Origin: Achromobacter seleniivolatilans
GTDB taxonomy: Bacteria > Pseudomonadota > Gammaproteobacteria > Burkholderiales > Burkholderiaceae_B
NCBI RefSeq assembly: GCF_030864005.1
Contig: NZ_CP132976.1
Span: 5,766,001 to 5,830,000, forward strand
Length of the DNA stretch: 64,000 nucleotides
Reading direction: 5' to 3'
The position numbers and the translations under genes are program-made. The number at the start of each line of letters is the position of its first letter. The stretch's first letter is position 1. This document shows positions 1-64,000 of the stretch, in pieces. The notes below the pieces were generated by a model. The model had not been told where the DNA came from. It ran no database searches and saw nothing but the letters and a program-made list of their open reading frames with translations.

Positions 1-1
1 C

Positions 2-508
2 GTGAACATTGCGCCAGAGCACTTGTCCAGCGCCGGTCTGGTTTCCGACATCCAGACCTTCATGGCGAATGTCGCCGCGCGCCATCCGCTGATCGTGCTT
101 GAAATCACGGAGCGCAGCCTGATCGCCGACAGCGGGCAGGCGCGCCAAAACATCGACGTGTTGCGCGCGCAGGGTGTGCGTGTGGCCATTGATGACTTCG
201 GCACGGGACATTGTTCGTTGTCGTACCTGCAAAAATTTCCTGTGGATTATCTGAAGATCGACAAGGGATTTGTGCAGGCCATTCAAGACTCGGGCGACGA
301 GACGCCGGTGCTGGATGTGATCATCACACTGGCGCAACGCTTGAATCTGGCAGTCGTGGCTGAAGGCGTCGAGACGCAGCCCCAGTTCGACTATCTGACG
401 TCGCGCGGCGTGGCGTTCATCCAGGGGTATCTGTTTGCGCGGCCGATGCCTTCGGCCGAATTCGTGCCGTGGTACGTCAGGCACTCGCCGCCGGGCTCGG
501 CCAGCTAG
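2..508 (+). CDS. EAL-domain cyclic-di-GMP phosphodiesterase, C-terminal part (5' end outside window)
   Basis: This is the last 168 codons of an EAL domain, which hydrolyses c-di-GMP to pGpG. The frame is already open at the first bases, so the true start and any sensory domain lie upstream. Visible family motifs, in order, are EITERS, DDFGTGHCSLSYL (metal-binding Asp pair and loop 6), the KIDKGF lysine and EGVET near the C-terminus. The EAL signature itself would be upstream of the window. The opening residues NIAPEHL resemble EAL proteins with periplasmic CSS-type sensors, but that is a guess. The stop overlaps the stop of the convergent kch gene in the shared bases CTAG. Confidence 0.9.
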   Translation: MNIAPEHLSSAGLVSDIQTFMANVAARHPLIVLEITERSLIADSGQARQNIDVLRAQGVRVAIDDFGTGHCSLSYLQKFPVDYLKIDKGFVQAIQDSGDETPVLDVIITLAQRLNLAVVAEGVETQPQFDYLTSRGVAFIQGYLFARPMPSAEFVPWYVRHSPPGSAS

Positions 509-1722
509 CTTTCCGTCGTTTTTGCCTGTGCGGCAGACTTGGCAAAGAACAGATCGGTGATGGCCTGGCTGTCCATGGGTTCGCCGTTGATGGCACGCGC
601 CAGCAATTCAGCGCCCAGCAATTGCACCGAGAACACCAGGTCTGGCTGTACGCGCCGGATTTTCTCCAGGTGCTTGCTGGTGTTGACCAGCGCCACCGTT
701 TTGGCGCCCTGGTCGCCCGTGGCCTCTTTGGCCGCCAAGACGATGAACGCATTTTCGGCGTCGTCATCGCGTAGCGCCAACACATAGCGCGCGTGCAGCA
801 CCCCGGCATTGCGCAAGACTTCCACGCTGGAGGGATCGCCTTCGATCAAATCCGTGGCTGCGGGATATTCCTGCGGCATGCCAGTGGGCACGATAACGGT
901 GACTTCGTCGCCGCGGCGGCGCAGGCCGTCATAGACGCTTAGCGCAAGAGGTGTGGCGCCCGCAATGATGATGTGATTTTTACGCATGGCGGTGGAAAAC
1001 CTGCCTTTGACAAGCCGCTTCAAGTTGCCGCCGATCACCGGTCCGGCGATCGCGCTGATGGACGTAGCAAATACGGTAATGCCAAGAATGATAATCGACG
1101 CAGTGAACAGCCGCGCCGTGGTGCTGTGCGGCGTGATATCGCCATACCCCACCGTGGACATCGACACGATGGAAAAGTAGAGCGCCGTGGCCGCGTCCAG
1201 AATGGGGGGGTTGAATTCATTGCCCAGATACAGCGTGCCGAAGACCGCATAGATCAACAGCGACAGAATGCTGACCAAGGCGAACAGCGACCCCGCCGTG
1301 ACGCTGGCGCGGTCAAAGCGGCGCCAGTAGGCGATCAGCGCGATCAGCAGCACCAATGTATAGATGCCCAGACCGGCGCGTCCGCCATCGCCCAGAATGG
1401 CGAAGGTGCCGATGCCTATCAGCAGCACCAGTGAAAAGGCCCACGCGATGCGGGCTTTCAGGATCAGACCTATCGCAATGACCTGAAGGCCAACGCCCAA
1501 CACCAGCCGCGGAATTTCCAGCAGGCCGACCACGCGCATGACCTCGTGCCAATTGTCCAGCGCCAGCCAGAATGAATACTCGCGTGCGCGGACCTCGCGC
1601 AGCACCGGGTGCATGAAGGCATATCCATCCAGGGCGACCAGGATGGCCAGGCACCAGTTGGGCGGGAAGAACGCCAGCACTTTCCTGAAACGGTGTCTTA
1701 GCGGGATGCGTGTTTGGGGCAT
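505..1722 (-). CDS. kch: Kch-type potassium channel with RCK/TrkA-N domain
   Basis: Predicted inner-membrane K+ channel of 405 aa. Several membrane segments occupy roughly residues 15-235; the selectivity filter TVGYGD is at 190-195, preceded by a pore helix. A cytoplasmic RCK (TrkA-N) Rossmann domain starts at MRKNHIIIAGA, residue 246. The overall arrangement and many local stretches agree with my memory of E. coli Kch, including FAT(S)-type residues after the pore and the late NGEPMDS segment (NGEEI in E. coli). Met246 sits where E. coli Kch has the internal start that makes a free RCK domain. The gene is monocistronic and convergent with the EAL gene. Confidence 0.9.
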   Translation of the reverse strand: MPQTRIPLRHRFRKVLAFFPPNWCLAILVALDGYAFMHPVLREVRAREYSFWLALDNWHEVMRVVGLLEIPRLVLGVGLQVIAIGLILKARIAWAFSLVLLIGIGTFAILGDGGRAGLGIYTLVLLIALIAYWRRFDRASVTAGSLFALVSILSLLIYAVFGTLYLGNEFNPPILDAATALYFSIVSMSTVGYGDITPHSTTARLFTASIIILGITVFATSISAIAGPVIGGNLKRLVKGRFSTAMRKNHIIIAGATPLALSVYDGLRRRGDEVTVIVPTGMPQEYPAATDLIEGDPSSVEVLRNAGVLHARYVLALRDDDAENAFIVLAAKEATGDQGAKTVALVNTSKHLEKIRRVQPDLVFSVQLLGAELLARAINGEPMDSQAITDLFFAKSAAQAKTTES

Positions 1723-2160
1723 ACGGTCTTAGATCCTTTGCCGGCATTTTAGGACGAAGCGCATACGTGCTCCTATGCCTAATATGTATAGAAGGCTATC
1801 AACAAAGAATTACTGGAATCGCGTTCGAAGTCCTAAACTTCGTTCATCACGCGGCTATCCAAGAGGAACGCCGCTGATACAGGCGGTAAGCCTGCCAGCA
1901 GCCAGGGCAGGCCGAGTGCAAAGCGTTGATCACGTTGCAGCTTGCGCGGGGACTAGAGACCCTGCACAGGTTCACGGTCGGACCGTGCGTGAGTAGTATG
2001 AGGCACGAATGTTGGAATCGCGTGATCCAGGTAGAAGGCATCAGTGCCGGCTGATGACTCCGGGAACACGTGTTGTTTTAGCGCGGCGTCTTACCTCTCG
2101 GGGCAGCGCCGCGTTTTTTTCGTCCCGCCGCAGCGCCAGCATCGCGCTGTGCCAGGCCAG
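1723..2160. other. Intergenic region between kch and the orphan regulator
   Basis: 438 bases with no convincing protein gene. The stretch near 1780-1800 is AT-richer and probably holds the kch promoter. Around 1895-2000 there are several short inverted repeats (for example the acggtc/gaccgt pair near 1966-1977). A plus-strand terminator-like hairpin ends the region although no plus-strand gene precedes it, so an untranslated RNA is possible. Confidence 0.5.
2082..2120 (+). terminator. Plus-strand terminator-like hairpin without an upstream gene
   Basis: The arms CGCGGCG (2082-2088) and CGCCGCG (2107-2113) are exactly complementary, with an 18-base loop, and are followed by seven T. On the minus strand no T tract follows, so it would not serve the regulator gene that ends at 2161. 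The long loop lowers confidence. Confidence 0.5.
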
Positions 2161-2997
2161 TCAGGCCACCTGGACCGCTCGTCGAGTTGACGCGCCAGCG
2201 TCCGCCGTTTCTCGGCGCCATTCATCCAGCGCCTCGTAGCGGCTCTCGTCTCCCGAATCCCTGAAGTCCAGATCCAGCGTAATGTCCGAGGCGAACATAT
2301 AGCCCCAGCCATGCACCGCGCGGATGGGCAGCGTCATCAGATTGGCGGCCGCCTTGCGCCGTAACCGGCTGATCATCACATCCACGAAGCGGCGCCGCGT
2401 GATGCCGCTGTCGGCGTCGTCCGCTCCGTCTGCGTAGAACGCATCGCGGCTGACTTTGCGGTCAGGTGCACTGACCAGACGCGACAGGAAGTCGCGCTCG
2501 CCGGTGGTCAGACCCAACGTGCGCCCCGACGGACTGATCAGGGTCCATCCTTTGTTGGCGAGCCGCCAGGTTTCCTGGATGGGTTCTTCTGCATGCACAT
2601 CCGATGTGCTGCTGTCCATGCCATCGAGGCCTACTGCGCGCCGCACCAGTGATTGCAGGACGGCGGCTAGTTCCAGTCCGCTTACGTCTGGCGGCAGGCA
2701 GGCGTCTGCGCCGCAGAGCAGGGTGCGGATACGGCTTTCAGTGTCGGCGAACGCGGCAATCGCGACGATGCCCAAGCCCCGGTCTACCGCCCGCAAGCGC
2801 ACCGCGGCGTTGTGTATGTCAGGTAAGGGAGCCTCCAGCACGATCAATGGGCTGGGACGGCGGGAATAACGATCGTAGACATCAACCAGATCCAGGCAGC
2901 GGCGGACGCTAAAGCCCAGGTGTGACAGAGCCTCCACGAGTCGGGCGTGTCTGGCGTCGTCGTTGCCGAGAAAGATCACATCCAGCGTGTTGTTCAT
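2161..2997 (-). CDS. Orphan OmpR-type regulator with degenerate receiver domain
   Basis: 278 aa: an N-terminal receiver-like fold (about 1-120), a linker, and a C-terminal OmpR/PhoB winged helix (about 140-235, with RRRFVDVMISRLRRK and VHGWGYMF). The receiver has lost its chemistry: the phosphoacceptor position is Glu55 (IVLEAPLPD) instead of Asp, the Thr/Ser switch is Ala (AIAAFAD), and the conserved Lys is missing (ADACLPPDV). It is therefore unlikely to be switched by a histidine kinase, and none is adjacent. The start was set at the ATG at 2997, which has GGAAG a few bases upstream; an upstream TTG in frame (3009) is less likely. Target genes are unknown. Confidence 0.8.
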   Translation of the reverse strand: MNNTLDVIFLGNDDARHARLVEALSHLGFSVRRCLDLVDVYDRYSRRPSPLIVLEAPLPDIHNAAVRLRAVDRGLGIVAIAAFADTESRIRTLLCGADACLPPDVSGLELAAVLQSLVRRAVGLDGMDSSTSDVHAEEPIQETWRLANKGWTLISPSGRTLGLTTGERDFLSRLVSAPDRKVSRDAFYADGADDADSGITRRRFVDVMISRLRRKAAANLMTLPIRAVHGWGYMFASDITLDLDFRDSGDESRYEALDEWRRETADAGASTRRAVQVA

Positions 2998-3264
2998 TGA
3001 TGCTTCCAATGAGGTGGCGCGGCATGGGTGCGGTGCTTAAAGGGGGAATGTCTTGGCGCTAGCAGTCCGTGCATGCCCACCTCCTAAGCTGCGCGCCATG
3101 ACGAGACCGTCTGGCGATATTGTTGGAATATGGGCGAGAGGTCTGGATCAATGGCCAGTATCCATGGTTTTCGCGCCCGGCCAGCAGCCGGGTTTGGAGT
3201 TGGACCGGCGCGTGGCCAAGCGTTGTTGCCGCTGGCCGCCGATGACCCGATCCTGCATGGAAGT

Positions 3265-3302
3265 CACGCCCGTGTTTCATTTAAACACGGGCGTGTTTTT
3301 TT
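3265..3302 (+). terminator. Strong Rho-independent terminator, no gene upstream
   Basis: The arms CACGCCCGTGTTT (3265-3277) and AAACACGGGCGTG (3283-3295) form 13 perfect base pairs around a CATTT loop, followed by TTTTTTT. The nearest gene upstream reads the other way, so the terminator implies a short untranslated plus-strand transcript starting somewhere in 3010-3250. Confidence 0.8.
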
Positions 3303-3687
3303 GTGAAGATACGTTTCTGTAGTTTCTGCTGGTAACAGTCCAGCAGGGGGAAAACCGCCGGAAGGACCTGAAACACTGTTCGTTTCGGCGTTTACGACAA
3401 TAGATTATTAAGTATTACCGATACATTATTTTCTATTTTCGACGCACGTATGGCCATAAACTCATGCGGGCTTTTCGCGGCCTGAGCGCGTGCGGCGCAA
3501 TGGGGCGCTTCGGGCAAAATCGAGCGCACGTTGGATGTAAGTCAATGACAGCGTTGGTTTTTTTTGCGATGGTGTCAGCGCAATTCAGCGACGCCAGGCC
3601 GTGGGGAGCGGCGGGTCAGCAGACGAATGCTGCGATTTACGGATTAGCCTGGAAATTGGGGTGTAATCCGTTTATTTGGCAGCAGTA

Positions 3688-3716
3688 TTGAGATGTTTTA
3701 ATCAAATAAATAAATT
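3688..3716 (+). promoter_or_regulatory. Sigma70-like promoter placing transcription start at the XRE start codon
   Basis: A TTGAGA -35 (3688-3693), a 17-base spacer and a TAAATT -10 (3711-3716) put +1 at about 3723-3724, i.e. at the ATG of the XRE gene. No Shine-Dalgarno is visible in the AT-rich upstream bases. This suggests a leaderless mRNA. Confidence 0.45.
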
Positions 3717-3723
3717 CATATTA

Positions 3724-4119
3724 ATGTCTCAGGTTGATCGATTGGACACGTTTAGCCATCGTCTGCGCAACGCAAGAATGCTTCAGGGATGGACTCAAAA
3801 GGACTTGGCGGTCGCAAGCAACCTGTCGCAAAGCGCCATTGGCAATTACGAAAGCGGGCAACGCCTTCAGCCTTCCAGCGATGCGCTCATCAAACTGACC
3901 CGCGCGTTGCGTGTGAGCCCGATGTGGCTCAGCACCGGCGAAGGGCCGATGCTGAGTTCCGGATACGGCGAGCCCCCGGCCAGCGCCGCCGGATGCCCGG
4001 CCCAGCCCGCATGGCCGTTCGAATCGGTGTCCTATGCCACCTATTCCCGATTGAGTTCCCAGGAAAAGCGGCAGATCGAACTGGTGCTGGCCGCTTATAT
4101 CAAGGCACGCGGCGAATAG
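3724..4119 (+). CDS. XRE/Cro-cI family transcriptional regulator
   Basis: 131 aa. A helix-turn-helix of the HTH_3 class occupies about residues 8-65 (TQKDLAVASNLSQ, then AIGNYESGQR, then a typical RALRVSPMWLSTGEGPM closing segment seen in phage-like repressors). A Pro/Ala-rich linker leads to a short C-terminal region, YSRLSSQEKRQIELVLAAYI, with no peptidase domain. The ATG at 3724 is chosen because the frame upstream only offers a TTG at 3676 with non-family residues. The last 20 bases overlap the 3' end of the convergent acyltransferase gene. It may control itself or neighbouring accessory DNA; no operator could be proved. Confidence 0.85.
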   Translation: MSQVDRLDTFSHRLRNARMLQGWTQKDLAVASNLSQSAIGNYESGQRLQPSSDALIKLTRALRVSPMWLSTGEGPMLSSGYGEPPASAAGCPAQPAWPFESVSYATYSRLSSQEKRQIELVLAAYIKARGE

Positions 4120-5254
4120 ATCCCATCGGTTGTGCAGACGCCGCCGCAGGGCGGCGCCGCACGTCCGCAGCTTGCGGCCGGCCATCGTCCTTGGCAGTGG
4201 CGCGCAGGCGGCCACGCAGGCGCTCTACCGGGTCTGCAATCAGCCCATTGAGCAGGGCAGAGAATCCGATACAGCCCGTGATCACCAATGCCGCGAACAG
4301 CATGGGCTGATGCACCTCGACCTCGTTGATCAGCCAGCTGAAGAACATGATGACTAGAGAGTGGCAGATGTAGATCGGATAGCTCAGTTCGCCGATTGCC
4401 TTGTCCAGCCGATGCCGTGACTGGAACAGAAAGGCCAGCGGCAGCAGTATTGCGAACAGCAGCACCGCCAATCCGTCGCGCGCCGTGGGGTTAAAGCCGA
4501 TCGAAAAGTGGAAGAAGCTGTAGATCACCAGGACGCCTGTGCCCAGCTCCGGCAGGCGCTTGACGCGCTGGGTCCAGGCTTTGAATCGCGGCAGCAGCAC
4601 CTGATGCGACAACGACCCGATCAAAAATAGCGCTAATTCGGTCGGAAAGAATCGATAGGTCCAGGGGTCGGTCAACCCCACGCCGGTCACGATCAATATC
4701 ACGCGCAAGCCCAATGACGCGGCCAGCAGGGTGAGCAGGCGGCGCGGGGAATTCAGCACGAAGGGCGCCACCAGATAAAAGCTCATCTCGACGCCTAGCG
4801 TCCACGCTTGCGGCACGAGCAGCCCCTGATACAACGGCACCTCGCTGTGCGCGAAGCTACCCGTGAAGGCCAGGGCGGAGTGTTCGATGCCAAAGAACAT
4901 CAGCCAGTCCTGACCCAGGATGAACAAGTTCGACAGCACCAGGAACACCTCGGCGCTGAAGGGCAATGCAGCGTAGAAACGGAAGAATTCGCCGCCACTC
5001 ACAACATGCGCGACCAGCGTCAACGCGGCCACGGCCAGATAAATCGGGAACAGGCGCAGGAAGCGGTTGGCGTAGAACTTGCCGGTGGCCCCTTGGTAGC
5101 TGTCCGTGGCCGTCAATACATAAGAAATCAAGAAGCCGGAAATGACATAAAACAGCTGTACCGCCAGGCGGCCGCCGACCAACTGATCGGCATAACTGCC
5201 TCCCAGGTGGTCCAGCACCACCGACAACGCTAGTAAGGTTCTTAAAAAGCCCAT
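4100..5254 (-). CDS. OafA-type membrane acyltransferase (acyltransferase 3 family)
   Basis: 384 aa, about ten hydrophobic segments from residue 3 to about 350. The opening LRTLLALSVVLDHLGG carries the family's catalytic-type His in helix 1, followed by VQLFYVISGFLISYVL, the usual second motif. These inner-membrane enzymes transfer acetyl or other acyl groups to exported sugars such as O-antigen or exopolysaccharide. There is no C-terminal SGNH domain; the tail is a short basic Arg/Pro-rich stretch. The start ATG has GGAGA eight bases upstream. There is no polysaccharide gene beside it, so the substrate is unknown. The pairing with an XRE regulator and a gene-poor flank suggests an acquired segment. 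Confidence 0.88.
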   Translation of the reverse strand: MGFLRTLLALSVVLDHLGGSYADQLVGGRLAVQLFYVISGFLISYVLTATDSYQGATGKFYANRFLRLFPIYLAVAALTLVAHVVSGGEFFRFYAALPFSAEVFLVLSNLFILGQDWLMFFGIEHSALAFTGSFAHSEVPLYQGLLVPQAWTLGVEMSFYLVAPFVLNSPRRLLTLLAASLGLRVILIVTGVGLTDPWTYRFFPTELALFLIGSLSHQVLLPRFKAWTQRVKRLPELGTGVLVIYSFFHFSIGFNPTARDGLAVLLFAILLPLAFLFQSRHRLDKAIGELSYPIYICHSLVIMFFSWLINEVEVHQPMLFAALVITGCIGFSALLNGLIADPVERLRGRLRATAKDDGRPQAADVRRRPAAASAQPMGSIRRVP

Positions 5255-5552
5255 CGCCGTGTCTCCCGGATAGTCTTATTTTTGGCCCGATCGGCCGGAC
5301 ACCTGCGGCTGCGTTACGTCTTCGACCGGCTTCTTTTCGCCTGTGCTGCCCATGGCCGGATGCGTGGTCTGCACTGATTCTGCGCGTCGCCCGCCTGCGT
5401 CGCCATGCGGCATTCGATGCAGAACCCGCGCCATCGGCGTTAGAGGCCAACGCGAATGTGCAGCTTTTGGATACGGCTGTAGGGCGGAGACCTGGGGACG
5501 CGCGCGCGCCATGCGGTTACAGTTGAGGAGTGAAATCTTTAGGAGCCCCTCT

Positions 5553-6083
5553 ATGCTTACCCTACTGTCGCCGCGTTGCCGGCTGCTCTGCCTGAGCCTT
5601 CTGACCGTGGCATTGGCTGGTTGCGCCGGATCTACCGGCGGGGCGCGTCCGCAAGGCGCCGCGGCCGCCAATGCCGTCACCAGCGCCGATTCCCTGGCCC
5701 AGACAAGCTGGGAGTTGGTGCGCTGGACGCAAAACGGGGGCGCGCTGCGCGACATCCCCCACGGCGACAACGGCGAACCCGTCCGTCTGACGTTCCTGGC
5801 GCAAGGCAAGGAATACCGAGTCAACGGATTTGCGGGCTGCAATCGCTACATGGGTACGTACAAGCTGGAAGGCGGCAAGCTTTTCATCAACGCGCCTGCA
5901 ATGACTCGCATGGCCTGCGTGCCGCCCGAACGCGCCCGTCTTGAAACTGACTACCTGCGCGGCCTGACCGCGATCGACACCTTTACGCTGGATAGCGGTG
6001 GCGCCCCCCGGCACCTGACGTTCAATCTGCGTGACGGCGATGTGCTGGAATTCGAACGCCGCCAAGATCCTCCGACCCCGTAA
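5553..6083 (+). CDS. META-domain (HslJ-like) lipoprotein
   Basis: 176 aa. An N-terminal lipoprotein signal (residues 1-20) ends in the lipobox LAGC. One META (DUF306) domain follows, from QTSWELVRWT to the end, with the family core FAGCNRYMGTYKLEGGKL and the MACVPPE segment that supplies a second Cys. ATG 5553 is preceded by AGGAG at 5541-5545; the open frame upstream lacks a signal. META/HslJ proteins are linked to stress and antibiotic tolerance in other bacteria, but the activity is not established. It is followed after 27 bases by a second META lipoprotein of the same build, probably a duplication. Confidence 0.87.
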   Translation: MLTLLSPRCRLLCLSLLTVALAGCAGSTGGARPQGAAAANAVTSADSLAQTSWELVRWTQNGGALRDIPHGDNGEPVRLTFLAQGKEYRVNGFAGCNRYMGTYKLEGGKLFINAPAMTRMACVPPERARLETDYLRGLTAIDTFTLDSGGAPRHLTFNLRDGDVLEFERRQDPPTP

Positions 6084-6110
6084 CGCGGAACACGATTCCT
6101 GGAGACCCGC

Positions 6111-6908
6111 ATGTCCTATTCCGCTTACCCGCGCTGGCTGGCGCTCTGCGCGTTGGCTGGCGGCCTTGCCGCCTGCTCGTCTGCGCCACCGCTTGCCGCA
6201 AATGGGCAGGACACCCGCTACCGCCCCGCCGCAGCCTCGGACATCCTGGCTCAAACCAGTTGGGACCTGGCGCGCTGGGCCCAGCCGGGAGGCGGTTTGC
6301 GCACCATTCCGCACCCGTCTACCAACTCGCGTCCATTGACAGCCAGTTTCATTCACGACCAGGGCGCAACGCGCATGGCGGGGTTTGCAGGCTGCAACCA
6401 GTACAACGCGCCCTACACCGTTGCCAATGGTCAGCTGATCGTGCAAGCGCAGCCAGTGGCGACGATGATGGCCTGCGCGCCGCAAAGCATGGCGCTGGAA
6501 CGAGACTATCTGGCGGGCCTGACGCGCATTACCGCTACCTCGTTCGACAACAGCAGCAATCCGCAACGCATGACCTGGGTGCTCAGTTCTGGCGATACCC
6601 TGGATTTCGGCCGCCGTACCGATCCTATCGTGGGCGGCACGGCAGGGGCGAGCAAGCTTGTTTATGTCAATTCCGAACGCGTGCCGTGCAATGCCGGCGC
6701 CGGCCGCGCCATGTGCTACCAGGTGCGCGATAGCGCTACCCAACCCTGGCAGTTCTGGTACGGCGACATCACCGGCTTTAATTTCCAGCCCGGCATCCGC
6801 TATCGCCTGCGTGTGGTCGAGGTCACTGACCCCAATCCACCCGCAGACGCCCCGGCTGTGCGCTGGGTGCTGGACGCCGTTATCGAGCAGGAAATCGTCA
6901 ATCGTTGA
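6111..6908 (+). CDS. META-domain lipoprotein with C-terminal DUF4377-like domain
   Basis: 265 aa. A signal peptide with lipobox LAAC (about residues 18-21) is followed by a META domain aligned closely with the preceding gene ([37 protein letters not shown]). A second domain from about residue 185 ([44 protein letters not shown]) resembles DUF4377, a small domain often appended to META proteins. It is predicted to be anchored in a membrane facing the periplasm. GGAG precedes the ATG. The gene pair probably forms one transcript; no terminator was seen between them. Confidence 0.85.
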
Positions 6909-6993
6909 GCGGGATCAAAGACGGCGGCGGGCGGCCCACCCCGCCCAGCGATTACTATTACGGGCTTCGCCGTCCGTTTTCTTTTGCTTTGCC

Positions 6994-7728
6994 ATGACTT
7001 CTGTCGTCAATATCGCCGCCTACAAATTCGTTTCGCTGGATTCACTGCCCGAGCTACGCACGCACGTGCTGGCCCTGGCCACAGACGCCGCCCTCAAGGG
7101 CACCATCCTGCTGGCCGAAGAAGGCATCAACCTGTTCCTGGCGGGTACGGCCGCGGGTATCGACGCCTTTTTGGACGCTTTGCGTGCCGATCCGCGCTTC
7201 GCCGATCTGGAAGTGAAATTCAGCCACAGCGGCGGTGTGCCGTTTCGCAAGCTGCTGGTCAAGATCAAGCGCGAGATCATCCGCATGGATCATCCAACCA
7301 TCCGCCCCGAGGCTGGCCGCGCACCGGGCGTGGACGCGCATACGCTGGCGCGCTGGCTCGAGCAGGGTGTCGATGACGCTGGGCGGCCCGTGGTCATGCT
7401 GGACACGCGCAATGCGTTTGAAGTGGACGAAGGCACATTCACCAATGCCATCGATTGGCGCATCGACCGCTTCACGCAGTTTCCCGCAGCGGTACAGGCC
7501 CACCGCGCCGAACTCGAAGGCAAGACCGTCGTCAGCTTTTGCACCGGCGGCATCCGCTGCGAAAAAGCGGCCATCTATATGAACGAGGCGGGCATCCAGA
7601 ACGTGTACCAACTGGACGGCGGCATCCTCAAGTACTTTGAAGAAACTGGCGGCCCCGGCTACGAGGGCAAGTGTTTCGTTTTTGACGAGCGTCGTTCGCT
7701 GGACCCGGAGCTGGCACCCAGCCACTAA
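6994..7728 (+). CDS. trhO: tRNA uridine(34) hydroxylase TrhO (rhodanese-like)
   Basis: 244 aa, the short form of the YceA/TrhO family. TrhO hydroxylates U34 of tRNAs to 5-hydroxyuridine, the first step towards cmo5U/mo5U. The N-terminal UPF0176 domain (about 1-95; ACP-like fold, [16 protein letters not shown]) is followed by a rhodanese domain with catalytic Cys183 in [12 protein letters not shown] and a second Cys at 189. ATG 6994 begins [13 protein letters not shown], the family's usual start; a longer open frame upstream runs through the previous gene and is ignored. No clear Shine-Dalgarno is present. Confidence 0.9.
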
Positions 7729-7777
7729 AGCTGCCACGGTGACTACGGACGCTAGTTCGTCCGCTTTGCCTTCCTGA

Positions 7778-7906
7778 CATCGTCGCGGAACGATCACTGC
7801 CGCAGTAGGTTCTCTCGCCGATTTGCTGGCCATGCCTGGTGAGGCTGACATCAAACTCGACCTCCCGAAACGGCAGAGGCTCGCGAAAGCGGCGGACTTT
7901 GCGTAA
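7778..7906 (+). other. Short open frame resembling an antitoxin C-terminal tail (possible remnant)
   Basis: Between trhO and metG an open plus frame (stop just before 7778, TAA at 7904-7906) reads RRGTITAAVGSLADLLAMPG, then EADIKLDLPKRQRLAKAADFA. The rhythm of a short hydrophobic helix plus an acidic/aromatic tail is like the C-terminal toxin-binding tails of small type II antitoxins. An ATG exists at 7832, but there is no DNA-binding half and no toxin gene nearby. It could equally be chance; recorded only as a possible broken gene. Confidence 0.2.
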
Positions 7907-7921
7907 TTCGTCCCATCCATG

Positions 7922-7960
7922 AAAAAACGGCCAGCTCGCTGAACTCGCGAACTGGCCGTT
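7922..7960 (-). terminator. metG terminator
   Basis: Read on the minus strand, AACGGCCAG and CTGGCCGTT (7952-7960 and 7926-7934) form a long stem with an inner TCGC/GCGA pairing, followed by TTTTTT. It begins about 20 bases past the metG stop. Confidence 0.85.
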
Positions 7961-7982
7961 TGGCCTGGCGGGTGTTACGCGA

Positions 7983-10049
7983 TCAGCGCACGCGCATGCC
8001 GGGCTTGGCGCCGGGGAACGGTTCCAGCACGTAGATGCCAGCGTCCACCGATTCTTCCGCGTGGCTGGCTGCCAGCACCATGCCTTCGGAAATGCCGAAC
8101 TTCATTTTGCGCGGGGCCAGATTGGCCACCATGACGGTCAGCTTGCCGATCAGGTCTTCGGGCTTATAGGCCGACTTGATGCCCGAGAACACGTTGCGGT
8201 GGCGGCCTTCGCCCACGTCCAGCGTCAGGCGCAGCAACTTGGTCGAACCTTCGACGTGCTCGCAGTTGACGATTTGCGCGATGCGCAAGTCGACACGGGC
8301 AAAGTCGTCAATCGAGATCGTTTCGGCGATGGGCTCGCCGCCGGGCACGACAACAGGGGCTGCGGGCGGCTCGAACAGGTCTTCCAGCATTTGCGGTTCT
8401 ACGCGCTGCATCAGATGCTTGAACGGCGCGATGCGCTGCGGCAGCACCGAAGCGTCGGCCCACGTGAATGGAGCGTCGGCGCCGAACAGTTCTTGTGCGA
8501 CGCGTTCCGCCAATTGCGGCAGCACCGGCGCCAGCATCACGGATAATGCCTTGAAGCCCGCCAGCGAGCGTGAGCAGATATCTTGCAACGCTGCCTTTTG
8601 CGCGTCGTCGGCCGTGGCGAGGCCCTTGGCCAGCACCCAGGGCTGGGCTGTATCGAACGCCTGGTTGATGCGGTCGGCGTAGGCCATGATTTCGCGGATG
8701 GCGCGGTTGTACTCGCGGGCCTCGAAGTCGGCGCGGATCGACTCGGCCTGTTGCGCGTATTCGGCGGCCAGCGCGGCCGTGTCGCCCGAATAGCCCAGCA
8801 CGCCGTCAAAATGCTTGGTGATGAAGCTGGCGGCGCGGCTGGCAATATTGACGTACTTGCCGACCAGATCGCTGTTGACGCGGGCGATGAAGTCCTCGGG
8901 GTTGAAGTCCATGTCTTCGACCCGGGCGTTCAGCTTGGCGGCGATGTAGTAGCGCATCCATTCGGCATTCATGCCGACTTCCAGGTAGCGCAGCGGCGAA
9001 ATGCCGGTGCCGCGGCTCTTGGACATTTTTTCACCGCTGACGGTGATGAAACCGTGCACGTTGACGGCGTCAGGCGTCTTGCGGCCGGCGAATTTCAGCA
9101 TTGCGGGCCAGAACAGCGCGTGGAAGTAAACGATGTCTTTGCCGATGAAGTGCACTTGTTCGGTGGTGCCGTTGGGGTCGAGCAGGGCGTCGAAATCCAG
9201 GCCCTTGACCTCGCAGTACGACTTCAGGGACGCCAGGTAGCCGACCGGGGCATCCAGCCAGACGTAGAAGTACTTGCCCGGCGCATCCGGAATTTCAATG
9301 CCGAAGTAGGGCGCATCGCGGGAAATGTCCCAGTCGCCCAGCTTGGCTTCGCCGTCTTCGCCACCCAGCCATTCGCGGGTCTTGGCCAGCATTTCAGGTT
9401 GCAGGTGTTTAATACCAGCTGCGTTCGAGCCGGTAGTCCATTCCTGCAGGAATTCCACGCAGCGCGGATCAGACAGCTTGAAGAAGAAATGGTCCGACGA
9501 CTTCAGCACGGGCGTGGCGCCAGTCAGGGCCGAGTACGGATTGATCAGCTCGGTGGGCGCATACACCGCGCCGCAGACCTCGCAGGAATCGCCGTACTGA
9601 TCCTTGGCATGGCATTTGGGGCATTCGCCCTTGATGTAGCGGTCGGCCAGGAACATGCCCTTGACCGGATCGTAGAACTGCTCGACAGAGCGGGTTTCGA
9701 TCAGGTTCTGGGCCTTCAGCGCGCGGTAGATGTCGTGAGACAACGCGATGTTCTCGGCGGAATCCGTGGAATGCCAGTGGTCAAACCGGATGTGAAAGCC
9801 ATTCAGGTACTGCGGCCGCTCGGCCGCGTAGCGGGCAACCAGCGCCTGCGGCGTGATGCCTTCTTTTTCAGCCTTCAACATGATGGGCGCGCCGTGCGCG
9901 TCATCCGCACCCACAAAGTGCACCGTGTGGCCCGCCATTCGCATCGAACGAACCCAGATATCAGCCTGGATGTACTCCATGATGTGGCCGATGTGGAAAG
10001 ATCCGTTGGCGTAGGGCAGCGCAGTGGTGACAAAAAGGGTGCGAGACAT
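7983..10049 (-). CDS. metG: Methionyl-tRNA synthetase
   Basis: 688 aa, class I aminoacyl-tRNA synthetase charging tRNA-Met. HIGH is at residues 19-22 ([11 protein letters not shown]) and KMSKS at 341-345. A zinc-binding insert carries four Cys in [18 protein letters not shown]. The C-terminal EMAP/Arc1-like tRNA-binding domain ([13 protein letters not shown] to the end, about 110 aa) marks the dimeric, E. coli-like form. The start is ATG 10049, beginning [16 protein letters not shown] as in relatives; 80 further upstream codons are open but not conserved in character. It is divergent from mrp apart from one small gene, echoing the metG-mrp neighbourhood of E. coli. Confidence 0.96.
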
Positions 10050-10138
10050 GGTCGTCAATAGAGGTTGAGGGAAAAAGGAATTTGCCGGCCATTTTAGGAC
10101 AACGGCGCAGACTTGCCCGCGCCGGGCCAATAATGACG

Positions 10139-10176
10139 CAACCCGCCTGGCGCATGGGCGCGAATCAGGCGGGTTG
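10139..10176. repeat. Inverted repeat upstream of metG
   Basis: AACCCGCCT and AGGCGGGTT are perfectly complementary around a loop of about 18 bases in the 258-base gap between metG and the small membrane protein gene. No T tract follows on either strand, so it may be the 3' end signal of the small gene on the minus strand or a site in the metG leader. Confidence 0.4.
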
Positions 10177-10307
10177 AAGAGGGGGCGGGCAGTGCGCGCA
10201 GCGTACGCTTTCATGCGGCTGATGCGGCGTGGTTTGCCGTAACAGCGTGTCAAGCATTCGCCCGCCTGCGCCGCTAGCGGGGCAGGCAAGAAGCACAGCC
10301 GCCGCTA

Positions 10308-10583
10308 TTAGCGGATTTCGCGTGCTTCGACGTCGATCACATCACCACGCGGTTGCGTAGCGAATGGGGCAGTGGCGGACTGGAACGGACCCGGGCGGAC
10401 GCCTTGGCGCTGGCTCCAATAGGCGCGAACGCCGAAAGGTTTGCCGCGCACCTTGGCGACCACGTACAGGATCGCCACGGCGAGTGCCGTGGACAACATG
10501 AATACCAGCGCCATTGCCATACCGATCAAGGCCAGGGCGGCGAATAGGACGGCACGAAAGAAGCGGATAAGTGTGTTGGTCAT
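10308..10583 (-). CDS. Small membrane protein of unknown function
   Basis: 91 aa. Residues 1-10 are basic (MTNTLIRFFR), then a long hydrophobic region of about 35 residues (AVLFAALALIGMAMALVFML onward) that could make one long or two short membrane helices, then a soluble tail ending VIDVEAREIR. I do not recognise the family. ATG 10583 is used because the longer open frame upstream has no membrane-protein character. It is divergent from mrp with a 100-base gap that probably contains both promoters. Confidence 0.65.
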   Translation of the reverse strand: MTNTLIRFFRAVLFAALALIGMAMALVFMLSTALAVAILYVVAKVRGKPFGVRAYWSQRQGVRPGPFQSATAPFATQPRGDVIDVEAREIR

Positions 10584-10684
10584 GAAGTTGGGATGCAAAA
10601 CGCAGCGAAAGGTTCCCGTGTATCCGCTATCCTTTAGGGGATGGCGGCCCGCAGAAGCCGCGCTGCCTACGGAACCATAGTGAC

Positions 10685-11773
10685 ATGAGTATAACGATAG
10701 AACATATTCGCGCTGCACTGCGCGCGGCGCAAGACCCGAATACCGGTTTGGATTTGGGCGTTTCTGTAAAAGATCGTGACATTCAGCTGGCTGGCGACCG
10801 CGTCGCGCTGACGTTGGAGCTGGGTTATCCGGCGGAAAGCGTCCGCGACCAGATCCGTGCGCTCGCGGTTGCGGCGTTGTCCCAAGCCGGCGCGGCGGAC
10901 GCGCAGGTGACGGTGACGTGGAAAGTAGCGGCGCACGCCGTGCAGAAAGGCTTGAAGCCGTTGCCCAATGTGCGCAACATTATTGCAGTGGCGTCCGGCA
11001 AGGGCGGCGTAGGCAAGAGCACGACCGCCGTGAATCTGGCGCTGGCCCTGTCTGCCGAGGGCGCCAAGGTCGGTCTTCTGGATGCGGATATCTACGGGCC
11101 CAGCGTGCCGACCATGCTTGGAATTTCCGGCCGTCCGGAAAGCCTGGACAACAAAAGCATGGAACCGCTGACGGGCCATGGCCTGCAAGCCAATTCCATC
11201 GGCTTTCTGATTGATGCGGACTCCCCCGCTATCTGGCGCGGCCCGATGGTCACGCAGGCGCTGGAGCAACTGCTGCGTCAAACCAATTGGCGCGATCTGG
11301 ACTACCTGATCGTCGATATGCCCCCGGGCACGGGTGATGTCGCCCTGACTCTGGCGCAAAAGGTGCCGGTTGTGGGGGCGGTCATTGTCACCACCCCGCA
11401 AGACGTGGCGCTGCTGGATGCACGCAAAGGTTTGCGCATGTTCCAGAAAGTGGACGTGCCGATTCTGGGCGTGGTTGAAAACATGGCTATCCATATCTGC
11501 TCGCAATGCGGGCACGCCGAGCACATCTTCGGCGAAGGCGGTGGCCAGCGCATGGCCGAGCAGTACCAGACCCCCTGGTTGGGCAGCCTGCCCCTGACGC
11601 TGGCGATTCGCGAGCAAACGGATGCGGGCACCCCGACCGTGGTGTCGGACGCGGGCAGCGAAGCCGCTTCGCTTTACCGCGGTATTGCCAGAAAGCTCGC
11701 AGCGGGCGTCGCGGCGCTTCCGCGCGACATGGCCGGGAAATTCCCGTCCATCGTCGTGCAGCAGCCGACCTGA
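10685..11773 (+). CDS. apbC: Iron-sulfur cluster carrier ATPase ApbC/Mrp
   Basis: 362 aa, a P-loop NTPase of the Mrp/NBP35 group that binds and transfers Fe-S clusters in the cytoplasm. An N-terminal DUF59-like region (about 1-80) is followed by a deviant Walker A GKGGVGKST at residues 105-113, the DMPPGTGDVALT switch region, and the cluster-binding pair Cys272-x-x-Cys275 (ICSQCGH). Only three bases separate it from tamA, so the two are probably co-transcribed. It is also known as mrp; in E. coli mrp is likewise next to metG in opposite orientation. Confidence 0.93.
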   Translation: MSITIEHIRAALRAAQDPNTGLDLGVSVKDRDIQLAGDRVALTLELGYPAESVRDQIRALAVAALSQAGAADAQVTVTWKVAAHAVQKGLKPLPNVRNIIAVASGKGGVGKSTTAVNLALALSAEGAKVGLLDADIYGPSVPTMLGISGRPESLDNKSMEPLTGHGLQANSIGFLIDADSPAIWRGPMVTQALEQLLRQTNWRDLDYLIVDMPPGTGDVALTLAQKVPVVGAVIVTTPQDVALLDARKGLRMFQKVDVPILGVVENMAIHICSQCGHAEHIFGEGGGQRMAEQYQTPWLGSLPLTLAIREQTDAGTPTVVSDAGSEAASLYRGIARKLAAGVAALPRDMAGKFPSIVVQQPT

Positions 11774-11776
11774 CGC

Positions 11777-13666
11777 ATGCGGTGGGCTGCCCGAGCCTTC
11801 TTGGCTGGTCTTTGCGTGGTGTCGGGCGAGGCGTTGGCCAAGCGCCCGGAAATCATTGTGGACCCCGGCGGCGTGCCGCCGGCCGCCCTGCAGGCGATCA
11901 CCGAGGCCGTGGATGCCATTGCGCGGCTGGCCGAAGACCAGGACGGCGGTGAAATAAACCGCCTGCGCCGGCGCGCGCGCGACGCGACGCTGGCGGCGCT
12001 TGCCACTCAAGGCTATTTTTCGCCTACGGTGACGCTGGAAGCTGGAACCGACATCGGCGGGGAAACCTGGGATATCGGCATCGTTTCCGGCAAGCGCACG
12101 ACAGTCTCGTCCGTAGACCTTAAATTCACCGGCCGCATCACTCGCCCGGAGTATGCCGCGCGCATACAGAAACTGCGCGACGACTGGCAACTCAAGACAG
12201 GCCAGCCGTTCATCAATAGCGATTGGAACAAAGCCAAGTCAAACCTGCTGGACGAAGTGTCCTCGCGCGACTTCATGCTTGCGCGGATGACGGCGTCACT
12301 GGCCGACATTCAGGCCGACGCAGCCTCGGCCGCCTTGCGCGTCACCATCGATAGCGGCCCGCAGGTCCGCATGGGCGAACTGAACACCGAAGGCTTGAAG
12401 CGGGTGCCCGATAAGCTGATTCAGCGCTATGTGCGCTATTCCGTGGGCGCCGCTTACGACCAGAACCGTCTGGACACCTGGCAGCAGGACTTGCAGTCCA
12501 CCGCCTTCTTTCGCGGCGCCTTTGTGTCGCTGGAGCAGCCGGGGCTGCAACAGGCCCCCGAGCCCAATGCGGACCGAGCGCGCGCGCCGGGGTCGACCGA
12601 TCTGGCCGCTGCCACGCCTGCGGGCGACCCGTCTGTATCGGGCGGCGTGCCGCCGCCGCCGGCGGTCTACGATTCCGATGGCGAAGTGACCTTGCCCGTA
12701 CAGGTGAGGGTGGTTGAAGCGCCGCCAAAACGGTTTACGGCCTCGTTGGGGGTGGACGACGAGGCGGGCGTACGCGTGGAATCGCTGTACCGCCAGAACG
12801 TGGTGTTTGGCCAGCCGCTCACGATGGAGACGGGTTTCAGCGTGGACCGGCTGCGCCAACGCGCCTATGCCGACTTTCTGCTGCCGCCGACCGAGCGCGG
12901 CTATAAGGATTCTTTCGGCATCCTGGCGGACCATTCCGACATTCAGGGGCTGGACGTAACGCGTTACGCGATTGGCGCGACCCGCTTGCAGGAACGCAAG
13001 GGGGCGGGCGATAGCCGGGTCGACTACGAAACCCGCTGGGGCCTGTTGCTGGCCCAGGATCACGTCAAAATCGATGGCGGCGACGAATACACCTTGCCGA
13101 CACTGACCGCAACCGCCGAGTGGCTGCGCCGCGATGTGGACAACAAGTACGACCCGCGTGAGGGCAACCTGATCGCGTTGGGCGGCGGTGTGGGGGTAAC
13201 GCTGGATACCGGTGAACCCTATACGCGCGCCCGGTTCCGGGCCCAGAAATGGTGGCCCATCGGCAAGCTGGATGTGTTGACGGTGCGCGGTGAAGTCGGC
13301 CGGGTATGGTCCAGCAGCAGAGTGCAAGTGCCGGACGATTTTGGTTTCCGTACTGGCGGCGCACGATCGATCCGAGGCTACAAATACCAGAGCATTGGCT
13401 TGAAACGCGACAACGCTGTCGTGGGCGCGCCCACGCTGGTGGTCGGCAGTATTGAGTACGACCACTATTTCAACGAGCGCTGGGGCATGGGCGTATTCGT
13501 GGACGCGGGGGATGCGGCCGAGTCGTTTGGCGATATGTCCCTGGCGGTGGGGTATGGCGTGGGCGCCCGGGTGCGCACACCGGCCGGCCCCTTGTTCCTG
13601 GATTTGGCCTATGGCCAGCGCGAACGCGACTTGCGCCTGCACTTTTCGTTAGGGATTGCGTTTTGA
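11777..13666 (+). CDS. tamA: TamA, outer-membrane translocation and assembly module barrel
   Basis: 629 aa, Omp85-superfamily outer-membrane protein working with TamB in autotransporter assembly and lipid transport. A signal peptide (residues 1-21, cut near EALA-KRPE) precedes POTRA-like domains to about 255, then the 16-strand barrel with the conserved RGY loop motif (GARSIRGYKYQSIG, around 530) and a terminal Phe (HFSLGIAF). Residues about 256-300 form a Pro/Ala/Gly-rich insert within or after the last POTRA, which is unusual. The stop TGA overlaps the TTG start of tamB. Confidence 0.9.
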   Translation: MRWAARAFLAGLCVVSGEALAKRPEIIVDPGGVPPAALQAITEAVDAIARLAEDQDGGEINRLRRRARDATLAALATQGYFSPTVTLEAGTDIGGETWDIGIVSGKRTTVSSVDLKFTGRITRPEYAARIQKLRDDWQLKTGQPFINSDWNKAKSNLLDEVSSRDFMLARMTASLADIQADAASAALRVTIDSGPQVRMGELNTEGLKRVPDKLIQRYVRYSVGAAYDQNRLDTWQQDLQSTAFFRGAFVSLEQPGLQQAPEPNADRARAPGSTDLAAATPAGDPSVSGGVPPPPAVYDSDGEVTLPVQVRVVEAPPKRFTASLGVDDEAGVRVESLYRQNVVFGQPLTMETGFSVDRLRQRAYADFLLPPTERGYKDSFGILADHSDIQGLDVTRYAIGATRLQERKGAGDSRVDYETRWGLLLAQDHVKIDGGDEYTLPTLTATAEWLRRDVDNKYDPREGNLIALGGGVGVTLDTGEPYTRARFRAQKWWPIGKLDVLTVRGEVGRVWSSSRVQVPDDFGFRTGGARSIRGYKYQSIGLKRDNAVVGAPTLVVGSIEYDHYFNERWGMGVFVDAGDAAESFGDMSLAVGYGVGARVRTPAGPLFLDLAYGQRERDLRLHFSLGIAF

Positions 13667-16600
13667 AGGCGCTGCGAAAATTTCTGCGGCAGGTCCTGGT
13701 CTGGTGGTTGCCGGGTTTGGCTATGTTGGCCGTGCTGGCGGCCGGATTTCTGTTTTGGCTGGTGGGGTCGCAAAACGGCACACGCCTATTGCTGACCACG
13801 GCGGCGCAGCAGCTCAACGGGCAAGCGCTGGACGTAAAGGGCTCAATTCTGCGGGGCGTTTCGGTCGGCAAGCTGGAGTTGGACGCGGGCGGTACGCGCA
13901 TCGACATCAGTGATTTGCACCTGGATGTGCATTGGCGCGCGCTGGGCGACCGGTTGCTGCACGTGCGCGACCTGTCGGCCAGTTCGGTTCATGTGACGCT
14001 GGCGCCAAGCTCCGAGCCGTCTGCGGCGCAGGAAGACAGCGCGCCATTCACGCTGCCGTCCTTGCCTGTGGACATCGCCGTGGATCGTCTGGCGCTGGGT
14101 GAATTCCAGCTCGTGCAAGACGGCCAGCCCTTGCCCGTGACGCTAGGCAATTTGAACGCGACCTTCGCGGCGGGTAAACAAAGCGCGCAACTGCGCATAG
14201 CGAGCCTGCGTGTAGGTCATGAGATCGGGCAGGCGGATGTATCCGGTCAGGCCGAACTGCAAGGCATGGCGGACCCCTGGCCATTCGCTGCGCGTCTGGA
14301 CGTGACCGCGCGTGGCGCGGGTCCGGAGTCTCCGCTGTGCCAGGCCGAAAAGCTGAGTGGTGTTTTTGATCCCCGGGCAACGGCGGGGGCCAAGACGGCC
14401 GATATCAAGACTGACGCCAAAGTCGAACCCAAAGCGGGCGCCGGCAAGGCCGACAAGGGCGTAGCCAATAAGAACGGCAAAAGCGCGTCTGGACCCAATT
14501 CTGGCGTAGTTGCCGACCCGAAATCCGCAGCCAACGCCAAGGCGCGTCCACCAGAGCTGGCCGGACCGCCTGCGCCCGCCTGCCAGGTAGTGCTGCGGGC
14601 AGATGCGGCCGGTTCTATGGAAGGCATTCAGGCCAAGCTGGATGGTTCGGGCTCTGGAATGTTGCTAGACGTGGTTGCCGACCTGGCGCCGCGCACGGCG
14701 CTGGTGCTGCGCAGCGCGCGGGCTCAGGCGCAACTGCCCGACAAGTCCACCCTGACCGCGCAGTTCGATCTGCAATCCGACACCGCGCAGGGCAAGGGAC
14801 GCGACCGCATCGTGGGCTCGTTCAGCGGCCAGCGCCTGGATCTGGCGCCGTGGTTAGGCGATGCCATTCCGCCGGCCGTGCTGACCGTACGCGGCGACCT
14901 GCAAGCCGATATCGAGAATTTGAGTCAACTACGCCATGCGGCCGTGGACCTGCGTTTTGAAGAGGGCACGCGTTGGAATAAGCAGCCGTTGACCGGCGGG
15001 CTGAAAGCCCAGGTGGACATCGCCGCGCCAGATGCAGCGGCGCCTGCGGTACCGGCGGCCGCCGCGCCCGATCCCTTGGCCGGACTGCGTATCCATGGGC
15101 TGGCGGTGGATTTGAAATTGGGCCGCAACCGGGTACAGGCCCAAGGCGAACTGGATGCGGCAGACGGCAAGCTGACGCTGGACGCCCAAGCGCCTCAGCT
15201 GGACGCGTTTTGGCCTGGAATTCCAGGCGGTGCGGACTTAAAAGGCAAGTTCGGCGGCACGATGGCCGCGCATCGCGGCGACGTAACCGCCAGCTATACC
15301 CCGGCCAAACCGCGTGCCGGTGTGCTGGGCGAAGCCCCCGCTAAAGCCAATATTGTTTTCGCGGGTGGCTGGGGCGTTGGCCCGGCAGGCCAGCCCGACG
15401 CGGCTCTGGCGGGCTGGCGCGGCGCGTTCTCGCGTCTGACGGCGGACACCGCCGGGTTTACCGTAGCGGCGGACCGGCCGGTCACCTTGGCCTTTCTGCC
15501 ATCAGCCGTGGCGCCGCAATGGCAATGGCAGGTCGGCCAGACCTCCCTAAGTCTTACCCTGCCCGGCAAGGAGCGCCTGACCGTGGCCCACAAGGGCTCA
15601 CGCGGCGGCGGCAAGCGCTGGGAAACCGCTGGCCAGGCAGACAATCTGGTCATTACGGCTGCGATGGCGCGCCAGGTAATCGGTGCCGTGGACCCCGAAG
15701 CGGCCGCCAAACTAGGCAAAGGCCCCAGCCGCGTGAACGCCATGATTCCGGAAGGGCAGCGCCGTATTGCGCTGGATGTGCTGTGGGATCTGACCTTTGA
15801 CGGCCGGCTGGCGGGCAAGGCACGCGTTTCCCGGCGTGATGGCGACCTGCTGATTCCAGGCGACCCTCCCATCCCGCTGGGCGTGAAGGCGCTGGTGCTG
15901 GACGTGACGGCCACGCCTAGCGCCGCCAATGCCAGCAGGTTGGATGCCAAGATCAATCTGGCCACCAACACGATGGGCACCGTCAATGCGTCGGCCACAG
16001 CGATCTTGCTGGTCGATGCCAAAGGCGGCATGTCGCTGGATTCGCGTCAGCCCTTGCGCGCCAAGCTGGACGCCGACGTCGCCGACCTGGCGTGGGTCAG
16101 CCTGTTCGTGGGCGATTCGATGGAAGTCGGCGGCACACTGAAAGCCAATCTGGAAGCGCAGGGAACGCTTGCTGGGAAATGGTCCGCCAGCGGCAATATC
16201 CGGGGCGACAAGCTGCGCGTTGTGCGTATTGACGACGGGGTGCGTCTGATCGACGGCACTCTGTCCGCGCGCCTGGACGGCGATAAGCTGGTGCTGGACA
16301 GCCTGCGTTTTCCGGCGACGCTGCGGGTCATGCCCGCCGAATGGCGCACCAAGGAATGGATCACGACCAATCCGGAGGCCAAGGGCGGGTACGCCGAGGC
16401 CAAGGGCCAGTGGAACATCATGGAAGGCGGCGGCAACATCCGCCTGGTCTTGTACCGTTTCCCGGCCTTGCAGCGCTCGGACCGCTACGCCATGGTGTCC
16501 GGCACTATCGACCTGAAGGCAGCCATGCCCCGGATCGATATCGTGGGCGACCTGAAAGCCGACGCGGGCTGGTTCAGCCTGGAGATCCTGCAAGGGGTGC

Positions 16601-17424
16601 CGTCGCTGGATGACGATGTGCGCGTGGTGCGGGCGGGGCAGGACCCCACTGCCGTCTCCACACCGCTGCAAACCAGCATGAACCTGAAATTCGACATGGG
16701 TCCGCGCTTCTACATCACCGGCATGGGCTTGGACGCCGGGCTGCTGGGCTCCATTCAAATTCTGCTGAATGACGGCCGGCTGACAGGCGTGGGCGCGCTG
16801 CGTACGCGGGGCGGGGGGATTGAAGCCTATGGCCAGAAACTGCGCCTGAGCCGCGGCACGCTGACCTTCCAGGGTCGTTTGGATAACCCGCTTCTGGATA
16901 TCGAAGCCTTGCGCACCGGCGAACAGGTCGAGGCGGGCGTCAAGGTCGTGGGCACGGCCCAGCGCCCGCGGATCGATCTGGTGTCTTACCCAGACGTCAG
17001 CGACGTGGAAAAGCTGTCCTGGCTGCTGCTGGGCCGCGGGCCGGATGAAAGCGGCAGCGACGCCGCCTTGCTGGTGTCCGTTGGCACGGCGCTGCTGGGG
17101 GGCGGGCAGCCGTTCTACAAGCAGTTCGGCCTGGATGACGTCAGCGTGCGCACCGGCAATATCGGCAGTTCCGGCAGCATCCTGCCTGACCGCACGGTGG
17201 CAGGCGACATCAACCGGGACAGCGACAGCCAGCTCGCAACCCAGTTCTTGGTGGCCAGCAAGTCGTTTGCCAATGGCATTACGCTCAGCGTCGAGCAGGC
17301 GCTGGCTGGCAGCGACACTGTCGGGCGGGCCAGTTACCGGCTGGCGCGAGGGCTGTCGGTCGACCTGAAGGGCGGCTCGGTCAACGGCATTGCGCTGGTG
17401 TACCGGACGTTCTGGGGGAACTGA
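13663..17424 (+). CDS. tamB: TamB, inner-membrane-anchored translocation/assembly protein
   Basis: 1253 aa, AsmA-like bridge protein spanning the periplasm. The N-terminal anchor helix is at about 12-35 (LVWWLPGLAMLAVLAAGF), long beta-rich repeats follow, and the TamB C-terminal domain (DUF490) covers about 870-1253, with typical DGRLTGVGALRTRGGGIEAY and LSWLLLGRGPDESG. A Lys/Ala-rich low-complexity stretch occupies about 238-305. The start is TTG, overlapping the tamA stop (TTGA), with AGGGA seven bases upstream; the next ATG would fall inside the anchor helix. Translational coupling to tamA is likely. Confidence 0.9.
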   Translation: MKALRKFLRQVLVWWLPGLAMLAVLAAGFLFWLVGSQNGTRLLLTTAAQQLNGQALDVKGSILRGVSVGKLELDAGGTRIDISDLHLDVHWRALGDRLLHVRDLSASSVHVTLAPSSEPSAAQEDSAPFTLPSLPVDIAVDRLALGEFQLVQDGQPLPVTLGNLNATFAAGKQSAQLRIASLRVGHEIGQADVSGQAELQGMADPWPFAARLDVTARGAGPESPLCQAEKLSGVFDPRATAGAKTADIKTDAKVEPKAGAGKADKGVANKNGKSASGPNSGVVADPKSAANAKARPPELAGPPAPACQVVLRADAAGSMEGIQAKLDGSGSGMLLDVVADLAPRTALVLRSARAQAQLPDKSTLTAQFDLQSDTAQGKGRDRIVGSFSGQRLDLAPWLGDAIPPAVLTVRGDLQADIENLSQLRHAAVDLRFEEGTRWNKQPLTGGLKAQVDIAAPDAAAPAVPAAAAPDPLAGLRIHGLAVDLKLGRNRVQAQGELDAADGKLTLDAQAPQLDAFWPGIPGGADLKGKFGGTMAAHRGDVTASYTPAKPRAGVLGEAPAKANIVFAGGWGVGPAGQPDAALAGWRGAFSRLTADTAGFTVAADRPVTLAFLPSAVAPQWQWQVGQTSLSLTLPGKERLTVAHKGSRGGGKRWETAGQADNLVITAAMARQVIGAVDPEAAAKLGKGPSRVNAMIPEGQRRIALDVLWDLTFDGRLAGKARVSRRDGDLLIPGDPPIPLGVKALVLDVTATPSAANASRLDAKINLATNTMGTVNASATAILLVDAKGGMSLDSRQPLRAKLDADVADLAWVSLFVGDSMEVGGTLKANLEAQGTLAGKWSASGNIRGDKLRVVRIDDGVRLIDGTLSARLDGDKLVLDSLRFPATLRVMPAEWRTKEWITTNPEAKGGYAEAKGQWNIMEGGGNIRLVLYRFPALQRSDRYAMVSGTIDLKAAMPRIDIVGDLKADAGWFSLEILQGVPSLDDDVRVVRAGQDPTAVSTPLQTSMNLKFDMGPRFYITGMGLDAGLLGSIQILLNDGRLTGVGALRTRGGGIEAYGQKLRLSRGTLTFQGRLDNPLLDIEALRTGEQVEAGVKVVGTAQRPRIDLVSYPDVSDVEKLSWLLLGRGPDESGSDAALLVSVGTALLGGGQPFYKQFGLDDVSVRTGNIGSSGSILPDRTVAGDINRDSDSQLATQFLVASKSFANGITLSVEQALAGSDTVGRASYRLARGLSVDLKGGSVNGIALVYRTFWGN

Positions 17425-17535
17425 TTTACGGCGGGCCGGCGGGGCGGGACAAACCCGTCCTGCCGCCTCTGCGGGCAGGGTCACCGCGCTCGGGATAAAA
17501 TGAAGTCCATTTCATCCCCTAGCACCATTCCCACC

Positions 17536-18099
17536 ATGAGCATCAAAAGCGACCGCTGGATCCGCCGCCAGGCCGAAACCGGCATGATCGACCCCTTTGA
17601 ACCGGGCCAGGTCCGCACTGCCAATGGCGGGCGTATTGTCAGCTATGGCACCAGCAGCTACGGCTATGACGTGCGCTGCGCCGACGAATTCAAGATTTTC
17701 ACGAACATCAATTCCACCATCGTCGATCCCAAGAATTTCGACGAAGGCTCGTTCGTGGACTTCAAGGGCGATGTCTGCATCATTCCGCCGAATTCGTTCG
17801 CTCTGGCCCGCACGGTTGAATACTTCCGTATTCCGCGCAGCGTGCTGACCATCTGCCTGGGCAAAAGCACTTACGCCCGTTGCGGCATCATCGTCAACGT
17901 GACCCCGCTTGAACCCGAATGGGAAGGCCACGTTACGCTGGAATTCTCGAACACCACGCCGCTGCCGGCCAAAATCTATGCGGGCGAAGGCTGCGCGCAG
18001 ATGCTGTTCCTGGAAAGCGACGAAGTGTGCGAGACCTCGTACGCCGACCGCGGCGGCAAGTATCAAGGGCAACGCGGCGTCACGCTGCCGCGCACCTGA
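17536..18099 (+). CDS. dcd: dCTP deaminase
   Basis: 187 aa, homotrimeric enzyme converting dCTP to dUTP for dTTP synthesis. Family features are [30 protein letters not shown], the catalytic-Glu region [20 protein letters not shown], and the C-terminal nucleotide-closing tail [18 protein letters not shown] 17536 ([13 protein letters not shown]) is chosen as the standard family start; an upstream in-frame ATG adds twelve Ser/Pro-rich residues and lies close to tamB's end. It connects functionally with thyA and folA further along, though it is not linked to them in an operon. Confidence 0.94.
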
Positions 18100-18103
18100 T
18101 CCG

Positions 18104-18574
18104 TCATTCTGCGCGCAGTGGCGCGCGCAGATACTCGATATCCCATTCGCTTTCACTGGTCTGCACAAATCCGTGCCGCCGGTAGAAGCGGTTGGAATCG
18201 CTGTTTCGCAGCGCGCCCACGCGCACGTGCAGCCCTCGGCTGTCGGCGTCTTGCAAAATGTGCCGCAGGACTTGTCCGCCCAGTCCCAACCCCTGGGCCG
18301 CGGGCACGATATACAAATGGTCCAGCCTCAAGTCCTGGCCATCCGGGCGCAGGGCGTAGAACCCCACGCATTGGCCGTTTTGGTTGATCGCCCAGGTACG
18401 CTCCGGCTCAAAGGTCTTTTGCAGGCGCGAACGCGCCCGCTCCGGGTCAAATCGGCCCAGCCGTTCCAGGCTTTCTCGCATGGCTGCTATCCGTATCGCC
18501 AAGAGCGATTCGAAGTCAGCGGCTGACACCGGCCGGTACTGCACCGGCACATCAATATTGACCTGGATCTGCAT
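18104..18574 (-). CDS. GNAT family N-acetyltransferase
   Basis: 156 aa. The acetyl-CoA motif A is LYIVPAAQGLGLGGQVLRHI (Q-x-x-G-x-G type), followed by the strand and helix typical of the fold and the late NRFYRRHGFVQTSESEWDIEY. Motif B and the YRRHGF segment are usual for small-molecule or amino-group acetylases; the substrate cannot be told. ATG 18574 has AAGGA about eight bases upstream; an in-frame ATG at 18607 is possible but lacks such a site. Convergent with dcd. Confidence 0.82.
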   Translation of the reverse strand: MQIQVNIDVPVQYRPVSAADFESLLAIRIAAMRESLERLGRFDPERARSRLQKTFEPERTWAINQNGQCVGFYALRPDGQDLRLDHLYIVPAAQGLGLGGQVLRHILQDADSRGLHVRVGALRNSDSNRFYRRHGFVQTSESEWDIEYLRAPLRAE

Positions 18575-18737
18575 GGGGTCTTTCCTTTGGGACCAGTTGG
18601 GAAACATATCATGGCCCTGACGCCTTGCACGGTAAGGGCCGCCGCGCTAAAGAACCCCCCGCCGCGTCCGTAAAAAGGATATATATGTTTGCCGATTTGG
18701 CGACGTCATCTCTGCAAGCGGAGCAAGGCCCCGACCC

Positions 18738-19982
18738 GTGCGTTACCCCCATATTCCCTGGCTGCCCCTGTTGTTCTATCCCGCGCTGCCGGTGGCCGCC
18801 GCGGTGGGCCTGCTGTTGTGGCGCGAATGGCCGCCGGCGCTGACGCTGATCGTCCCGTTCGTGCCATGGGTCATGGCCCTGATCGGGGCGGCCATCTGCC
18901 TGATGTACCAACGCTCGCAGACGATGGCGCTCATGCTGTGCGTGCTGGTTGCCACGGCGGTCTGGCCGACGCTGGCGCGGCAGGCGCCCTGGGCGCTGGG
19001 CCCGGCGCTGGCCTGGTGGTCGCTGATTTACACCATCAACGCGCTGTGGTCCGAGCGATCCAGCATGTTGCTGGACATGGCCGCGCGCATCGCGCTGATG
19101 GCAGCGGGCGCGGCGGTCATCGCGCTGATTGGCAAAGAAGGGTTGATAGACGTATTTGGCACGCTGGCCTTGCAGGGCAAGCTGGCGCGCCTGGGTGTGC
19201 CTGTTGAAGCGCTGGTCGCGCTGCTGGCGACCGGTTTGACGCTGACTCTGCTGCTGTTGCGCTATGGACGCCCGCAGCAGGCAGGCCAGTGGCTGGGCTT
19301 CGTCTGCATGGCGTGGGCCTTGCCGCGCGGCGCGGAGCATCCCATCGAATTGGCGTTGATGTCCGCTGCGGCATTGACGGCGCTGTGTATCTCTCTGGCG
19401 CATGAAGGCTTCCACATGGCGTTTCGCGATGAGCTGACCGGGTTGCCGGGCCGGCGCGCGCTGAACGAACGCTTGCAGCGCATGGGCCGGGTTTATACGC
19501 TGGCAATGGCCGACGTGGACCATTTCAAGGTGTTCAACGACACGCATGGCCACGATGTGGGCGATCAGGTATTGCGCATGGTCGCATCGCAGCTGCGGCG
19601 CGTGCCGGGCGGTGGCCACGCTTACCGCTACGGCGGAGAAGAGTTCACGCTGATTTTTCCTGGCAAAACGGCAGCCGAAAGCATGCCGCACCTGGAAAGC
19701 GTCAGGCGGGCCATCGAGGCCTATCAAATGCGTCTGCGGGACAAGCCTGCCCGGCCCAAGGCCGATCAGGTCGGACAACGCCGGCGTGGCGGCGCACGTG
19801 GCGGGCGCAGTTCGCGGCCGCTGCGCGTGACGGTCAGCATCGGGGTGGCCGAGCGCGGCGACGCCTTGCGCGCGCCGGATGCAGTGATCAAGGCCGCCGA
19901 TCAGGCGCTATACAAGGCCAAGGACAGCGGCCGCAATCAGGTGTGCGCGTATGGCGCTCGCCGGCGCTCGGGCGGCAACTGA
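18738..19982 (+). CDS. Membrane-bound diguanylate cyclase (GGDEF domain)
   Basis: 414 aa. About six transmembrane helices (residues 8-215) of no recognised sensor family lead into a GGDEF domain: DELTGLPGRRAL, ADVDHFKVFNDTHGHDVGD, then RYGGEEFTLIF. The GGEEF signature predicts active c-di-GMP synthesis. The RxxD inhibitory site expected just before GGEEF is absent (the residues are PGGG). Between two elements of the domain lies an insert rich in Arg/Gly (RRRGGARGGRSSRP) before VTVSIGVAE, not seen in typical cyclases. The start is GTG 18738. It ends one base before the stop of the convergent GNAT gene. Confidence 0.88.
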   Translation: MRYPHIPWLPLLFYPALPVAAAVGLLLWREWPPALTLIVPFVPWVMALIGAAICLMYQRSQTMALMLCVLVATAVWPTLARQAPWALGPALAWWSLIYTINALWSERSSMLLDMAARIALMAAGAAVIALIGKEGLIDVFGTLALQGKLARLGVPVEALVALLATGLTLTLLLLRYGRPQQAGQWLGFVCMAWALPRGAEHPIELALMSAAALTALCISLAHEGFHMAFRDELTGLPGRRALNERLQRMGRVYTLAMADVDHFKVFNDTHGHDVGDQVLRMVASQLRRVPGGGHAYRYGGEEFTLIFPGKTAAESMPHLESVRRAIEAYQMRLRDKPARPKADQVGQRRRGGARGGRSSRPLRVTVSIGVAERGDALRAPDAVIKAADQALYKAKDSGRNQVCAYGARRRSGGN

Positions 19983-20501
19983 CTATTTTCCGGTCAGCGC
20001 CAGGGCCATCAGGGTTTCATCGTAGAGTTCACCGTTGACGCAAAGGGCTTCGATTTCCCGGCCGTACTCGGCAAACCCCAGACTGGCATAAAGCGTGGCG
20101 GCCGCCATGTTGTTGGACGTTACGCTCAACTGCACCTGACGGATGCCACGCATGGTCTGCGCGTGCGCGATCGCCGCGTGCATCAGCAAGCGGCCCAGCC
20201 CTTGGCCGCGTCCTGCCGGCGCCACATACATGCTCCAAATATGCGCCTTGTGGCGCATCTTCAGCTTGCGCTGGCGGCCCACGCCCACCATGCCGGCCAG
20301 TGTGCCGTTTGTGAATACGCCAAACATTGCGCCGTCATCCAGTGGCGCAATCCAGCCCCGGATGTCTTCCAGTGTCAGCGTGTGTTCCTCTTCGTAACTT
20401 GATCCGAACGATTCGGGGGTTTCTACCAACGCATCCAGGCGCAATTGACGCAGGGACGCGGCGTCCAGGGCGGTCAGACGTCTGACAAGGTTGTTGGGCA
20501 T
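19983..20501 (-). CDS. GNAT family N-acetyltransferase
   Basis: 172 aa. The fold motifs are WSMYVAPAGRGQGLGRLLM (R-x-x-G-x-G acetyl-CoA loop) and SNNMAAATLYASLGFAEYG. The opening VRRLTALDAASLRQLRLDAL and PESFGSSYEEE match a common group of GNATs annotated as ribosomal-protein- or amine-type acetyltransferases; the real substrate is unknown. ATG 20501 is used. A GTG at 20528 would add nine residues. Neither has a good Shine-Dalgarno, so the start is uncertain. Confidence 0.78.
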   Translation of the reverse strand: MPNNLVRRLTALDAASLRQLRLDALVETPESFGSSYEEEHTLTLEDIRGWIAPLDDGAMFGVFTNGTLAGMVGVGRQRKLKMRHKAHIWSMYVAPAGRGQGLGRLLMHAAIAHAQTMRGIRQVQLSVTSNNMAAATLYASLGFAEYGREIEALCVNGELYDETLMALALTGK

Positions 20502-20612
20502 GTTCGGCAAGTGTTGGGAATACGGCACGGTTCGGGAAGTTTGGGCAGTATAGGGGGAGGGCTGCCTATAATGGATTCATTGCCGCTTGCGGTTTTCACA
20601 AAGGAGCCACTG

Positions 20613-21065
20613 ATGTTCGGTTTCCTCAAGATAAACCAGGACGCCAAGCGCGACGAAGTTCAAGACGAATTCGTGGCGCGTGTGGCGGACGCCGCGCAAG
20701 ACTTTGTACAGGCAGCCGGTTCCACCGGCGCCGTGCTGGACTACTCCCTGTCCAGCGTCCACGCGTTGGATGACGCGCTGGAGGCCGCCCATCTCGGGAC
20801 GTTGCCGCTTACTCCCATGCAAACCGTTGGCGCTGCCGCCTATCTCTACGAGGTCGGCCGCCGCGCGCATGGCGGGCTGTACGAGGTTTGCGACGACGAA
20901 GATCCGGTTGTGCTGGTCTGCGGCGAACCAGGCGCCGAGGTGTGTTTTGGCGCTATCGCCAAGGTCGAACGGCGCATCCGCTACGGGTCCGCTGAGGCCA
21001 TTCCGGCCTACTTCGAGCTCTTCACCTCCGCCTTGCAGACCGGCGAGGCCCAGACCATCCGCTAG
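20613..21065 (+). CDS. Conserved-looking protein of unknown function
   Basis: 150 aa, soluble, acidic, no signal peptide or membrane segment. I do not recognise the family. It starts MFGFLKINQDAKRDEVQDEF after a strong AAGGAG (20601-20606), is alanine-rich and probably helical through residue 70, then has a beta-like stretch LYEVCDDEDPVVLVCGEPGA and a final aromatic segment AYFELFTSALQTGE. Good codon usage and the ribosome-binding site support it as real. It is alone between divergent and distant neighbours; no function is proposed. Confidence 0.7.
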   Translation: MFGFLKINQDAKRDEVQDEFVARVADAAQDFVQAAGSTGAVLDYSLSSVHALDDALEAAHLGTLPLTPMQTVGAAAYLYEVGRRAHGGLYEVCDDEDPVVLVCGEPGAEVCFGAIAKVERRIRYGSAEAIPAYFELFTSALQTGEAQTIR

Positions 21066-21221
21066 GTTTGCTCCCCGTCGCGGCCGCTGTCTCTGTGCTG
21101 AAAGCCCCGGCTTTTGGCGTGATGACAACGGCTGTGCCCGCCTTTTCGGGGATTTCCCGTAGGACTGTAAGAAAAACGGCCCTACAATTCGGCCATTCCC
21201 GCCGCCCGGCGGGTGCTCGCG

Positions 21222-21245
21222 CCGTCTGTCATCGGACGGTTTTTT
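21222..21245 (+). terminator. Terminator-like hairpin in the decarboxylase leader
   Basis: CCGTC (21222-21226) and GACGG (21235-21239) pair around an eight-base loop, followed by six T, ending 61 bases before the decarboxylase ATG. Just upstream, CCCGCC and GGCGGG form a second GC-rich hairpin (about 21198-21213). It may end the preceding gene's transcript or act as an attenuator. Confidence 0.55.
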
Positions 21246-21306
21246 ACTCGCAGTACACTCGCGCCGCTATACGCGTCCGTTTCGCCTTGCCCCCAGGAGC
21301 GCCTGC

Positions 21307-23568
21307 ATGAAATTTCGCTTCCCCATTTTCATCATCGACGAGGACTACCGTTCAGAGAACGCGTCCGGTTTGGGTATTCGTGCCTTATCAGCTGCGATCG
21401 AGGCCGAGGGCGTCGAGGTGATCGGGGTGACCAGTTATGGCGACCTGAGTTCGTTTGCGCAACAGCAAAGCCGCGCCAGCGCCTTCATCCTGTCGATTGA
21501 CGATGAAGAGTTCGACGTGGACTCGCCCGAGGACGTGGCCAGCGCGATCAAGAACCTGCGCATGTTCATCGGCGAACTGCGCTTTCGCAACGCTGACATC
21601 CCCATCTATCTGTACGGCGAAACGCGCACATCGGAGCACATTCCGAACGACATCCTGCGTGAACTGCACGGCTTCATCCACATGTTCGAGGACACCCCCG
21701 AATTCGTGGCGCGCCATATCATCCGCGAAGCCCGCAGCTATGTGGACTCGTTGCCGCCGCCGTTCTTCCGCGAGCTGGTCAAGTATGCGCAAGACGGTTC
21801 GTACTCGTGGCACTGCCCGGGCCATTCCGGTGGCGTGGCGTTCCTGAAGAGCCCCGTGGGCCGCATGTTCCACCAGTTCTTCGGTGAAAACATGCTGCGC
21901 GCTGACGTCTGCAACGCCGTGGACGAACTGGGCCAGTTGCTGGACCATACCGGCCCCATCGCCGAGTCCGAATTGAATGCCGCCCGCATTTTTCATGCGG
22001 ATCACTGCTACTTCGTGACCAACGGCACCTCGACCTCGAACAAGGTCGTGTGGCATGCCAACGTGGCCGCCGGCGACGTGGTTGTGGTGGACCGTAACTG
22101 CCACAAATCGATTCTGCACGCGATTACGATGACGGGCGCGATCCCGGTGTTTCTGCGCCCCACGCGCAACCACCTGGGCATCATCGGCCCGATCCCGCTG
22201 GAAGAGTTCCACCCGGACAACATCCGCAAGAAGATCGAAGCCAACCCCTTCGCGCGCGAAGCCGTGAACAAGAATCCGCGCATTCTGACGTTGACGCAAA
22301 GCACGTACGACGGCGTCATCTACAACGTGGAAATGATCAAGGCGCAGCTTGGCAGCTATGTCGATACGCTGCACTTTGACGAAGCCTGGCTGCCGCACGC
22401 CTCGTTCCACGAGTACTACCAGGACATGCACGCCATTGGCGTTGACCGCCCGCGCAGCCAGGACGCGATGGTGTTCGCGACCCACTCGACGCACAAGCTG
22501 CTGGCTGGCATTTCGCAAGCCTCGCAGATCATTGTGCAAGAGTCCGAGACCCGCAAGCTGGACCGCAACGTCTTCAACGAAGCGTATCTGATGCACACGT
22601 CCACGTCCCCGCAGTACGCGATCATCGCGTCTTGCGACGTGGCCGCTGCCATGATGGAGCCGCCCGGAGGCACCGCGCTGGTCGAGGAAAGCATACGCGA
22701 AGCCCTGGATTTCCGCCGCGCCATGCGCAAGGTGGAGTCCGAGTTCGGCAAGAACGACTGGTGGTTCAAGGTCTGGGGCCCGAACCGTCTGGTGTCCGAA
22801 GGCATCGGCAACCGCGACGAATGGATTCTGGAATCCAACGACCATTGGCATGGATTCGGCGAAATGGCCGAAGGCTTCAACATGCTGGACCCGATCAAGG
22901 CTACGGTGATTACGCCGGGGCTGGATATGTCGGGCAGCTTTGGCGAAACCGGTATCCCGGCCGCGCTGGTCTCCAAGTACCTGACCGAGCACGGCGTTGT
23001 CGTCGAGAAGACCGGCCTGTATTCGTTCTTCATCCTGTTCACCATCGGCATCACCAAGGGCCGCTGGAACACGTTGTTGACCGCCTTGCAGCAATTCAAG
23101 GACGACTACGACCGCAACCAGCCGCTGTGGCGCATCTTGCCGGACTTTTGCAAGATACATCGCCGATACGAGCGCATGGGCCTGCGTGATCTCTGCCAAG
23201 AGATCCACGAAGCCTACCGCTCGCGTGACGTGGCCCGCCTGACCACCGAGATGTACTTGAGCGACATGGTGCCGGCGTTGAAGCCGTCGGACGCCTTTGC
23301 CCGCATGGCGCACCGCGAGGTCGAGCGCGTTGATATCGACAAGCTGGAAGGCCGAGTGACCGGTGTGCTGCTGACGCCGTATCCCCCGGGCATTCCGCTC
23401 CTGATCCCGGGCGAACGCTTTAACCGCACCATCGTGCAGTACCTGCAATTTGCCCGCGAATTCAACGAACGCTTCCCAGGCTTCGAAACCTATATTCACG
23501 GCCTGGCCGACGAATTGGGTCCGGATGGCGAGAAGCGCTACTACGTTGATTGCCTGATCGAAGACTGA
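21307..23568 (+). CDS. Lysine/arginine/ornithine decarboxylase (fold-type I, PLP)
   Basis: 753 aa, the length of the inducible AdiA/LdcI family. An N-terminal wing domain (about 1-140) precedes the PLP domain with CPGHSGGVAF, the FDEAW Asp region and the pyridoxal lysine Lys397 in FATHSTHKLLAG, then a C-terminal domain with PYPPGIPLLIPGE. These enzymes remove CO2 from a basic amino acid to make a polyamine or diamine, often for acid resistance. Motifs mix features of AdiA and LdcC, so the substrate is left open. No cognate antiporter is adjacent. The leader contains a TACAAT -10-like element (21183-21188) followed by a terminator-like hairpin. Confidence 0.9.
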   Translation: MKFRFPIFIIDEDYRSENASGLGIRALSAAIEAEGVEVIGVTSYGDLSSFAQQQSRASAFILSIDDEEFDVDSPEDVASAIKNLRMFIGELRFRNADIPIYLYGETRTSEHIPNDILRELHGFIHMFEDTPEFVARHIIREARSYVDSLPPPFFRELVKYAQDGSYSWHCPGHSGGVAFLKSPVGRMFHQFFGENMLRADVCNAVDELGQLLDHTGPIAESELNAARIFHADHCYFVTNGTSTSNKVVWHANVAAGDVVVVDRNCHKSILHAITMTGAIPVFLRPTRNHLGIIGPIPLEEFHPDNIRKKIEANPFAREAVNKNPRILTLTQSTYDGVIYNVEMIKAQLGSYVDTLHFDEAWLPHASFHEYYQDMHAIGVDRPRSQDAMVFATHSTHKLLAGISQASQIIVQESETRKLDRNVFNEAYLMHTSTSPQYAIIASCDVAAAMMEPPGGTALVEESIREALDFRRAMRKVESEFGKNDWWFKVWGPNRLVSEGIGNRDEWILESNDHWHGFGEMAEGFNMLDPIKATVITPGLDMSGSFGETGIPAALVSKYLTEHGVVVEKTGLYSFFILFTIGITKGRWNTLLTALQQFKDDYDRNQPLWRILPDFCKIHRRYERMGLRDLCQEIHEAYRSRDVARLTTEMYLSDMVPALKPSDAFARMAHREVERVDIDKLEGRVTGVLLTPYPPGIPLLIPGERFNRTIVQYLQFAREFNERFPGFETYIHGLADELGPDGEKRYYVDCLIED

Positions 23569-23591
23569 TCCCTGGCGGGTCTGGAGTTCTG

Positions 23592-24794
23592 ATGTTTGAT
23601 GTAGCCGTACTCGGCGCCGGCGCCGCTGGCATGATGTGTGCAGCGGTAGCCGGCCAGCGCGGCTTGCGCGTGGTGCTGGTCGACCATGCCGAACGCCTGG
23701 CGGAGAAAATCCGCATTTCTGGCGGCGGCCGCTGCAACTTCACGAACATCGGGACCGGACCCGCCAATTTTCTATCTGAAAATCCGCACTTTTGCCGGTC
23801 TGCCCTGTCGGCCTATACGCCGCAGGACTTTCTGGCGTTGATGAAGCGTCACCATATTGCCTGGCACGAGAAGCATCGCGGCCAGCTGTTCTGCGACGAT
23901 TCCAGCGAATCCATTATCGACATGCTGCGTGCCGAGTGCGACGCGGGCAAGGTGCAATGGCGCATGGGCTGTTCGGTGACCGAGATCGCCCATGGCGAGC
24001 AAGGTTTTGAACTGCGCACGAGCCAGGGTTCGATACGCGCCGCAAAGCTGGTGGTGGCAACGGGCGGCATGGCAATCCCGCAATTGGGCGCCACCGACTT
24101 TGGCCTGAAAATCGCGCGCCAATTTGGCCTGAAGGTGGTCGAACCCCGGCCCGCGCTGGTGCCGCTGACTTTTGATCCCGTGATGTGGCAGCCGCTGTCC
24201 GAGTTGTCGGGCGTGGCCTTGGAAGTCAATCTGCAGACGGGGCAGGGCAAGACGCGCGGCGAATTCCTGGAAGACCTGCTGTTCACGCACCGTGGCCTGT
24301 CCGGCCCGGCGATTTTGCAGATATCCAGCTATTGGAAGCCCGGCGAACCCATTGTGGTGGATCTTGCCCCCGGCCGTGATCTGGCCGAAGAGCTGCTGGC
24401 GTCCAAATCGGGCAACCGGCAGCAACTGCACACGGTGCTGGCGGGGCTGTGGCCCAAACGCCTTGCCGACCGCTGGCTGCATCTGGCAGAGCAGGGCGGC
24501 AAGCCCGGTCTGGCGGCGCTGCGCCTGGCGGATGCCCCGGACAAGACGTTGCGCGGGCTGGCTCAAGATATTCATCAGTGGTCGCTCGTGCCCAGCGGCA
24601 CCGCTGGCTACAAAAAAGCCGAAGTGATGCGCGGCGGAGTGGACACGCGCGGGCTGGATCAGAAGTCCATGCAGGCCAAGACCACCCCAGGGCTGTATTT
24701 CATTGGCGAGGCCGTGGATGTCACGGGTTGGCTGGGCGGCTATAACTTTCAGTGGGCCTGGGCCTCGGGCGTGGCCTGCGGCAAAGCGTTGTAA
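23592..24794 (+). CDS. YhiN/HI0933-family FAD-dependent oxidoreductase
   Basis: 400 aa flavoprotein. The N-terminal dinucleotide-binding motif is VAVLGAGAAGMMCA; the family hallmark RISGGGRCNFTN follows, then a mid-domain LLFTHRGLSGPAILQIS and the C-terminal FAD motif GLYFIGEAVDVTGWLGGYN. Known members reduce varied substrates (for example bile-acid or NAD(P)H-dependent reactions), but the role here is unknown. ATG 23592 has GGAG nearby; an in-frame upstream start would overlap the decarboxylase stop. It follows the decarboxylase by 23 bases, so co-transcription is possible though no functional link is evident. Confidence 0.88.
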   Translation: MFDVAVLGAGAAGMMCAAVAGQRGLRVVLVDHAERLAEKIRISGGGRCNFTNIGTGPANFLSENPHFCRSALSAYTPQDFLALMKRHHIAWHEKHRGQLFCDDSSESIIDMLRAECDAGKVQWRMGCSVTEIAHGEQGFELRTSQGSIRAAKLVVATGGMAIPQLGATDFGLKIARQFGLKVVEPRPALVPLTFDPVMWQPLSELSGVALEVNLQTGQGKTRGEFLEDLLFTHRGLSGPAILQISSYWKPGEPIVVDLAPGRDLAEELLASKSGNRQQLHTVLAGLWPKRLADRWLHLAEQGGKPGLAALRLADAPDKTLRGLAQDIHQWSLVPSGTAGYKKAEVMRGGVDTRGLDQKSMQAKTTPGLYFIGEAVDVTGWLGGYNFQWAWASGVACGKAL

Positions 24795-24808
24795 GCAGGG
24801 CAACTGCG

Positions 24809-24833
24809 GTGCCATAGCAGAGCGCTATGGCAC
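24809..24833 (+). terminator. Hairpin downstream of the YhiN-type gene
   Basis: GTGCCATAGC (24809-24818) and GCTATGGCAC (24824-24833) form a perfect 10-bp stem with a five-base loop. No T tract follows, so it is either a weak terminator or an mRNA 3'-end stabiliser. Confidence 0.4.
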
Positions 24834-24850
24834 GAATTGAAACGCTGCCA

Positions 24851-24880
24851 TTGTGATATTAAATAAAAATACATATCATT
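24851..24880 (+). promoter_or_regulatory. sodA promoter with overlapping Fur-box-like site
   Basis: TTGTGA (24851-24856), a 17-base spacer and TATCAT (24874-24879) make a good sigma70 promoter. A 19-base site at 24862-24880 agrees with the GATAATGATAATCATTATC Fur consensus at 11 positions by my count and overlaps the spacer and -10. The stretch is AT-rich against a GC-rich background. Iron-dependent repression is known for sodA genes of several proteobacteria; binding here is inferred. Confidence 0.5.
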
Positions 24881-24939
24881 TATGTTTTCGCTATTGACTT
24901 TCGCCCTCCACCGGGAGGGCGGGTCCACCGGAGACATGC

Positions 24940-25554
24940 ATGGCCTACACCCTTCCGACCCTGCCATACGCCTATGACGCCCTGGAGCCTCACATCGACG
25001 CCGCGACGATGGAGATCCACTACACCAAGCATCATCAAACCTATGTCACCAGCCTGAACGCCGCGCTGGACAGCGCCGGAATCAGCACCGGCGAACCCGT
25101 CGAAGCCCTGGTGGCGCGTCTGGACCAGTTGCCCGAAGCCATCCGTGGCGCGGTGCGCAACCACGGCGGCGGTCACGCCAACCACAGCCTGTTCTGGTCC
25201 GTCATGTCGCCTGAAGGCGGCGGCGAGCCCGATGGCGCGCTGGCAGCCGCCATTGAATCCGAATTGGGCGGTCTGGCCGCCTTCCGCGACGCCTTTACCA
25301 AGGCCGCCCTGACCCGCTTTGGCAGCGGCTGGGCCTGGCTGTCGGTGACCCCCGCCGGCAAGCTGGTGGTGGAGAGCAGCGCGAACCAGGACACCCCTCT
25401 GATGCAGGGCAACACGCCGATTTTGGGCCTGGATGTGTGGGAACACGCCTACTATCTGAAGTACCAGAACCGCCGGCCGGAATACATCGGCGCGTTCTAC
25501 AACGTTGTGAACTGGTCCGAAGTGGCTCGCCGCTACGCGGCTGCTAAGGGCTGA
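24940..25554 (+). CDS. sodA: Superoxide dismutase, Mn-type
   Basis: 204 aa cytoplasmic dismutase converting superoxide to H2O2 and O2. The metal ligands are His27, His82, Asp165 and His169 ([23 protein letters not shown]). Gly in GGGHANH together with Gln150 in the ANQDTPLM segment is the Mn-SOD arrangement, as in SodA, rather than the Gln placement of Fe-SOD SodB. The Fur-like box at the promoter fits replacement of Fe-SOD under iron limitation. The next gene, a ZIP-family metal transporter, starts 29 bases downstream and is probably co-transcribed. Confidence 0.92.
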
Positions 25555-25583
25555 GCGCATCTCTCGAAGGAGGGTAGCGGCCT

Positions 25584-26477
25584 ATGAACACGTTTAGCCG
25601 ACATCGCGTGCGGCCAGCGGCGACCAGCATCAGTGTGTGGACGCTGGCCGTCATGGTGGCTTGCCTGGCCTTGCATCAGCTGTGGGCGTACCTGGACGTG
25701 CGCGCGCCGCACGTCGCGGATGCGCTGCTGGGCGGGCTGGTGGCCGCTGGCGCCACGGCGCTGGGCACGTTGCCCATCCTCTTTGCCAGAACGATCCCGC
25801 AGAAGGTCCAAGACAGCATGTTCGGCTTTGGCGCCGGCGTGATGCTGGCCGCCAGCGCGTTTTCGTTGGTGGCCCCTGGTATCGCTGCGGGTCGTGAGTT
25901 GGGCTATGGCCCCTGGGGCGCCGGCCTGACGGTGGGCGCCGCCGTATTGCTGGGCGCTGCGGTCTTGCTGCTCATGGATCGCACGCTGCCGCACGAACAT
26001 TTCATCAAAGGCCGCGAAGGCATTGAAGCCCATCGGCTGCGCCGCACCTGGCTGTTCGTGTTTGCCATCACCTTGCACAATCTGCCGGAAGGGTTGGCGA
26101 TTGGCGTGGGTTATGCCGGTAGTGATCCCGTCCGGGGCACGGCGCTGGCAACCGGTATCGCCATTCAGGACATCCCCGAAGGGCTGGTCGTGGCCGTAGC
26201 CTTGCTGGCCGCTGGCTACAAACGTGCGTTCGCGGTGGCGCTGGGCATGTTGTCCGGCCTGGTCGAACCCTTGGGCGCTGTGTTGGGTGCGGCCATTGTC
26301 GGTTGGTCTGCGCCGCTTTTGCCGTGGGGACTGGGTTTTGCTGCGGGCGCCATGTTGTTTGTCATCAGCCACGAGATCATTCCCGAATCGCACCGCAAGG
26401 GCCATGAGGTTTATGCAACCTGCGGCCTGATGCTGGGCTTTGTATTGATGATGCTGCTGGATACGGCGCTGGGGTAG
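25584..26477 (+). CDS. ZIP-family divalent metal transporter
   Basis: 297 aa, about eight transmembrane helices. The family metal-site motifs are HNLPEGLAIGVG in helix 4 and QDIPEGLVVAVALL in helix 5, with a late ISHEIIPESH. A His-containing loop (PHEHFIKGREGIEAHR) lies between helices 3 and 4. ZIP proteins move Zn, Mn or Fe into the cytoplasm. AAGGAGG sits ideally before the ATG. Position directly after the Mn-type SOD gene suggests manganese supply to the enzyme, but the metal cannot be read from sequence. Confidence 0.87.
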   Translation: MNTFSRHRVRPAATSISVWTLAVMVACLALHQLWAYLDVRAPHVADALLGGLVAAGATALGTLPILFARTIPQKVQDSMFGFGAGVMLAASAFSLVAPGIAAGRELGYGPWGAGLTVGAAVLLGAAVLLLMDRTLPHEHFIKGREGIEAHRLRRTWLFVFAITLHNLPEGLAIGVGYAGSDPVRGTALATGIAIQDIPEGLVVAVALLAAGYKRAFAVALGMLSGLVEPLGAVLGAAIVGWSAPLLPWGLGFAAGAMLFVISHEIIPESHRKGHEVYATCGLMLGFVLMMLLDTALG

Positions 26478-26489
26478 GCCTGACGCCGC

Positions 26490-26513
26490 TTCCCGGGCAT
26501 TTAGCCCCGGGAA
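26490..26513 (+). terminator. Hairpin after the ZIP gene
   Basis: TTCCCGGG (26490-26497) and CCCGGGAA (26506-26513) pair perfectly around an eight-base loop; a TTTT follows only about ten bases later. It is a probable but imperfect terminator for the sodA-zip unit, separating it from the riboswitch. Confidence 0.5.
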
Positions 26514-26696
26514 ATCCTGCTTTTCCGGTGCTTGTTTTCGTTGTATGCTTGGCGCCGCTGTCATGCATGTTTGCGGGAGAGAGCGGCCTTTTATCAGGGT
26601 CGCCGCCGAAGGCGCAATTCGCCCAGAATCGCTCAGGTAACCGATATCGCACATGCTTGCCCCGTCCCGGTTTTTACCGTGTGGATAAGGCAAAAC

Positions 26697-26812
26697 AGTA
26701 CTCTGGAGAGACCTGGCGCCGCCCCTGAACTAGGGACAAAGCGAGCAGCCCAGGCGCCGAAGGTGCAAACCCGCTACGCGGGGCAACTCTCAGGCAAAAG
26801 GACAGAGGGGCG
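26697..26812 (+). promoter_or_regulatory. Glycine riboswitch
   Basis: The conserved glycine aptamer blocks are present in order: CTCTGGAGAGACC at the 5' end, GGCGCCGAAGGTGCAAAC in the middle, and CTCTCAGGCAAAAGGACAGA at the 3' end. Only one complete aptamer is visible; there is no second copy before gcvT. It lies 93 bases upstream of the gcvT ATG, where such switches turn on glycine cleavage genes when glycine is high. Confidence 0.93.
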
Positions 26813-26904
26813 GAAGATTCAGCCGTAGCCGTGCGGGCGCATTGCGCCTATTACGACCGGCATTCCGTAACCCTGGCATTACTGCCGTCCCGGAGTTCCC
26901 GCGC

Positions 26905-28005
26905 ATGTCCGCAACCCTCAAACGCACCCCGCTGGCCGAAGAACATATCGCCTCTGGCGCCCGAATGGTCGATTTCGGCGGCTGGGATATGCCCTTGGCC
27001 TATGGTTCGCAGCTGGAGGAGCACCACGCGGTGCGCCAGGACGCCGGGATGTTCGATGTGTCGCACATGTTGAACGTGGACGTGATTGGCCCCGATGCGT
27101 TCGCCTTCCTGCAACGCCTGGTCGCCAACGACGTGGCCAAGCTGACGGTGCCTGGCAAAGCGCTCTACAGCTGCATGCTGAACCCGCAGGGCGGGGTCAT
27201 CGACGACCTGATCATTTATTACTTCGCTGCCGATGAGTGGCGCGTGGTCGTCAACGCTGGCACGGCCGACAAAGACATCGCCTGGATGCAGCGCGTGAAG
27301 CAGGCGGGCCAGTTCGACGTCGCCATCACGCCGCGCCGCGACCTGGCCATGGTGGCCGTGCAAGGCCCGAACGCCCGGGCCAAGGTCTGGGCCGCGCGTC
27401 CTGCCTGGCAAGCCGCTACCGAACCGCTGACCCCGTTTGTCGCTGCCCGCGTCGCCGATGAGACCTTGGTTGCTCGTACCGGCTACACCGGTGAAGACGG
27501 TTTTGAAATCGTGCTGCCCGCAACCGAGGTTGTGCAATTGTGGCGCGACCTGGTTGCCCAAGGCGTGCGTCCCGCCGGTCTGGGCGCGCGCGACACGCTG
27601 CGCCTGGAAGCCGGCATGAATCTGTACGGCCAGGACATGGATGAACTGACCCAGCCGGATCAGGCAGGTCTGACCTGGACGGTGTCGCTGAAAAACGCCG
27701 ACCGCCGTTTTATCGGCCGCGACGCGCTGGAACAGTTCGCCACCCCCGCCACCTTTATCGGCCTGAAACTGCAAGAGCGCGGCGTCATGCGCGCCCATAT
27801 GGCCGTGCGTACCGCGGCCGGCACGGGCGAGCTGACCAGCGGCACCATGTCGCCCACCTTGGGTGTGTCGATCGGTTTTGCCCGCCTGCCGCAAGGTGTG
27901 CGTCCGGGTGACACCGCCGAGGTCGACATCCGTGGCAAGTGGGTGCCCGCCCTGGTCTGCAAACTGCCGTTCGTCCGTAACGGCAAAGCCGTCGAACACT
28001 CGTAA
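26905..28005 (+). CDS. gcvT: Aminomethyltransferase (glycine cleavage T protein)
   Basis: 366 aa, the folate-dependent T protein that releases ammonia from the aminomethyl-lipoyl arm and forms methylene-tetrahydrofolate. The opening [20 protein letters not shown] and [13 protein letters not shown] are the family start; [10 protein letters not shown] and [19 protein letters not shown] (folate-binding Asp region) follow. ATG 26905 is chosen by family alignment, with GGAG at 26892-26895; the frame extends upstream but without likeness. First gene of gcvT-gcvH-gcvP under the glycine riboswitch. Confidence 0.95.
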
Positions 28006-28104
28006 ACTCGAAGCTTCGCGCGAGCGCCGGCCCGGTCAGGGCCAGGAACGCCCGCGCGAGGCGCGCAACACCATTCACCTACCCGTATACCCTCAGGAGT
28101 TCCC

Positions 28105-28482
28105 ATGAGTCTGCCCACCGATCGCAAGTACACCGCATCCCATGAATGGGTCAAAGCCGAAGGCGACGTGTTCGTCGTTGGCATCACCGACACCGCCCAG
28201 GATCAGCTGGGTGACCTGGTTTTCGTTGGCGACGTGAAGGTTGGCGCCAAGCTGTCCGCTGGCCAAACTGCAGGTGTTGTTGAGTCGGTCAAGGCCGCCT
28301 CCGACATCTACGCGCCCGTGGATGGCGAAATCGTCGCCTTCAACGAAGAGCTGGAAAACAACCCCAACCTGATCAACGAATCGGCCTTTACCGCCTGGAT
28401 CTACAAGATCAAGCCGGTCAACGCCGCCGACGCCGACAAGCTGCTGGACGCTGCCGGCTACGAAGCCGTCGCTAACGGCTAA
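28105..28482 (+). CDS. gcvH: Glycine cleavage H protein
   Basis: 125 aa lipoyl carrier protein that shuttles the aminomethyl group between P, T and L proteins. The lipoylated lysine is Lys63 in [22 protein letters not shown] near the start and FTAWIYKIK near the end are standard. AGGAG precedes the ATG by five bases. It lies 99 bases after gcvT and 101 before gcvP, with no terminator seen in either gap, so it belongs to the same riboswitch-controlled operon. The L protein (lipoamide dehydrogenase) is not in the window. Confidence 0.96.
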
Positions 28483-28583
28483 TCCGGCTCAAGGCGGGCG
28501 CGCGGCCCTCGTCCCGCGCCCGCCTTGCCAGACGCACTACCGTCCGCCCTTGGACGGACACCCGCTACCCCCGAGATCCCCCC

Positions 28584-31457
28584 ATGTCGCGCGCCCTAGA
28601 CACCCATACCGATTTTCTTCCCCGCCACATCGGCCCCTCCGACGCCGACCAGGCCGCCATGCTTCGCGTGATTGGCAGCGCCAGCCTGGACGCTCTGATC
28701 GAAGAAGTCGTGCCTCCCAAGATCCGCAGCCAAGCCCCGTTGGCGCTGCCGCAGTCGCGCAGCGAAACCGATGTGCTGGCCGAACTGAAGCAGATCGCGG
28801 GCCGCAACAAGGTCTACCGCAACTACATCGGCCAGGGGTACTACGGTACGCAGACGCCGAACGTCGTGCTGCGCAATATTCTTGAGAATCCCGCCTGGTA
28901 CACGGCCTATACGCCGTACCAGCCGGAAATCTCGCAAGGCCGTCTTGAAGCCTTGCTGAACTACCAGACCATGGTCGCCGACCTGACCGGGCTGGATATC
29001 TCCAACGCCTCGCTGCTGGACGAAAGCACCGCTGCTGCCGAAGCCATGACGCTGGCTCGCCGCGGCGCCAAGTCGCAAAGCCCGGTGTTCTTCATTTCGC
29101 GCCACGTACATCCTCAGACCCTGGAAGTCGTGCGCACGCGCGCCGAAGGCTTGGGCATCGAGATCGCGGTGGGCGACGAGGCCGAAGGCTTGCCCGAGTG
29201 CTTTGGCGTGCTGCTGCAATACCCGCACAGCACGGGCTCTGTATCTGATTACCGCAAGCTGGCCGAAGCCGCTCATGCGCAAGGCGCTGTCGTTGCCTGC
29301 GCCACTGACCTGCTGGCGCTGGCGCTGCTGGCCGCTCCGGGTGAATGGGGCGCGGACATTGCCATCGGTTCGGCACAGCGCTTTGGCGTGCCGTTCGGCT
29401 TTGGCGGCCCGCACGCTGGCTTCATGGCATGCAAGGACTCGTTCAAGCGCAACATGGCTGGCCGTCTGGTCGGCGTGTCCAAGGACGCGCAAGGCAACCC
29501 GGCTATGCGTCTGGCGCTGCAAACGCGTGAACAGCACATCCGCCGTGAAAAGGCCACGTCCAACATTTGCACCGCGCAAGTGCTGCTGGCCGTGATGGCC
29601 GGTATGTACGCCGTGTGGCATGGTCCCGCGGGTATTCGCCGCATTGCAGAGCGCGTGCAGCGCAGCACCGCGATCCTGCGCGCCGAGCTGGTCAAGCTGG
29701 GCGTGAAGGTCGTCAACGACACGTTCTTCGATACGCTGCTGCTGGAAACGGGCGCGACCACCCCGGCCATCCTGACCGCCGCCGATTGCGAGCACATCAA
29801 CCTACGCCGTGTCGACGGCGCGCGTCTGGCGGTGTCGCTGGATGAAACCGTGACCGTGCAAGACCTGCAAGCGTTGGTCAATGTCTTTGCCGCCGGCCTG
29901 GAACGCGATGATGTCGAACTCGACATTGACGCGCTGGACGCCGCGGCTGCTGGCGGTATCCCCGCTGGCGTGGCGCGTGAAAGTGCGATCCTGTCGCACC
30001 CGGTCTTCTCCAGCGTGCAATCCGAAACCGACATGCTGCGCTACCTGCGCCGTCTGGCCGACAAGGATCTGGCCCTGGACCGCACGATGATCCCGCTGGG
30101 TTCGTGCACCATGAAGCTGAACGCCACGGCCGAGATGATCCCCATCACCTGGCCCGAGTTCGCGTTGATCCACCCGTTCGCGCCCGCGTCGCAAAGCCAG
30201 GGCTATAACGAGCTGATCACCCGCTTGTCGGACGCGCTGTGCGAGATCACCGGCTACGACAACATCAGCCTGCAACCCAACTCGGGCGCGCAGGGCGAAT
30301 ACGCTGGTCTGCTGGCCATCCGTGGTTATCACCAGGCCAACGGCCAGCATCAGCGCAACATCTGCCTGATCCCGTCGTCGGCGCACGGCACCAATCCTGC
30401 CTCGGCCCAACTGGCTGGCATGGACGTGGTGGTGGTGGCTTCTGATTCCAACGGCAACGTCGATCTGACCGACTTGCGCGCCAAGATCGAGCAGGTTGGC
30501 GACAAGCTGGCCGCGCTGATGATCACGTATCCGTCCACACATGGCGTGTTCGAAGAAGCCGTGACCGAGATCTGCGATCTGGTGCACAAGGCGGGCGGCC
30601 AGGTCTACCTGGACGGCGCCAACATGAACGCGATGGTCGGCGTTGCGCAGCCGGGCAAGTTCGGTTCGGACGTGTCCCACCTGAACCTGCACAAGACCTT
30701 CTGCATTCCGCACGGCGGCGGCGGACCCGGCGTGGGTCCCGTGGCAGTGCGCGCCCACCTGGCGCCATATCTGCCGGGCATTGTGAACGAGCAGGGCAAG
30801 CTGCCTGGCGACGCCAAGGTGGGTCCGGTTTCGGCCGCGCCCTTTGGTTCGGCTGGCATTCTGCCGATTCCGTTTGTGTACATCTCGCTGATGGGCGCTG
30901 ACGGCCTGCGCCGCGCAACCGAAGTCGCGATCCTGAACGCGAACTACATCGCTACGCGCCTGCGCGACCATTACCCGGTGCTGTACGCGGGCCGCAACGG
31001 CCGCGTGGCGCACGAGTGCATTCTGGATGTGCGTCCGCTCAAGGAAACCAGCGGCATCAGCGCCGAAGACATCGCCAAGCGTCTGATGGACTATGGTTTC
31101 CACGCGCCCACCATGAGCTTCCCGGTCGCGGGCACCTTGATGGTCGAACCGACGGAATCCGAAGGCATTGCCGAGCTGGACCGCTTTGTCGAGGCAATGA
31201 TTTCGATCCGCGAAGAGATCGCCCAGGTTGAGCGTGGCGAACGCGACCGCGAGGACAACGTCCTGAAGAACGCGCCGCACACCGCGCAAATGCTGCTGGC
31301 CGAAGAATGGCTGCACGACTACCCGCGCCAGCAAGCCGCCTACCCGGTGGCTTCGCTGCGCGACGCCAAGTACTGGCCGCCGGTGGCTCGTGTGGACAAC
31401 GCTTATGGCGACCGCAACCTGATCTGCGCTTGCTTGCCGATCGAAGCCTACGCGTAA
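28584..31457 (+). CDS. gcvP: Glycine dehydrogenase (decarboxylating), P protein
   Basis: 957 aa, full-length homodimeric P protein carrying both halves found as separate subunits in some bacteria. It decarboxylates glycine and passes aminomethyl to lipoyl-GcvH. The first half includes [14 protein letters not shown] and [18 protein letters not shown]; the second contains the PLP lysine Lys704 in [19 protein letters not shown]. Last gene of the operon, followed by a strong terminator. Confidence 0.96.
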
Positions 31458-31502
31458 GCGCTAGTGGAAACCGTCCGGCGCAAACCGGGCGGTTCAGGCG
31501 AT

Positions 31503-31542
31503 AAAAAACCCCCATCGAATAAAAACGATGGGGGTTTTTTTT
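31503..31542. terminator. Bidirectional Rho-independent terminator
   Basis: AAAAAACCCCCATCG and CGATGGGGGTTTTTTTT form a long stem with a T run on either strand. It closes gcvTHP on the plus strand and the convergent ydgA-like gene on the minus strand. Confidence 0.93.
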
Positions 31543-31561
31543 GACCGTTGAATCGGCTGGC

Positions 31562-33532
31562 TTACTTCGCCGGCACGCCCTTGGCGGCTTTGCCAAAGTC
31601 TTCGGCAATGCTGATGAACGTGTTCAGCAGGATTTGCAGGTTTTCCTTGCCGATTCCGCCTTCCGCGTTCATGTCCATTTGCAGCACGGCCTGGTTCTTG
31701 CCATCCAGGTATGCGCGGGTCCAGCGGTATTCCTGGTTCCAGGTGTTAATGGTCTTGAGCGACATCGGCTTCTTCGTGTTGTAGGTCGCCGTCACCACCA
31801 GATCCAGGCACTTCTCGGTGAAGTCGTTGCACAGGAAATCCAGGCGCAGCTCGGTCGCGCCGGTGCTGCCCGGGCTCAGGACCAGAACGGGGCCTTCATC
31901 GCCGTCGCTCTTTTCCACGGTGTAGCCCATGTCATCCAGCATGGCGGACACCGACTCCAAGTCGAAGTCCTGCAGCATGCCTACAGCAGCAGCGGTCGCG
32001 GCCGGGTCTTCCTGGCCGAGACTCGTGCCAGCAGGCTCGTCTTCTTCGTCATCGTCATCATGGTCCATCGAACCCATGCCGGCAGCGCCAAGCAGACCGC
32101 TGAACAGCTCATCGGCGGGGATCTTCTTGCCGTTCAGATCGCCCATGCCGTCGGCAAAGGTGAACTTGCCAACGATGTTGTCGCCGTCGTTCTTGCCGAC
32201 GTTGAACATTTCGGCCATGCCAGACATTTGGCGCACGGACTCTGCGGCCTCTTCGGCAGCCTTGGCGGCGGGCACGTTTTCTTTCTTGATGGCGTATTGC
32301 GCGACCAGGTCCTGAACCATCGGCTTGGAGATGATCAGGGTGGCGTCGATACGCTTGATGGCTTGAACCACGATTTCCTGCGGCGTCAGATTCTTGACGT
32401 CGGGCGGATTGGCCATGTCCAGCGTGAAGGTCAGCTTGCTTTCACCCTTGGGCGTCTTCCAGCTGATCGGATCAATGCTGAAAGACGGATTGCCCGCCAG
32501 CAGCTTGCCCGCGTTATCCAGCAACGACTGGAATTGCTCGTCCTTCAGGCCTTCGTCTTCCGCGCTGGCCATGTATTGACGAATGAGCTGGTTGTACGTG
32601 TCCGACAATTGCTTGAGAGCCTGGCCATCAAGCTTGGCCAGCTTGATGACTGCTTGCCCATTGCCCAGTGCGACGTCGTTCACCGTGATGTCGCCTGTCT
32701 GGTAGGCGGCCTGCACGTTCATCGACTTGTCGTCTTCGGTCACCTTGACGCCGTAGCCGAAGTTGTCGAGCGAGAACTTGATGTCGTCTTCAGCACGGGT
32801 GGCTTCGACGCGCTTGATCTTCAGATCGGAATCGCCGGTCGAGAGACCGAACTTGCCCATCTTGCTGTTGATATCAATGGTCATGCCGGTCAAGTTCATC
32901 ACGACCGGATCACGGCTTTTCGTGCCATCGATCGCCAGCTTGTCCATCACGCCGTGGGCGGTGACGGATTGCAGGGCCCGATCAAACGTGCCGTTGATCA
33001 CGAAACCGCTGAAATCCACCGAGTTGCCATCCACCGCGGTTTGCACGGGTGCGATCTTGCCGGTGGAGGTCGTGAGACCGCTGTAGCTGACGACACCATC
33101 GGTGACCAGCGGCGAGACGCCCTTGGTCAGTTCAAACACTGGCTTGAGGTTGTCCGTCTTGGCCACTTCGGTATGGACGAAGGCCAGCTTGGGTGCAATG
33201 GCGCCGCGCGCGAGTGCGCTCTTGGGGAAGGGACCGTGTTCGACGACCGCGTCGAATTCGATCATGCCCGCAGGCATGGAATCAGGGCTCTTGTCGTTCT
33301 TTACGAGCGACACGCCATAACGTGCCTGGGTCGAAAACAGGCCGCGTTCGTATTTGAGCTGGTCGATACGCACACCAAACAGCGGCGTCAGCTTGGCCAG
33401 CTTCTCATTCGCTTCGGCCAAATGCCGCTGCGAGCTTTCTTCAATGCGCTTGCCGGTGTACCACGTGGCGCCGATCCAGCTTCCCGCTCCCACAATGACC
33501 ACACCCAGGGTGATCGCTACGCTCTTTTTCAT
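31562..33532 (-). CDS. YdgA-family (DUF945) protein with C-terminal YbjN-like domain
   Basis: 656 aa, longer than the roughly 500 aa usual for YdgA. One N-terminal anchor helix (about 4-26, VAITLGVVIVGAGSWIGATW) places the rest in the periplasm. Residues about 27-480 are DUF945-like (GKRIEESSQRHLAE, YERGLFSTQARYGVSL). An acidic linker (DHDDDDEEDEP, 490-500) leads to a YbjN-like domain (about 520-650): two Cys in FLCNDFTEKC (569, 575) and the family core TINTWNQEYRWTRAYLDGK. I do not know another YdgA with this tail. Function is unknown for both domains. Monocistronic, convergent with gcvP. Confidence 0.83.
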   Translation of the reverse strand: MKKSVAITLGVVIVGAGSWIGATWYTGKRIEESSQRHLAEANEKLAKLTPLFGVRIDQLKYERGLFSTQARYGVSLVKNDKSPDSMPAGMIEFDAVVEHGPFPKSALARGAIAPKLAFVHTEVAKTDNLKPVFELTKGVSPLVTDGVVSYSGLTTSTGKIAPVQTAVDGNSVDFSGFVINGTFDRALQSVTAHGVMDKLAIDGTKSRDPVVMNLTGMTIDINSKMGKFGLSTGDSDLKIKRVEATRAEDDIKFSLDNFGYGVKVTEDDKSMNVQAAYQTGDITVNDVALGNGQAVIKLAKLDGQALKQLSDTYNQLIRQYMASAEDEGLKDEQFQSLLDNAGKLLAGNPSFSIDPISWKTPKGESKLTFTLDMANPPDVKNLTPQEIVVQAIKRIDATLIISKPMVQDLVAQYAIKKENVPAAKAAEEAAESVRQMSGMAEMFNVGKNDGDNIVGKFTFADGMGDLNGKKIPADELFSGLLGAAGMGSMDHDDDDEEDEPAGTSLGQEDPAATAAAVGMLQDFDLESVSAMLDDMGYTVEKSDGDEGPVLVLSPGSTGATELRLDFLCNDFTEKCLDLVVTATYNTKKPMSLKTINTWNQEYRWTRAYLDGKNQAVLQMDMNAEGGIGKENLQILLNTFISIAEDFGKAAKGVPAK

Positions 33533-33721
33533 CGTTGTGCTTTAGTCGTTGATTATCGAGTCATATCCGGCAGGCGAGGCGTTCGGACCTTTACGATCAC
33601 TCTCTCGCCCTGGTCTGCCACCGGCATACACATATTCATCGGCCTGTAAGGGCCAGCGGCGGAGTATACGGGGGGGCGTGATCCCTCAACCGTGCGGACC
33701 GTTACCGAAGATTTCAAAATG

Positions 33722-33753
33722 AAAGGCCGGCGTTTTTTGGCGCCGGCCTTTTT
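33722..33753. terminator. Terminator closing the peptide/amide catabolic operon
   Basis: AAAGGCCGGCG (33722-33732) and CGCCGGCCTTT (33741-33751) form an 11-bp stem. On the plus strand it is followed by TTTTT in all; on the minus strand, which matters for the upstream operon, the tail is TTTCATTTT. It lies just past the stop of the last operon gene at 33789. Confidence 0.75.
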
Positions 33754-33788
33754 GTCGACAATGTTCAGAATCCCGAATTTTCCGTAGT

Positions 33789-35264
33789 TTACAGCGGGTC
33801 CAGCGGATAAATCGGGCGGCGCACGTGTTTGAATTCCAGCTGGCTGTAGTCAGACGTAGTGACGCCCACGCCAGTGCATTCGATCACCTGTGTTGCCATG
33901 TCGGAGAAACCCGCCCGCCAGTGCACGCGGCTCTTGAGCACTACATAGCGCTTTTGCAGCGGATCGATGCCAGCCGACAGCAGGCAATTGATGTCGAAGG
34001 GTTCCTGGTGGCGGGAAACTACCACGATTTCCACGCGGCCTGTATCAATCACAACCGTCAGCCCGGTGTCGTTACGCACGCCGCGGTACATAGGGCCGCG
34101 GTTCAGATAGACCCCGTCAAATATCAGTTTGACGCGGCCGGTGACTTCCAGCGGCTCGCTGGGCTGCTTGATGGCTGGCATGGGCAACTTGCCGCCCAGC
34201 TTCAAGGTGATGGTCTTGCCTACGCCCGCTGTGGCGGCTTCCAGCGCCGCCTGCGGGTCGCAGATCGCATAGAAGACGACGTTGTCCAGTTCCTGGCGCA
34301 GCACTTCGGCCAGCACGGCCGTGGTGTCCATGGTGCCGCCCGAACCCGTGTTGTCGAAGTGGTCCAGCAACACGACGGGGCCTTGCTCAATCTGTTTGGC
34401 GCGCGCGATGGTGGGCGCAAGCGGTTCGGGGTGGAAGACCCAGTCGGCGCGGCCGGCCCAGGCGCGTTCCAGCAATTCGTCGCGGTATTGCTCGGCCTCG
34501 GCCAATTTGCCGTCAGTACAGACGACGGCGCTCAGACCCGCTTCGCGAATGTCGGCATGCGGAAAACCCACAAACACCGACGCCGCGAGCACGCCGTTGG
34601 CTTCCAGTTCCTTGCAGCGTTCCTGCAGGGGCTTGTTGGGCGCCGCGTGCGTGCCCTGGCACATGATGTGCGGCAGCATGGGCTTGTTGGCCCACGTCAT
34701 GACCGGTTTGATTTCGCCAGCCAAGGTGCGCACGATGACGTTGGCGGCGCGCACGCCTGCGTCGCGGATGTCTACGTGAGGATAGGTGTGGAACCCGCTG
34801 ATGACCGTGGCGTTGTCCACGATGTCGTCATAGATGTTGGCGTGCATGTCCAAGGTCACGGCCACCGGCGTCTTGGGATCGATCTCGCGCAAGCGGCGCA
34901 GCAGATCGCCTTCTGCATCTTCCACGCCTTCGGCCACCATTGCGCCATGCAGGTCCAGCAAGATGGCATCGAAGCCGCCCTGTTTGACCTGGTCCAGAAT
35001 CAGCTTGCACAGCAGTTCGTGGGTCTCGGCGCTGGTGGGGCCGCTGGGCCAGGACTCAGCCGCTACCGGCACCACCATGTCGGCGCCGACGCGGCGCGCG
35101 ACTTCGATGTAGCCGCCCAAGCCGCTGTCGGTGTTTTCGTAAGCCTTGATGGCGCGCTCGCCAGCCAGGATTTCGGGATTGCCGCGGAAAAAACGTTCGA
35201 GAGGGGTCGGCACGGGCGAATAGGTATTCGTCTCGTGCTTGATCATTGCCAAAAGCCAACGCAT
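33789..35264 (-). CDS. M81 family metallopeptidase (MlrC-like), copy 1
   Basis: 491 aa, of the family of MlrC, the zinc peptidase that cleaves linearised microcystin fragments. The signature HETNTYSP lies near the N-terminus; the metal-ligand regions are LDMHAN (Asp-x-His) and FHTYPHVD; a downstream DHFDNTGSGG motif matches the second domain. No signal peptide, so it is cytoplasmic. ATG 35264 has AGGAA a few bases upstream; further upstream codons are not conserved. It is the last gene of the minus-strand unit, 28 bases after the amidase. The substrate in this organism is unlikely to be microcystin itself; a peptide or amide imported by the adjacent ABC system is more probable. Confidence 0.88.
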   Translation of the reverse strand: MRWLLAMIKHETNTYSPVPTPLERFFRGNPEILAGERAIKAYENTDSGLGGYIEVARRVGADMVVPVAAESWPSGPTSAETHELLCKLILDQVKQGGFDAILLDLHGAMVAEGVEDAEGDLLRRLREIDPKTPVAVTLDMHANIYDDIVDNATVISGFHTYPHVDIRDAGVRAANVIVRTLAGEIKPVMTWANKPMLPHIMCQGTHAAPNKPLQERCKELEANGVLAASVFVGFPHADIREAGLSAVVCTDGKLAEAEQYRDELLERAWAGRADWVFHPEPLAPTIARAKQIEQGPVVLLDHFDNTGSGGTMDTTAVLAEVLRQELDNVVFYAICDPQAALEAATAGVGKTITLKLGGKLPMPAIKQPSEPLEVTGRVKLIFDGVYLNRGPMYRGVRNDTGLTVVIDTGRVEIVVVSRHQEPFDINCLLSAGIDPLQKRYVVLKSRVHWRAGFSDMATQVIECTGVGVTTSDYSQLEFKHVRRPIYPLDPL

Positions 35265-35292
35265 GGGAATTCCTGTGGGTTGCTGTGGAAAG

Positions 35293-36702
35293 TCAGATCG
35301 TCTTCGGGGGCTGGGGCCAGGGGTGTTGCGCAGGACGCATCTGTTCCCAGGCGTGGGCCACGCGTAATACGCCCAGATCGTCAAAGCGTGCGCCGGCAAT
35401 TTGCAGCCCGATGGGCAGGCCCGCCCGCATGTAGCCGCAATTGACGGAGGCAGCTGGCTGCTCGCTCATGTTGAAAGGCAGCGTGAAACCGATGTGGTGC
35501 ATGGTCGTCGCAACTTCATTGGTGGGGGACGGCCATTCGGCGTTGTAGGCCACGACAGGCGCCACGGGCGACAGCACGTAATCAAACGGCGCGCACGCAG
35601 CGACGGTCTTGGCGCGCACGTTCAAGGTTTCGTAATAGCTGCGGAACACAGCTTCGCCCGATTGGCCGCCGCCGCTTTCCGCCCAGGCACGAATGAAGGG
35701 AAGAATCTTGGCACGGCGCGCCTCGGGCAGCGCCGCCAGATCGATGGCCGAGCGCGTGCGCCAGAACCTGTCCACGCCTTCCAGCATGTCGGGCGTCATC
35801 CATGGCAACATCGGCGTGACGATCGCGCCAGCGGCTTCGAAGGCGCGTGCAGCCTCTTCTACCGCCTGCCGGATTTCGGGGTCCAAGGGCAGGCCGCAGC
35901 CAGCATCCATCAGCAGGCCAATGCGCAGGCCGCGAACCTCTTGCGACAGATTCAGCCAGTCAAAGTCTTGAAACGGCAGACTCATGTGGTCACGCGCATC
36001 AGGCTGGGACAGCACGCCCATCATCAGCGCGGCATCCGTGATGGTGCGCGTCATGGGGCCTGCGCAGCGGCCCATGAAGGGCGGGTCGATCGGAATGCGG
36101 CCCAGGCTGGGTTTGAGCGTAGCAACGCCGCACCAGGCGGCGGGCAAACGGACGGAGCCGCCGATATCGGTGCCGATGTGCAGCGGGCCATAACCGGCTG
36201 CTGCCGCAGCGCCCGCGCCCGCGCTGGAGCCGCCGGGGTTCTTGGTCAGGTCCCAGGGGTTGCGAGTCAACTCATGGAAGCTGGACAGTCCCGAGGACAG
36301 CATGCCGTAGTCGGGCATGGTGGTCTTGCCCAGCAGCACCGCGCCGGCTTCACGCATGCGGGCGGCGGGGGGCGCGTCGGCGGCTGCCGGGGTCAGGTCG
36401 GTTGCGGCCGTGCCCAGCGGAATCGGCGTGCCGCGCGTGGCAATGTTTTCCTTGATGGTGGCAGGCACGCCATCCAGCGTGTAGCCGCCGCAGGATTGCG
36501 GCTCACCCTTCATCCAGCGGGCTTCGGACGCTTTAGCCATGGCCAGCGCCTGTTCGGGCTCCAATGCGTAGGTGGCCTTCAGCTTGGGTTCCCAGCGCTC
36601 GATATGTTCCAGCACGGAGCGGGTAGCTTCAACGGGCGAGAGGGTCTTGTTGCGATACGCCTGCAGGAGTTCCTGGGCGGACAGTTCATGCGGTTGTGGC
36701 AT
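35293..36702 (-). CDS. Amidase signature family hydrolase
   Basis: 469 aa, Ser-cisSer-Lys amidase. The catalytic Lys is Lys84 (GVPATIKENIA), the Gly/Ser-rich signature is NPGGSSAGAGAAAAAGYGP (cis-Ser at 159-160), and the nucleophile Ser183 is in GTDIGGSVRLPA. There is no leader peptide, so it acts in the cytoplasm on an amide, N-acyl compound or amino-acid amide. It is not GatA: there is no gatC/gatB neighbour and the ends differ. It sits between the ABC ATPase (45 bases) and M81 copy 1, implying a role in hydrolysing the imported compound. Confidence 0.88.
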   Translation of the reverse strand: MPQPHELSAQELLQAYRNKTLSPVEATRSVLEHIERWEPKLKATYALEPEQALAMAKASEARWMKGEPQSCGGYTLDGVPATIKENIATRGTPIPLGTAATDLTPAAADAPPAARMREAGAVLLGKTTMPDYGMLSSGLSSFHELTRNPWDLTKNPGGSSAGAGAAAAAGYGPLHIGTDIGGSVRLPAAWCGVATLKPSLGRIPIDPPFMGRCAGPMTRTITDAALMMGVLSQPDARDHMSLPFQDFDWLNLSQEVRGLRIGLLMDAGCGLPLDPEIRQAVEEAARAFEAAGAIVTPMLPWMTPDMLEGVDRFWRTRSAIDLAALPEARRAKILPFIRAWAESGGGQSGEAVFRSYYETLNVRAKTVAACAPFDYVLSPVAPVVAYNAEWPSPTNEVATTMHHIGFTLPFNMSEQPAASVNCGYMRAGLPIGLQIAGARFDDLGVLRVAHAWEQMRPAQHPWPQPPKTI

Positions 36703-36747
36703 CTCGGTTCCAGTCGTTGATTCGTTAGGCGACGGGCCTTCAGGGCA

Positions 36748-38445
36748 TCAGGGCGCGGGGGCGTGGGTCAGGCCGGCGGCAATGGGCCGGAAGTTGCGGA
36801 AGTCCCAGTCGCGTCCGGGGGCGGCGTCGATCAGGGCGCGGGTGTATTCATGGCGCGGTTCCGTCAGCACGGTCTCGGCAGAACCGGTCTCGACGACCTT
36901 TCCGCGCTGCATGACCATGATGGTGTCGCAGATCTGCGCGGCAACGCGCAGGTCGTGCGTGATGAACAGCACGCCCACGCCAGTGCGCTGCCGCACTTGT
37001 TCCAGCAGCTCCAGCACTTGGGCTTGGACCGATACGTCCAGGGCCGACACGGCTTCGTCGGCCACCAGGATCTCCGGGTCCATGACCAGCGCACGCGCAA
37101 TGCAGATGCGCTGGCGCTGGCCGCCTGAGAATTGATGCGGGTAGCGGCGCATGGCATCCGGACTCAGTCCCACCACGGTCAGCGTTTCGCCGGCGCGCTT
37201 TAACGCCTGGTCGCGCGGCATGCCAAAGTTCAGCAGCCCTTCAATAATGGACTCGCCAACGGTGCGGCGCGGATTCAGTGACCGGTAGGGGTCCTGGAAC
37301 ACAATCTGGATGCGGCGGCGCACGGGGCGCAGCGCGGAACCGGACAGGGTGCTCAGGTCTTCTCCGCCCATCATCATGTGGCCGGCAGTGGGTTCGATCA
37401 GTCGCACAATGCAGCGCGCCACCGTCGATTTTCCGGAACCGGACTCGCCGACAATGCCCAGGATTTCGCCCTTGCGCAAAGTCAGGTTGACGTCGGTCGC
37501 GGCGATGACGTTGTGCGCCGCCTTGCGTGAAAACAGCGAAGTCTTGCCGCCGTAGGTGCGGCCCAGGCCCTTGACGTGCAGTACCGGCTGGCCTGTAGGC
37601 GCGTCGCGCCGGTTGGGTATCAGGCTGGGCACGGACGACACCAGGCGCCGGGTGTAGGACTGTTTGGGCTCGGCCAGAATCTCGTTGCGCGTGCCGCTTT
37701 CGATCAGATCGCCGCGGTTCATGACGACAATGCGGTCCGAGATCTCGGCAACCACGCCGAAGTCATGGGTGATGAACAGCACGGCCGTCTGATGCTTGAC
37801 TTGCAGTTCCTTGATCAGGGCCAGGATCTGTTTTTGGGTCGTGACGTCCAGCGCCGTGGTCGGCTCGTCGGCAATCAACAGCTTGGGTTCCAGGATCAGC
37901 GCCATGGCGATCACAATGCGCTGGCGCTGGCCGCCCGACAATTGGTGCGGATATGCCTGGAAAATGCGTTCTACATCCGGCAGGTGCACGGACCGGAACA
38001 TCTCCAGCACCTTGGCGCGGCGTTCGGCCGCGTTCATTTTCTTGCGATGCAGGCGCAGCACTTCGTCGACCTGCTGGCCCACGGTATGCACGGGATTCAG
38101 CGCGGTCATGGGTTCCTGGAACACCATGGCCATGCGGGTTGCGCGCATCTCGCGCAAGCGGCGCGGGGTAGCGGTGGCGACGTCCTCGCCTTCAACGCGA
38201 ATCGACCCCGCACTGATGGAAAGAATGCCTTGCGGCAGCAGGCCCATCACTGCCAGTGATGTGACAGACTTGCCCGAGCCGGATTCACCGACCACGCAGA
38301 CCGTTTCGCCAGCATGCACATCCAGGCTGAGGTTGCGCACGACGCGGTTGCCCGCGCCGGCCACTTCCACCGACAGATTGCGGATGGCCAGGATGGCGGG
38401 CGAGGTATCGCCCGCAGGAGGGATAGGGGAGTAGGTCATCGGCAT
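36748..38445 (-). CDS. Dipeptide-type ABC transporter, fused double ATPase (DppD-DppF type)
   Basis: 565 aa with two complete ABC domains in one chain, as in GsiA and YejF. Domain 1 has Walker A GESGSGKSVTS, signature LSGGQRQR and Walker B LLIADEPTTALDV; domain 2 has GESGSGKSTVA, FSGGQRQR and ILVADEAVSALDV (Ala in place of the usual Pro after the catalytic Glu). Each is followed by the oligopeptide-ABC C-terminal region (LVSSVPSLIP). It powers import by the neighbouring permeases and binding protein. Its start overlaps the stop of the DppC-type gene by one base (TGATG). Confidence 0.93.
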   Translation of the reverse strand: MPMTYSPIPPAGDTSPAILAIRNLSVEVAGAGNRVVRNLSLDVHAGETVCVVGESGSGKSVTSLAVMGLLPQGILSISAGSIRVEGEDVATATPRRLREMRATRMAMVFQEPMTALNPVHTVGQQVDEVLRLHRKKMNAAERRAKVLEMFRSVHLPDVERIFQAYPHQLSGGQRQRIVIAMALILEPKLLIADEPTTALDVTTQKQILALIKELQVKHQTAVLFITHDFGVVAEISDRIVVMNRGDLIESGTRNEILAEPKQSYTRRLVSSVPSLIPNRRDAPTGQPVLHVKGLGRTYGGKTSLFSRKAAHNVIAATDVNLTLRKGEILGIVGESGSGKSTVARCIVRLIEPTAGHMMMGGEDLSTLSGSALRPVRRRIQIVFQDPYRSLNPRRTVGESIIEGLLNFGMPRDQALKRAGETLTVVGLSPDAMRRYPHQFSGGQRQRICIARALVMDPEILVADEAVSALDVSVQAQVLELLEQVRQRTGVGVLFITHDLRVAAQICDTIMVMQRGKVVETGSAETVLTEPRHEYTRALIDAAPGRDWDFRNFRPIAAGLTHAPAP

Positions 38446-39350
38446 CAGATCCTGCGCACCATTTTCGGGTCCAGCGCATCGCGCAGGGCGTCGCCCAGAA
38501 TGTTCACGCTAAGCACCGTCAGCGACAGGAACAAGCCGGGAAAGAGAATCAGCCCCGGCAGCATGCGGAAGTACATGCGGCCTTCGGACATGATGTTGCC
38601 CCAAGAGGCGATCTCGGGCGGGATGCCCGCTCCCAGAAAGCTCAGGATGGCCTCGGTCAGCATGGCGGACGCAAAGACATACGTACCCTGCACTGTCAGC
38701 GGCGCGATCGTGCTGGGCACCATGTGACGCCACAGCAGCAGGGGCAGCGGCGTGCCCAGCGCCAGCGCGGCTTCAACATAGGGTTCTTCGCGCACGGTCA
38801 GAATCTGGCCGCGCACGAGCCGCACTACCCGGGGAATTTCGGGAATGGTGATCGCGACCAGCACGGTCATGATGCTGGCGCCGGTGACGGACACCAGGGC
38901 AATCGCCAGCAAAATGCCGGGGATGGCCATGATGGCGTCCATGGTGCGCATGATGATCCCGTCCAGTGATCGGAACCAGCCGGCAATCACGCCGATGACC
39001 AGCCCGATCACCACACTGACGACCGCGGCGCCCAAGCCGGCGATCAGCGAAATGCGGGCGCCGTGAGCCACCCGCGACCAGACATCGCGGCCGAATGCGT
39101 CGGTGCCGAACAGGTAGTCGGTAAAGGGCTGCTTGAGACGAGCGCTGGGGTTGATGAGCGTCGGGTCCACCGAACTCAGCAACGGCGCGAAGAGCGCAAT
39201 GGCGATGATTACCGCCAGCACGATCAGCGCCAGCATCACGGGCCAGCTCTTCAAGCCTTGGCGGACTTGCCGCCAGGCAGTCACTTGGGGGTTGCCGCCT
39301 CCGGGAAGGTCGGCGGCCGCTTGCGCGGCGGCATCGGTTGGCGTTTGCAT
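38445..39350 (-). CDS. Dipeptide-type ABC transporter permease (DppC type)
   Basis: 301 aa, about six membrane helices. The N-terminal OppC-type region (WPVMLALIVLAVIIAIALFA) and YLFGTDAFGRDVWSRVAHGA are typical; the EAA-like loop that contacts the ATPase is EALALGTPLPLLLWRHM-like (AALALGTPLPLLLWRHMVPS). ATG 39350 lies four bases after the stop of the DppB-type gene; an open frame further upstream is only overlap. It pairs with the DppB-type protein to form the membrane channel. Confidence 0.92.
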   Translation of the reverse strand: MQTPTDAAAQAAADLPGGGNPQVTAWRQVRQGLKSWPVMLALIVLAVIIAIALFAPLLSSVDPTLINPSARLKQPFTDYLFGTDAFGRDVWSRVAHGARISLIAGLGAAVVSVVIGLVIGVIAGWFRSLDGIIMRTMDAIMAIPGILLAIALVSVTGASIMTVLVAITIPEIPRVVRLVRGQILTVREEPYVEAALALGTPLPLLLWRHMVPSTIAPLTVQGTYVFASAMLTEAILSFLGAGIPPEIASWGNIMSEGRMYFRMLPGLILFPGLFLSLTVLSVNILGDALRDALDPKMVRRI

Positions 39351-39354
39351 GGCG

Positions 39355-40296
39355 TTAGTACCTGATCCGCGGGTCGAACACCGTGTAGGCGCAATCGACA
39401 ACAAGATTGATGAACACGTAGACGAACGCGAAGAACAACGTCAGGCCCTGAATAACCGGGTAGTCGCGCGCCAGCACGGCTTCGACCACCAGCCGGCCCA
39501 GGCCGGGGATGTTGAACACCGATTCCGTCACGACCACGCCGCTGATCAACAGCGCGATCCCCAGGCCCACCACCGTGGCGATGGGCACGGCGGCGTTGCG
39601 CAGCGCGTGACCCAGCAGCACTCCGGTTTCACCCAGGCCCTTGGAACGCGCCGTGCGGATGAAGTCTTCGCCCATGACCTCGATGACGCTGGTGCGGGTA
39701 ATGCGTGCAATCAGCGCAACATAGACCGTGGACAAGGCAAGCGACGGCAGAATGAGGCGGTGCAGGTAGAGCCAGAAGCCCTTTTCCAGCGGCGTGTAGC
39801 CCTGCACGTTGAACCAGCCCAGCTTGATGGCAAACAGCCAGATCAGCAGGTAGCCCGTGACGAACACCGGCACCGAGAAACCCAGTACCGAAAATCCCAT
39901 CACGGCGCGATCCAGCAGACGGCCTTGCCGCCATGCCGCCAGAACACCCAGCGGAATGGCGACCAGCAGCGTGAAGACCAAGGTCAGCACCGCCAGACTC
40001 AAAGACGGTTCCAAGCGCTGAGAAATCAGTGTAGTGACGGGCACGCCAGACATCAGCGATGTGCCCAGATCGCCTTGCACAAGCTTGGCGCCCCAGATGA
40101 AGAACTGTTTGACGACCGGCTGGTCCAGCCCCATCGTCTGCCGTATCTGGACGATACGTTCAGGCGTGGCGCCGTCGCCTGCCATGATGATGGCCGGATC
40201 ACCCGGGCTCAAACGTAATATCGCGAAGACCACCACCGCGACCATCACCAGAACGGGGATGGTCGCGAGGAGCCGGCGTGAGACAAATGCCAGCAT
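39355..40296 (-). CDS. Dipeptide-type ABC transporter permease (DppB type)
   Basis: 313 aa with the DppB-type opening FVSRRLLATIPVLVMVAVVVF and six predicted helices. The cytoplasmic EAA-like loop is RTARSKGLGETGVLLGHALR. The characteristic GDPAIIMAGDGATPE periplasmic segment follows helix 1, where family members have GDPA. Its start is 26 bases after the binding-protein gene's stop, so it is in the same transcript. Confidence 0.92.
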   Translation of the reverse strand: MLAFVSRRLLATIPVLVMVAVVVFAILRLSPGDPAIIMAGDGATPERIVQIRQTMGLDQPVVKQFFIWGAKLVQGDLGTSLMSGVPVTTLISQRLEPSLSLAVLTLVFTLLVAIPLGVLAAWRQGRLLDRAVMGFSVLGFSVPVFVTGYLLIWLFAIKLGWFNVQGYTPLEKGFWLYLHRLILPSLALSTVYVALIARITRTSVIEVMGEDFIRTARSKGLGETGVLLGHALRNAAVPIATVVGLGIALLISGVVVTESVFNIPGLGRLVVEAVLARDYPVIQGLTLFFAFVYVFINLVVDCAYTVFDPRIRY

Positions 40297-40322
40297 ATAT
40301 TTCCCCCTGAACTACCAGCCCT

Positions 40323-41888
40323 TTAAGGGGCTTTCTTGACGTTCCAGAACGCAAAGACCGGTGCATGCACCAGGCCGGAGAGCTTGGTCGAGTACACCGT
40401 GGGCACGGACATCTGGCCCAGCGGCACGTACAGACCCTCGTCGATGCCGATACGCTGCAATTCGTCGGCAATCTTCTTTTGTTCCGCCGGGTCGGAAGTC
40501 AGCGCGAACTTGGTGCGCAGTTCTTCGACTTGCGGGAAGTCAGGCCAGCCGAACCAGGCGTTGTCGCCATTGGCCGCGGCAGGCGCCGAGCGAACGGGGT
40601 CCATGACGTCGGTGGCGTACCAGTTGGTGTTGTGAATGTTCCAGCCGCCTTCTGCGGGGGCTGCCTTGGATGCGCGGCGCGTGGCCACGCTTTGCCAGTC
40701 CATCGCGGCCAGGTTGACGTTAAAGCCCGCCTTGCGCAGCGCCTGGGCCATCACAACAGGTTGCGCCGACAGCGTGCCCACGTCGGTCGCGTGCATGACC
40801 AGGATGGGGGTGTTGTCGTAACCGGCTTCCTTCAGCAGCGCCTTGGCCTTCTCGATGTTCGACGGGACCACGATGTCCTTGCCGATATCGCTTTCGAACG
40901 GCGTGCCGCAGCCCCACAGCGAGGCGCAGGTCTTCCAGTACTTGGGATTGCCCACCAACGCCTTCATCACGTCTTCCTGACCGATGGCGTACATCGCGGC
41001 CTGACGGATTTTCTTGTTGTTGAACGGCGGATACTTGAAGTTAAAGCGGTACATCGTGAAATAGCCGACCGGGCTTAACGACTCTTCCTTCAAGTCCTTA
41101 TTGCCTTCGATCATCGGCAGCAGGTCATACGGGAACTGTTCGACGAAATCGATCTCGCCGCCCAGCAGCGCGTTGGCGGTTGTCAGCGCATCCGGCATGA
41201 CGTCCCACTCGACCTTGTCCACGTTGACGACCTTGCCGCCGGCCAGGCCGCTTGCGGGTTCCTTGCGCGGCACGTAGTCGGCGTTCTTGGCGTAGACGGT
41301 CTTCACGCCCGGTTTGAACTCGATGACTTTGAACGGGCCGGAACCGGTCATGTCGGTGATGGGCTGGCCAATGGCTTGTTCCGCGATGCGCTTGGGCATC
41401 ATGAAGGGCGCCGTGCCGGTGGGCTTGGACAGAGCGCGCAGCGCCAGGTCCGTGGGTTCTTTCATGACGATGCGAAAGCTGTTGTCGTCGATGACTTCAA
41501 TCTTGTCCGTGAACTTGAGCAGCGTGCGGCCCATGCCGTCACCGGCAGCCCAGCGCTTGATCGATGCCACGCAGTCTTCCGAAGTCACGGGTTTGCCGTC
41601 ATGCCATTTCTGGCCCGCGCGCAATGTCATCGTGTAGGTCTTGCCATCGGGCGAGACCTCCCATTTCTCAAGCATCTGCGGCTGGATCTTGTTGTCGGCG
41701 TCGGTGGCCAGCAACGTGTCGTAGATCATGTAGCCGTGCCACGTCGTGATGTACGCGGTGGTGGCGTGCGGATCGGTCAGGCGCAGCGGCGAGTGCATGA
41801 CCGACTTGATGACGGTCTCGGCATAAGCGCCATGAGCCATCATCAGGGTTGCACCGGCCAATGCGGCCGCTCGGACAAACTTGAGCAT
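40323..41888 (-). CDS. Family 5 extracellular solute-binding protein of the peptide ABC importer
   Basis: 521 aa. A signal peptide of about 23 residues (AALAGATLMMAHGAYA, cleaved before ETVIKS) exports it to the periplasm. Family-5 (DppA/OppA) features are DPHATTAYITTWHGYMIYD, WEVSPDGKTYTMTLRAGQKWHDGKPVTSEDC and GPFKVIEFKPG. It determines what the importer takes up; residues do not allow the ligand to be named. Encoded between M81 copy 2 and the permeases, with an 81-base leader and no terminator. Confidence 0.92.
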   Translation of the reverse strand: MLKFVRAAALAGATLMMAHGAYAETVIKSVMHSPLRLTDPHATTAYITTWHGYMIYDTLLATDADNKIQPQMLEKWEVSPDGKTYTMTLRAGQKWHDGKPVTSEDCVASIKRWAAGDGMGRTLLKFTDKIEVIDDNSFRIVMKEPTDLALRALSKPTGTAPFMMPKRIAEQAIGQPITDMTGSGPFKVIEFKPGVKTVYAKNADYVPRKEPASGLAGGKVVNVDKVEWDVMPDALTTANALLGGEIDFVEQFPYDLLPMIEGNKDLKEESLSPVGYFTMYRFNFKYPPFNNKKIRQAAMYAIGQEDVMKALVGNPKYWKTCASLWGCGTPFESDIGKDIVVPSNIEKAKALLKEAGYDNTPILVMHATDVGTLSAQPVVMAQALRKAGFNVNLAAMDWQSVATRRASKAAPAEGGWNIHNTNWYATDVMDPVRSAPAAANGDNAWFGWPDFPQVEELRTKFALTSDPAEQKKIADELQRIGIDEGLYVPLGQMSVPTVYSTKLSGLVHAPVFAFWNVKKAP

Positions 41889-41969
41889 GGAATTTCCCCT
41901 TGATTCGTAGTGAGCGGCGCTATTGGCCGCTACGTCGTTAACGCGCCGCGCAAGGGCGGCGTGCGAGGG

Positions 41970-43478
41970 TCAGGCGATCGCGGGCCGGCCGGAAAACGCC
42001 GGTCCGCAAGGCGCCATTCTGATGCCGGGACGCAACCGTGTCCATGGTTGTTTTGCCGCATCCATCAGCATCGAGCCAGGGGCGGCGCAAACCAGGATCG
42101 TCTGCGCAATCGGTGTGAAATCAGCGCGAAAGTGCGCGGAGCTCTTTACCACGAGAATCGCGGCGCGCTTGGGTTCGACGCCTGCAAAGCGGAACATTTC
42201 CTGGTCCGCCATCTGCACCTTGTTAGAGGCGACGATGATGCGTACGCCGCCGATGCGCAGGCAGGCGCTTGGACCCAGATCCATGTGAAATCCGCGATAA
42301 AACGCCCCGTGCGTATCAAAGCGGCCATCCGACGTTTTCTCAACGATGAATTCGGTTTCAAGCGGTTCGTCGTCGGGAATACCCGAGTGTCCACCCAGTG
42401 CAATCCGTACCTTGTTTCCCACTCCCGCGCGATGCGCGGCCAGGGCCGCTGCGGGGTCCACAATCAGACCGATTGCGGTGTCGCGCGCATCGTGCCGGAT
42501 CAGTGCGCGCAGCACGCCGGTGGTGTCGGAACTGCCGCCCGCGCCGGGGTTGTCCTGGGCGTCGGCGATGACAATAGGTTTATGCGCGTCCCGCGCCAGC
42601 CGCATCGCTTCCTGGACTGCCTGGTCGGGTGTGTAGAGCGTGCCGCCAAAATCGCGCTCCGCGTTCAGTACCGCGCGTTTCATTTCGTCAGCGGCGGCAT
42701 CGGCCTCGGCCTGGCTTGCGCCATACGCCCATACTGTGGGCGCGCATTCCGGAAAGTCCGCCGCCGGAAAACCCGTGGCGAAAGACAGGCTGGTGGCGCC
42801 GCGCGCCTCAATATCGCCTACCTGCTGGTATAGGCTGCGCGACGGTTCAATGTCGGTCGATTGCCAGCACAGCGAGATCAGGTAGGGCAGATCGCGCAGC
42901 GCTGAAAAGGGACGCGGCATGCCTGCCAGCCGCAGCGATAACAAGGAGGCTGCGCGCTGGCCCGTTTCGGCCATGTCGATATGCGGATAGGTGCGGTAAC
43001 AGACCAGGGCGTCGGCATGGCGCACCATGGCGCGGGTCACGTTGGCGTGCAGGTCCAGGCTGGCTACGACGGGGACATCAGGCCCCACCAGCGCACGGAC
43101 ACGCTTGAGCAATTCACCTTCACCGTCATCCAGATGCTCGGTGACCATCGCCCCATGCAGATCCAGATAGACCCCATCCAGCGGCAATGCTTCTGACAGC
43201 CCTTGCAGGATCATCGCAGTGATGCGTTCAAAGGCGTCTTTGGTGACGAGTCCGGAAGGGCTGGCCGCAGCCCAGGTCGTAGGCACCAGCGTGTGCTGCG
43301 CCATGGCTTCAATGAAGCCCGCCACCGGTATGTTTGCGCCTGCGACTGCTTGGAACAGGGCGGGGCCGCTGACCAGCTTCGGCCATCCTCCGCCTTTCTC
43401 TGCAAAGTCTTCCCACGTCGCGCGCGAGGGCGCAAACGTGTTGGTTTCGTGCTGAAAGCCGCCAATACCGATGCGCAT
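41970..43478 (-). CDS. M81 family metallopeptidase (MlrC-like), copy 2
   Basis: 502 aa. Signature HETNTFAP at residues 10-17, metal-ligand regions LDLHAN and YRTYPHID, and DAQDNPGAGGSSDTTG in the second domain, matching copy 1 in layout but clearly diverged in sequence (for example HTYPH versus RTYPH). Cytoplasmic. It precedes the binding-protein gene by 81 bases and follows mmsA by 138 bases. Two different M81 enzymes in one unit suggest successive or alternative cleavages of the imported molecule. Confidence 0.88.
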   Translation of the reverse strand: MRIGIGGFQHETNTFAPSRATWEDFAEKGGGWPKLVSGPALFQAVAGANIPVAGFIEAMAQHTLVPTTWAAASPSGLVTKDAFERITAMILQGLSEALPLDGVYLDLHGAMVTEHLDDGEGELLKRVRALVGPDVPVVASLDLHANVTRAMVRHADALVCYRTYPHIDMAETGQRAASLLSLRLAGMPRPFSALRDLPYLISLCWQSTDIEPSRSLYQQVGDIEARGATSLSFATGFPAADFPECAPTVWAYGASQAEADAAADEMKRAVLNAERDFGGTLYTPDQAVQEAMRLARDAHKPIVIADAQDNPGAGGSSDTTGVLRALIRHDARDTAIGLIVDPAAALAAHRAGVGNKVRIALGGHSGIPDDEPLETEFIVEKTSDGRFDTHGAFYRGFHMDLGPSACLRIGGVRIIVASNKVQMADQEMFRFAGVEPKRAAILVVKSSAHFRADFTPIAQTILVCAAPGSMLMDAAKQPWTRLRPGIRMAPCGPAFSGRPAIA

Positions 43479-43525
43479 CGGGATTCCCTTGTTATGTGTG
43501 ATGTCGCTGTGTCGTCATGCTGGGC

Positions 43526-43547
43526 GGGCGCGGCAACTGCCGCGCCC
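43526..43547 (-). repeat. Perfect hairpin between mmsA and M81 copy 2
   Basis: GGGCGCGGCA (43526-43535) and TGCCGCGCCC (43538-43547) are exactly complementary and would fold with a four-base loop. No T tract follows on the minus strand, so read-through to the downstream genes, perhaps with mRNA processing or stabilisation, is likely. Confidence 0.45.
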
Positions 43548-43616
43548 TGTGCTCAAGCGGGGTAATGCGTCCTTCTTGAAGTATTCATGCGCTAAAAGTG
43601 TGCCAGGGCGTCTGGC

Positions 43617-45110
43617 TTACTTTGCGACCGGCATGGTGAATTCCGCGCCCTTGGCAATGCTGTCAGGCCAGCGCTGCATCACGCTCTTGTAGCGGGAATA
43701 GAAGCGGATGCCTTCTTCGCCATAGGCGTGGTGGTCGCCGAACAACGAGCGTTTCCAGCCGCCAAAGGAGTGCCAGGCCATGGGCACCGGGATCGGCACG
43801 TTGATGCCAACCATGCCCACTTTGATCTGGCGGGCAAAAGCGCGCGCCACGCCGCCATCCGACGTAAAGCAAGCCACGCCATTGCCGAACTCATGCGCGT
43901 TGATCAATTCGACTGCGCTGGCGAAGTCGGGCACGCGCACAATGCACAGCACCGGTCCAAAAATCTCTTCGCGGTAGATGTTCATCGCGGGCTTCACGTT
44001 GTCGAACAACGTGCCGCCCATGAAGAAGCCTTTTTCGTTGCCGGGCACGGTCAGGTTGCGGCCGTCCACCAGCAGATCGGCGCCAGATGCGATGCCGTCT
44101 TCGATATAGCCCTTGACCTTGTTGCGATGCTGCGCGGTGACGAGCGGGCCCATTTCGGCATCCGCTTGCATGCCGTCCTTGACCACCAGCGCCTTGACGC
44201 GGGGAATCAGGCGTTCGACCACTTTGTCGGCAATATCGCCGACCGCCACGGCCACCGAAATGGCCATGCAGCGTTCGCCGGCGGAGCCGTAGGCCGCGCC
44301 CATCAGTGCATCGGTCACTTGGTCCAGGTCGGCATCGGGCATGACGACCAGATGGTTCTTGGCGCCGCCCAATGCTTGCACGCGCTTGCCGCGCTTGGTG
44401 CCTTCGGAATAGATGTATTCCGCAATGGGAGTCGAACCCACGAACGACAAGGCTTCGACGTCGGGATGGCTGATCAGCGCGTCCACGGCCAGCTTGTCGC
44501 CATGCAGGACGTTGAACACGCCGGGAGGCAGGCCGGCTTCGGTCAGCAGTTCGGCCAGGCGCAGGGACGCGGAGGGGTCGCGTTCCGAGGGCTTGAGCAC
44601 GAAGGTGTTGCCGCAGGCAATCGCCACCGGGAACATCCAGCACGGCACCATCATCGGGAAGTTGAACGGAGTGATACCCGCCACGACGCCCAACGATTGG
44701 CGCATGCTCCAGTTATCAATGCCGCCGCCGATCTGGTCCGAATACTGGCCCTTCAGCAGTTGCGGAATGCCGCAGGCAAATTCCACGATTTCGATCCCGC
44801 GCATGACTTCACCCTTGGCGTCGGAGAAGACCTTGCCATGTTCGCGGGTGATCAGTTCGGCAAGTTCGTCCTGGTGTTTGTCCAGAAGCGCCTTGAAGTT
44901 GAACAGGATGCGTGCGCGCTTGAGCGCCGGGGTTTCAGACCATGCCGGGTAAGCCGCCTTGGCCGAGGCCACGGCCAGCGCCACGTCTTCGGTAGAGGCC
45001 AGCGGGATGGACGAGCAAATCTCGCCCGTGGCGGGGTTGAAGCCGTCGGCGTAGCGGCTGCTGCGGCCGTCGTATTGCTGGCCGTTGATGAAATGGGGGA
45101 TCTTCTTCAT
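43617..45110 (-). CDS. mmsA: CoA-acylating methylmalonate/malonate-semialdehyde dehydrogenase
   Basis: 497 aa, aldehyde dehydrogenase superfamily. The catalytic Cys281 is in [10 protein letters not shown]; Asn150 in TPFNFPMM is the oxyanion Asn; the glutamate used as general base by most aldehyde dehydrogenases is replaced in [15 protein letters not shown], as is normal for the CoA-dependent MmsA branch. It converts methylmalonate or malonate semialdehyde to propionyl- or acetyl-CoA with NAD+ and CO2 release. Next to an omega-amino-acid aminotransferase, it fits the second step of beta-alanine or beta-aminoisobutyrate breakdown. Confidence 0.93.
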
Positions 45111-45149
45111 GGATGGAGGCTCGAAGCGGGATTCGTCAAAAACGTCCTA

Positions 45150-45168
45150 GGGCGGCCATCGGCCGCCC
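45150..45168 (-). repeat. Hairpin between aminotransferase and mmsA
   Basis: GGGCGGCC and GGCCGCCC form an 8-bp stem with an ATC triloop in the 137-base gap. On the minus strand a TTTTT occurs about eight bases later, so partial termination is possible, but co-transcription with mmsA is still expected. Confidence 0.4.
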
Positions 45169-45247
45169 GTAGACTGGGTCAATGCTCGCGGCGGCCGCGG
45201 CGGGGGCTGAACCCCGCCTTGCGGCTGGCCCGCGTAGCGGAGCGAAA

Positions 45248-46573
45248 CTAGGCTACCTCTTTCAGCACCTTGCCGATCTGTTCAAAAATCTGGCCGATCT
45301 GGGCTTCTTCGATGATTAACGGGGGCGACACGGCGATGATGTCACCCGTATAGCGCACCATCAGACCGCTATCGAAGCATTTCTGGAAGACTTCCGAGGC
45401 GCGCGCGCCAGGAGCGCCTGCACGCGGCGCCAGCTCGATGCCGGACACCAGGCCCAGGTTGCGCACGTCGATGACGTGCGGTGCGCCCTTCAGGCTGTGC
45501 GCGGCTTCCTGGAAGGCGCCAGACAGCTTGCGTGCGCGGCCAAACAGGTCGTCGCGGCGATAGATGTCCAGCGTGGCCAGAATGGCAGCGGCGGCAAGCG
45601 GGTGCGCCGAATAGGTGTAACCGTGGAAGAATTCGATGCCGCCGGCGGGGCCGTTCACGATCGCGTCGTGAACTTCACGTTTGACGGCGACCGCGCCTGC
45701 GGGCACGGCAGCGTTGCTGACGCCCTTGGCCATCGCGATGATGTCCGGCGTGACGCCAAAGAATTCGGACGCGGTAGCGGCGCCCAGGCGGCCGTAGGCG
45801 GTGATGACTTCATCAAAAATCAGCAGGATGCCGTGCTTGGACGTGATCTCGCGCAGCTTTTCCAGATAACCCTTGGGCGGAATCAGCACACCGGTTGAGC
45901 CCGCCATGGGCTCGACGATGACGGCGGCGATGGTGGACGCGTCGTGCAGGGCAACGATGCGTTCCAGCTCTTCAGCCAGATTGGCGCCCCAGGCGGGCTG
46001 GCCCTTGGAATAGGCGTTTTGTTCCAGGTTGTGCGTGTGCGGCAGATGATCCACCGAGGGCAGCAGCGCGCCGGAGAAGGTCTTGCGGTTAGTCGAGATG
46101 CCGCCGACCGAGATCCCGCCAAAACCCACGCCGTGGTAGCCGCGCTCACGGCCGATCAGGCGGGTGCGCTGGCCTTCGCCACGGGCGCGGTGATAGGCCA
46201 GGGCGATCTTCAAGGATGTGTCGACCGACTCGGAACCGGAGTTCGTGAAGAAGACGCGGTCCAACCCTTGGGGCATCAGGCCGGCCACAGCCGTGGCGGC
46301 TTCGAAGGCCAGCGGGTGGCCCAGCTGGAAACCCGGGGCGTAATCCATGATGCCGGCCTGGCGGGAAATCGCGTCGACGATTTCCTGGCGGCCGTGGCCG
46401 GCGTTGACGCACCACAGGCCGGCGGTGCCGTCCAGGATCTGACGGCCATCGGCCGAGGTGTAGTACATGCCTTTGGCCGTTGCCAACATGCGCGGATGGG
46501 CCTTGAACTGTTTGTTGGCAGTAAAGGGCATCCAGAGATGGGACAGATCGGGCAACTCGGCGGGGGCATTCAT
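45248..46573 (-). CDS. Omega-amino acid (beta-alanine type):pyruvate aminotransferase
   Basis: 441 aa, class III PLP aminotransferase of the BauA / omega-APT type. LWMPFTANKQFK near the start, FFTNSGSESVDTSLK (cofactor phosphate loop), RGYHGVGFGG, Asp254 in IFDEVITAYGRLG and the PLP lysine Lys283 in AMAKGVSNA are typical. The reaction moves the terminal amino group of beta-alanine or a related omega-amino acid to pyruvate, giving malonate semialdehyde and alanine. ATG 46573 has GGAG six bases before it. First gene of the minus-strand unit; divergent from a MocR-type regulator. Confidence 0.9.
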   Translation of the reverse strand: MNAPAELPDLSHLWMPFTANKQFKAHPRMLATAKGMYYTSADGRQILDGTAGLWCVNAGHGRQEIVDAISRQAGIMDYAPGFQLGHPLAFEAATAVAGLMPQGLDRVFFTNSGSESVDTSLKIALAYHRARGEGQRTRLIGRERGYHGVGFGGISVGGISTNRKTFSGALLPSVDHLPHTHNLEQNAYSKGQPAWGANLAEELERIVALHDASTIAAVIVEPMAGSTGVLIPPKGYLEKLREITSKHGILLIFDEVITAYGRLGAATASEFFGVTPDIIAMAKGVSNAAVPAGAVAVKREVHDAIVNGPAGGIEFFHGYTYSAHPLAAAAILATLDIYRRDDLFGRARKLSGAFQEAAHSLKGAPHVIDVRNLGLVSGIELAPRAGAPGARASEVFQKCFDSGLMVRYTGDIIAVSPPLIIEEAQIGQIFEQIGKVLKEVA

Positions 46574-46695
46574 GGCGGCTCCAGGGGAAGGACAACCGCC
46601 GGAGTCTGCATGCAAAGGGCGCAGCCGGCGGGATGCAAACGATTCTGGTACGTCCTGAAGGGAATGAAAATATACGATCTGCGCAAATGCGGCTA

Positions 46696-46728
46696 ACTGT
46701 ATAGTCGAGGGCAGCACAACTGTACAGT
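46696..46728. promoter_or_regulatory. Divergent promoter with twin palindromic operator
   Basis: ACTGTATAGT (46696-46705) and ACTGTACAGT (46719-46728) are near-identical palindromes whose starts are 23 bp apart, about two helix turns. On the minus strand TGTACA, a 17-base spacer and TATACA could be the -35 and -10 of the aminotransferase gene, so the repeats would overlap both boxes. Spaced direct copies are the usual target of MocR-type dimers. Confidence 0.6.
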
Positions 46729-46735
46729 TATCTCC

Positions 46736-48154
46736 GTGATTGATTTCCAGCCCAACCGCGCTCGCGGGCTAGCGCCCACTCTGGTCGAGCAACTGGTGGC
46801 GGCGATTCTGCGCGCCATTGAAGAACAGACACTGCGTCCGGGTATGTCCCTACCCTCGGTGCGCGACTTCGCGCGCCAGTACGGCGTCAGCACGTTCACC
46901 GTGGCCAGCGCTTACAGCCGGTTGGTATCGCTGGGGTGGCTGGCGGCGCGTCCGGGCGCGGGGTATCGGGTGGCTCACCCTGACGCGCCTGCGCGCCGGG
47001 GTGAGCCGCTATCCTGGGAGCCGCCCCGACTGAATGCCGGTTGGCTGCTGTCGGATATCTTTGCGGACCACTCCATTCCCATCAAGTCCGGGTGCGGCTG
47101 GCTGCCAGGGGAATGGTTGAACGAAGAAGGGCTGCATGTGGCGTTGCGCCACATGGGCCGGGTGCCGGCCATGCGCATCGCCAATTACGGCCATCCCTAC
47201 GGTTATGCGCCCCTGCGCGAAACGATCGCGGCCAGCCTTAGCGCCCAGGGGATGGAGGTGGATGTTTCGCAGGTGCTGCTGACCCAGGGCGTGACGCACG
47301 GGCTGGATATGGTGATCCGCACCTTGCTGCGTCCCGGTGACACGGTGGTCGTTGAGCAGCCCGCCTACGCCAACCTGCTGCAAATGCTGCGCCTGGCGGG
47401 TTTGCGAGTGGTGCCGGTGCCGCGGACCGTTGAAGGTCTGGATTGCGATGCGCTGGAGCGTGTGGCGGCCCAGCACAGGCCCAGTGCGCTATTCATCAAT
47501 ACCGCCTTGCAGAACCCTTCGGGCGCCAGCATCAGCATGGCCAATGCATTCCGCATTCTGCAAGTCGCTGAACGCCATGGCTTGTGGGTGATCGAAGACG
47601 ATATTTCACGCGAGCTCGCGCCTGGCGTGACGCCGATTCTTGCCGCGCTGGACGGCGGGCGGCGCGTCGTCTATCTGGGCGGATACTCCAAGGTGATCAG
47701 CCCGTCAGTGCGAGTCGGTTATGTCGTGGCGCATCGAGATCTGACGCGCGATATTGCGCGGACCAAGATGGCGGTGGGATTGACCTCGCCCGAGATCATG
47801 GAGCGCATCGTGCATCAGGTTATCCGCGAAGGCCGGTACCGCGCGCATATAGCACGCACCCGCGAGCGGCTGGCCGAGGCGCATGCGGGCGTGGCCCGGC
47901 TGATGGGCGAACACGGGTTCGAGATCTATGGACGGCCGCAAGGCGGCTTGTTCCTGTGGGCCAAGGTGGCTGGCAGCTGGCGCGAACGCGGCGCCAACGG
48001 TCTGGCCGAACTGGCGTTGAAGGACGGTATCTGGCTCGCGCCGGGCTCTTATTTTGAGGCGGACGAAGCCGACACCCCCTGGGTACGCTTTAACGTGGCG
48101 TATTCCGAGGCGCCCGCGTTATGGCGCTTTATGCGCAATGCGGGCGCCGCCTGA
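46736..48154 (+). CDS. MocR/PdxR-type GntR transcriptional regulator
   Basis: 472 aa. The N-terminal GntR winged helix (about 10-75: LRPGMSLPSVRDFARQYGVS, TVASAYSRLVSLGWL) is joined to an aspartate-aminotransferase-like domain with NTALQNPSGASI, EDDISRELAPG and the PLP lysine Lys319 in YLGGYSKVISPSVRVGY. Members sense an amino compound or PLP and activate or repress catabolic genes. The start is GTG 46736, right after the twin palindrome. It most likely controls the divergent aminotransferase operon and itself. Confidence 0.92.
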   Translation: MIDFQPNRARGLAPTLVEQLVAAILRAIEEQTLRPGMSLPSVRDFARQYGVSTFTVASAYSRLVSLGWLAARPGAGYRVAHPDAPARRGEPLSWEPPRLNAGWLLSDIFADHSIPIKSGCGWLPGEWLNEEGLHVALRHMGRVPAMRIANYGHPYGYAPLRETIAASLSAQGMEVDVSQVLLTQGVTHGLDMVIRTLLRPGDTVVVEQPAYANLLQMLRLAGLRVVPVPRTVEGLDCDALERVAAQHRPSALFINTALQNPSGASISMANAFRILQVAERHGLWVIEDDISRELAPGVTPILAALDGGRRVVYLGGYSKVISPSVRVGYVVAHRDLTRDIARTKMAVGLTSPEIMERIVHQVIREGRYRAHIARTRERLAEAHAGVARLMGEHGFEIYGRPQGGLFLWAKVAGSWRERGANGLAELALKDGIWLAPGSYFEADEADTPWVRFNVAYSEAPALWRFMRNAGAA

Positions 48155-48158
48155 TACT

Positions 48159-48644
48159 TCAGGCGCGTTCGTAGGTAACGAAGTCGTACTCGTAGCCGTT
48201 TTCAGCGGCTTGCGATTCGCGCGCAGTTTCCTTCCACTCGAAGGCGGGCAACAGCGGGAAAAAGGCGTCGCCATCGACCTGGGCGTGGACTTCGGTTGCC
48301 AGCACGCGGCGCGCCAGGGGCAGGGCCTGCGCATAAATCTGCGCGCCGCCGATCACATAGGCGTGTTCTACATCGCCGCAGGCTGCGATGGCGGCTTCCA
48401 GCGTAGGAGCAAGGATCGCGCCGGCAGCATGGAAGTCCGGATTGCGGCTGATCACGATATTGCTGCGGCCGGGCAGGGGGCGTCCCAGAGAATCCCAGGT
48501 CTTGCGGCCCATGATGATGGGGTGGCCAAGCGTGCTGCGTTTGAAATGCGCCAGGTCGCCCGGAAGCTTCCAGGGCAGGGCGTTGTCGCGTCCAATGACG
48601 CGATTGGTGGAATAGGCAACGATCAGGGTAAGGCTGGCGGGCAT
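48159..48644 (-). CDS. folA: Dihydrofolate reductase
   Basis: 161 aa, NADPH-dependent reduction of dihydrofolate to tetrahydrofolate. LTLIVAYSTNRVIGRDNALP opens the protein; the catalytic Asp30 is in PWKLPGDLAHFK; GRKTWDSLGRPLPGR and the late IGGAQIYAQAL complete the set. It is convergent with the MocR gene, four bases apart. In many bacteria folA lies next to thyA; here a c-di-GMP gene is between them on the same strand. Confidence 0.95.
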   Translation of the reverse strand: MPASLTLIVAYSTNRVIGRDNALPWKLPGDLAHFKRSTLGHPIIMGRKTWDSLGRPLPGRSNIVISRNPDFHAAGAILAPTLEAAIAACGDVEHAYVIGGAQIYAQALPLARRVLATEVHAQVDGDAFFPLLPAFEWKETARESQAAENGYEYDFVTYERA

Positions 48645-48757
48645 GCGGATGGGCTACGGTAGGAGCGGCGGGGTAGCGCCGCGATTTGGCCGCGACGGGG
48701 CGTGTCAGACGGCGAAATCGTAGCAAATTCAAGCGCGGGCCAGGGCGGCCCTGGGGA

Positions 48758-50821
48758 TCAACCCGTCGCGTGTTCCAGGAATTCGGTGGCTGGCATGGGG
48801 CGGCCAAGAAGGAAACCCTGCAACGAATCGCAGCCCAGTCCAGTCAGGAATTTCTGCTGCGCGGCCGTTTCCACCCCTTCGGCCACGATGCGCAGATTCA
48901 GTTGCTGCGCCAGCGCAACGATGGCCGATACGATCGCTGCGTCTTCGTTGTCGTTTTCCAGCTGATTCACAAAACCGCGGTCGATTTTCAGTTCGGTCGC
49001 TGGCAGACGTTTCAGATACAACAGGCTGGAATAGCCGGTTCCAAAGTCATCGATGGAGATTGTCACGCCCAGGCCCGACAGGCGCTTGAGCACGGCCAGG
49101 CTGGCTTCGGCATCGCGCATGGCGGTTGATTCCGTCACTTCCAGCGTCAGGCATGCGGGCGGCACATCATGGCGCGCCAAGGCCGAGCGCACGGTTTCAA
49201 CCAAGCTGGCATGGGCGAATTGCAGCGCCGAAATATTGACGGCGATCGTCCAGTGCCCTTGCCCGGCATTGATCCATTCGCGCATCTGGCGGCAGGCTTC
49301 GTTGATGACCCATTCCCCTATGGGAAGAATCAAGCCCGTTTTTTCTGCCGTGGGGATGAATTGATCCGGCCCGACCAGGCCGCGAGTCGGATGATTCCAG
49401 CGCAGCAAGGCTTCGGCGCCCATGATGGGGCCGGCGGGCGCTTCGTACTTGGGTTGATAGTGCAACACGAACTGGTCGCGCTCTTGCGCCAGCCGCAGGT
49501 CATGCAGCAGTTCGATCTGTTCGTGCGCATCCGCATTCATGGACGGTTCGAAGAAGCTGTAGCCGGTGCCGCCCAGGCGCTTGGCGTGGTACATGGCGGC
49601 GTCGGCGTTGGTCAGCAGCGAATGGGTGTCTTCCCCATCGTTCGGGTAAATGGCAATGCCCACGCTGGACGTCACCAGTACTTCATGTCCGTACACCATG
49701 ACTGGGCGCGCGATGGCTTCGATCAGGCGATCCGCGACGTTGGCCGCGTCGGTGGGTTCTATCACTTCGCTCAGCACAATGAACTCATCGCCGCCCAGGC
49801 GCGCCACGGTGTCCTGCGTGCGCAGCGTCTGGCGGATGCGTTGGGCCAGATCGATCAGCAGGGCGTCGCCTGTGTGATGGCCATAGGCATCGTTGACTGC
49901 CTTGAAACCGTCCAGGTCGAAGAACAGCACCGCGAAATAGCCTTTGCGGCGGCTGGCGCCTTCGATCGCTTGCTCCATCCGGTCTTCAAGCAGGATGCGG
50001 TTGGGCAGTTTGGTCAGGGTGTCGTGCAGCGCCAGCTGGACCAGTTCTTCGTTGGCCTCCGCCAAGGACGAGGCCAGCGCCGAGGTGCGCGCTTCCAGGC
50101 GGTTGTCCAGCACGGCTACAACAAGGGCAATGGCCAGCACGCTCAGGGTGACAGCGGTGACGGCGATGGCCAGCCAACCCGCCGAGATACCGACATCGGC
50201 CGCCATGCAGATGCTGCCGTACGGAAAGCTCGCTGCTTCCATGCCCGTGTAGTGCATGCCCACGATGGCAATGCCCATGACGACCGACGCGAGCGGCCGC
50301 GATAGCGCCACCCGGGGCCCATCGTGGCGCAAACGGTAGGTGATCCACAGCGCGGCCCCCGACGCGGCGACGGCGATCAGGATGGACAGGGCAAACCACT
50401 TGGTGTCGTAGATGATGCCGGGCGACATGCGCATCGCTGCCATGCCCAGATAGTGCATGGCAGCGATGCCTGCGCCCATCAGCAAGGCGCCGCAGACCAG
50501 TCTGCCCCACGGAAGTTCGTCCTTGCAGACGATCCAAAGCGCGAAGGCCGAGCAGCCGATGGCGATACCCAGCGACAGGATGGTCAGCGCCAGGTCATAG
50601 CCCATTGCGATCGGCAGGCTGAAGGCCAGCATCCCCACAAAGTGCATGGACCAGATACCGATGCCCATGGCGACGGCACCGCCCGTCAGCCAATACCGCG
50701 CGGCTGGCAGCCCGTTGGCGGCCCGGACACGATTGGCCATACCCAACGCCGTATACGACGCCAGGATGGCGACCCCTAAAGATACGAGGACGAGCGAAGG
50801 GTTATAAGTTCCAACGAGCAT
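48758..50821 (-). CDS. MHYT-GGDEF-EAL cyclic-di-GMP signalling protein
   Basis: 687 aa. An N-terminal MHYT sensor with seven helices has three His/Met motifs (SMHFVGM, AMHYLGM, GMHYTGM) thought to bind copper near the outer face of the membrane. A short coiled linker then leads to GGDEF (RLGGDEFIVL intact, DTLTKLPNR) and EAL (AEALLRWN, TLEVTES, DDFGTGYSSLLYL, EGVET), both with catalytic signatures complete. It may be bifunctional or act as a phosphodiesterase stimulated by GTP at GGDEF. Likely senses oxygen, NO or CO, as proposed for the MHYT family. The long gap upstream probably carries its own promoter. Confidence 0.92.
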   Translation of the reverse strand: MLVGTYNPSLVLVSLGVAILASYTALGMANRVRAANGLPAARYWLTGGAVAMGIGIWSMHFVGMLAFSLPIAMGYDLALTILSLGIAIGCSAFALWIVCKDELPWGRLVCGALLMGAGIAAMHYLGMAAMRMSPGIIYDTKWFALSILIAVAASGAALWITYRLRHDGPRVALSRPLASVVMGIAIVGMHYTGMEAASFPYGSICMAADVGISAGWLAIAVTAVTLSVLAIALVVAVLDNRLEARTSALASSLAEANEELVQLALHDTLTKLPNRILLEDRMEQAIEGASRRKGYFAVLFFDLDGFKAVNDAYGHHTGDALLIDLAQRIRQTLRTQDTVARLGGDEFIVLSEVIEPTDAANVADRLIEAIARPVMVYGHEVLVTSSVGIAIYPNDGEDTHSLLTNADAAMYHAKRLGGTGYSFFEPSMNADAHEQIELLHDLRLAQERDQFVLHYQPKYEAPAGPIMGAEALLRWNHPTRGLVGPDQFIPTAEKTGLILPIGEWVINEACRQMREWINAGQGHWTIAVNISALQFAHASLVETVRSALARHDVPPACLTLEVTESTAMRDAEASLAVLKRLSGLGVTISIDDFGTGYSSLLYLKRLPATELKIDRGFVNQLENDNEDAAIVSAIVALAQQLNLRIVAEGVETAAQQKFLTGLGCDSLQGFLLGRPMPATEFLEHATG

Positions 50822-51236
50822 TTGTGGGGTCCTGTCCTTAGCGCAAACCGCTCTCGCGCCGGCCTCAAATCAATTCAATTAGTAGTCAACAGTTGCATTT
50901 CGATCGCAAGGCAAATCCTGCTGTCGATGCTGGCGATGCACATACTCTCTAGTCGGGATGAAGGGCGTTGAACAACGCTTGCGTTCGGCGCTACCGGCGG
51001 GCTGCCTGGTCTCATTGCGAGCGACAGGCGCGGCGCGGCATGGGCCGGTCGGAAGCCTAGGGGCGCGAGAATTGCTGGACGCGCGTCCACGGCTAAGGGA
51101 TGGGTTATACCGAAATCGCGCCCCAAGATGCTCACCAATCTTCACTTGCGCCCGGCGAGCATGAAAAATCCGCGGTCAACTGCCGCTGATGGTGGGTGTT
51201 TGGATGGCATCCCGGGTTGCCGCGCCCGGGGCGGCC
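50822..51236. other. Intergenic region between thyA and the MHYT-GGDEF-EAL gene
   Basis: 415 bases without a credible gene. The end nearest 50880-50960 is AT-richer and is the likely promoter zone of the MHYT gene (minus strand). Near thyA, two copies of CCCGGG (51211-51216 and 51225-51230) can fold into a short hairpin without a T tract, a possible weak thyA terminator. I see no other structure. Confidence 0.4.
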
Positions 51237-52208
51237 TTACACGGCCATGGCCGCCGTCAGCGGCGCGTGATGGGTGTAGCCAGACAGAGAGAAATCGCTG
51301 GGCTCCACTTTTTCCAGCCACTCGGGCTCGTACCGGCCTGTCACAGCGAAGTCTGGGATGCGGTCGGACAGCACCAGCTTGGGCGACTCGTAGGGCTCGC
51401 GGGTCAGTTGCTCACGCAACATCGGCAGGTGGTTTTCGTAAATGTGCGCGTCGCCAATGAAGTACGTGAACCAGCGCGGGGTATAGCCGGTCAGCCGGCC
51501 CACCAGATGCAGCAGCGCCGCGCCTTCGGTCAGATTGAACGGCGTGCCCAGACCCACATCATTGGAACGGATGTACAGGCAAAGCGAGATTTCGCGGGTG
51601 GTCGCATTCGGCAGGAACTGATAGAGCAGATGGCAAGGCGGCAAGGCCATTTCTTCAATCTGGGCCCAATTCCAGCCATGGAACAGGATACGGCGATCGC
51701 CCGGACGTTCGTGGATGGTGTCCAGGCACTGGCGCAATTGATCCACTGCCTTGTACATCAGCACCTTCGGCACGCCGCCTTCTTCCAGCTCGGCCACCTG
51801 GGCATAGCCGCGCGCCAGCGCGTCGGCGATCTGCGCCGGGCGGCTGGCGTCCAGCATCTTGTACGCCGGCCATTGACGCCATTGGACGCCGTACACCGGG
51901 CCCAGATCGTCTGGCCCTTCGCGGTACGGATTCGCCAGCCACTGGCTGTTTTCGTTCGCGTTCTGGTCCCAGACCTTGCAACCCAGTTCGCGGAACTCGG
52001 CAGCACTGCGCGAGGCGCGCATGAAACCCACCATTTCGCCAATGGCTGACTTGAACGCCAGCTTTTTGGTGGTGACGGCCGGGAAACCCTTTTGCAGGTC
52101 AAAGCGCAGCGAAGCGCCCGGCATGCTGAGGGTGCGTATGCCCGTCCGGTTTTCCTGCCACGCGCCGGTGTCCAGGATGGATTGAACGAGGTCCAGGTAT
52201 TGTTTCAT
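51237..52208 (-). CDS. thyA: Thymidylate synthase
   Basis: 323 aa, converts dUMP to dTMP with methylene-tetrahydrofolate. The catalytic Cys192 is in [29 protein letters not shown] is the dUMP/folate-binding stretch; [14 protein letters not shown] follows. It is about 60 residues longer than the 264-aa E. coli enzyme because of an insert at roughly 118-150, as in the longer ThyA forms of some bacteria. It ends with the short tail [11 protein letters not shown], keeping the functionally important C-terminal Val/Ile-type end. Confidence 0.95.
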
Positions 52209-52322
52209 GGCGGTCCTTGTGTTCGCCCGCCCCGCGGGTGACGCAAACTGGCCGCCGCGTCAGGTCGCGGCGGCGCTTATAGAAGATAGGGATTAGCTGA
52301 ATTACACCACGCTGAGCGCGGC

Positions 52323-52766
52323 TCAGGCGGCGGGCGGCGCTTCTTGCGTATCAACGATCTCGACCGAGAAAGTCAGTGCCGCGGTTTTCTCCAGCATGGC
52401 CGACGCCGAGCAGTATTTCTCGTGCGATAGCTGTACGGCGCGTTCCACCGCAGCCTGCGGCAGGTTGCGGCCCGTGACCGTGAAGGCGAAGTGGATACGC
52501 GTAAAGACCTTGGGGTCTGCATCGGCGCGATCGGCGTGCAGCTTGACGCTGCAACCGGTGACCGCATGGCGGCCGCGCTTCAGAATCAGCACCACGTCAT
52601 AGGCGGTGCAACCGCCAGTGCCGGCCAGCAGCATTTCCATCGGGCGGGGAGCCAGATTGTGTCCGCCGCCGTCAACGGCGCCATCCATGACGGCCACGTG
52701 GCCGCTACCCGTGCTTGCCGTGAAGAGCATGCCGTTGGGGCCGCCCCAGTCGATCGTGCATTCCAT
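52323..52766 (-). CDS. OsmC/Ohr-family peroxiredoxin-like protein
   Basis: 147 aa. The two redox cysteines of the OsmC fold are in LAGTGGCTAYDVVLIL and SHEKYCSASAMLEKT. Members reduce organic hydroperoxides; this one belongs to the YhfA-like group (MECTIDWGGPNGMLF, KLHADRADADPKVF) rather than Ohr proper. ATG 52766 has AAGG six bases ahead. Between thyA and coq7, reading away from the latter. Confidence 0.87.
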   Translation of the reverse strand: MECTIDWGGPNGMLFTASTGSGHVAVMDGAVDGGGHNLAPRPMEMLLAGTGGCTAYDVVLILKRGRHAVTGCSVKLHADRADADPKVFTRIHFAFTVTGRNLPQAAVERAVQLSHEKYCSASAMLEKTAALTFSVEIVDTQEAPPAA

Positions 52767-52887
52767 TCGTGTGTCCTTGAGCTTGAGCGCAGTCAATAAT
52801 CGATGATACCTGTTGCGTACAATTCCAGGCACGAGAGCCCCGCCCCGCATTAGGGGTGTGTGCGCCAGTCTTGTCGAGGAGTAGTCC

Positions 52888-53565
52888 ATGTCCACCGCCC
52901 TGTCTCAATCCGGCCCCGTTTCTTTTCTGCGCCGCGCAAATCCCTTGGATGCCTTGCTGGCCGAAGCGGACCGCGCGCTAAGGGTCTTGTCCGGCAGCGC
53001 CACTGCTGGCCGGCCCTATCCGGCAACCGTCCAGGAAGCGCCGGATGCTCTGTCCTTACAGGAAAAACGCCATGCTGCGGGGCTGATGCGTGTCAACCAT
53101 GTGGGTGAGATCTGCGCGCAGGCGCTGTATCGCGGCCAAGCGTCGGTCTGCCGTGAACCCGCTCCGCGCGCGCTGTTGTTGAACGCTGCTTCCGAGGAAG
53201 TCGACCATCTGGTCTGGTGCAACGAACGTTTGACCGAACTGGGCAGCCGCCCTAGTTTGCTGAATCCGGTCTGGTACGCGGGATCTTTCGCGTTGGGCGT
53301 ATTGGCCAGCTATGCGGGTGTTCCTCGCAATCTGGGGTTCATGGCCGAGACCGAGCGGCAAGTTGAAGCCCATCTGGAAGAACATCTACGCACCTTACCG
53401 GTGCAGGACGAACGGTCACGTCAGATCGTGCGGAAGATGAAAGACGACGAAGCCGAGCACCGCGCCAGCGCCGAGCGGGCAGGGGGCGTACCGTTGCCCG
53501 GCCCTGTAAAGACGGCCATGAGGGCGATGTCCAAGGTGATGACCAAGACCGCGTATTGGATCTGA
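52888..53565 (+). CDS. coq7: Demethoxyubiquinone hydroxylase Coq7
   Basis: 225 aa, di-iron oxygenase adding the C6 hydroxyl in ubiquinone synthesis; used by betaproteobacteria instead of the flavin enzyme UbiF. Iron ligands are Glu74 ([12 protein letters not shown]), Glu104-x-x-His107 (SEEVDHLVW), Glu156 (ETERQVEAH region, approximate numbering) and Glu188-x-x-His191 (DDEAEHR). An extra N-terminal stretch of about 60 residues is common in this group. ATG 52888 follows GAGGAG. Confidence 0.93.
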
Positions 53566-53588
53566 CGCGCTCGGCGGCAAAAATGTTG

Positions 53589-53639
53589 CAGTGCGCAAAA
53601 TCGGCCGCATCTTGGTGCTTTGCGCACTGATTTGGTGCA
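53589..53639. promoter_or_regulatory. Inverted repeat with NtrC-like site
   Basis: CAGTGCGCAAA (53589-53599) and TTTGCGCACTG (53619-53629) are perfect inverted copies. Overlapping the second, GCACTGATTTGGTGCA (53624-53639) closely resembles the NtrC target GCACTATATTGGTGCA. GG-N10-GC elements (53724-53737 and 53756-53769) resembling sigma54 -24/-12 boxes lie 85-145 bases downstream, the usual spacing. The match could be fortuitous in GC-rich DNA. Confidence 0.35.
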
Positions 53640-53686
53640 TTTGATAGGGTGGGATTACCCGATGGGCTCTAGGGTTAGTCCCGTGT

Positions 53687-53717
53687 GGGTTTACCCCTTC
53701 GGCAAAAACCCTTTTTT
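53687..53717 (+). terminator. Weak terminator downstream of coq7
   Basis: GGGTTT (53687-53692) and AAACCC (53706-53711) pair around a 13-base loop and are followed by six T. It could end the coq7 transcript. Confidence 0.45.
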
Positions 53718-53854
53718 CGACAAGGCCATGTGTTTGCGCGGGTCTCCAGAGGGGCGGCGCAGAATTTGCGGCAAAAATGCAACGAGAGTTCAGCCCTGTC
53801 AAAGAGGATAAAAAAATTCTTGCATCGCACAAAAAACCTCGGTACTATTCATTC

Positions 53855-54001
53855 ATCGGATGTTGAAACGCAGTCGGCGCGGTGCAAAACCCCGAATGCG
53901 TAGTGAGCAGAAGGCCAGCTCCCAACATGCCACGGTTGTCTCCTCCACCCTCCTCCTTTGGTGGATTTAGCCCGAGATCTTACGATCTCGGGCTTTTTTT
54001 T
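53855..54001 (+). ncRNA. Candidate trans-acting small RNA with anti-Shine-Dalgarno loops
   Basis: A promoter (TTGCAT 53820-53825, 17-base spacer, TACTAT 53843-53848) predicts a start near 53855 and the strong terminator at 53969-54001 its 3' end, giving about 147 nt. The RNA carries CUCCUCC twice (53940-53946 and 53950-53956), complementary to Shine-Dalgarno sequence. The second lies in a loop closed by CCACC (53945-53949) and GGTGG (53960-53964). Such C/U-rich loops followed by a U-rich terminator are typical of Hfq-dependent repressors of translation. There is no recognisable Rfam family from memory. The -35 match is poor, so the exact start is uncertain. Confidence 0.6.
53969..54001 (+). 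terminator. Strong Rho-independent terminator of the candidate small RNA
   Basis: AGCCCGAGATC (53969-53979) and GATCTCGGGCT (53984-53994) form an 11-bp perfect stem with a UUAC loop, followed by a run of eight T. Confidence 0.92.
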
Positions 54002-54005
54002 ACGT

Positions 54006-54049
54006 CAAATTAATCCGTCCCCATTTGTTGGGGAAAGCAGGTTAATTTG
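54006..54049. repeat. Nested inverted repeat
   Basis: CAAATTAA (54006-54013) and TTAATTTG (54042-54049) enclose a second pair, CCCC (54019-54022) and GGGG (54030-54033). No T tract follows. AT-rich outer arms next to GC-rich inner arms suggest a protein-binding site or structured leader before the polysaccharide genes. Confidence 0.4.
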
Positions 54050-54344
54050 CGATTTCCCCTTCGCATCCTCCCTATGGAGGTCTTCGCGTTTTCCCTTGGA
54101 TATTTCGCGTGCGCCAGGGCGGAAAGCTCTACAATCACCGCATGAAACCTATGCATCCGCGCGTCCGCGGTTTTGTTGCGCAAGCCCCTATAAATCAGCG
54201 GCCTCACGGCGGATGCACGGGCCGGTCACGCGCGTTACGTTCTGTGCCCGGGAATTGCACTTCCTTATCCCTGCCATATATGGGCGTTACACCTGCCTCC
54301 GATAATGGCGGGCTTGTCTCGATAGACCAACCAGAGGTGATGCT

Positions 54345-55451
54345 GTGACCTGGCTGTATATCTGCGTGGTCGCGTTCACGGTGGGGGGACTCATCGTTGC
54401 GTCAGAGCGCTGGCACGGCGCTTTCACCGGCGATAGCGACCTTAATAAACCCCAAGCCAACCATTCCCGCGCTACGCCTCGCGTCGGCGGATTGGCCGTG
54501 CTCGCCGGTACGCTCGCTGGCCTGCTGGTGCTTGGCCCCAGCAACATGACGCTGACGTGGCTGTGGCCCGCGCTGTTTGTCGCCGCTTTGCCCGTGTTCG
54601 TCGCTGGCTTGCTGGAAGACATCACCAAAGACATTGGCGCCAGCAAGCGTTTGCTGGCTGCCTTTCTATCAGCGGCAATTGCTTGGTGGTTGCTGGGCGG
54701 TGTCAGCCGCGTCGGTATGGCGCCGGTGGATTATGTGTTGTCGTTCTGGCCCGTTTCGCTGTTGTTCACCATGTTCGCGGTGGGCGGCTGTACTCATGCC
54801 CTGAACATCGTTGACGGCATGAATGGCCTGGCCGGTATGGTTGCGACGCTGATGGCTGTGTCGATCAGCCTGGTTGCGCTGCAAGTCGGCGATGTGCCGA
54901 TTTTCCTGGTGGCGGCTGCGCTGGCGTCTGCAACGCTGGGTTTTCTGGTCTGGAATTTTCCGTTCGGCCGGGTTTTCCTGGGCGATGGCGGCGCGTACTT
55001 CCTGGGCTTCATGCTGGCTGAATTGGCCGTGTTGCTGGTGGTGCGCAATCCGTCGGTGTCGCCGTTCTATGCCCTGGCCGTGTTGTTCTACCCCGTATTT
55101 GAAACGGGCTTTTCGATCTGGCGCCGCCGCTTCAAGCGTGGCGTACCCGTTGATCAGCCCGATGCCCTGCACTTGCACCAACTGGTCTTCCGCCGCCTGG
55201 TGCGCGTGACGTTCAGCCGCGGCCGGCGTCATGCCGTGCCGGCGCTGTGCAATGCGCTGGCTTCACCGTACATGTGGGTGCTGGCGCTGATCGGTCTGGT
55301 GCCCGCCACCATCTGGTGGGACAACCCTTGGGCGCTCAGCGCCAGCTTGGTCGTATTTGCCAGCGTCTATATCTGGCTGTATGCGAGGCTGGTGTCCTGG
55401 CGGCGTCCGGGATGGCTTCTGTTGCCATCCGTCTTGCGAACCTCCGATTAG
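54345..55451 (+). CDS. WecA/MraY-family sugar-phosphate transferase
   Basis: 368 aa, about ten membrane helices. It transfers a HexNAc-1-phosphate (or related) to undecaprenyl phosphate, starting a glycan on the cytoplasmic face. Motifs are the Asp pair region VAGLLEDITKD, NIVDGMNGLAG, FPFGRVFLGDGGAYFLGF and the His-rich cytoplasmic loop ALHLHQLVFRRLV. The start is GTG 54345 with AGAGG upstream. The spacing to tviB is 94 bases. Because UDP-GalNAc-type sugars are made next door, the sugar could be GlcNAc, GalNAc or a derivative. Confidence 0.9.
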   Translation: MTWLYICVVAFTVGGLIVASERWHGAFTGDSDLNKPQANHSRATPRVGGLAVLAGTLAGLLVLGPSNMTLTWLWPALFVAALPVFVAGLLEDITKDIGASKRLLAAFLSAAIAWWLLGGVSRVGMAPVDYVLSFWPVSLLFTMFAVGGCTHALNIVDGMNGLAGMVATLMAVSISLVALQVGDVPIFLVAAALASATLGFLVWNFPFGRVFLGDGGAYFLGFMLAELAVLLVVRNPSVSPFYALAVLFYPVFETGFSIWRRRFKRGVPVDQPDALHLHQLVFRRLVRVTFSRGRRHAVPALCNALASPYMWVLALIGLVPATIWWDNPWALSASLVVFASVYIWLYARLVSWRRPGWLLLPSVLRTSD

Positions 55452-55545
55452 TTTTGAGTGCCCCGGCGATAGCCGCCGGGGGCTCGGTTATCTATCACCC
55501 GACCATATTTAAATGCCGTAATCGTTATACGGTGAAGGGAGAGTT

Positions 55546-56823
55546 ATGTTGCGAATTCAAGATGTCAAACTTGCGGTTGTTGGCCTTGGCTACGTCGGTC
55601 TGCCCCTGGCGGTAGAGTTCGGCAAGAAGCGCTCGGTCATCGGTTTCGATATCAATACGCGCCGTATTGACGCGCTTCGCGCGGGTCATGACCACACGCT
55701 GGAAGTCAGCGATGCCGAGCTCACTGAAGCTGCACACCTGACCTACACCGCTGACCGCGCCGAACTGGGCGAAGCCAATGTGTTCATCGTGACGGTGCCC
55801 ACGCCCATCGACGAATACAAGCAGCCGGATCTGACGCCGCTGGTCAAGGCCAGCGAAACGATTGGCGCGGTGCTCAAGCGCGGCGACATCGTTATTTATG
55901 AGTCCACCGTTTACCCGGGCGCCACCGAAGAAGATTGCGTGCCGGTGCTGGAACGTGTGTCCGGCCTGAAGTTCAATGTGGACTTCTACGCGGGCTACAG
56001 CCCCGAACGCATCAACCCGGGCGACAAGGATCACCGCGTCAGCACGATCAAGAAGGTCACTTCCGGCTCCACGCCCGAAATCGCTGAACTGGTCGACCAG
56101 CTGTACAAGCAGATCATCACCGCGGGCACGCACAAGGCGTCCAGCATCCGGGTCGCCGAAGCCGCCAAGGTGATCGAGAACACGCAGCGCGACGTGAACA
56201 TCGCGCTGATCAATGAACTGGCCCTGATCTTCAACAAGATGGGCATCGATACCGAAGCCGTGCTGCAAGCCGCCGGCACCAAGTGGAACTTCCTGCCGTT
56301 CCGTCCGGGCCTGGTGGGCGGTCACTGCATTGGCGTTGACCCGTATTACCTGACCCACAAGGCGCAATCGATTGGCTACCATCCCGAGATCATCCTGGCG
56401 GGCCGCCGCCTGAATGACTCGATGGGCGGGTATGTCGTGTCGCAACTGGTCAAGGCGATGACCAAGCGCCGCATCCATGTTCAGGGCGCGCGCGTCCTCG
56501 TCATGGGTCTGGCGTTCAAGGAAAACTGCCCTGATCTGCGCAACACGCGCATTGTCGACATCGTTCGTGAACTGGGCGACTACAACGTTGATGTGGACGT
56601 CTATGACCCGTGGGTGGATGCGGAAGAAGCCGTGCATGAATACGGCCTGACTCCGATCGCCAAACCCGAAGAGGGCAAGTACGACGCCGTCATTCTGGCC
56701 GTCGCTCACAATCAGTTCAAAGCCATGGGTGCCGAAGGCATCCGCAAGCTGGGCAAGGCGCAACACATTCTGTACGACTTGAAGTACGTGCTGTCGTCCG
56801 CTGAGTCCGACCTGCGCCTGTAA
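55546..56823 (+). CDS. tviB: UDP-N-acetyl-D-glucosamine/galactosamine 6-dehydrogenase TviB
   Basis: 425 aa, UDP-sugar dehydrogenase with NAD-binding [16 protein letters not shown] at the start, catalytic Cys in [16 protein letters not shown], and PGLVGGHC context. Whole stretches ([44 protein letters not shown]) match my memory of the Salmonella Vi-capsule TviB and P. aeruginosa WbpO. It oxidises UDP-GlcNAc or UDP-GalNAc to the uronic acid. AAGGGAGAG precedes the ATG. Followed after ten bases by tviC. Confidence 0.93.
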
Positions 56824-56833
56824 GGATTTCGAT

Positions 56834-57859
56834 ATGACTACTCGCTTTGACGCTATCAAGCAGGAACTGACGGCCGAGCCGCGTAAGTGGCTCGTGACCG
56901 GCTGCGCCGGCTTCATCGGTTCGAATCTGCTGGAAACCCTTCTGAAGTTGGGCCAGTCCGTCACCGGTCTGGATAATTTCTCCACTGGTTATCAACGCAA
57001 TCTGGACGAAGTGCGCGCATCGGTGTCGCCCGAAGAATGGGCACGCTTCACCTTCGTAAAGGGCGATATCCGCGATCTGGACGCTTGCCAGCGCGCAGTG
57101 CAGGACGTGGATTTCGTGTTGCATCAGGCCGCGCTGGGTTCGGTGCCGCGTTCGCTGCAAGATCCGATCACCACCAATGACGTGAATATCGGTGGTTACC
57201 TGAACATGCTGGTTGCCGCGCGCGATGCTGGCGTGAAGTCCTTCGTGTACGCGGCCTCCAGTTCCACTTACGGTGACCATCCTGCGTTGCCCAAGGTTGA
57301 AGAGAACATCGGCAATCCCTTGTCGCCGTACGCCGTGACCAAGTACGTAAACGAGCTGTATGCAAGCGTGTTTGCCAGGTCGTATGGTTTCCAGACCGTC
57401 GGCCTGCGCTACTTCAACGTGTTCGGCAAGCGTCAGGACCCGGACGGCGCCTATGCTGCCGTGATCCCGAAGTGGACCGCCGCAATGATCCAGGGCCAGG
57501 ACGTCACCATCAATGGCGACGGCGAAACCAGCCGCGACTTCTGCTTTGTGGATAACGCGGTGCAGGCCAATATTCTGGCCGCGATGGCGCCGCCGGAAGC
57601 GCGCGATCAGGTCTACAACGTGGCCGTCAGCGGCCGCAGCACCTTGAACGAACTGTTTGATTTCCTGGTGCAAGCGCTGGGCAACCAGAGCGTGAACTAT
57701 GGCAAGAAACCGGTCTATGCCGATTTCCGCGCGGGCGATGTGCGCCATTCGCAGGCAGACGTCAGCAAGGCTGGCCGTCTGCTGGGCTACGAGCCCACGC
57801 ATTCGGTGCTGCAAGGCCTGGAAGTAGCCATGCCCTGGTACACGCAATTCCTGCGTTGA
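56834..57859 (+). CDS. tviC: UDP-N-acetylglucosamine(uronate) 4-epimerase TviC
   Basis: 341 aa, extended short-chain dehydrogenase. NAD-binding [12 protein letters not shown], catalytic YAVTK in [13 protein letters not shown], and [10 protein letters not shown] are present. The sequence strongly recalls TviC and WbpP ([50 protein letters not shown]). With TviB it yields UDP-GalNAcA. The gene abuts the flippase gene with one base between stop and start. Confidence 0.93.
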
Positions 57860-57860
57860 T

Positions 57861-59210
57861 TTGAAAGCGCTTATCCGAAAACTCGGCAACATCCACCCGG
57901 ACCATCAGCGCATCTTCAAAGGCGCGTTCCGGGTGGCGGTGTTCTTGTTGTTGGGCAAGGCCGCAGGCGCCATCAAAGAGATGGCGGTGGCGTATCGCTA
58001 TGGCGTCAGCGACGCCGTGGACGCCTACCAGTTCACGATGACCATGGCGACATGGCTGCCGGTCACGATCGTGGGCGTGCTGTCGGTGGTCTTGATTCCG
58101 GTGCTGGTGCGGCTGCGCCGCGCGGACAACGTCGAACGCGACCAATTCATCCGGGAACTGCAAGGCTGGGTGGCTGCGGCGGGTATCGCGCTGGCCATCA
58201 TTACCTGGTTCGCCTGGCCGTATGTGGTGGATGCGCTAGGCAAGGGGTTGCCAGCTCGCGTGCGCGAAATGACGGGCGACCTGCTCATTGCGTTCGCTCC
58301 TGTGTCGGCATTGCTGCTGATTGCCGGTATCAGCGCTGCGCGCCTGCGTTCGCATGAGCGCCACGTCAACACCTTGCTCGATAGCGTGCCCGCAGTGGCG
58401 ACACTGGCTTGGGTCATGCTGGCCGTCAGTGCCGATGGCGTGGGCCCGCTGCTTTGGGGCACGCTGGTAGGTTATGCCATTCAGACCGTCTGGCTGGCAT
58501 GGCTGGCAGCGCGGGCCGATGGCGGGTTCTGGGGCGCACCGCGCCTGACCTTGCAATCGCCCCATTGGCCTGAATTGATGAGCGCGGCCGGTGTGATGTT
58601 GATCGGCCAGGTGGCGATGAGTTTTGTTGGTCCGCTGGATCAATACGCCGCCGCCAATCTGGGGGCAAATGCCAACGCAACGCTAGGCTACGCCAGCCGG
58701 CTGCTGTCCCTGATACTGGGCATTGGCGCCGTGTCAGTGGGGCGTGCTGCATTGCCCGTCCTGGCCGATGTGCAGGCTCGTGGCGACACCGCGCGCGCGC
58801 GGGCAATGGCGCTGAAATGGTCGGTACTGATGGTAGGTGCCGGCGCCGTGGCGGTGGCGATTGGCTGGGTGCTGGCGCCGTGGGGCGTTTCCGTACTGTT
58901 CCAGCGCGGCGCCTTCACTGCTGAAAACACGCAGGCCGTCGCACATGTGCTGCGCTGGGGGCTGCTGCAATTGCCGTTCTATTTTGGCGTGCTGATTCTG
59001 GTGCAATTGCTGGCCAGCCAGAACCGCTACCGCATCATGGCCGCCATCGCAGTTGCCAACTTTGCGTTGAAGGCTGCGTTGAATACCGTGCTGGCGCCTA
59101 AGATGGGCGCGGCCGGCATCATGTTGGCAACGAGCCTGATGTATGTGTTGTCTTTCGCCTGCTATCTGGTGGTGGCATTGCGCAAGGCGGAACCCAAAGA
59201 GGCCGATTGA
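57861..59210 (+). CDS. MurJ/MVF-type lipid-linked glycan flippase
   Basis: 449 aa, 12-14 predicted helices of the MOP exporter superfamily. RVAVFLLLGKAAGAIKEMAV, AYRYGVSDAVDAYQFTMTMA and the late LFQRGAFTAENTQAV are MurJ/MVF-like rather than standard Wzx. In this position it most likely flips the undecaprenyl-linked repeat or intermediate, not lipid II. The start is a TTG one base after the tviC stop; no upstream alternative exists and the first ATG is at about residue 41, so the start is less certain. Confidence 0.82.
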   Translation: MKALIRKLGNIHPDHQRIFKGAFRVAVFLLLGKAAGAIKEMAVAYRYGVSDAVDAYQFTMTMATWLPVTIVGVLSVVLIPVLVRLRRADNVERDQFIRELQGWVAAAGIALAIITWFAWPYVVDALGKGLPARVREMTGDLLIAFAPVSALLLIAGISAARLRSHERHVNTLLDSVPAVATLAWVMLAVSADGVGPLLWGTLVGYAIQTVWLAWLAARADGGFWGAPRLTLQSPHWPELMSAAGVMLIGQVAMSFVGPLDQYAAANLGANANATLGYASRLLSLILGIGAVSVGRAALPVLADVQARGDTARARAMALKWSVLMVGAGAVAVAIGWVLAPWGVSVLFQRGAFTAENTQAVAHVLRWGLLQLPFYFGVLILVQLLASQNRYRIMAAIAVANFALKAALNTVLAPKMGAAGIMLATSLMYVLSFACYLVVALRKAEPKEAD

Positions 59211-60353
59211 ATGTCCGTAGCCGAGTCCGGCCGAGCGCCGCGTGTCCTGCTGTTTATCCATTCGCTGCATGGTGGCGGCGCTGAACGCGTCGCGGCCGAC
59301 TTGAGTGCGCATTGGGCTGGTATGGGCCGCGACGTGATGGTTGTCACGCAGGCCAGCGCCGAAGGCGACGTCTATGCGTTGCACCCGAACGTGCGCCGCG
59401 AAGTGCTGCATACGGCAGGAGAGGGCGGCGGTTTGCGGGGCATCTGGAGCAATGTGCAGCGTGTGCGCGCCTTGCGCCGGGTGGTCAAGGCGTTTCGCCC
59501 CGACATCGTGCTGGGCATGATGACGACAGCGTCCGTGCTGTCTGTGCTGGCTTGCACGGGCCTGTCCTGCCGCGTCATCGCGACCGAGCATACGCATCCG
59601 CCGTCACAGACCCTGTCGGGCTTGTGGCAGCGTTTGCGCCGTCTTACCTATCCCCGCGCCGCGCGTGTCGTGGCGCTGACCCGCGGCACAGCTGATTGGA
59701 TCGAACAGCATGTGCCTGGTTCGCGCCTGGCTGTTATCCCCAACCCGGTGCACTGGCCGTTGCCGCGCGCGGAACCCATCTTGACGCCGGTATCCGGTGA
59801 TGGCCGCAAACGTTTGTTGGCGGTTGGCCGTCTGCATGCAGACAAGGGGTTTGACCTGCTGATTCAGGCCTACGCGTTGCTGGCTGAATCGCATCCCGGC
59901 TGGGATCTGGTTATTCTGGGCGAAGGAAACGAGCGCGCCGCCTTGGAAGCGCAGGTGGAACAGGCAGGGCTGGCGTCACGTATATCGATGCCAGGCCGCG
60001 CCGGCAATGTCGGCGACTGGTATCAAAGCGCCGATCTGTATGTGCTGACCTCGCGTTTCGAGGGGCTGTCCAACACCTTGCTTGAATCCATGGCTAGCGG
60101 ATTGGCCGCCGTATCTTTTGACTGCGACACAGGCCCGCGCGAAATCGTGCGCGAGGGAATTGACGGTGTGCTGGTGCGGCCCAATGGCGATGTGTCTGCC
60201 TTGAGCAAGGCGATGGCCGCCGTCATGGAAAACGATAGCGGCCGTCAGCGGATGGCGCAGGCGGCAACCGACGTGCGCGACCGTTTTTCGGCTGCGCGCG
60301 TGCTGCAAAAGTGGCAAGAACTTTTTGACGGTGTGCGTGCCCAGGGCCGATAG
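59211..60353 (+). CDS. GT4 family glycosyltransferase
   Basis: 380 aa, GT-B fold. The N-terminal acceptor domain begins VLLFIHSLHGGGAERVAADL; the C-terminal sugar-nucleotide domain has LLAVGRLHADKGFDLLIQAY, the EGLSNTLLESMASGLAAVSF E-x7-E motif, and DTGPREIVREGIDGVLV. Retaining mechanism expected; donor and acceptor unknown. ATG directly follows the flippase TGA. It and the third glycosyltransferase here share enough layout to be relatives. Confidence 0.88.
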   Translation: MSVAESGRAPRVLLFIHSLHGGGAERVAADLSAHWAGMGRDVMVVTQASAEGDVYALHPNVRREVLHTAGEGGGLRGIWSNVQRVRALRRVVKAFRPDIVLGMMTTASVLSVLACTGLSCRVIATEHTHPPSQTLSGLWQRLRRLTYPRAARVVALTRGTADWIEQHVPGSRLAVIPNPVHWPLPRAEPILTPVSGDGRKRLLAVGRLHADKGFDLLIQAYALLAESHPGWDLVILGEGNERAALEAQVEQAGLASRISMPGRAGNVGDWYQSADLYVLTSRFEGLSNTLLESMASGLAAVSFDCDTGPREIVREGIDGVLVRPNGDVSALSKAMAAVMENDSGRQRMAQAATDVRDRFSAARVLQKWQELFDGVRAQGR

Positions 60354-60398
60354 GCCCGCGCCGCATGCCGTTCCTACGGTGATCACGAGAACCTCATC

Positions 60399-62330
60399 AT
60401 GTGTGGAATAGTCGGAATTTGGGGCCCGGTCGGGAATAAGGAACGCGTACTGGCGGAAAGCTGCCGGCGCATCCGTCACCGCGGGCCGGACAGCAACGGC
60501 TTCTGGGAAGATCCAGAGGCCGAGCTGGCGCTGGCGCACGTCCGTCTGGCGATCCTGGACTTGACTGAAGCCGGTCATCAGCCCATGACGTCCGCTTGCG
60601 GCCGCTTCGTGATGGTGTTCAACGGCGAGGTCTATAACCATCTGGACATCCGTAAGCAGCTTGAGCAATCGGCGCTGGCGCCGTCCTGGCGCGGGCACTC
60701 AGACACTGAAACGCTGCTGGCGGGCTTTACTGCGTTGGGCATTGAAGCCACGTTGCAGGCGGCCGTTGGCATGTTCGCCATTGCCCTGTGGGACCGCGCA
60801 TCGCGCAAGCTGGTGCTGGCACGCGATCGCATGGGTGAAAAGCCGCTGTACTACGGCTATTCAGGCGCCGAGCTGGTGTTTGCGTCAGAGCTTAAGGGTC
60901 TGATGCCCATACCAGGATTCGGCCGTGACTTGAATCGCAATGCGTTGGCGTCGTTCATGCGCCACAACTACATTCCGGCGCCGCAGTCCATCTACGAAGG
61001 CATTGCCAAGCTGCCTCCGGGCACCTGGGTGGAATTCACGGCCGACGACACCCGTAGCCGCCGCATGCCCCAGCCGCGTGTGTACTGGTCGGCACGCGAA
61101 GCCGCCGACACCGCCGCGCGATCACCTCTGTCATTCCAGTCCGATGCCGAAGCAACAGAGGCGCTGGAAGGCGTGCTGGCCAAGGCGGTTGGCGGACAGA
61201 TGCTCGCAGACGTGAGCCTTGGCGCGTTCCTGTCGGGCGGTATCGACTCGTCGACGATTGTCGCGTTGATGCAGGCGCAAAGCTCGAAGCCGGTCCGCAC
61301 GTTTGCAATCGGTTTTCACGAGAAGGGCTACGACGAGGCCCAGCACGCCAAAGCTGTGGCCACGCACCTGGGCACGGATCACACCGAGTTGTACGTGACC
61401 GCCGCTGATGCGCTGGCCGTGGTGCCGTCCCTGGCGGATATGTACGACGAACCCTTTGCCGATTCGTCGCAGATTCCAACGTCGCTGGTAACACGCATGG
61501 CGCGTCAACACGTCACCGTGGCCTTGTCCGGCGACGGTGGCGATGAACTCTTCGGCGGTTACTCACGCTACTTCCGCGTGAACAACTGGTGGCAGCAATG
61601 CGAGCGCTTCCCTGCGTTGCTGCGCAAGCCCGCGGGCGCCTTGCTCAGCGCGTCCACCCATCTGCCTGGACGCGGCGCCTGGCGCGGCAAAGTCGGCAAA
61701 CTGGGTGAGCTGTTGCGCGCCGATACGCGGGGCGAGTTCTACCGCCACTTCGTGTCGTATTGGGCTGATCCGACTTCGGTAGTGAAGGGCGGGGTCGAGC
61801 CGGTTTCTGAATTTGCGCAAGACATGCAGGGCACCACATTCGAAGCCATGATGAAGCTGGATACGGTGACCTACCTGCCCGACGACATCCTGGTCAAGGT
61901 GGACCGCGCGGCCATGGCCGTCAGTTTGGAAACGCGTGTGCCGCTGATTGATCACCGAGTCTATGAATTCGCCTGGAGCCTGCCGCACCAGTACAAGGTG
62001 CGAGGCAATACGGGCAAATGGCTGCTGCGTCAGGTGCTGCATCGCCATGTGCCGCAGGCACTGGTCGATCGGCCCAAGCGCGGGTTTGCCGTGCCGCTGG
62101 CCGCGTGGTTGCGCGGCCCGCTGCGGGAATGGGCCGATGCGTTGCTGGACCCGGCGCGCTTGCGCCAGGAAGGCTGGTTTGAACCGGAACCCATCCTGCG
62201 CAAGTGGCGCGAACACACGTCCGGCCATCGCAACTGGGACAGCCATCTGTGGGGCGTACTCATGATGCAAGCCTGGCTGGATCGTTATCGCACCGGGGCA
62301 GATCAAGGGGGAACGATTGGGAGTCTTTGA
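60399..62330 (+). CDS. asnB: AsnB-type glutamine amidotransferase (asparagine synthase family)
   Basis: 643 aa. The glutaminase domain starts with the processed catalytic Cys2 (MCGIVGIWGP), with RHRGPDSNGFW and NGEVYNHLDIR. The ATP-PPase synthase domain has LSGGIDSSTIVALM and LSGDGGDELFGGYSRYF. Next to glycosyltransferases such proteins often amidate a uronic acid (turning GalNAcA into its uronamide, as WbpS does in P. aeruginosa O6) rather than make asparagine. Its position after TviB/TviC supports that reading. Confidence 0.9.
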   Translation: MCGIVGIWGPVGNKERVLAESCRRIRHRGPDSNGFWEDPEAELALAHVRLAILDLTEAGHQPMTSACGRFVMVFNGEVYNHLDIRKQLEQSALAPSWRGHSDTETLLAGFTALGIEATLQAAVGMFAIALWDRASRKLVLARDRMGEKPLYYGYSGAELVFASELKGLMPIPGFGRDLNRNALASFMRHNYIPAPQSIYEGIAKLPPGTWVEFTADDTRSRRMPQPRVYWSAREAADTAARSPLSFQSDAEATEALEGVLAKAVGGQMLADVSLGAFLSGGIDSSTIVALMQAQSSKPVRTFAIGFHEKGYDEAQHAKAVATHLGTDHTELYVTAADALAVVPSLADMYDEPFADSSQIPTSLVTRMARQHVTVALSGDGGDELFGGYSRYFRVNNWWQQCERFPALLRKPAGALLSASTHLPGRGAWRGKVGKLGELLRADTRGEFYRHFVSYWADPTSVVKGGVEPVSEFAQDMQGTTFEAMMKLDTVTYLPDDILVKVDRAAMAVSLETRVPLIDHRVYEFAWSLPHQYKVRGNTGKWLLRQVLHRHVPQALVDRPKRGFAVPLAAWLRGPLREWADALLDPARLRQEGWFEPEPILRKWREHTSGHRNWDSHLWGVLMMQAWLDRYRTGADQGGTIGSL

Positions 62331-62333
62331 CGA

Positions 62334-63449
62334 ATGAAAATATTGATGCTGGTCAGTTCGATGCATGCAGGCGGCGCCGAACGGGTGGCTGCCACATTGG
62401 TGAGCGCATGGGCCGAACGCGGGGATTCCGTCACCTTGACGCCCACTTACTCGTCCAAGGGCACGTGTTTTTATCCGCTGTCTGACAAGGTCAACCTTGT
62501 CTGGCTGGCGGATTTGGCGGGTACACGGGCATCCGGGGGCTTTGCGGCCTTCAAGCGCCTGCTGGTGCTGCGCAAGCATATCCGCGATACCAAACCTGAT
62601 GTGGTGGTGTCCTTTCTGACCAACGTCAATGTGGCCGCAATCCTGGCCACTCGCGGCCTGGGCGTGCCGCTCATCGTTTGTGAACGTACCAACCCGGTGG
62701 CCGAAACCACCACGGGTTCGGTGTGGCGCAGGCTGCGCCGCATTCTTTACCCGCGCGCCGACATGGTGACCGTTCAGGCTGAAGATACCGCCGGTCCGTT
62801 CTCTCGTCAGGTGCCCGGTATCAAGCGTCTGGCTGTCATTCCCAATCCTTTGCCCGCACCGTTGCTGGATGCTCCGCGCGTGCAGCAGCGTGATAGCGAT
62901 GGCCCGCGTGAGCTGCTCGCGATGGGGCGTCTTGTCACCGACAAGCGGTTTGATCTGTTGATCGATGTGTTTGCGCAATTGGCGCCGTCGCATCCCGACT
63001 GGAATCTGCGTATCTGGGGCGAAGGCCCTGAGCGTGGTGCACTGGAGCAACAGGTTGAACGTCTGGGCCTGCAAACGCGGGTCAGTCTGCCTGGCCGCAC
63101 TGAAACGCCGTGGGAAGAGTTGGCCCGAGGTCAGGCTTTTGTGTTGAGTTCGCTGGTGGAAGGGTTTCCGAATGTGCTGCTGGAAGCCATGTCGCTGGGC
63201 CTGCCCTGCGTGGCGTTCGACTGCCCCAGCGGCCCGCGCGAAATGACGCGTGATGGCCAGGATGCTTTGCTGGTGCCTACGGGTGATCGGGATGCCTTGC
63301 GCGATGCGCTGAACCGGGTATTGGGCGATGTGTCCCTGCGCCGTCAGCTGGGTGCGCGCGGCGCGGCGGCTGTGCGCCAGCGTTATGCGTTGGCCAGCGT
63401 GCTGTCCGAGTGGGACGAGTTGTTCGAAGCGGTGCGGGAGGGGCGATGA
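62334..63449 (+). CDS. GT4 family glycosyltransferase
   Basis: 371 aa, GT-B. Opens ILMLVSSMHAGGAERVAATL, with ELLAMGRLVTDKRFDLLIDV and the C-terminal SSLVEGFPNVLLEAMSLGLP and DCPSGPREMTRDGQDALL motifs. It is three bases after asnB and overlaps the next gene (ATGA). Resembles the GT4 at 59211 in layout and is probably a paralogue adding a similar sugar to the repeat unit. Confidence 0.88.
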   Translation: MKILMLVSSMHAGGAERVAATLVSAWAERGDSVTLTPTYSSKGTCFYPLSDKVNLVWLADLAGTRASGGFAAFKRLLVLRKHIRDTKPDVVVSFLTNVNVAAILATRGLGVPLIVCERTNPVAETTTGSVWRRLRRILYPRADMVTVQAEDTAGPFSRQVPGIKRLAVIPNPLPAPLLDAPRVQQRDSDGPRELLAMGRLVTDKRFDLLIDVFAQLAPSHPDWNLRIWGEGPERGALEQQVERLGLQTRVSLPGRTETPWEELARGQAFVLSSLVEGFPNVLLEAMSLGLPCVAFDCPSGPREMTRDGQDALLVPTGDRDALRDALNRVLGDVSLRRQLGARGAAAVRQRYALASVLSEWDELFEAVREGR

Positions 63450-64000
63450 GCACCCCGGCATTGCGCATCCTGCATGTGATTACCGGCCTGGGGCAAGGGG
63501 GCGCGGAATCTGTTCTGCTGCGCCTGACAACCTATCCTGAGCCTGGCGTGGAGCACATCGTTGTGTCGCTGACCGACGAAGGCATCTACGGTGAACGGTT
63601 GCGGGAGGCCGGCGTTGCTGTGCACGCCTTGGGTATGAAGCGCGGTCGTGTGAGTCTGGGGGGATTCCTGGCCTTGCGCGCCCTGATCGCCAAGACGCGG
63701 CCCGACGCGGTGCAGACGTGGATGTATCACGCCGACCTGATCGGCGGCTTGGCCGCCCGTTTGGCGGGTGTGCGCGCAATCGCATGGGGCATACGCAATT
63801 CTGGAGCGCATCTGGAACGCAGCAGCCGTTCGGCGCGCATCGTGTTGCGCTTGTGTTCGATGTTGTCGGGCAGTGTGCCGCGTGCCATCGTTTGCGCGGC
63901 GCAGAATGCAGCGGAACGTCATGCGGAAAAGGGATACCGGCGCGACCGCATGGTCGTGATTTCCAATGGCTATGACCTGTCGCGCTACGCGCCGGATGCA
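63446..64000 (+). CDS. GT4-like glycosyltransferase, N-terminal part (cut by window end)
   Basis: 185 codons are visible, with no stop before the end of the window. It begins MSTPALRILHVITGLGQGGA, the same GT-B acceptor-domain start as its neighbours, and continues with TWMYHADLIGGLAARLAGVR and, near the edge, RMVVISNGYDLSRYAPD, which is the hinge before the donor-binding domain. The ATG overlaps the preceding stop by four bases (ATGA), so expression is coupled. Catalytic motifs lie outside the window. Confidence 0.83.
   Translation, partial: MSTPALRILHVITGLGQGGAESVLLRLTTYPEPGVEHIVVSLTDEGIYGERLREAGVAVHALGMKRGRVSLGGFLALRALIAKTRPDAVQTWMYHADLIGGLAARLAGVRAIAWGIRNSGAHLERSSRSARIVLRLCSMLSGSVPRAIVCAAQNAAERHAEKGYRRDRMVVISNGYDLSRYAPDA

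Follow-up and report, generated by a model that had tools for sequence, protein, structure and literature searches.

The window analysed here, a stretch of 64,000 nucleotides from Achromobacter seleniivolatilans, contains an oapR-oapT-oapD system that is already known, and what is new is the importer and the M81 hydrolases attached to it. With modest confidence, we interpret the locus as an OapR-controlled beta-alanine operon, oapT-oapD, to which steps for uptake and hydrolysis have been added, and whose role is most likely the uptake and hydrolysis of a conjugate yielding beta-alanine or a close omega-amino acid. ORF, profile and domain searches of the window revealed all ten genes of the original prediction, which had proposed an operon for the use of beta-amino-acid peptides or amides, with the order, strands and families given there. 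Its view that the whole set was undescribed had to be given up, since MocR-AptA-MmsA is already known as OapR-OapT-OapD.

In the proposed route, a Dpp/Gsi-type ABC importer would take up a small compound whose amino end is free, and the cytoplasmic M81b, a zinc hydrolase, would cut it to beta-alanine or a close omega-amino acid, assisted by M81a and the amidase where these are present. OapT would transfer the amino group to pyruvate, yielding malonate semialdehyde, which OapD would convert into acetyl-CoA, and OapR would sense beta-alanine and switch the operon on.

The regulator, its operator and the oapT-oapD pair

The MocR-family regulator, of the OapR type (472 aa; 46736..48154, plus strand), has GntR and Aminotran_1_2 domains and is divergent from aptA; its top NCBIfam model was PdxR, at 259.8 bits and under the cut-off of 320. 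On the minus strand, aptA/oapT (45248..46573) encodes an omega-amino acid (beta-alanine):pyruvate aminotransferase of 441 aa and mmsA/oapD (43617..45110) a CoA-acylating (methyl)malonate-semialdehyde dehydrogenase. AptA, with the longer ORF as query, scored 719.6 bits against NF052567 (cut-off 500), its nearest PDB entry being the beta-alanine:pyruvate transaminase 4b98, and MmsA scored 699.9 bits against TIGR01722 (cut-off 448.5). The AptA start was placed at the ATG at 46573, as relatives align from residue 1, and the GTG at 46717, which opens a longer ORF, is improbable as the true start. A MocR gene pointing away from genes for an omega-amino acid:pyruvate aminotransferase and an MmsA-type dehydrogenase is the OapR-OapT-OapD layout, and the three window genes are that system; for regulator, aminotransferase and dehydrogenase the assignment is shown either by homology of the window genes or experimentally in a relative.

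A putative OapR operator (46695..46729, minus strand) consists of an inverted box AACTGT and two ACAGTT boxes in direct orientation, spaced at 23 bp, and fits the betaproteobacterial OapR motif as described in the available part of PMC5320631. The search pattern, which was derived from this site itself, matched once in the 6.86-Mb genome, upstream of aptA only, and never in a reversed control. Among the 51 intergenic regions with both MocR and AptA, 30 had two exact direct boxes at 23 bp, including all 26 loci of the window's genus and 4 of the 12 of the Bordetella clade, and four (L030, L151, L156 and L163) had no exact direct box. Of those 26 loci, no more than 15 have the exact inverted box next to the direct ones.

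It is rather improbable that the conjugate handled by the operon is one of GABA or of another omega-amino acid (e.g., 3-aminoisobutyrate) instead of beta-alanine. The assignment of the dehydrogenase to the MmsA type by a curated model argues against this alternative. In its favour, MmsA-type enzymes accept methylmalonate semialdehyde, a property that would suit 3-aminoisobutyrate. Class III aminotransferases do occur near two M81a-importer loci, in one of which (G138) a GABA-type enzyme is encoded nearby on the opposite strand and in the other (G135) an upstream gene product resembles the C-terminal part of PRK06148. In addition, OapR, OapT and OapD were linked to GABA in the regulon paper of 2016, where a GabR paralogue was predicted to control gabT2 and dppABCD in Bordetella (PMC5320631, available part). 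The Cupriavidus necator OapR nevertheless answers to beta-alanine in reporters (PMC7057948, in the sections available), which provides the predicted beta-alanine end of the route with experimental backing in a relative.

The importer block and its linkage to oapT-oapD

Downstream of mmsA, and all on the minus strand, lie M81a, the first M81 metallohydrolase gene (41970..43478; PF07364 and PF07171), a family-5 solute-binding protein (SBP) gene (40323..41888; PF00496), genes for a DppB-type permease (39355..40296; BPD_transp_1) and a DppC-type permease (38445..39350; BPD_transp_1 and OppC_N; the ORF opens at 39404 and the ATG at 39350 is the probable start), a GsiA/YejF-like fused double ATPase (36748..38445; two ABC_tran stretches), a PRK07042 amidase (35293..36702; NF005450) and M81b, the second M81 metallohydrolase (33789..35264; PF07364 and PF07171). 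The spacings within this block are 81 nt between M81a and SBP, 26 nt between SBP and DppB, a 1-nt overlap of DppC and ATPase, 45 nt between ATPase and amidase and 28 nt between amidase and M81b. An intrinsic-terminator-like hairpin lies 3' of M81b (33722..33751, minus strand): 11 bp of stem from 33751 to 33722 are followed by CATTTTG, and at -21.7 kcal/mol (z -4.17) it was matched in stability by none of 200 shuffles. It was absent from the list returned by a consensus terminator scan.

The gaps between AptA and MmsA (137 nt) and between MmsA and M81a (138 nt) are longer, and the latter holds hairpins in the window and reaches up to 495 nt in relatives. With two gaps of about 138 nt, read-through from oapT-oapD into the importer block is an inference in the window genome. 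In two genomes (G068 and G176) the place of oapD is taken by a different mmsA (57% identity of the product), whose 3' end overlaps the start of the SBP gene by 7 nt, and because of this overlap co-transcription of mmsA and importer is very likely there.

The linkage itself is established by homology. A search of 200 family genomes gave M81b in 29 (81-100% identity), each time with no more than about 10.3 kb between it and oapT. In three genera, Achromobacter, Bordetella and one other, the importer (SBP, DppB, DppC and fused ATPase) and M81b separate oapD from gcvP; of the 15 regions that lack the block, 8 have oapT or oapD directly adjoining gcvP. Co-occurrence in related genomes, on which the original prediction had staked its case, was therefore found, and the neighbourhood it described is conserved, although two of its members are dispensable: M81a is present at the locus in 23 of the 29 genomes and missing from six, and at the oapT locus the amidase is confined to Achromobacter among the loci examined. 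The latter gene (774.1 bits against NF005450, cut-off 458) was found at 24 of 35 loci, comprising 24 of 26 in Achromobacter, where the remaining two are incomplete regions, and none of nine in Bordetella. M81b is the constant member of the importer block, and M81a and the amidase are optional. The locus suggests that the operon grew stepwise, oapD joining oapT first, followed by the importer with M81b, next by M81a and lastly by the amidase. One genome (G103) keeps the importer block without mmsA.

It must be considered that the importer-M81 block may instead be a general scavenging module for peptides or amides (isopeptide or gamma-glutamyl type) that landed by chance behind oapD, with its own promoter and no link to beta-alanine, and has been kept there by synteny; we assign this a distinctly lower probability. 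In its favour, the flanking thyA and gcvP are syntenic as well, and a pattern scan of the 6.86-Mb window genome gave no exact OapR operator ahead of M81a. Moreover, M81-importer sets exist at many loci without oapT: of the 20 regions L165-L184, 14 have importer genes beside an M81 gene and none has an OapT ortholog, M20 peptidases and amidases accompany such modules in Bradyrhizobium and a gamma-glutamyltransferase in another genome (G128), and Bordetella has further M81-importer-amidase sets away from oapT (L220-L222). A class III aminotransferase was present in 2 of the 14 M81-importer regions, a count of little weight in the absence of a background rate. The overlap of mmsA and SBP genes in G068 and G176, where another MmsA occupies that slot, argues against a chance landing, and three Bordetella-clade genomes lacking the block (G113, G197 and G015) have none of its genes at the locus, as a unit would behave. 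In the same sense, the block is co-directional with oapT at every locus seen that carries it. It counts against a link to beta-alanine that a small number of events among related genomes probably accounts for the shared locus; the fusion may have been one event that was vertically inherited.

In a search of 398 genomes of the phylum, relatives of M81b at E<=1e-80 were found in 15, the window's own included, and no OapT match was found in the 18 further regions that it supplied. At the margin of one of these regions (L201) lies a relative of MmsA (55%). In another genome (G044) an AptA-type aminotransferase (48% identity, 688 bits), a LysR, a MocR and M81b lie side by side; it was discarded as an independent repeat, as M81b and MocR are convergent there, and was counted as a neighbourhood only.

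The M81 hydrolases, the binding protein and candidate substrates

The zinc site of the M81 proteins is established by homology: the ligands E39, D167, H169 and H191 (MlrC numbering), together with H133, were identical in all 32 aligned rows (MlrC, M81a, M81b and 29 relatives). The original prediction had argued from MlrC, which releases the beta-amino acid Adda from microcystin, and this argument proved weak. The zinc site is common to all, but N41 alone, among the five residues with which the N-terminal part of MlrC binds its substrate, is retained in M81a as well as in M81b; W59 is kept in M81a and not in M81b, and F67, E70 and F96 are changed in both in the multiple alignment, which covered the N-terminal part of MlrC, the C-terminal substrate-binding residues D341, S392, Q468, S485 and R492 lying outside it. 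The E70 column is alignment-dependent, as pairwise HMMER places a Glu of M81b there; conservation of E70 in M81b was discarded, the Glu being absent from this column in the multiple alignment and in relatives. A degradation route for Adda peptides of the microcystin or nodularin type has accordingly a negligible probability. MlrC (7ylq) is the best PDB match of both M81 proteins, but their scores against the MlrC model were 186.9 and 180.7 bits (cut-off 999), and the domain search matched no MlrA or MlrB family among the ten window genes.

The importer has the parts of a Dpp/Opp system, namely a family-5 SBP, two BPD permeases and an ABC ATPase, for which the YejF and GsiA models lead, both under their cut-offs. 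Asp427 of the SBP aligns with Asp408 of E. coli DppA, which we take to be the contact of the peptide amino group. An Asp or Glu stands at this place in all nine aligned homologues and a Ser in E. coli GsiB. The nearest PDB entry, 8vdx, named only as a solute-binding protein, is more distant than the homologues and has Asn there.

Which class of substrate is taken up, which bond is broken and how the two M81 proteins share the work are all inferred; carnosine and pantothenate as substrates are guesses. Tentatively, M81b may be a zinc peptidase or amidase dedicated to beta-aminoacyl (beta-alanyl) substrates, and the operon a complete import-and-burn route for a beta-alanyl compound. If so, a little-characterised family would gain a physiological role, and an importer of beta-alanine conjugates could be named. 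In one region (L079) a type III pantothenate kinase gene lies near M81a. Pantothenate kinase was rejected as a link to beta-alanine: in another region (L084) the gene directly after M81a belongs to the biotin/lipoate ligase family, which suggests, for the part of the genes searched, a birA-coaX housekeeping neighbourhood.

M81a-like genes were found in 85 of 200 family genomes and often adjoin peptide importers, and our literature search found no M81 member with a tested substrate besides MlrC. Since the pathway to which the locus ties M81b has a known inducer in a relative, the substrate of the enzyme can be looked for with a short list and the existing beta-alanine biosensor.

Comparison with known systems

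Our literature search found no description of an importer-extended oapTD operon, but a comparable pairing had been predicted for Bordetella in 2016 (PMC5320631, available part). The predicted locus, gabT2-dppABCD, shares with the extended operon a MocR regulator, an aminotransferase, a Dpp-type importer and the genus; it is described for GABA with GabT2, and no peptidase is named in that part of the paper. It may overlap the oapTD-importer locus.

The closest described system is OapR-oapTD of C. necator H16 (PMC7057948 and PMC5320631, available parts), with the same divergent MocR, omega-aminotransferase, MmsA-type dehydrogenase and operator architecture. We take H16_A0271-A0273 (MocR-aptA-mmsA1; PMC6572756) to be the same genes; H16_A0271 has the divergent layout seen here, and a beta-alanine role has been proposed for aptA-mmsA1. 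The available part of that paper reports growth of C. necator on carnosine and describes the operon as aptA-mmsA1 alone, whereas the window adds a co-directional importer, two M81 hydrolases and an amidase.

MlrC, the hydrolase of linearised microcystin (PDB 7YLQ; PMC9982164, available part), belongs to the M81 family like the window proteins, shares with them every zinc ligand as well as H133 and N41, and differs at F67, E70 and F96 from both and at W59 from M81b. Unlike MlrC, the window M81 proteins adjoin an aminotransferase route. Finally, E. coli iaaA-gsiABCD, which encodes a glutathione importer, has a comparable run of genes, for a peptidase, a family-5 SBP, two permeases and a single large ATPase. 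Its peptidase is annotated as an isoaspartyl dipeptidase and not as M81, GsiB carries its Ser where the window SBP is acidic, and the run is without an aminotransferase in the stretch shown, whereas in the window the importer and M81b follow oapT-oapD.

Gene content and linkage of the operon

All ten genes named in the original prediction were found in the order claimed, in the window (G000:C1:5766001-5830000) of a 6.86-Mb host genome. The AptA start is most likely ATG 46573 rather than an upstream GTG, and a strong, terminator-like hairpin lies directly 3' of M81b, the second M81 metallohydrolase gene. Convergent with M81b is the gene of a 702-aa protein (31541-33649, plus strand) without a Pfam match at 1e-10, which is fast-changing, with 46-68% identity inside the window's genus and about 31-36% for the listed Bordetella loci. 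A MHYT-GGDEF-EAL protein gene (48758-50821, minus strand) lies between the MocR gene and thyA in the Achromobacter loci reaching that far and is absent from the Bordetella loci.

A total of 200 genomes of the family were searched with M81a (the first M81 gene), AptA, M81b and MmsA. AptA-like genes were detected in 145 (E<=1e-120) and M81b in 34 (E<=1e-150), of which 29 carried copies 81-100% identical (11 from the window's genus g1, 8 from g15, 8 from g36 and 2 from g9). The co-occurrence in relatives sought by the original prediction was found, M81b lying at most about 10.3 kb from AptA in 29/29 of these genomes, including G156, where the contig ends within AptA. The five remaining M81b genomes (best copies 58-66%) did not have it in such an operon. 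M81a (>=81%) was at the operon locus in 23 of the 29 and absent there in G045, G068, G092, G176, G009 and G049. Retrieval through M81a gave 80 loci, 35 of them Achromobacter or Bordetella loci of the oapT-importer operon, which, being so selected, are no measure of M81a absence. AptA, MmsA and the family-5 solute-binding protein (SBP) were present in 35/35, again as the co-occurrence sought, and M81b was missing solely from two short contigs; the amidase was found in 24 of the 35 and in none of the nine Bordetella loci. AptA was absent from the other 45, mostly Bradyrhizobium and MAGs, with the importer present or not. One record titled Bordetella parapertussis MAG (L079), possibly mislabelled, had M81a (60%) and a gene order unlike the Bordetella loci. 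The common core is oapT-oapD-SBP-DppB-DppC-ATPase-M81b, M81a and the amidase being variable.

Position, history and probable joint expression of the importer block

In 15 AptA regions lacking the block of importer and M81b (L149-L163), gcvP was directly against AptA in six (L155, L159-L163) and against MmsA in two (L151, L154); in the other seven, gcvP had other DNA in between, lay on the opposite side or was not seen. The gene order in g9 is MocR, AptA-MmsA-SBP-DppB-DppC-ATPase-M81b, gcvP, and Achromobacter has one extra gene (31541-33649 in the window) between M81b and gcvP. The block thus lies between oapD and gcvP, as an addition at a constant position. On a tree of 55 AptA sequences (40 with the block, 15 without), where the window's closest relatives were Achromobacter, block presence needs five changes, and a single origin may be compatible with it. 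Three Bordetella-clade genomes lack the block, with MocR-AptA-MmsA (G113, G197) or AptA (G015) alone, and we read them as probable losses of the whole block. Another genome of this clade (G103, L189 6478-7035) keeps the block with no mmsA in the operon and an AptA-M81a gap of 556 bp.

The oapD slot of G068 and G176 is occupied by a different MmsA, 57% identical to that of the window (the G176 copy scoring 479.6 bits with the MMSDH model), with a 7-nt overlap between its stop codon and the SBP start. This overlap is the best evidence that the operon halves would be expressed jointly, at least in these two genomes. In the window, the 138-nt MmsA-M81a gap contains hairpins, and a short T run comes after the first of them, so transcription may terminate partially in this gap or start there from an additional promoter.

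Possible substrate of the importer and M81 proteins

The zinc ligands, H133 and N41 of MlrC (residue assignments from the available text of PMC9982164) are conserved in both M81 proteins, as they are in all 32 aligned rows. In the N-terminal part compared, neither protein retained F67, E70 or F96, and M81b also lacked W59; because these substrate residues differ, kinship with MlrC, from which a beta-amino-acid substrate had been argued, is insufficient by itself. Asp427 of the SBP aligns with Asp408 of DppA, which we take to be the amino-group contact, and an acid holds this position in 9/9 SBP homologues aligned and neither in GsiB nor in the more distant 8vdx; this would fit a ligand whose amino group is free.

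The simplest reading of these features together with OapR (the MocR regulator), OapT and OapD is that a conjugate would be imported by SBP-DppB-DppC-ATPase and hydrolysed by M81b, the beta-alanine or close relative released then being catabolised by OapT and OapD. Against this reading it counts that the importer-M81 module occurs without oapT in many genomes, that Bordetella has further M81-importer-amidase sets away from oapT (three of eight SBP-paralogue regions fetched, L220-L222), and that the oapT-block linkage may go back to a single event, or to a few, among related genomes within a syntenic region.

Bradyrhizobium modules have M20 peptidases and amidases nearby; others are close to a 3-hydroxyisobutyrate-dehydrogenase-like gene, an aldehyde dehydrogenase and an M20 peptidase (L040), a gamma-glutamyltransferase (G128) or class III aminotransferases (G135, G138). 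Such neighbours support a peptide or amide role, and the substrate may vary between loci. A single run without oapT (L165 3708-18570) comprises M81b, gamma-glutamyltransferase, three SBPs, DppB, DppC, ATPase, M81b and M81a. L186 and L187 have two convergent M81 genes near small separate ABC ATPases (25-27% identity to the window ATPase), at a guess Liv-type, and L186 additionally an M20 peptidase and a PF00144 (beta-lactamase family) protein, PF00144 being the family of MlrB. In Rhodopseudomonas (L045 15033-17893) an RPE65-family protein and a DUF2201 metallopeptidase-like gene neighbour M81a, and an MmsA relative (55%) lies at the edge of a region with a distant M81b (40%) (L201 2-685).

Comparison with known systems

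AptA and MmsA scored above the cut-offs of the curated omega-aminotransferase AptA (719.6 vs 500 bits) and MMSDH (699.9 vs 448.5 bits) models, and the closest solved structure to AptA was 4b98, a beta-alanine:pyruvate transaminase. A putative OapR operator, with one inverted AACTGT box and two direct ACAGTT boxes, was located at 46695-46729 and agrees with the betaproteobacterial OapR motif described in PMC5320631; the pattern written from it had one match in the 6.86-Mb genome and none in the reversed control. The MocR-AptA intergenic region was obtained from 51 of 58 loci examined, and 30 of these had both direct boxes in exact form at a spacing of 23 bp (26/26 of the window's genus, 4/12 of the Bordetella clade), whereas four (L030, L151, L156, L163) had no exact direct box.

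For MocR-aptA-mmsA1 of Cupriavidus necator H16, a role with beta-alanine-generating substrates has been proposed (PMC6572756), and reporters showed the response of its regulator OapR to beta-alanine (PMC7057948); from the available text of both, we take these to be one locus under differing locus-tag systems. This species is reported to use carnosine with an operon described, in the available text, as two genes (PMC6572756), which counts against the import-and-hydrolysis reading. Among the papers listed from the open-licence literature on M81/MlrC, also with transporters, amidase, beta-alanine or aminotransferase, and on OapR/oapT, the full gene set was not found described. Within that literature, the proposal of an undescribed operon may apply to the full set, but not to MocR-AptA-MmsA, which is the known C. 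necator system. For Bordetella, the available text of PMC5320631 predicts that gabT2 and dppABCD are regulated by a GabR paralogue, and it is possible that this predicted locus overlaps the oapT-importer locus.
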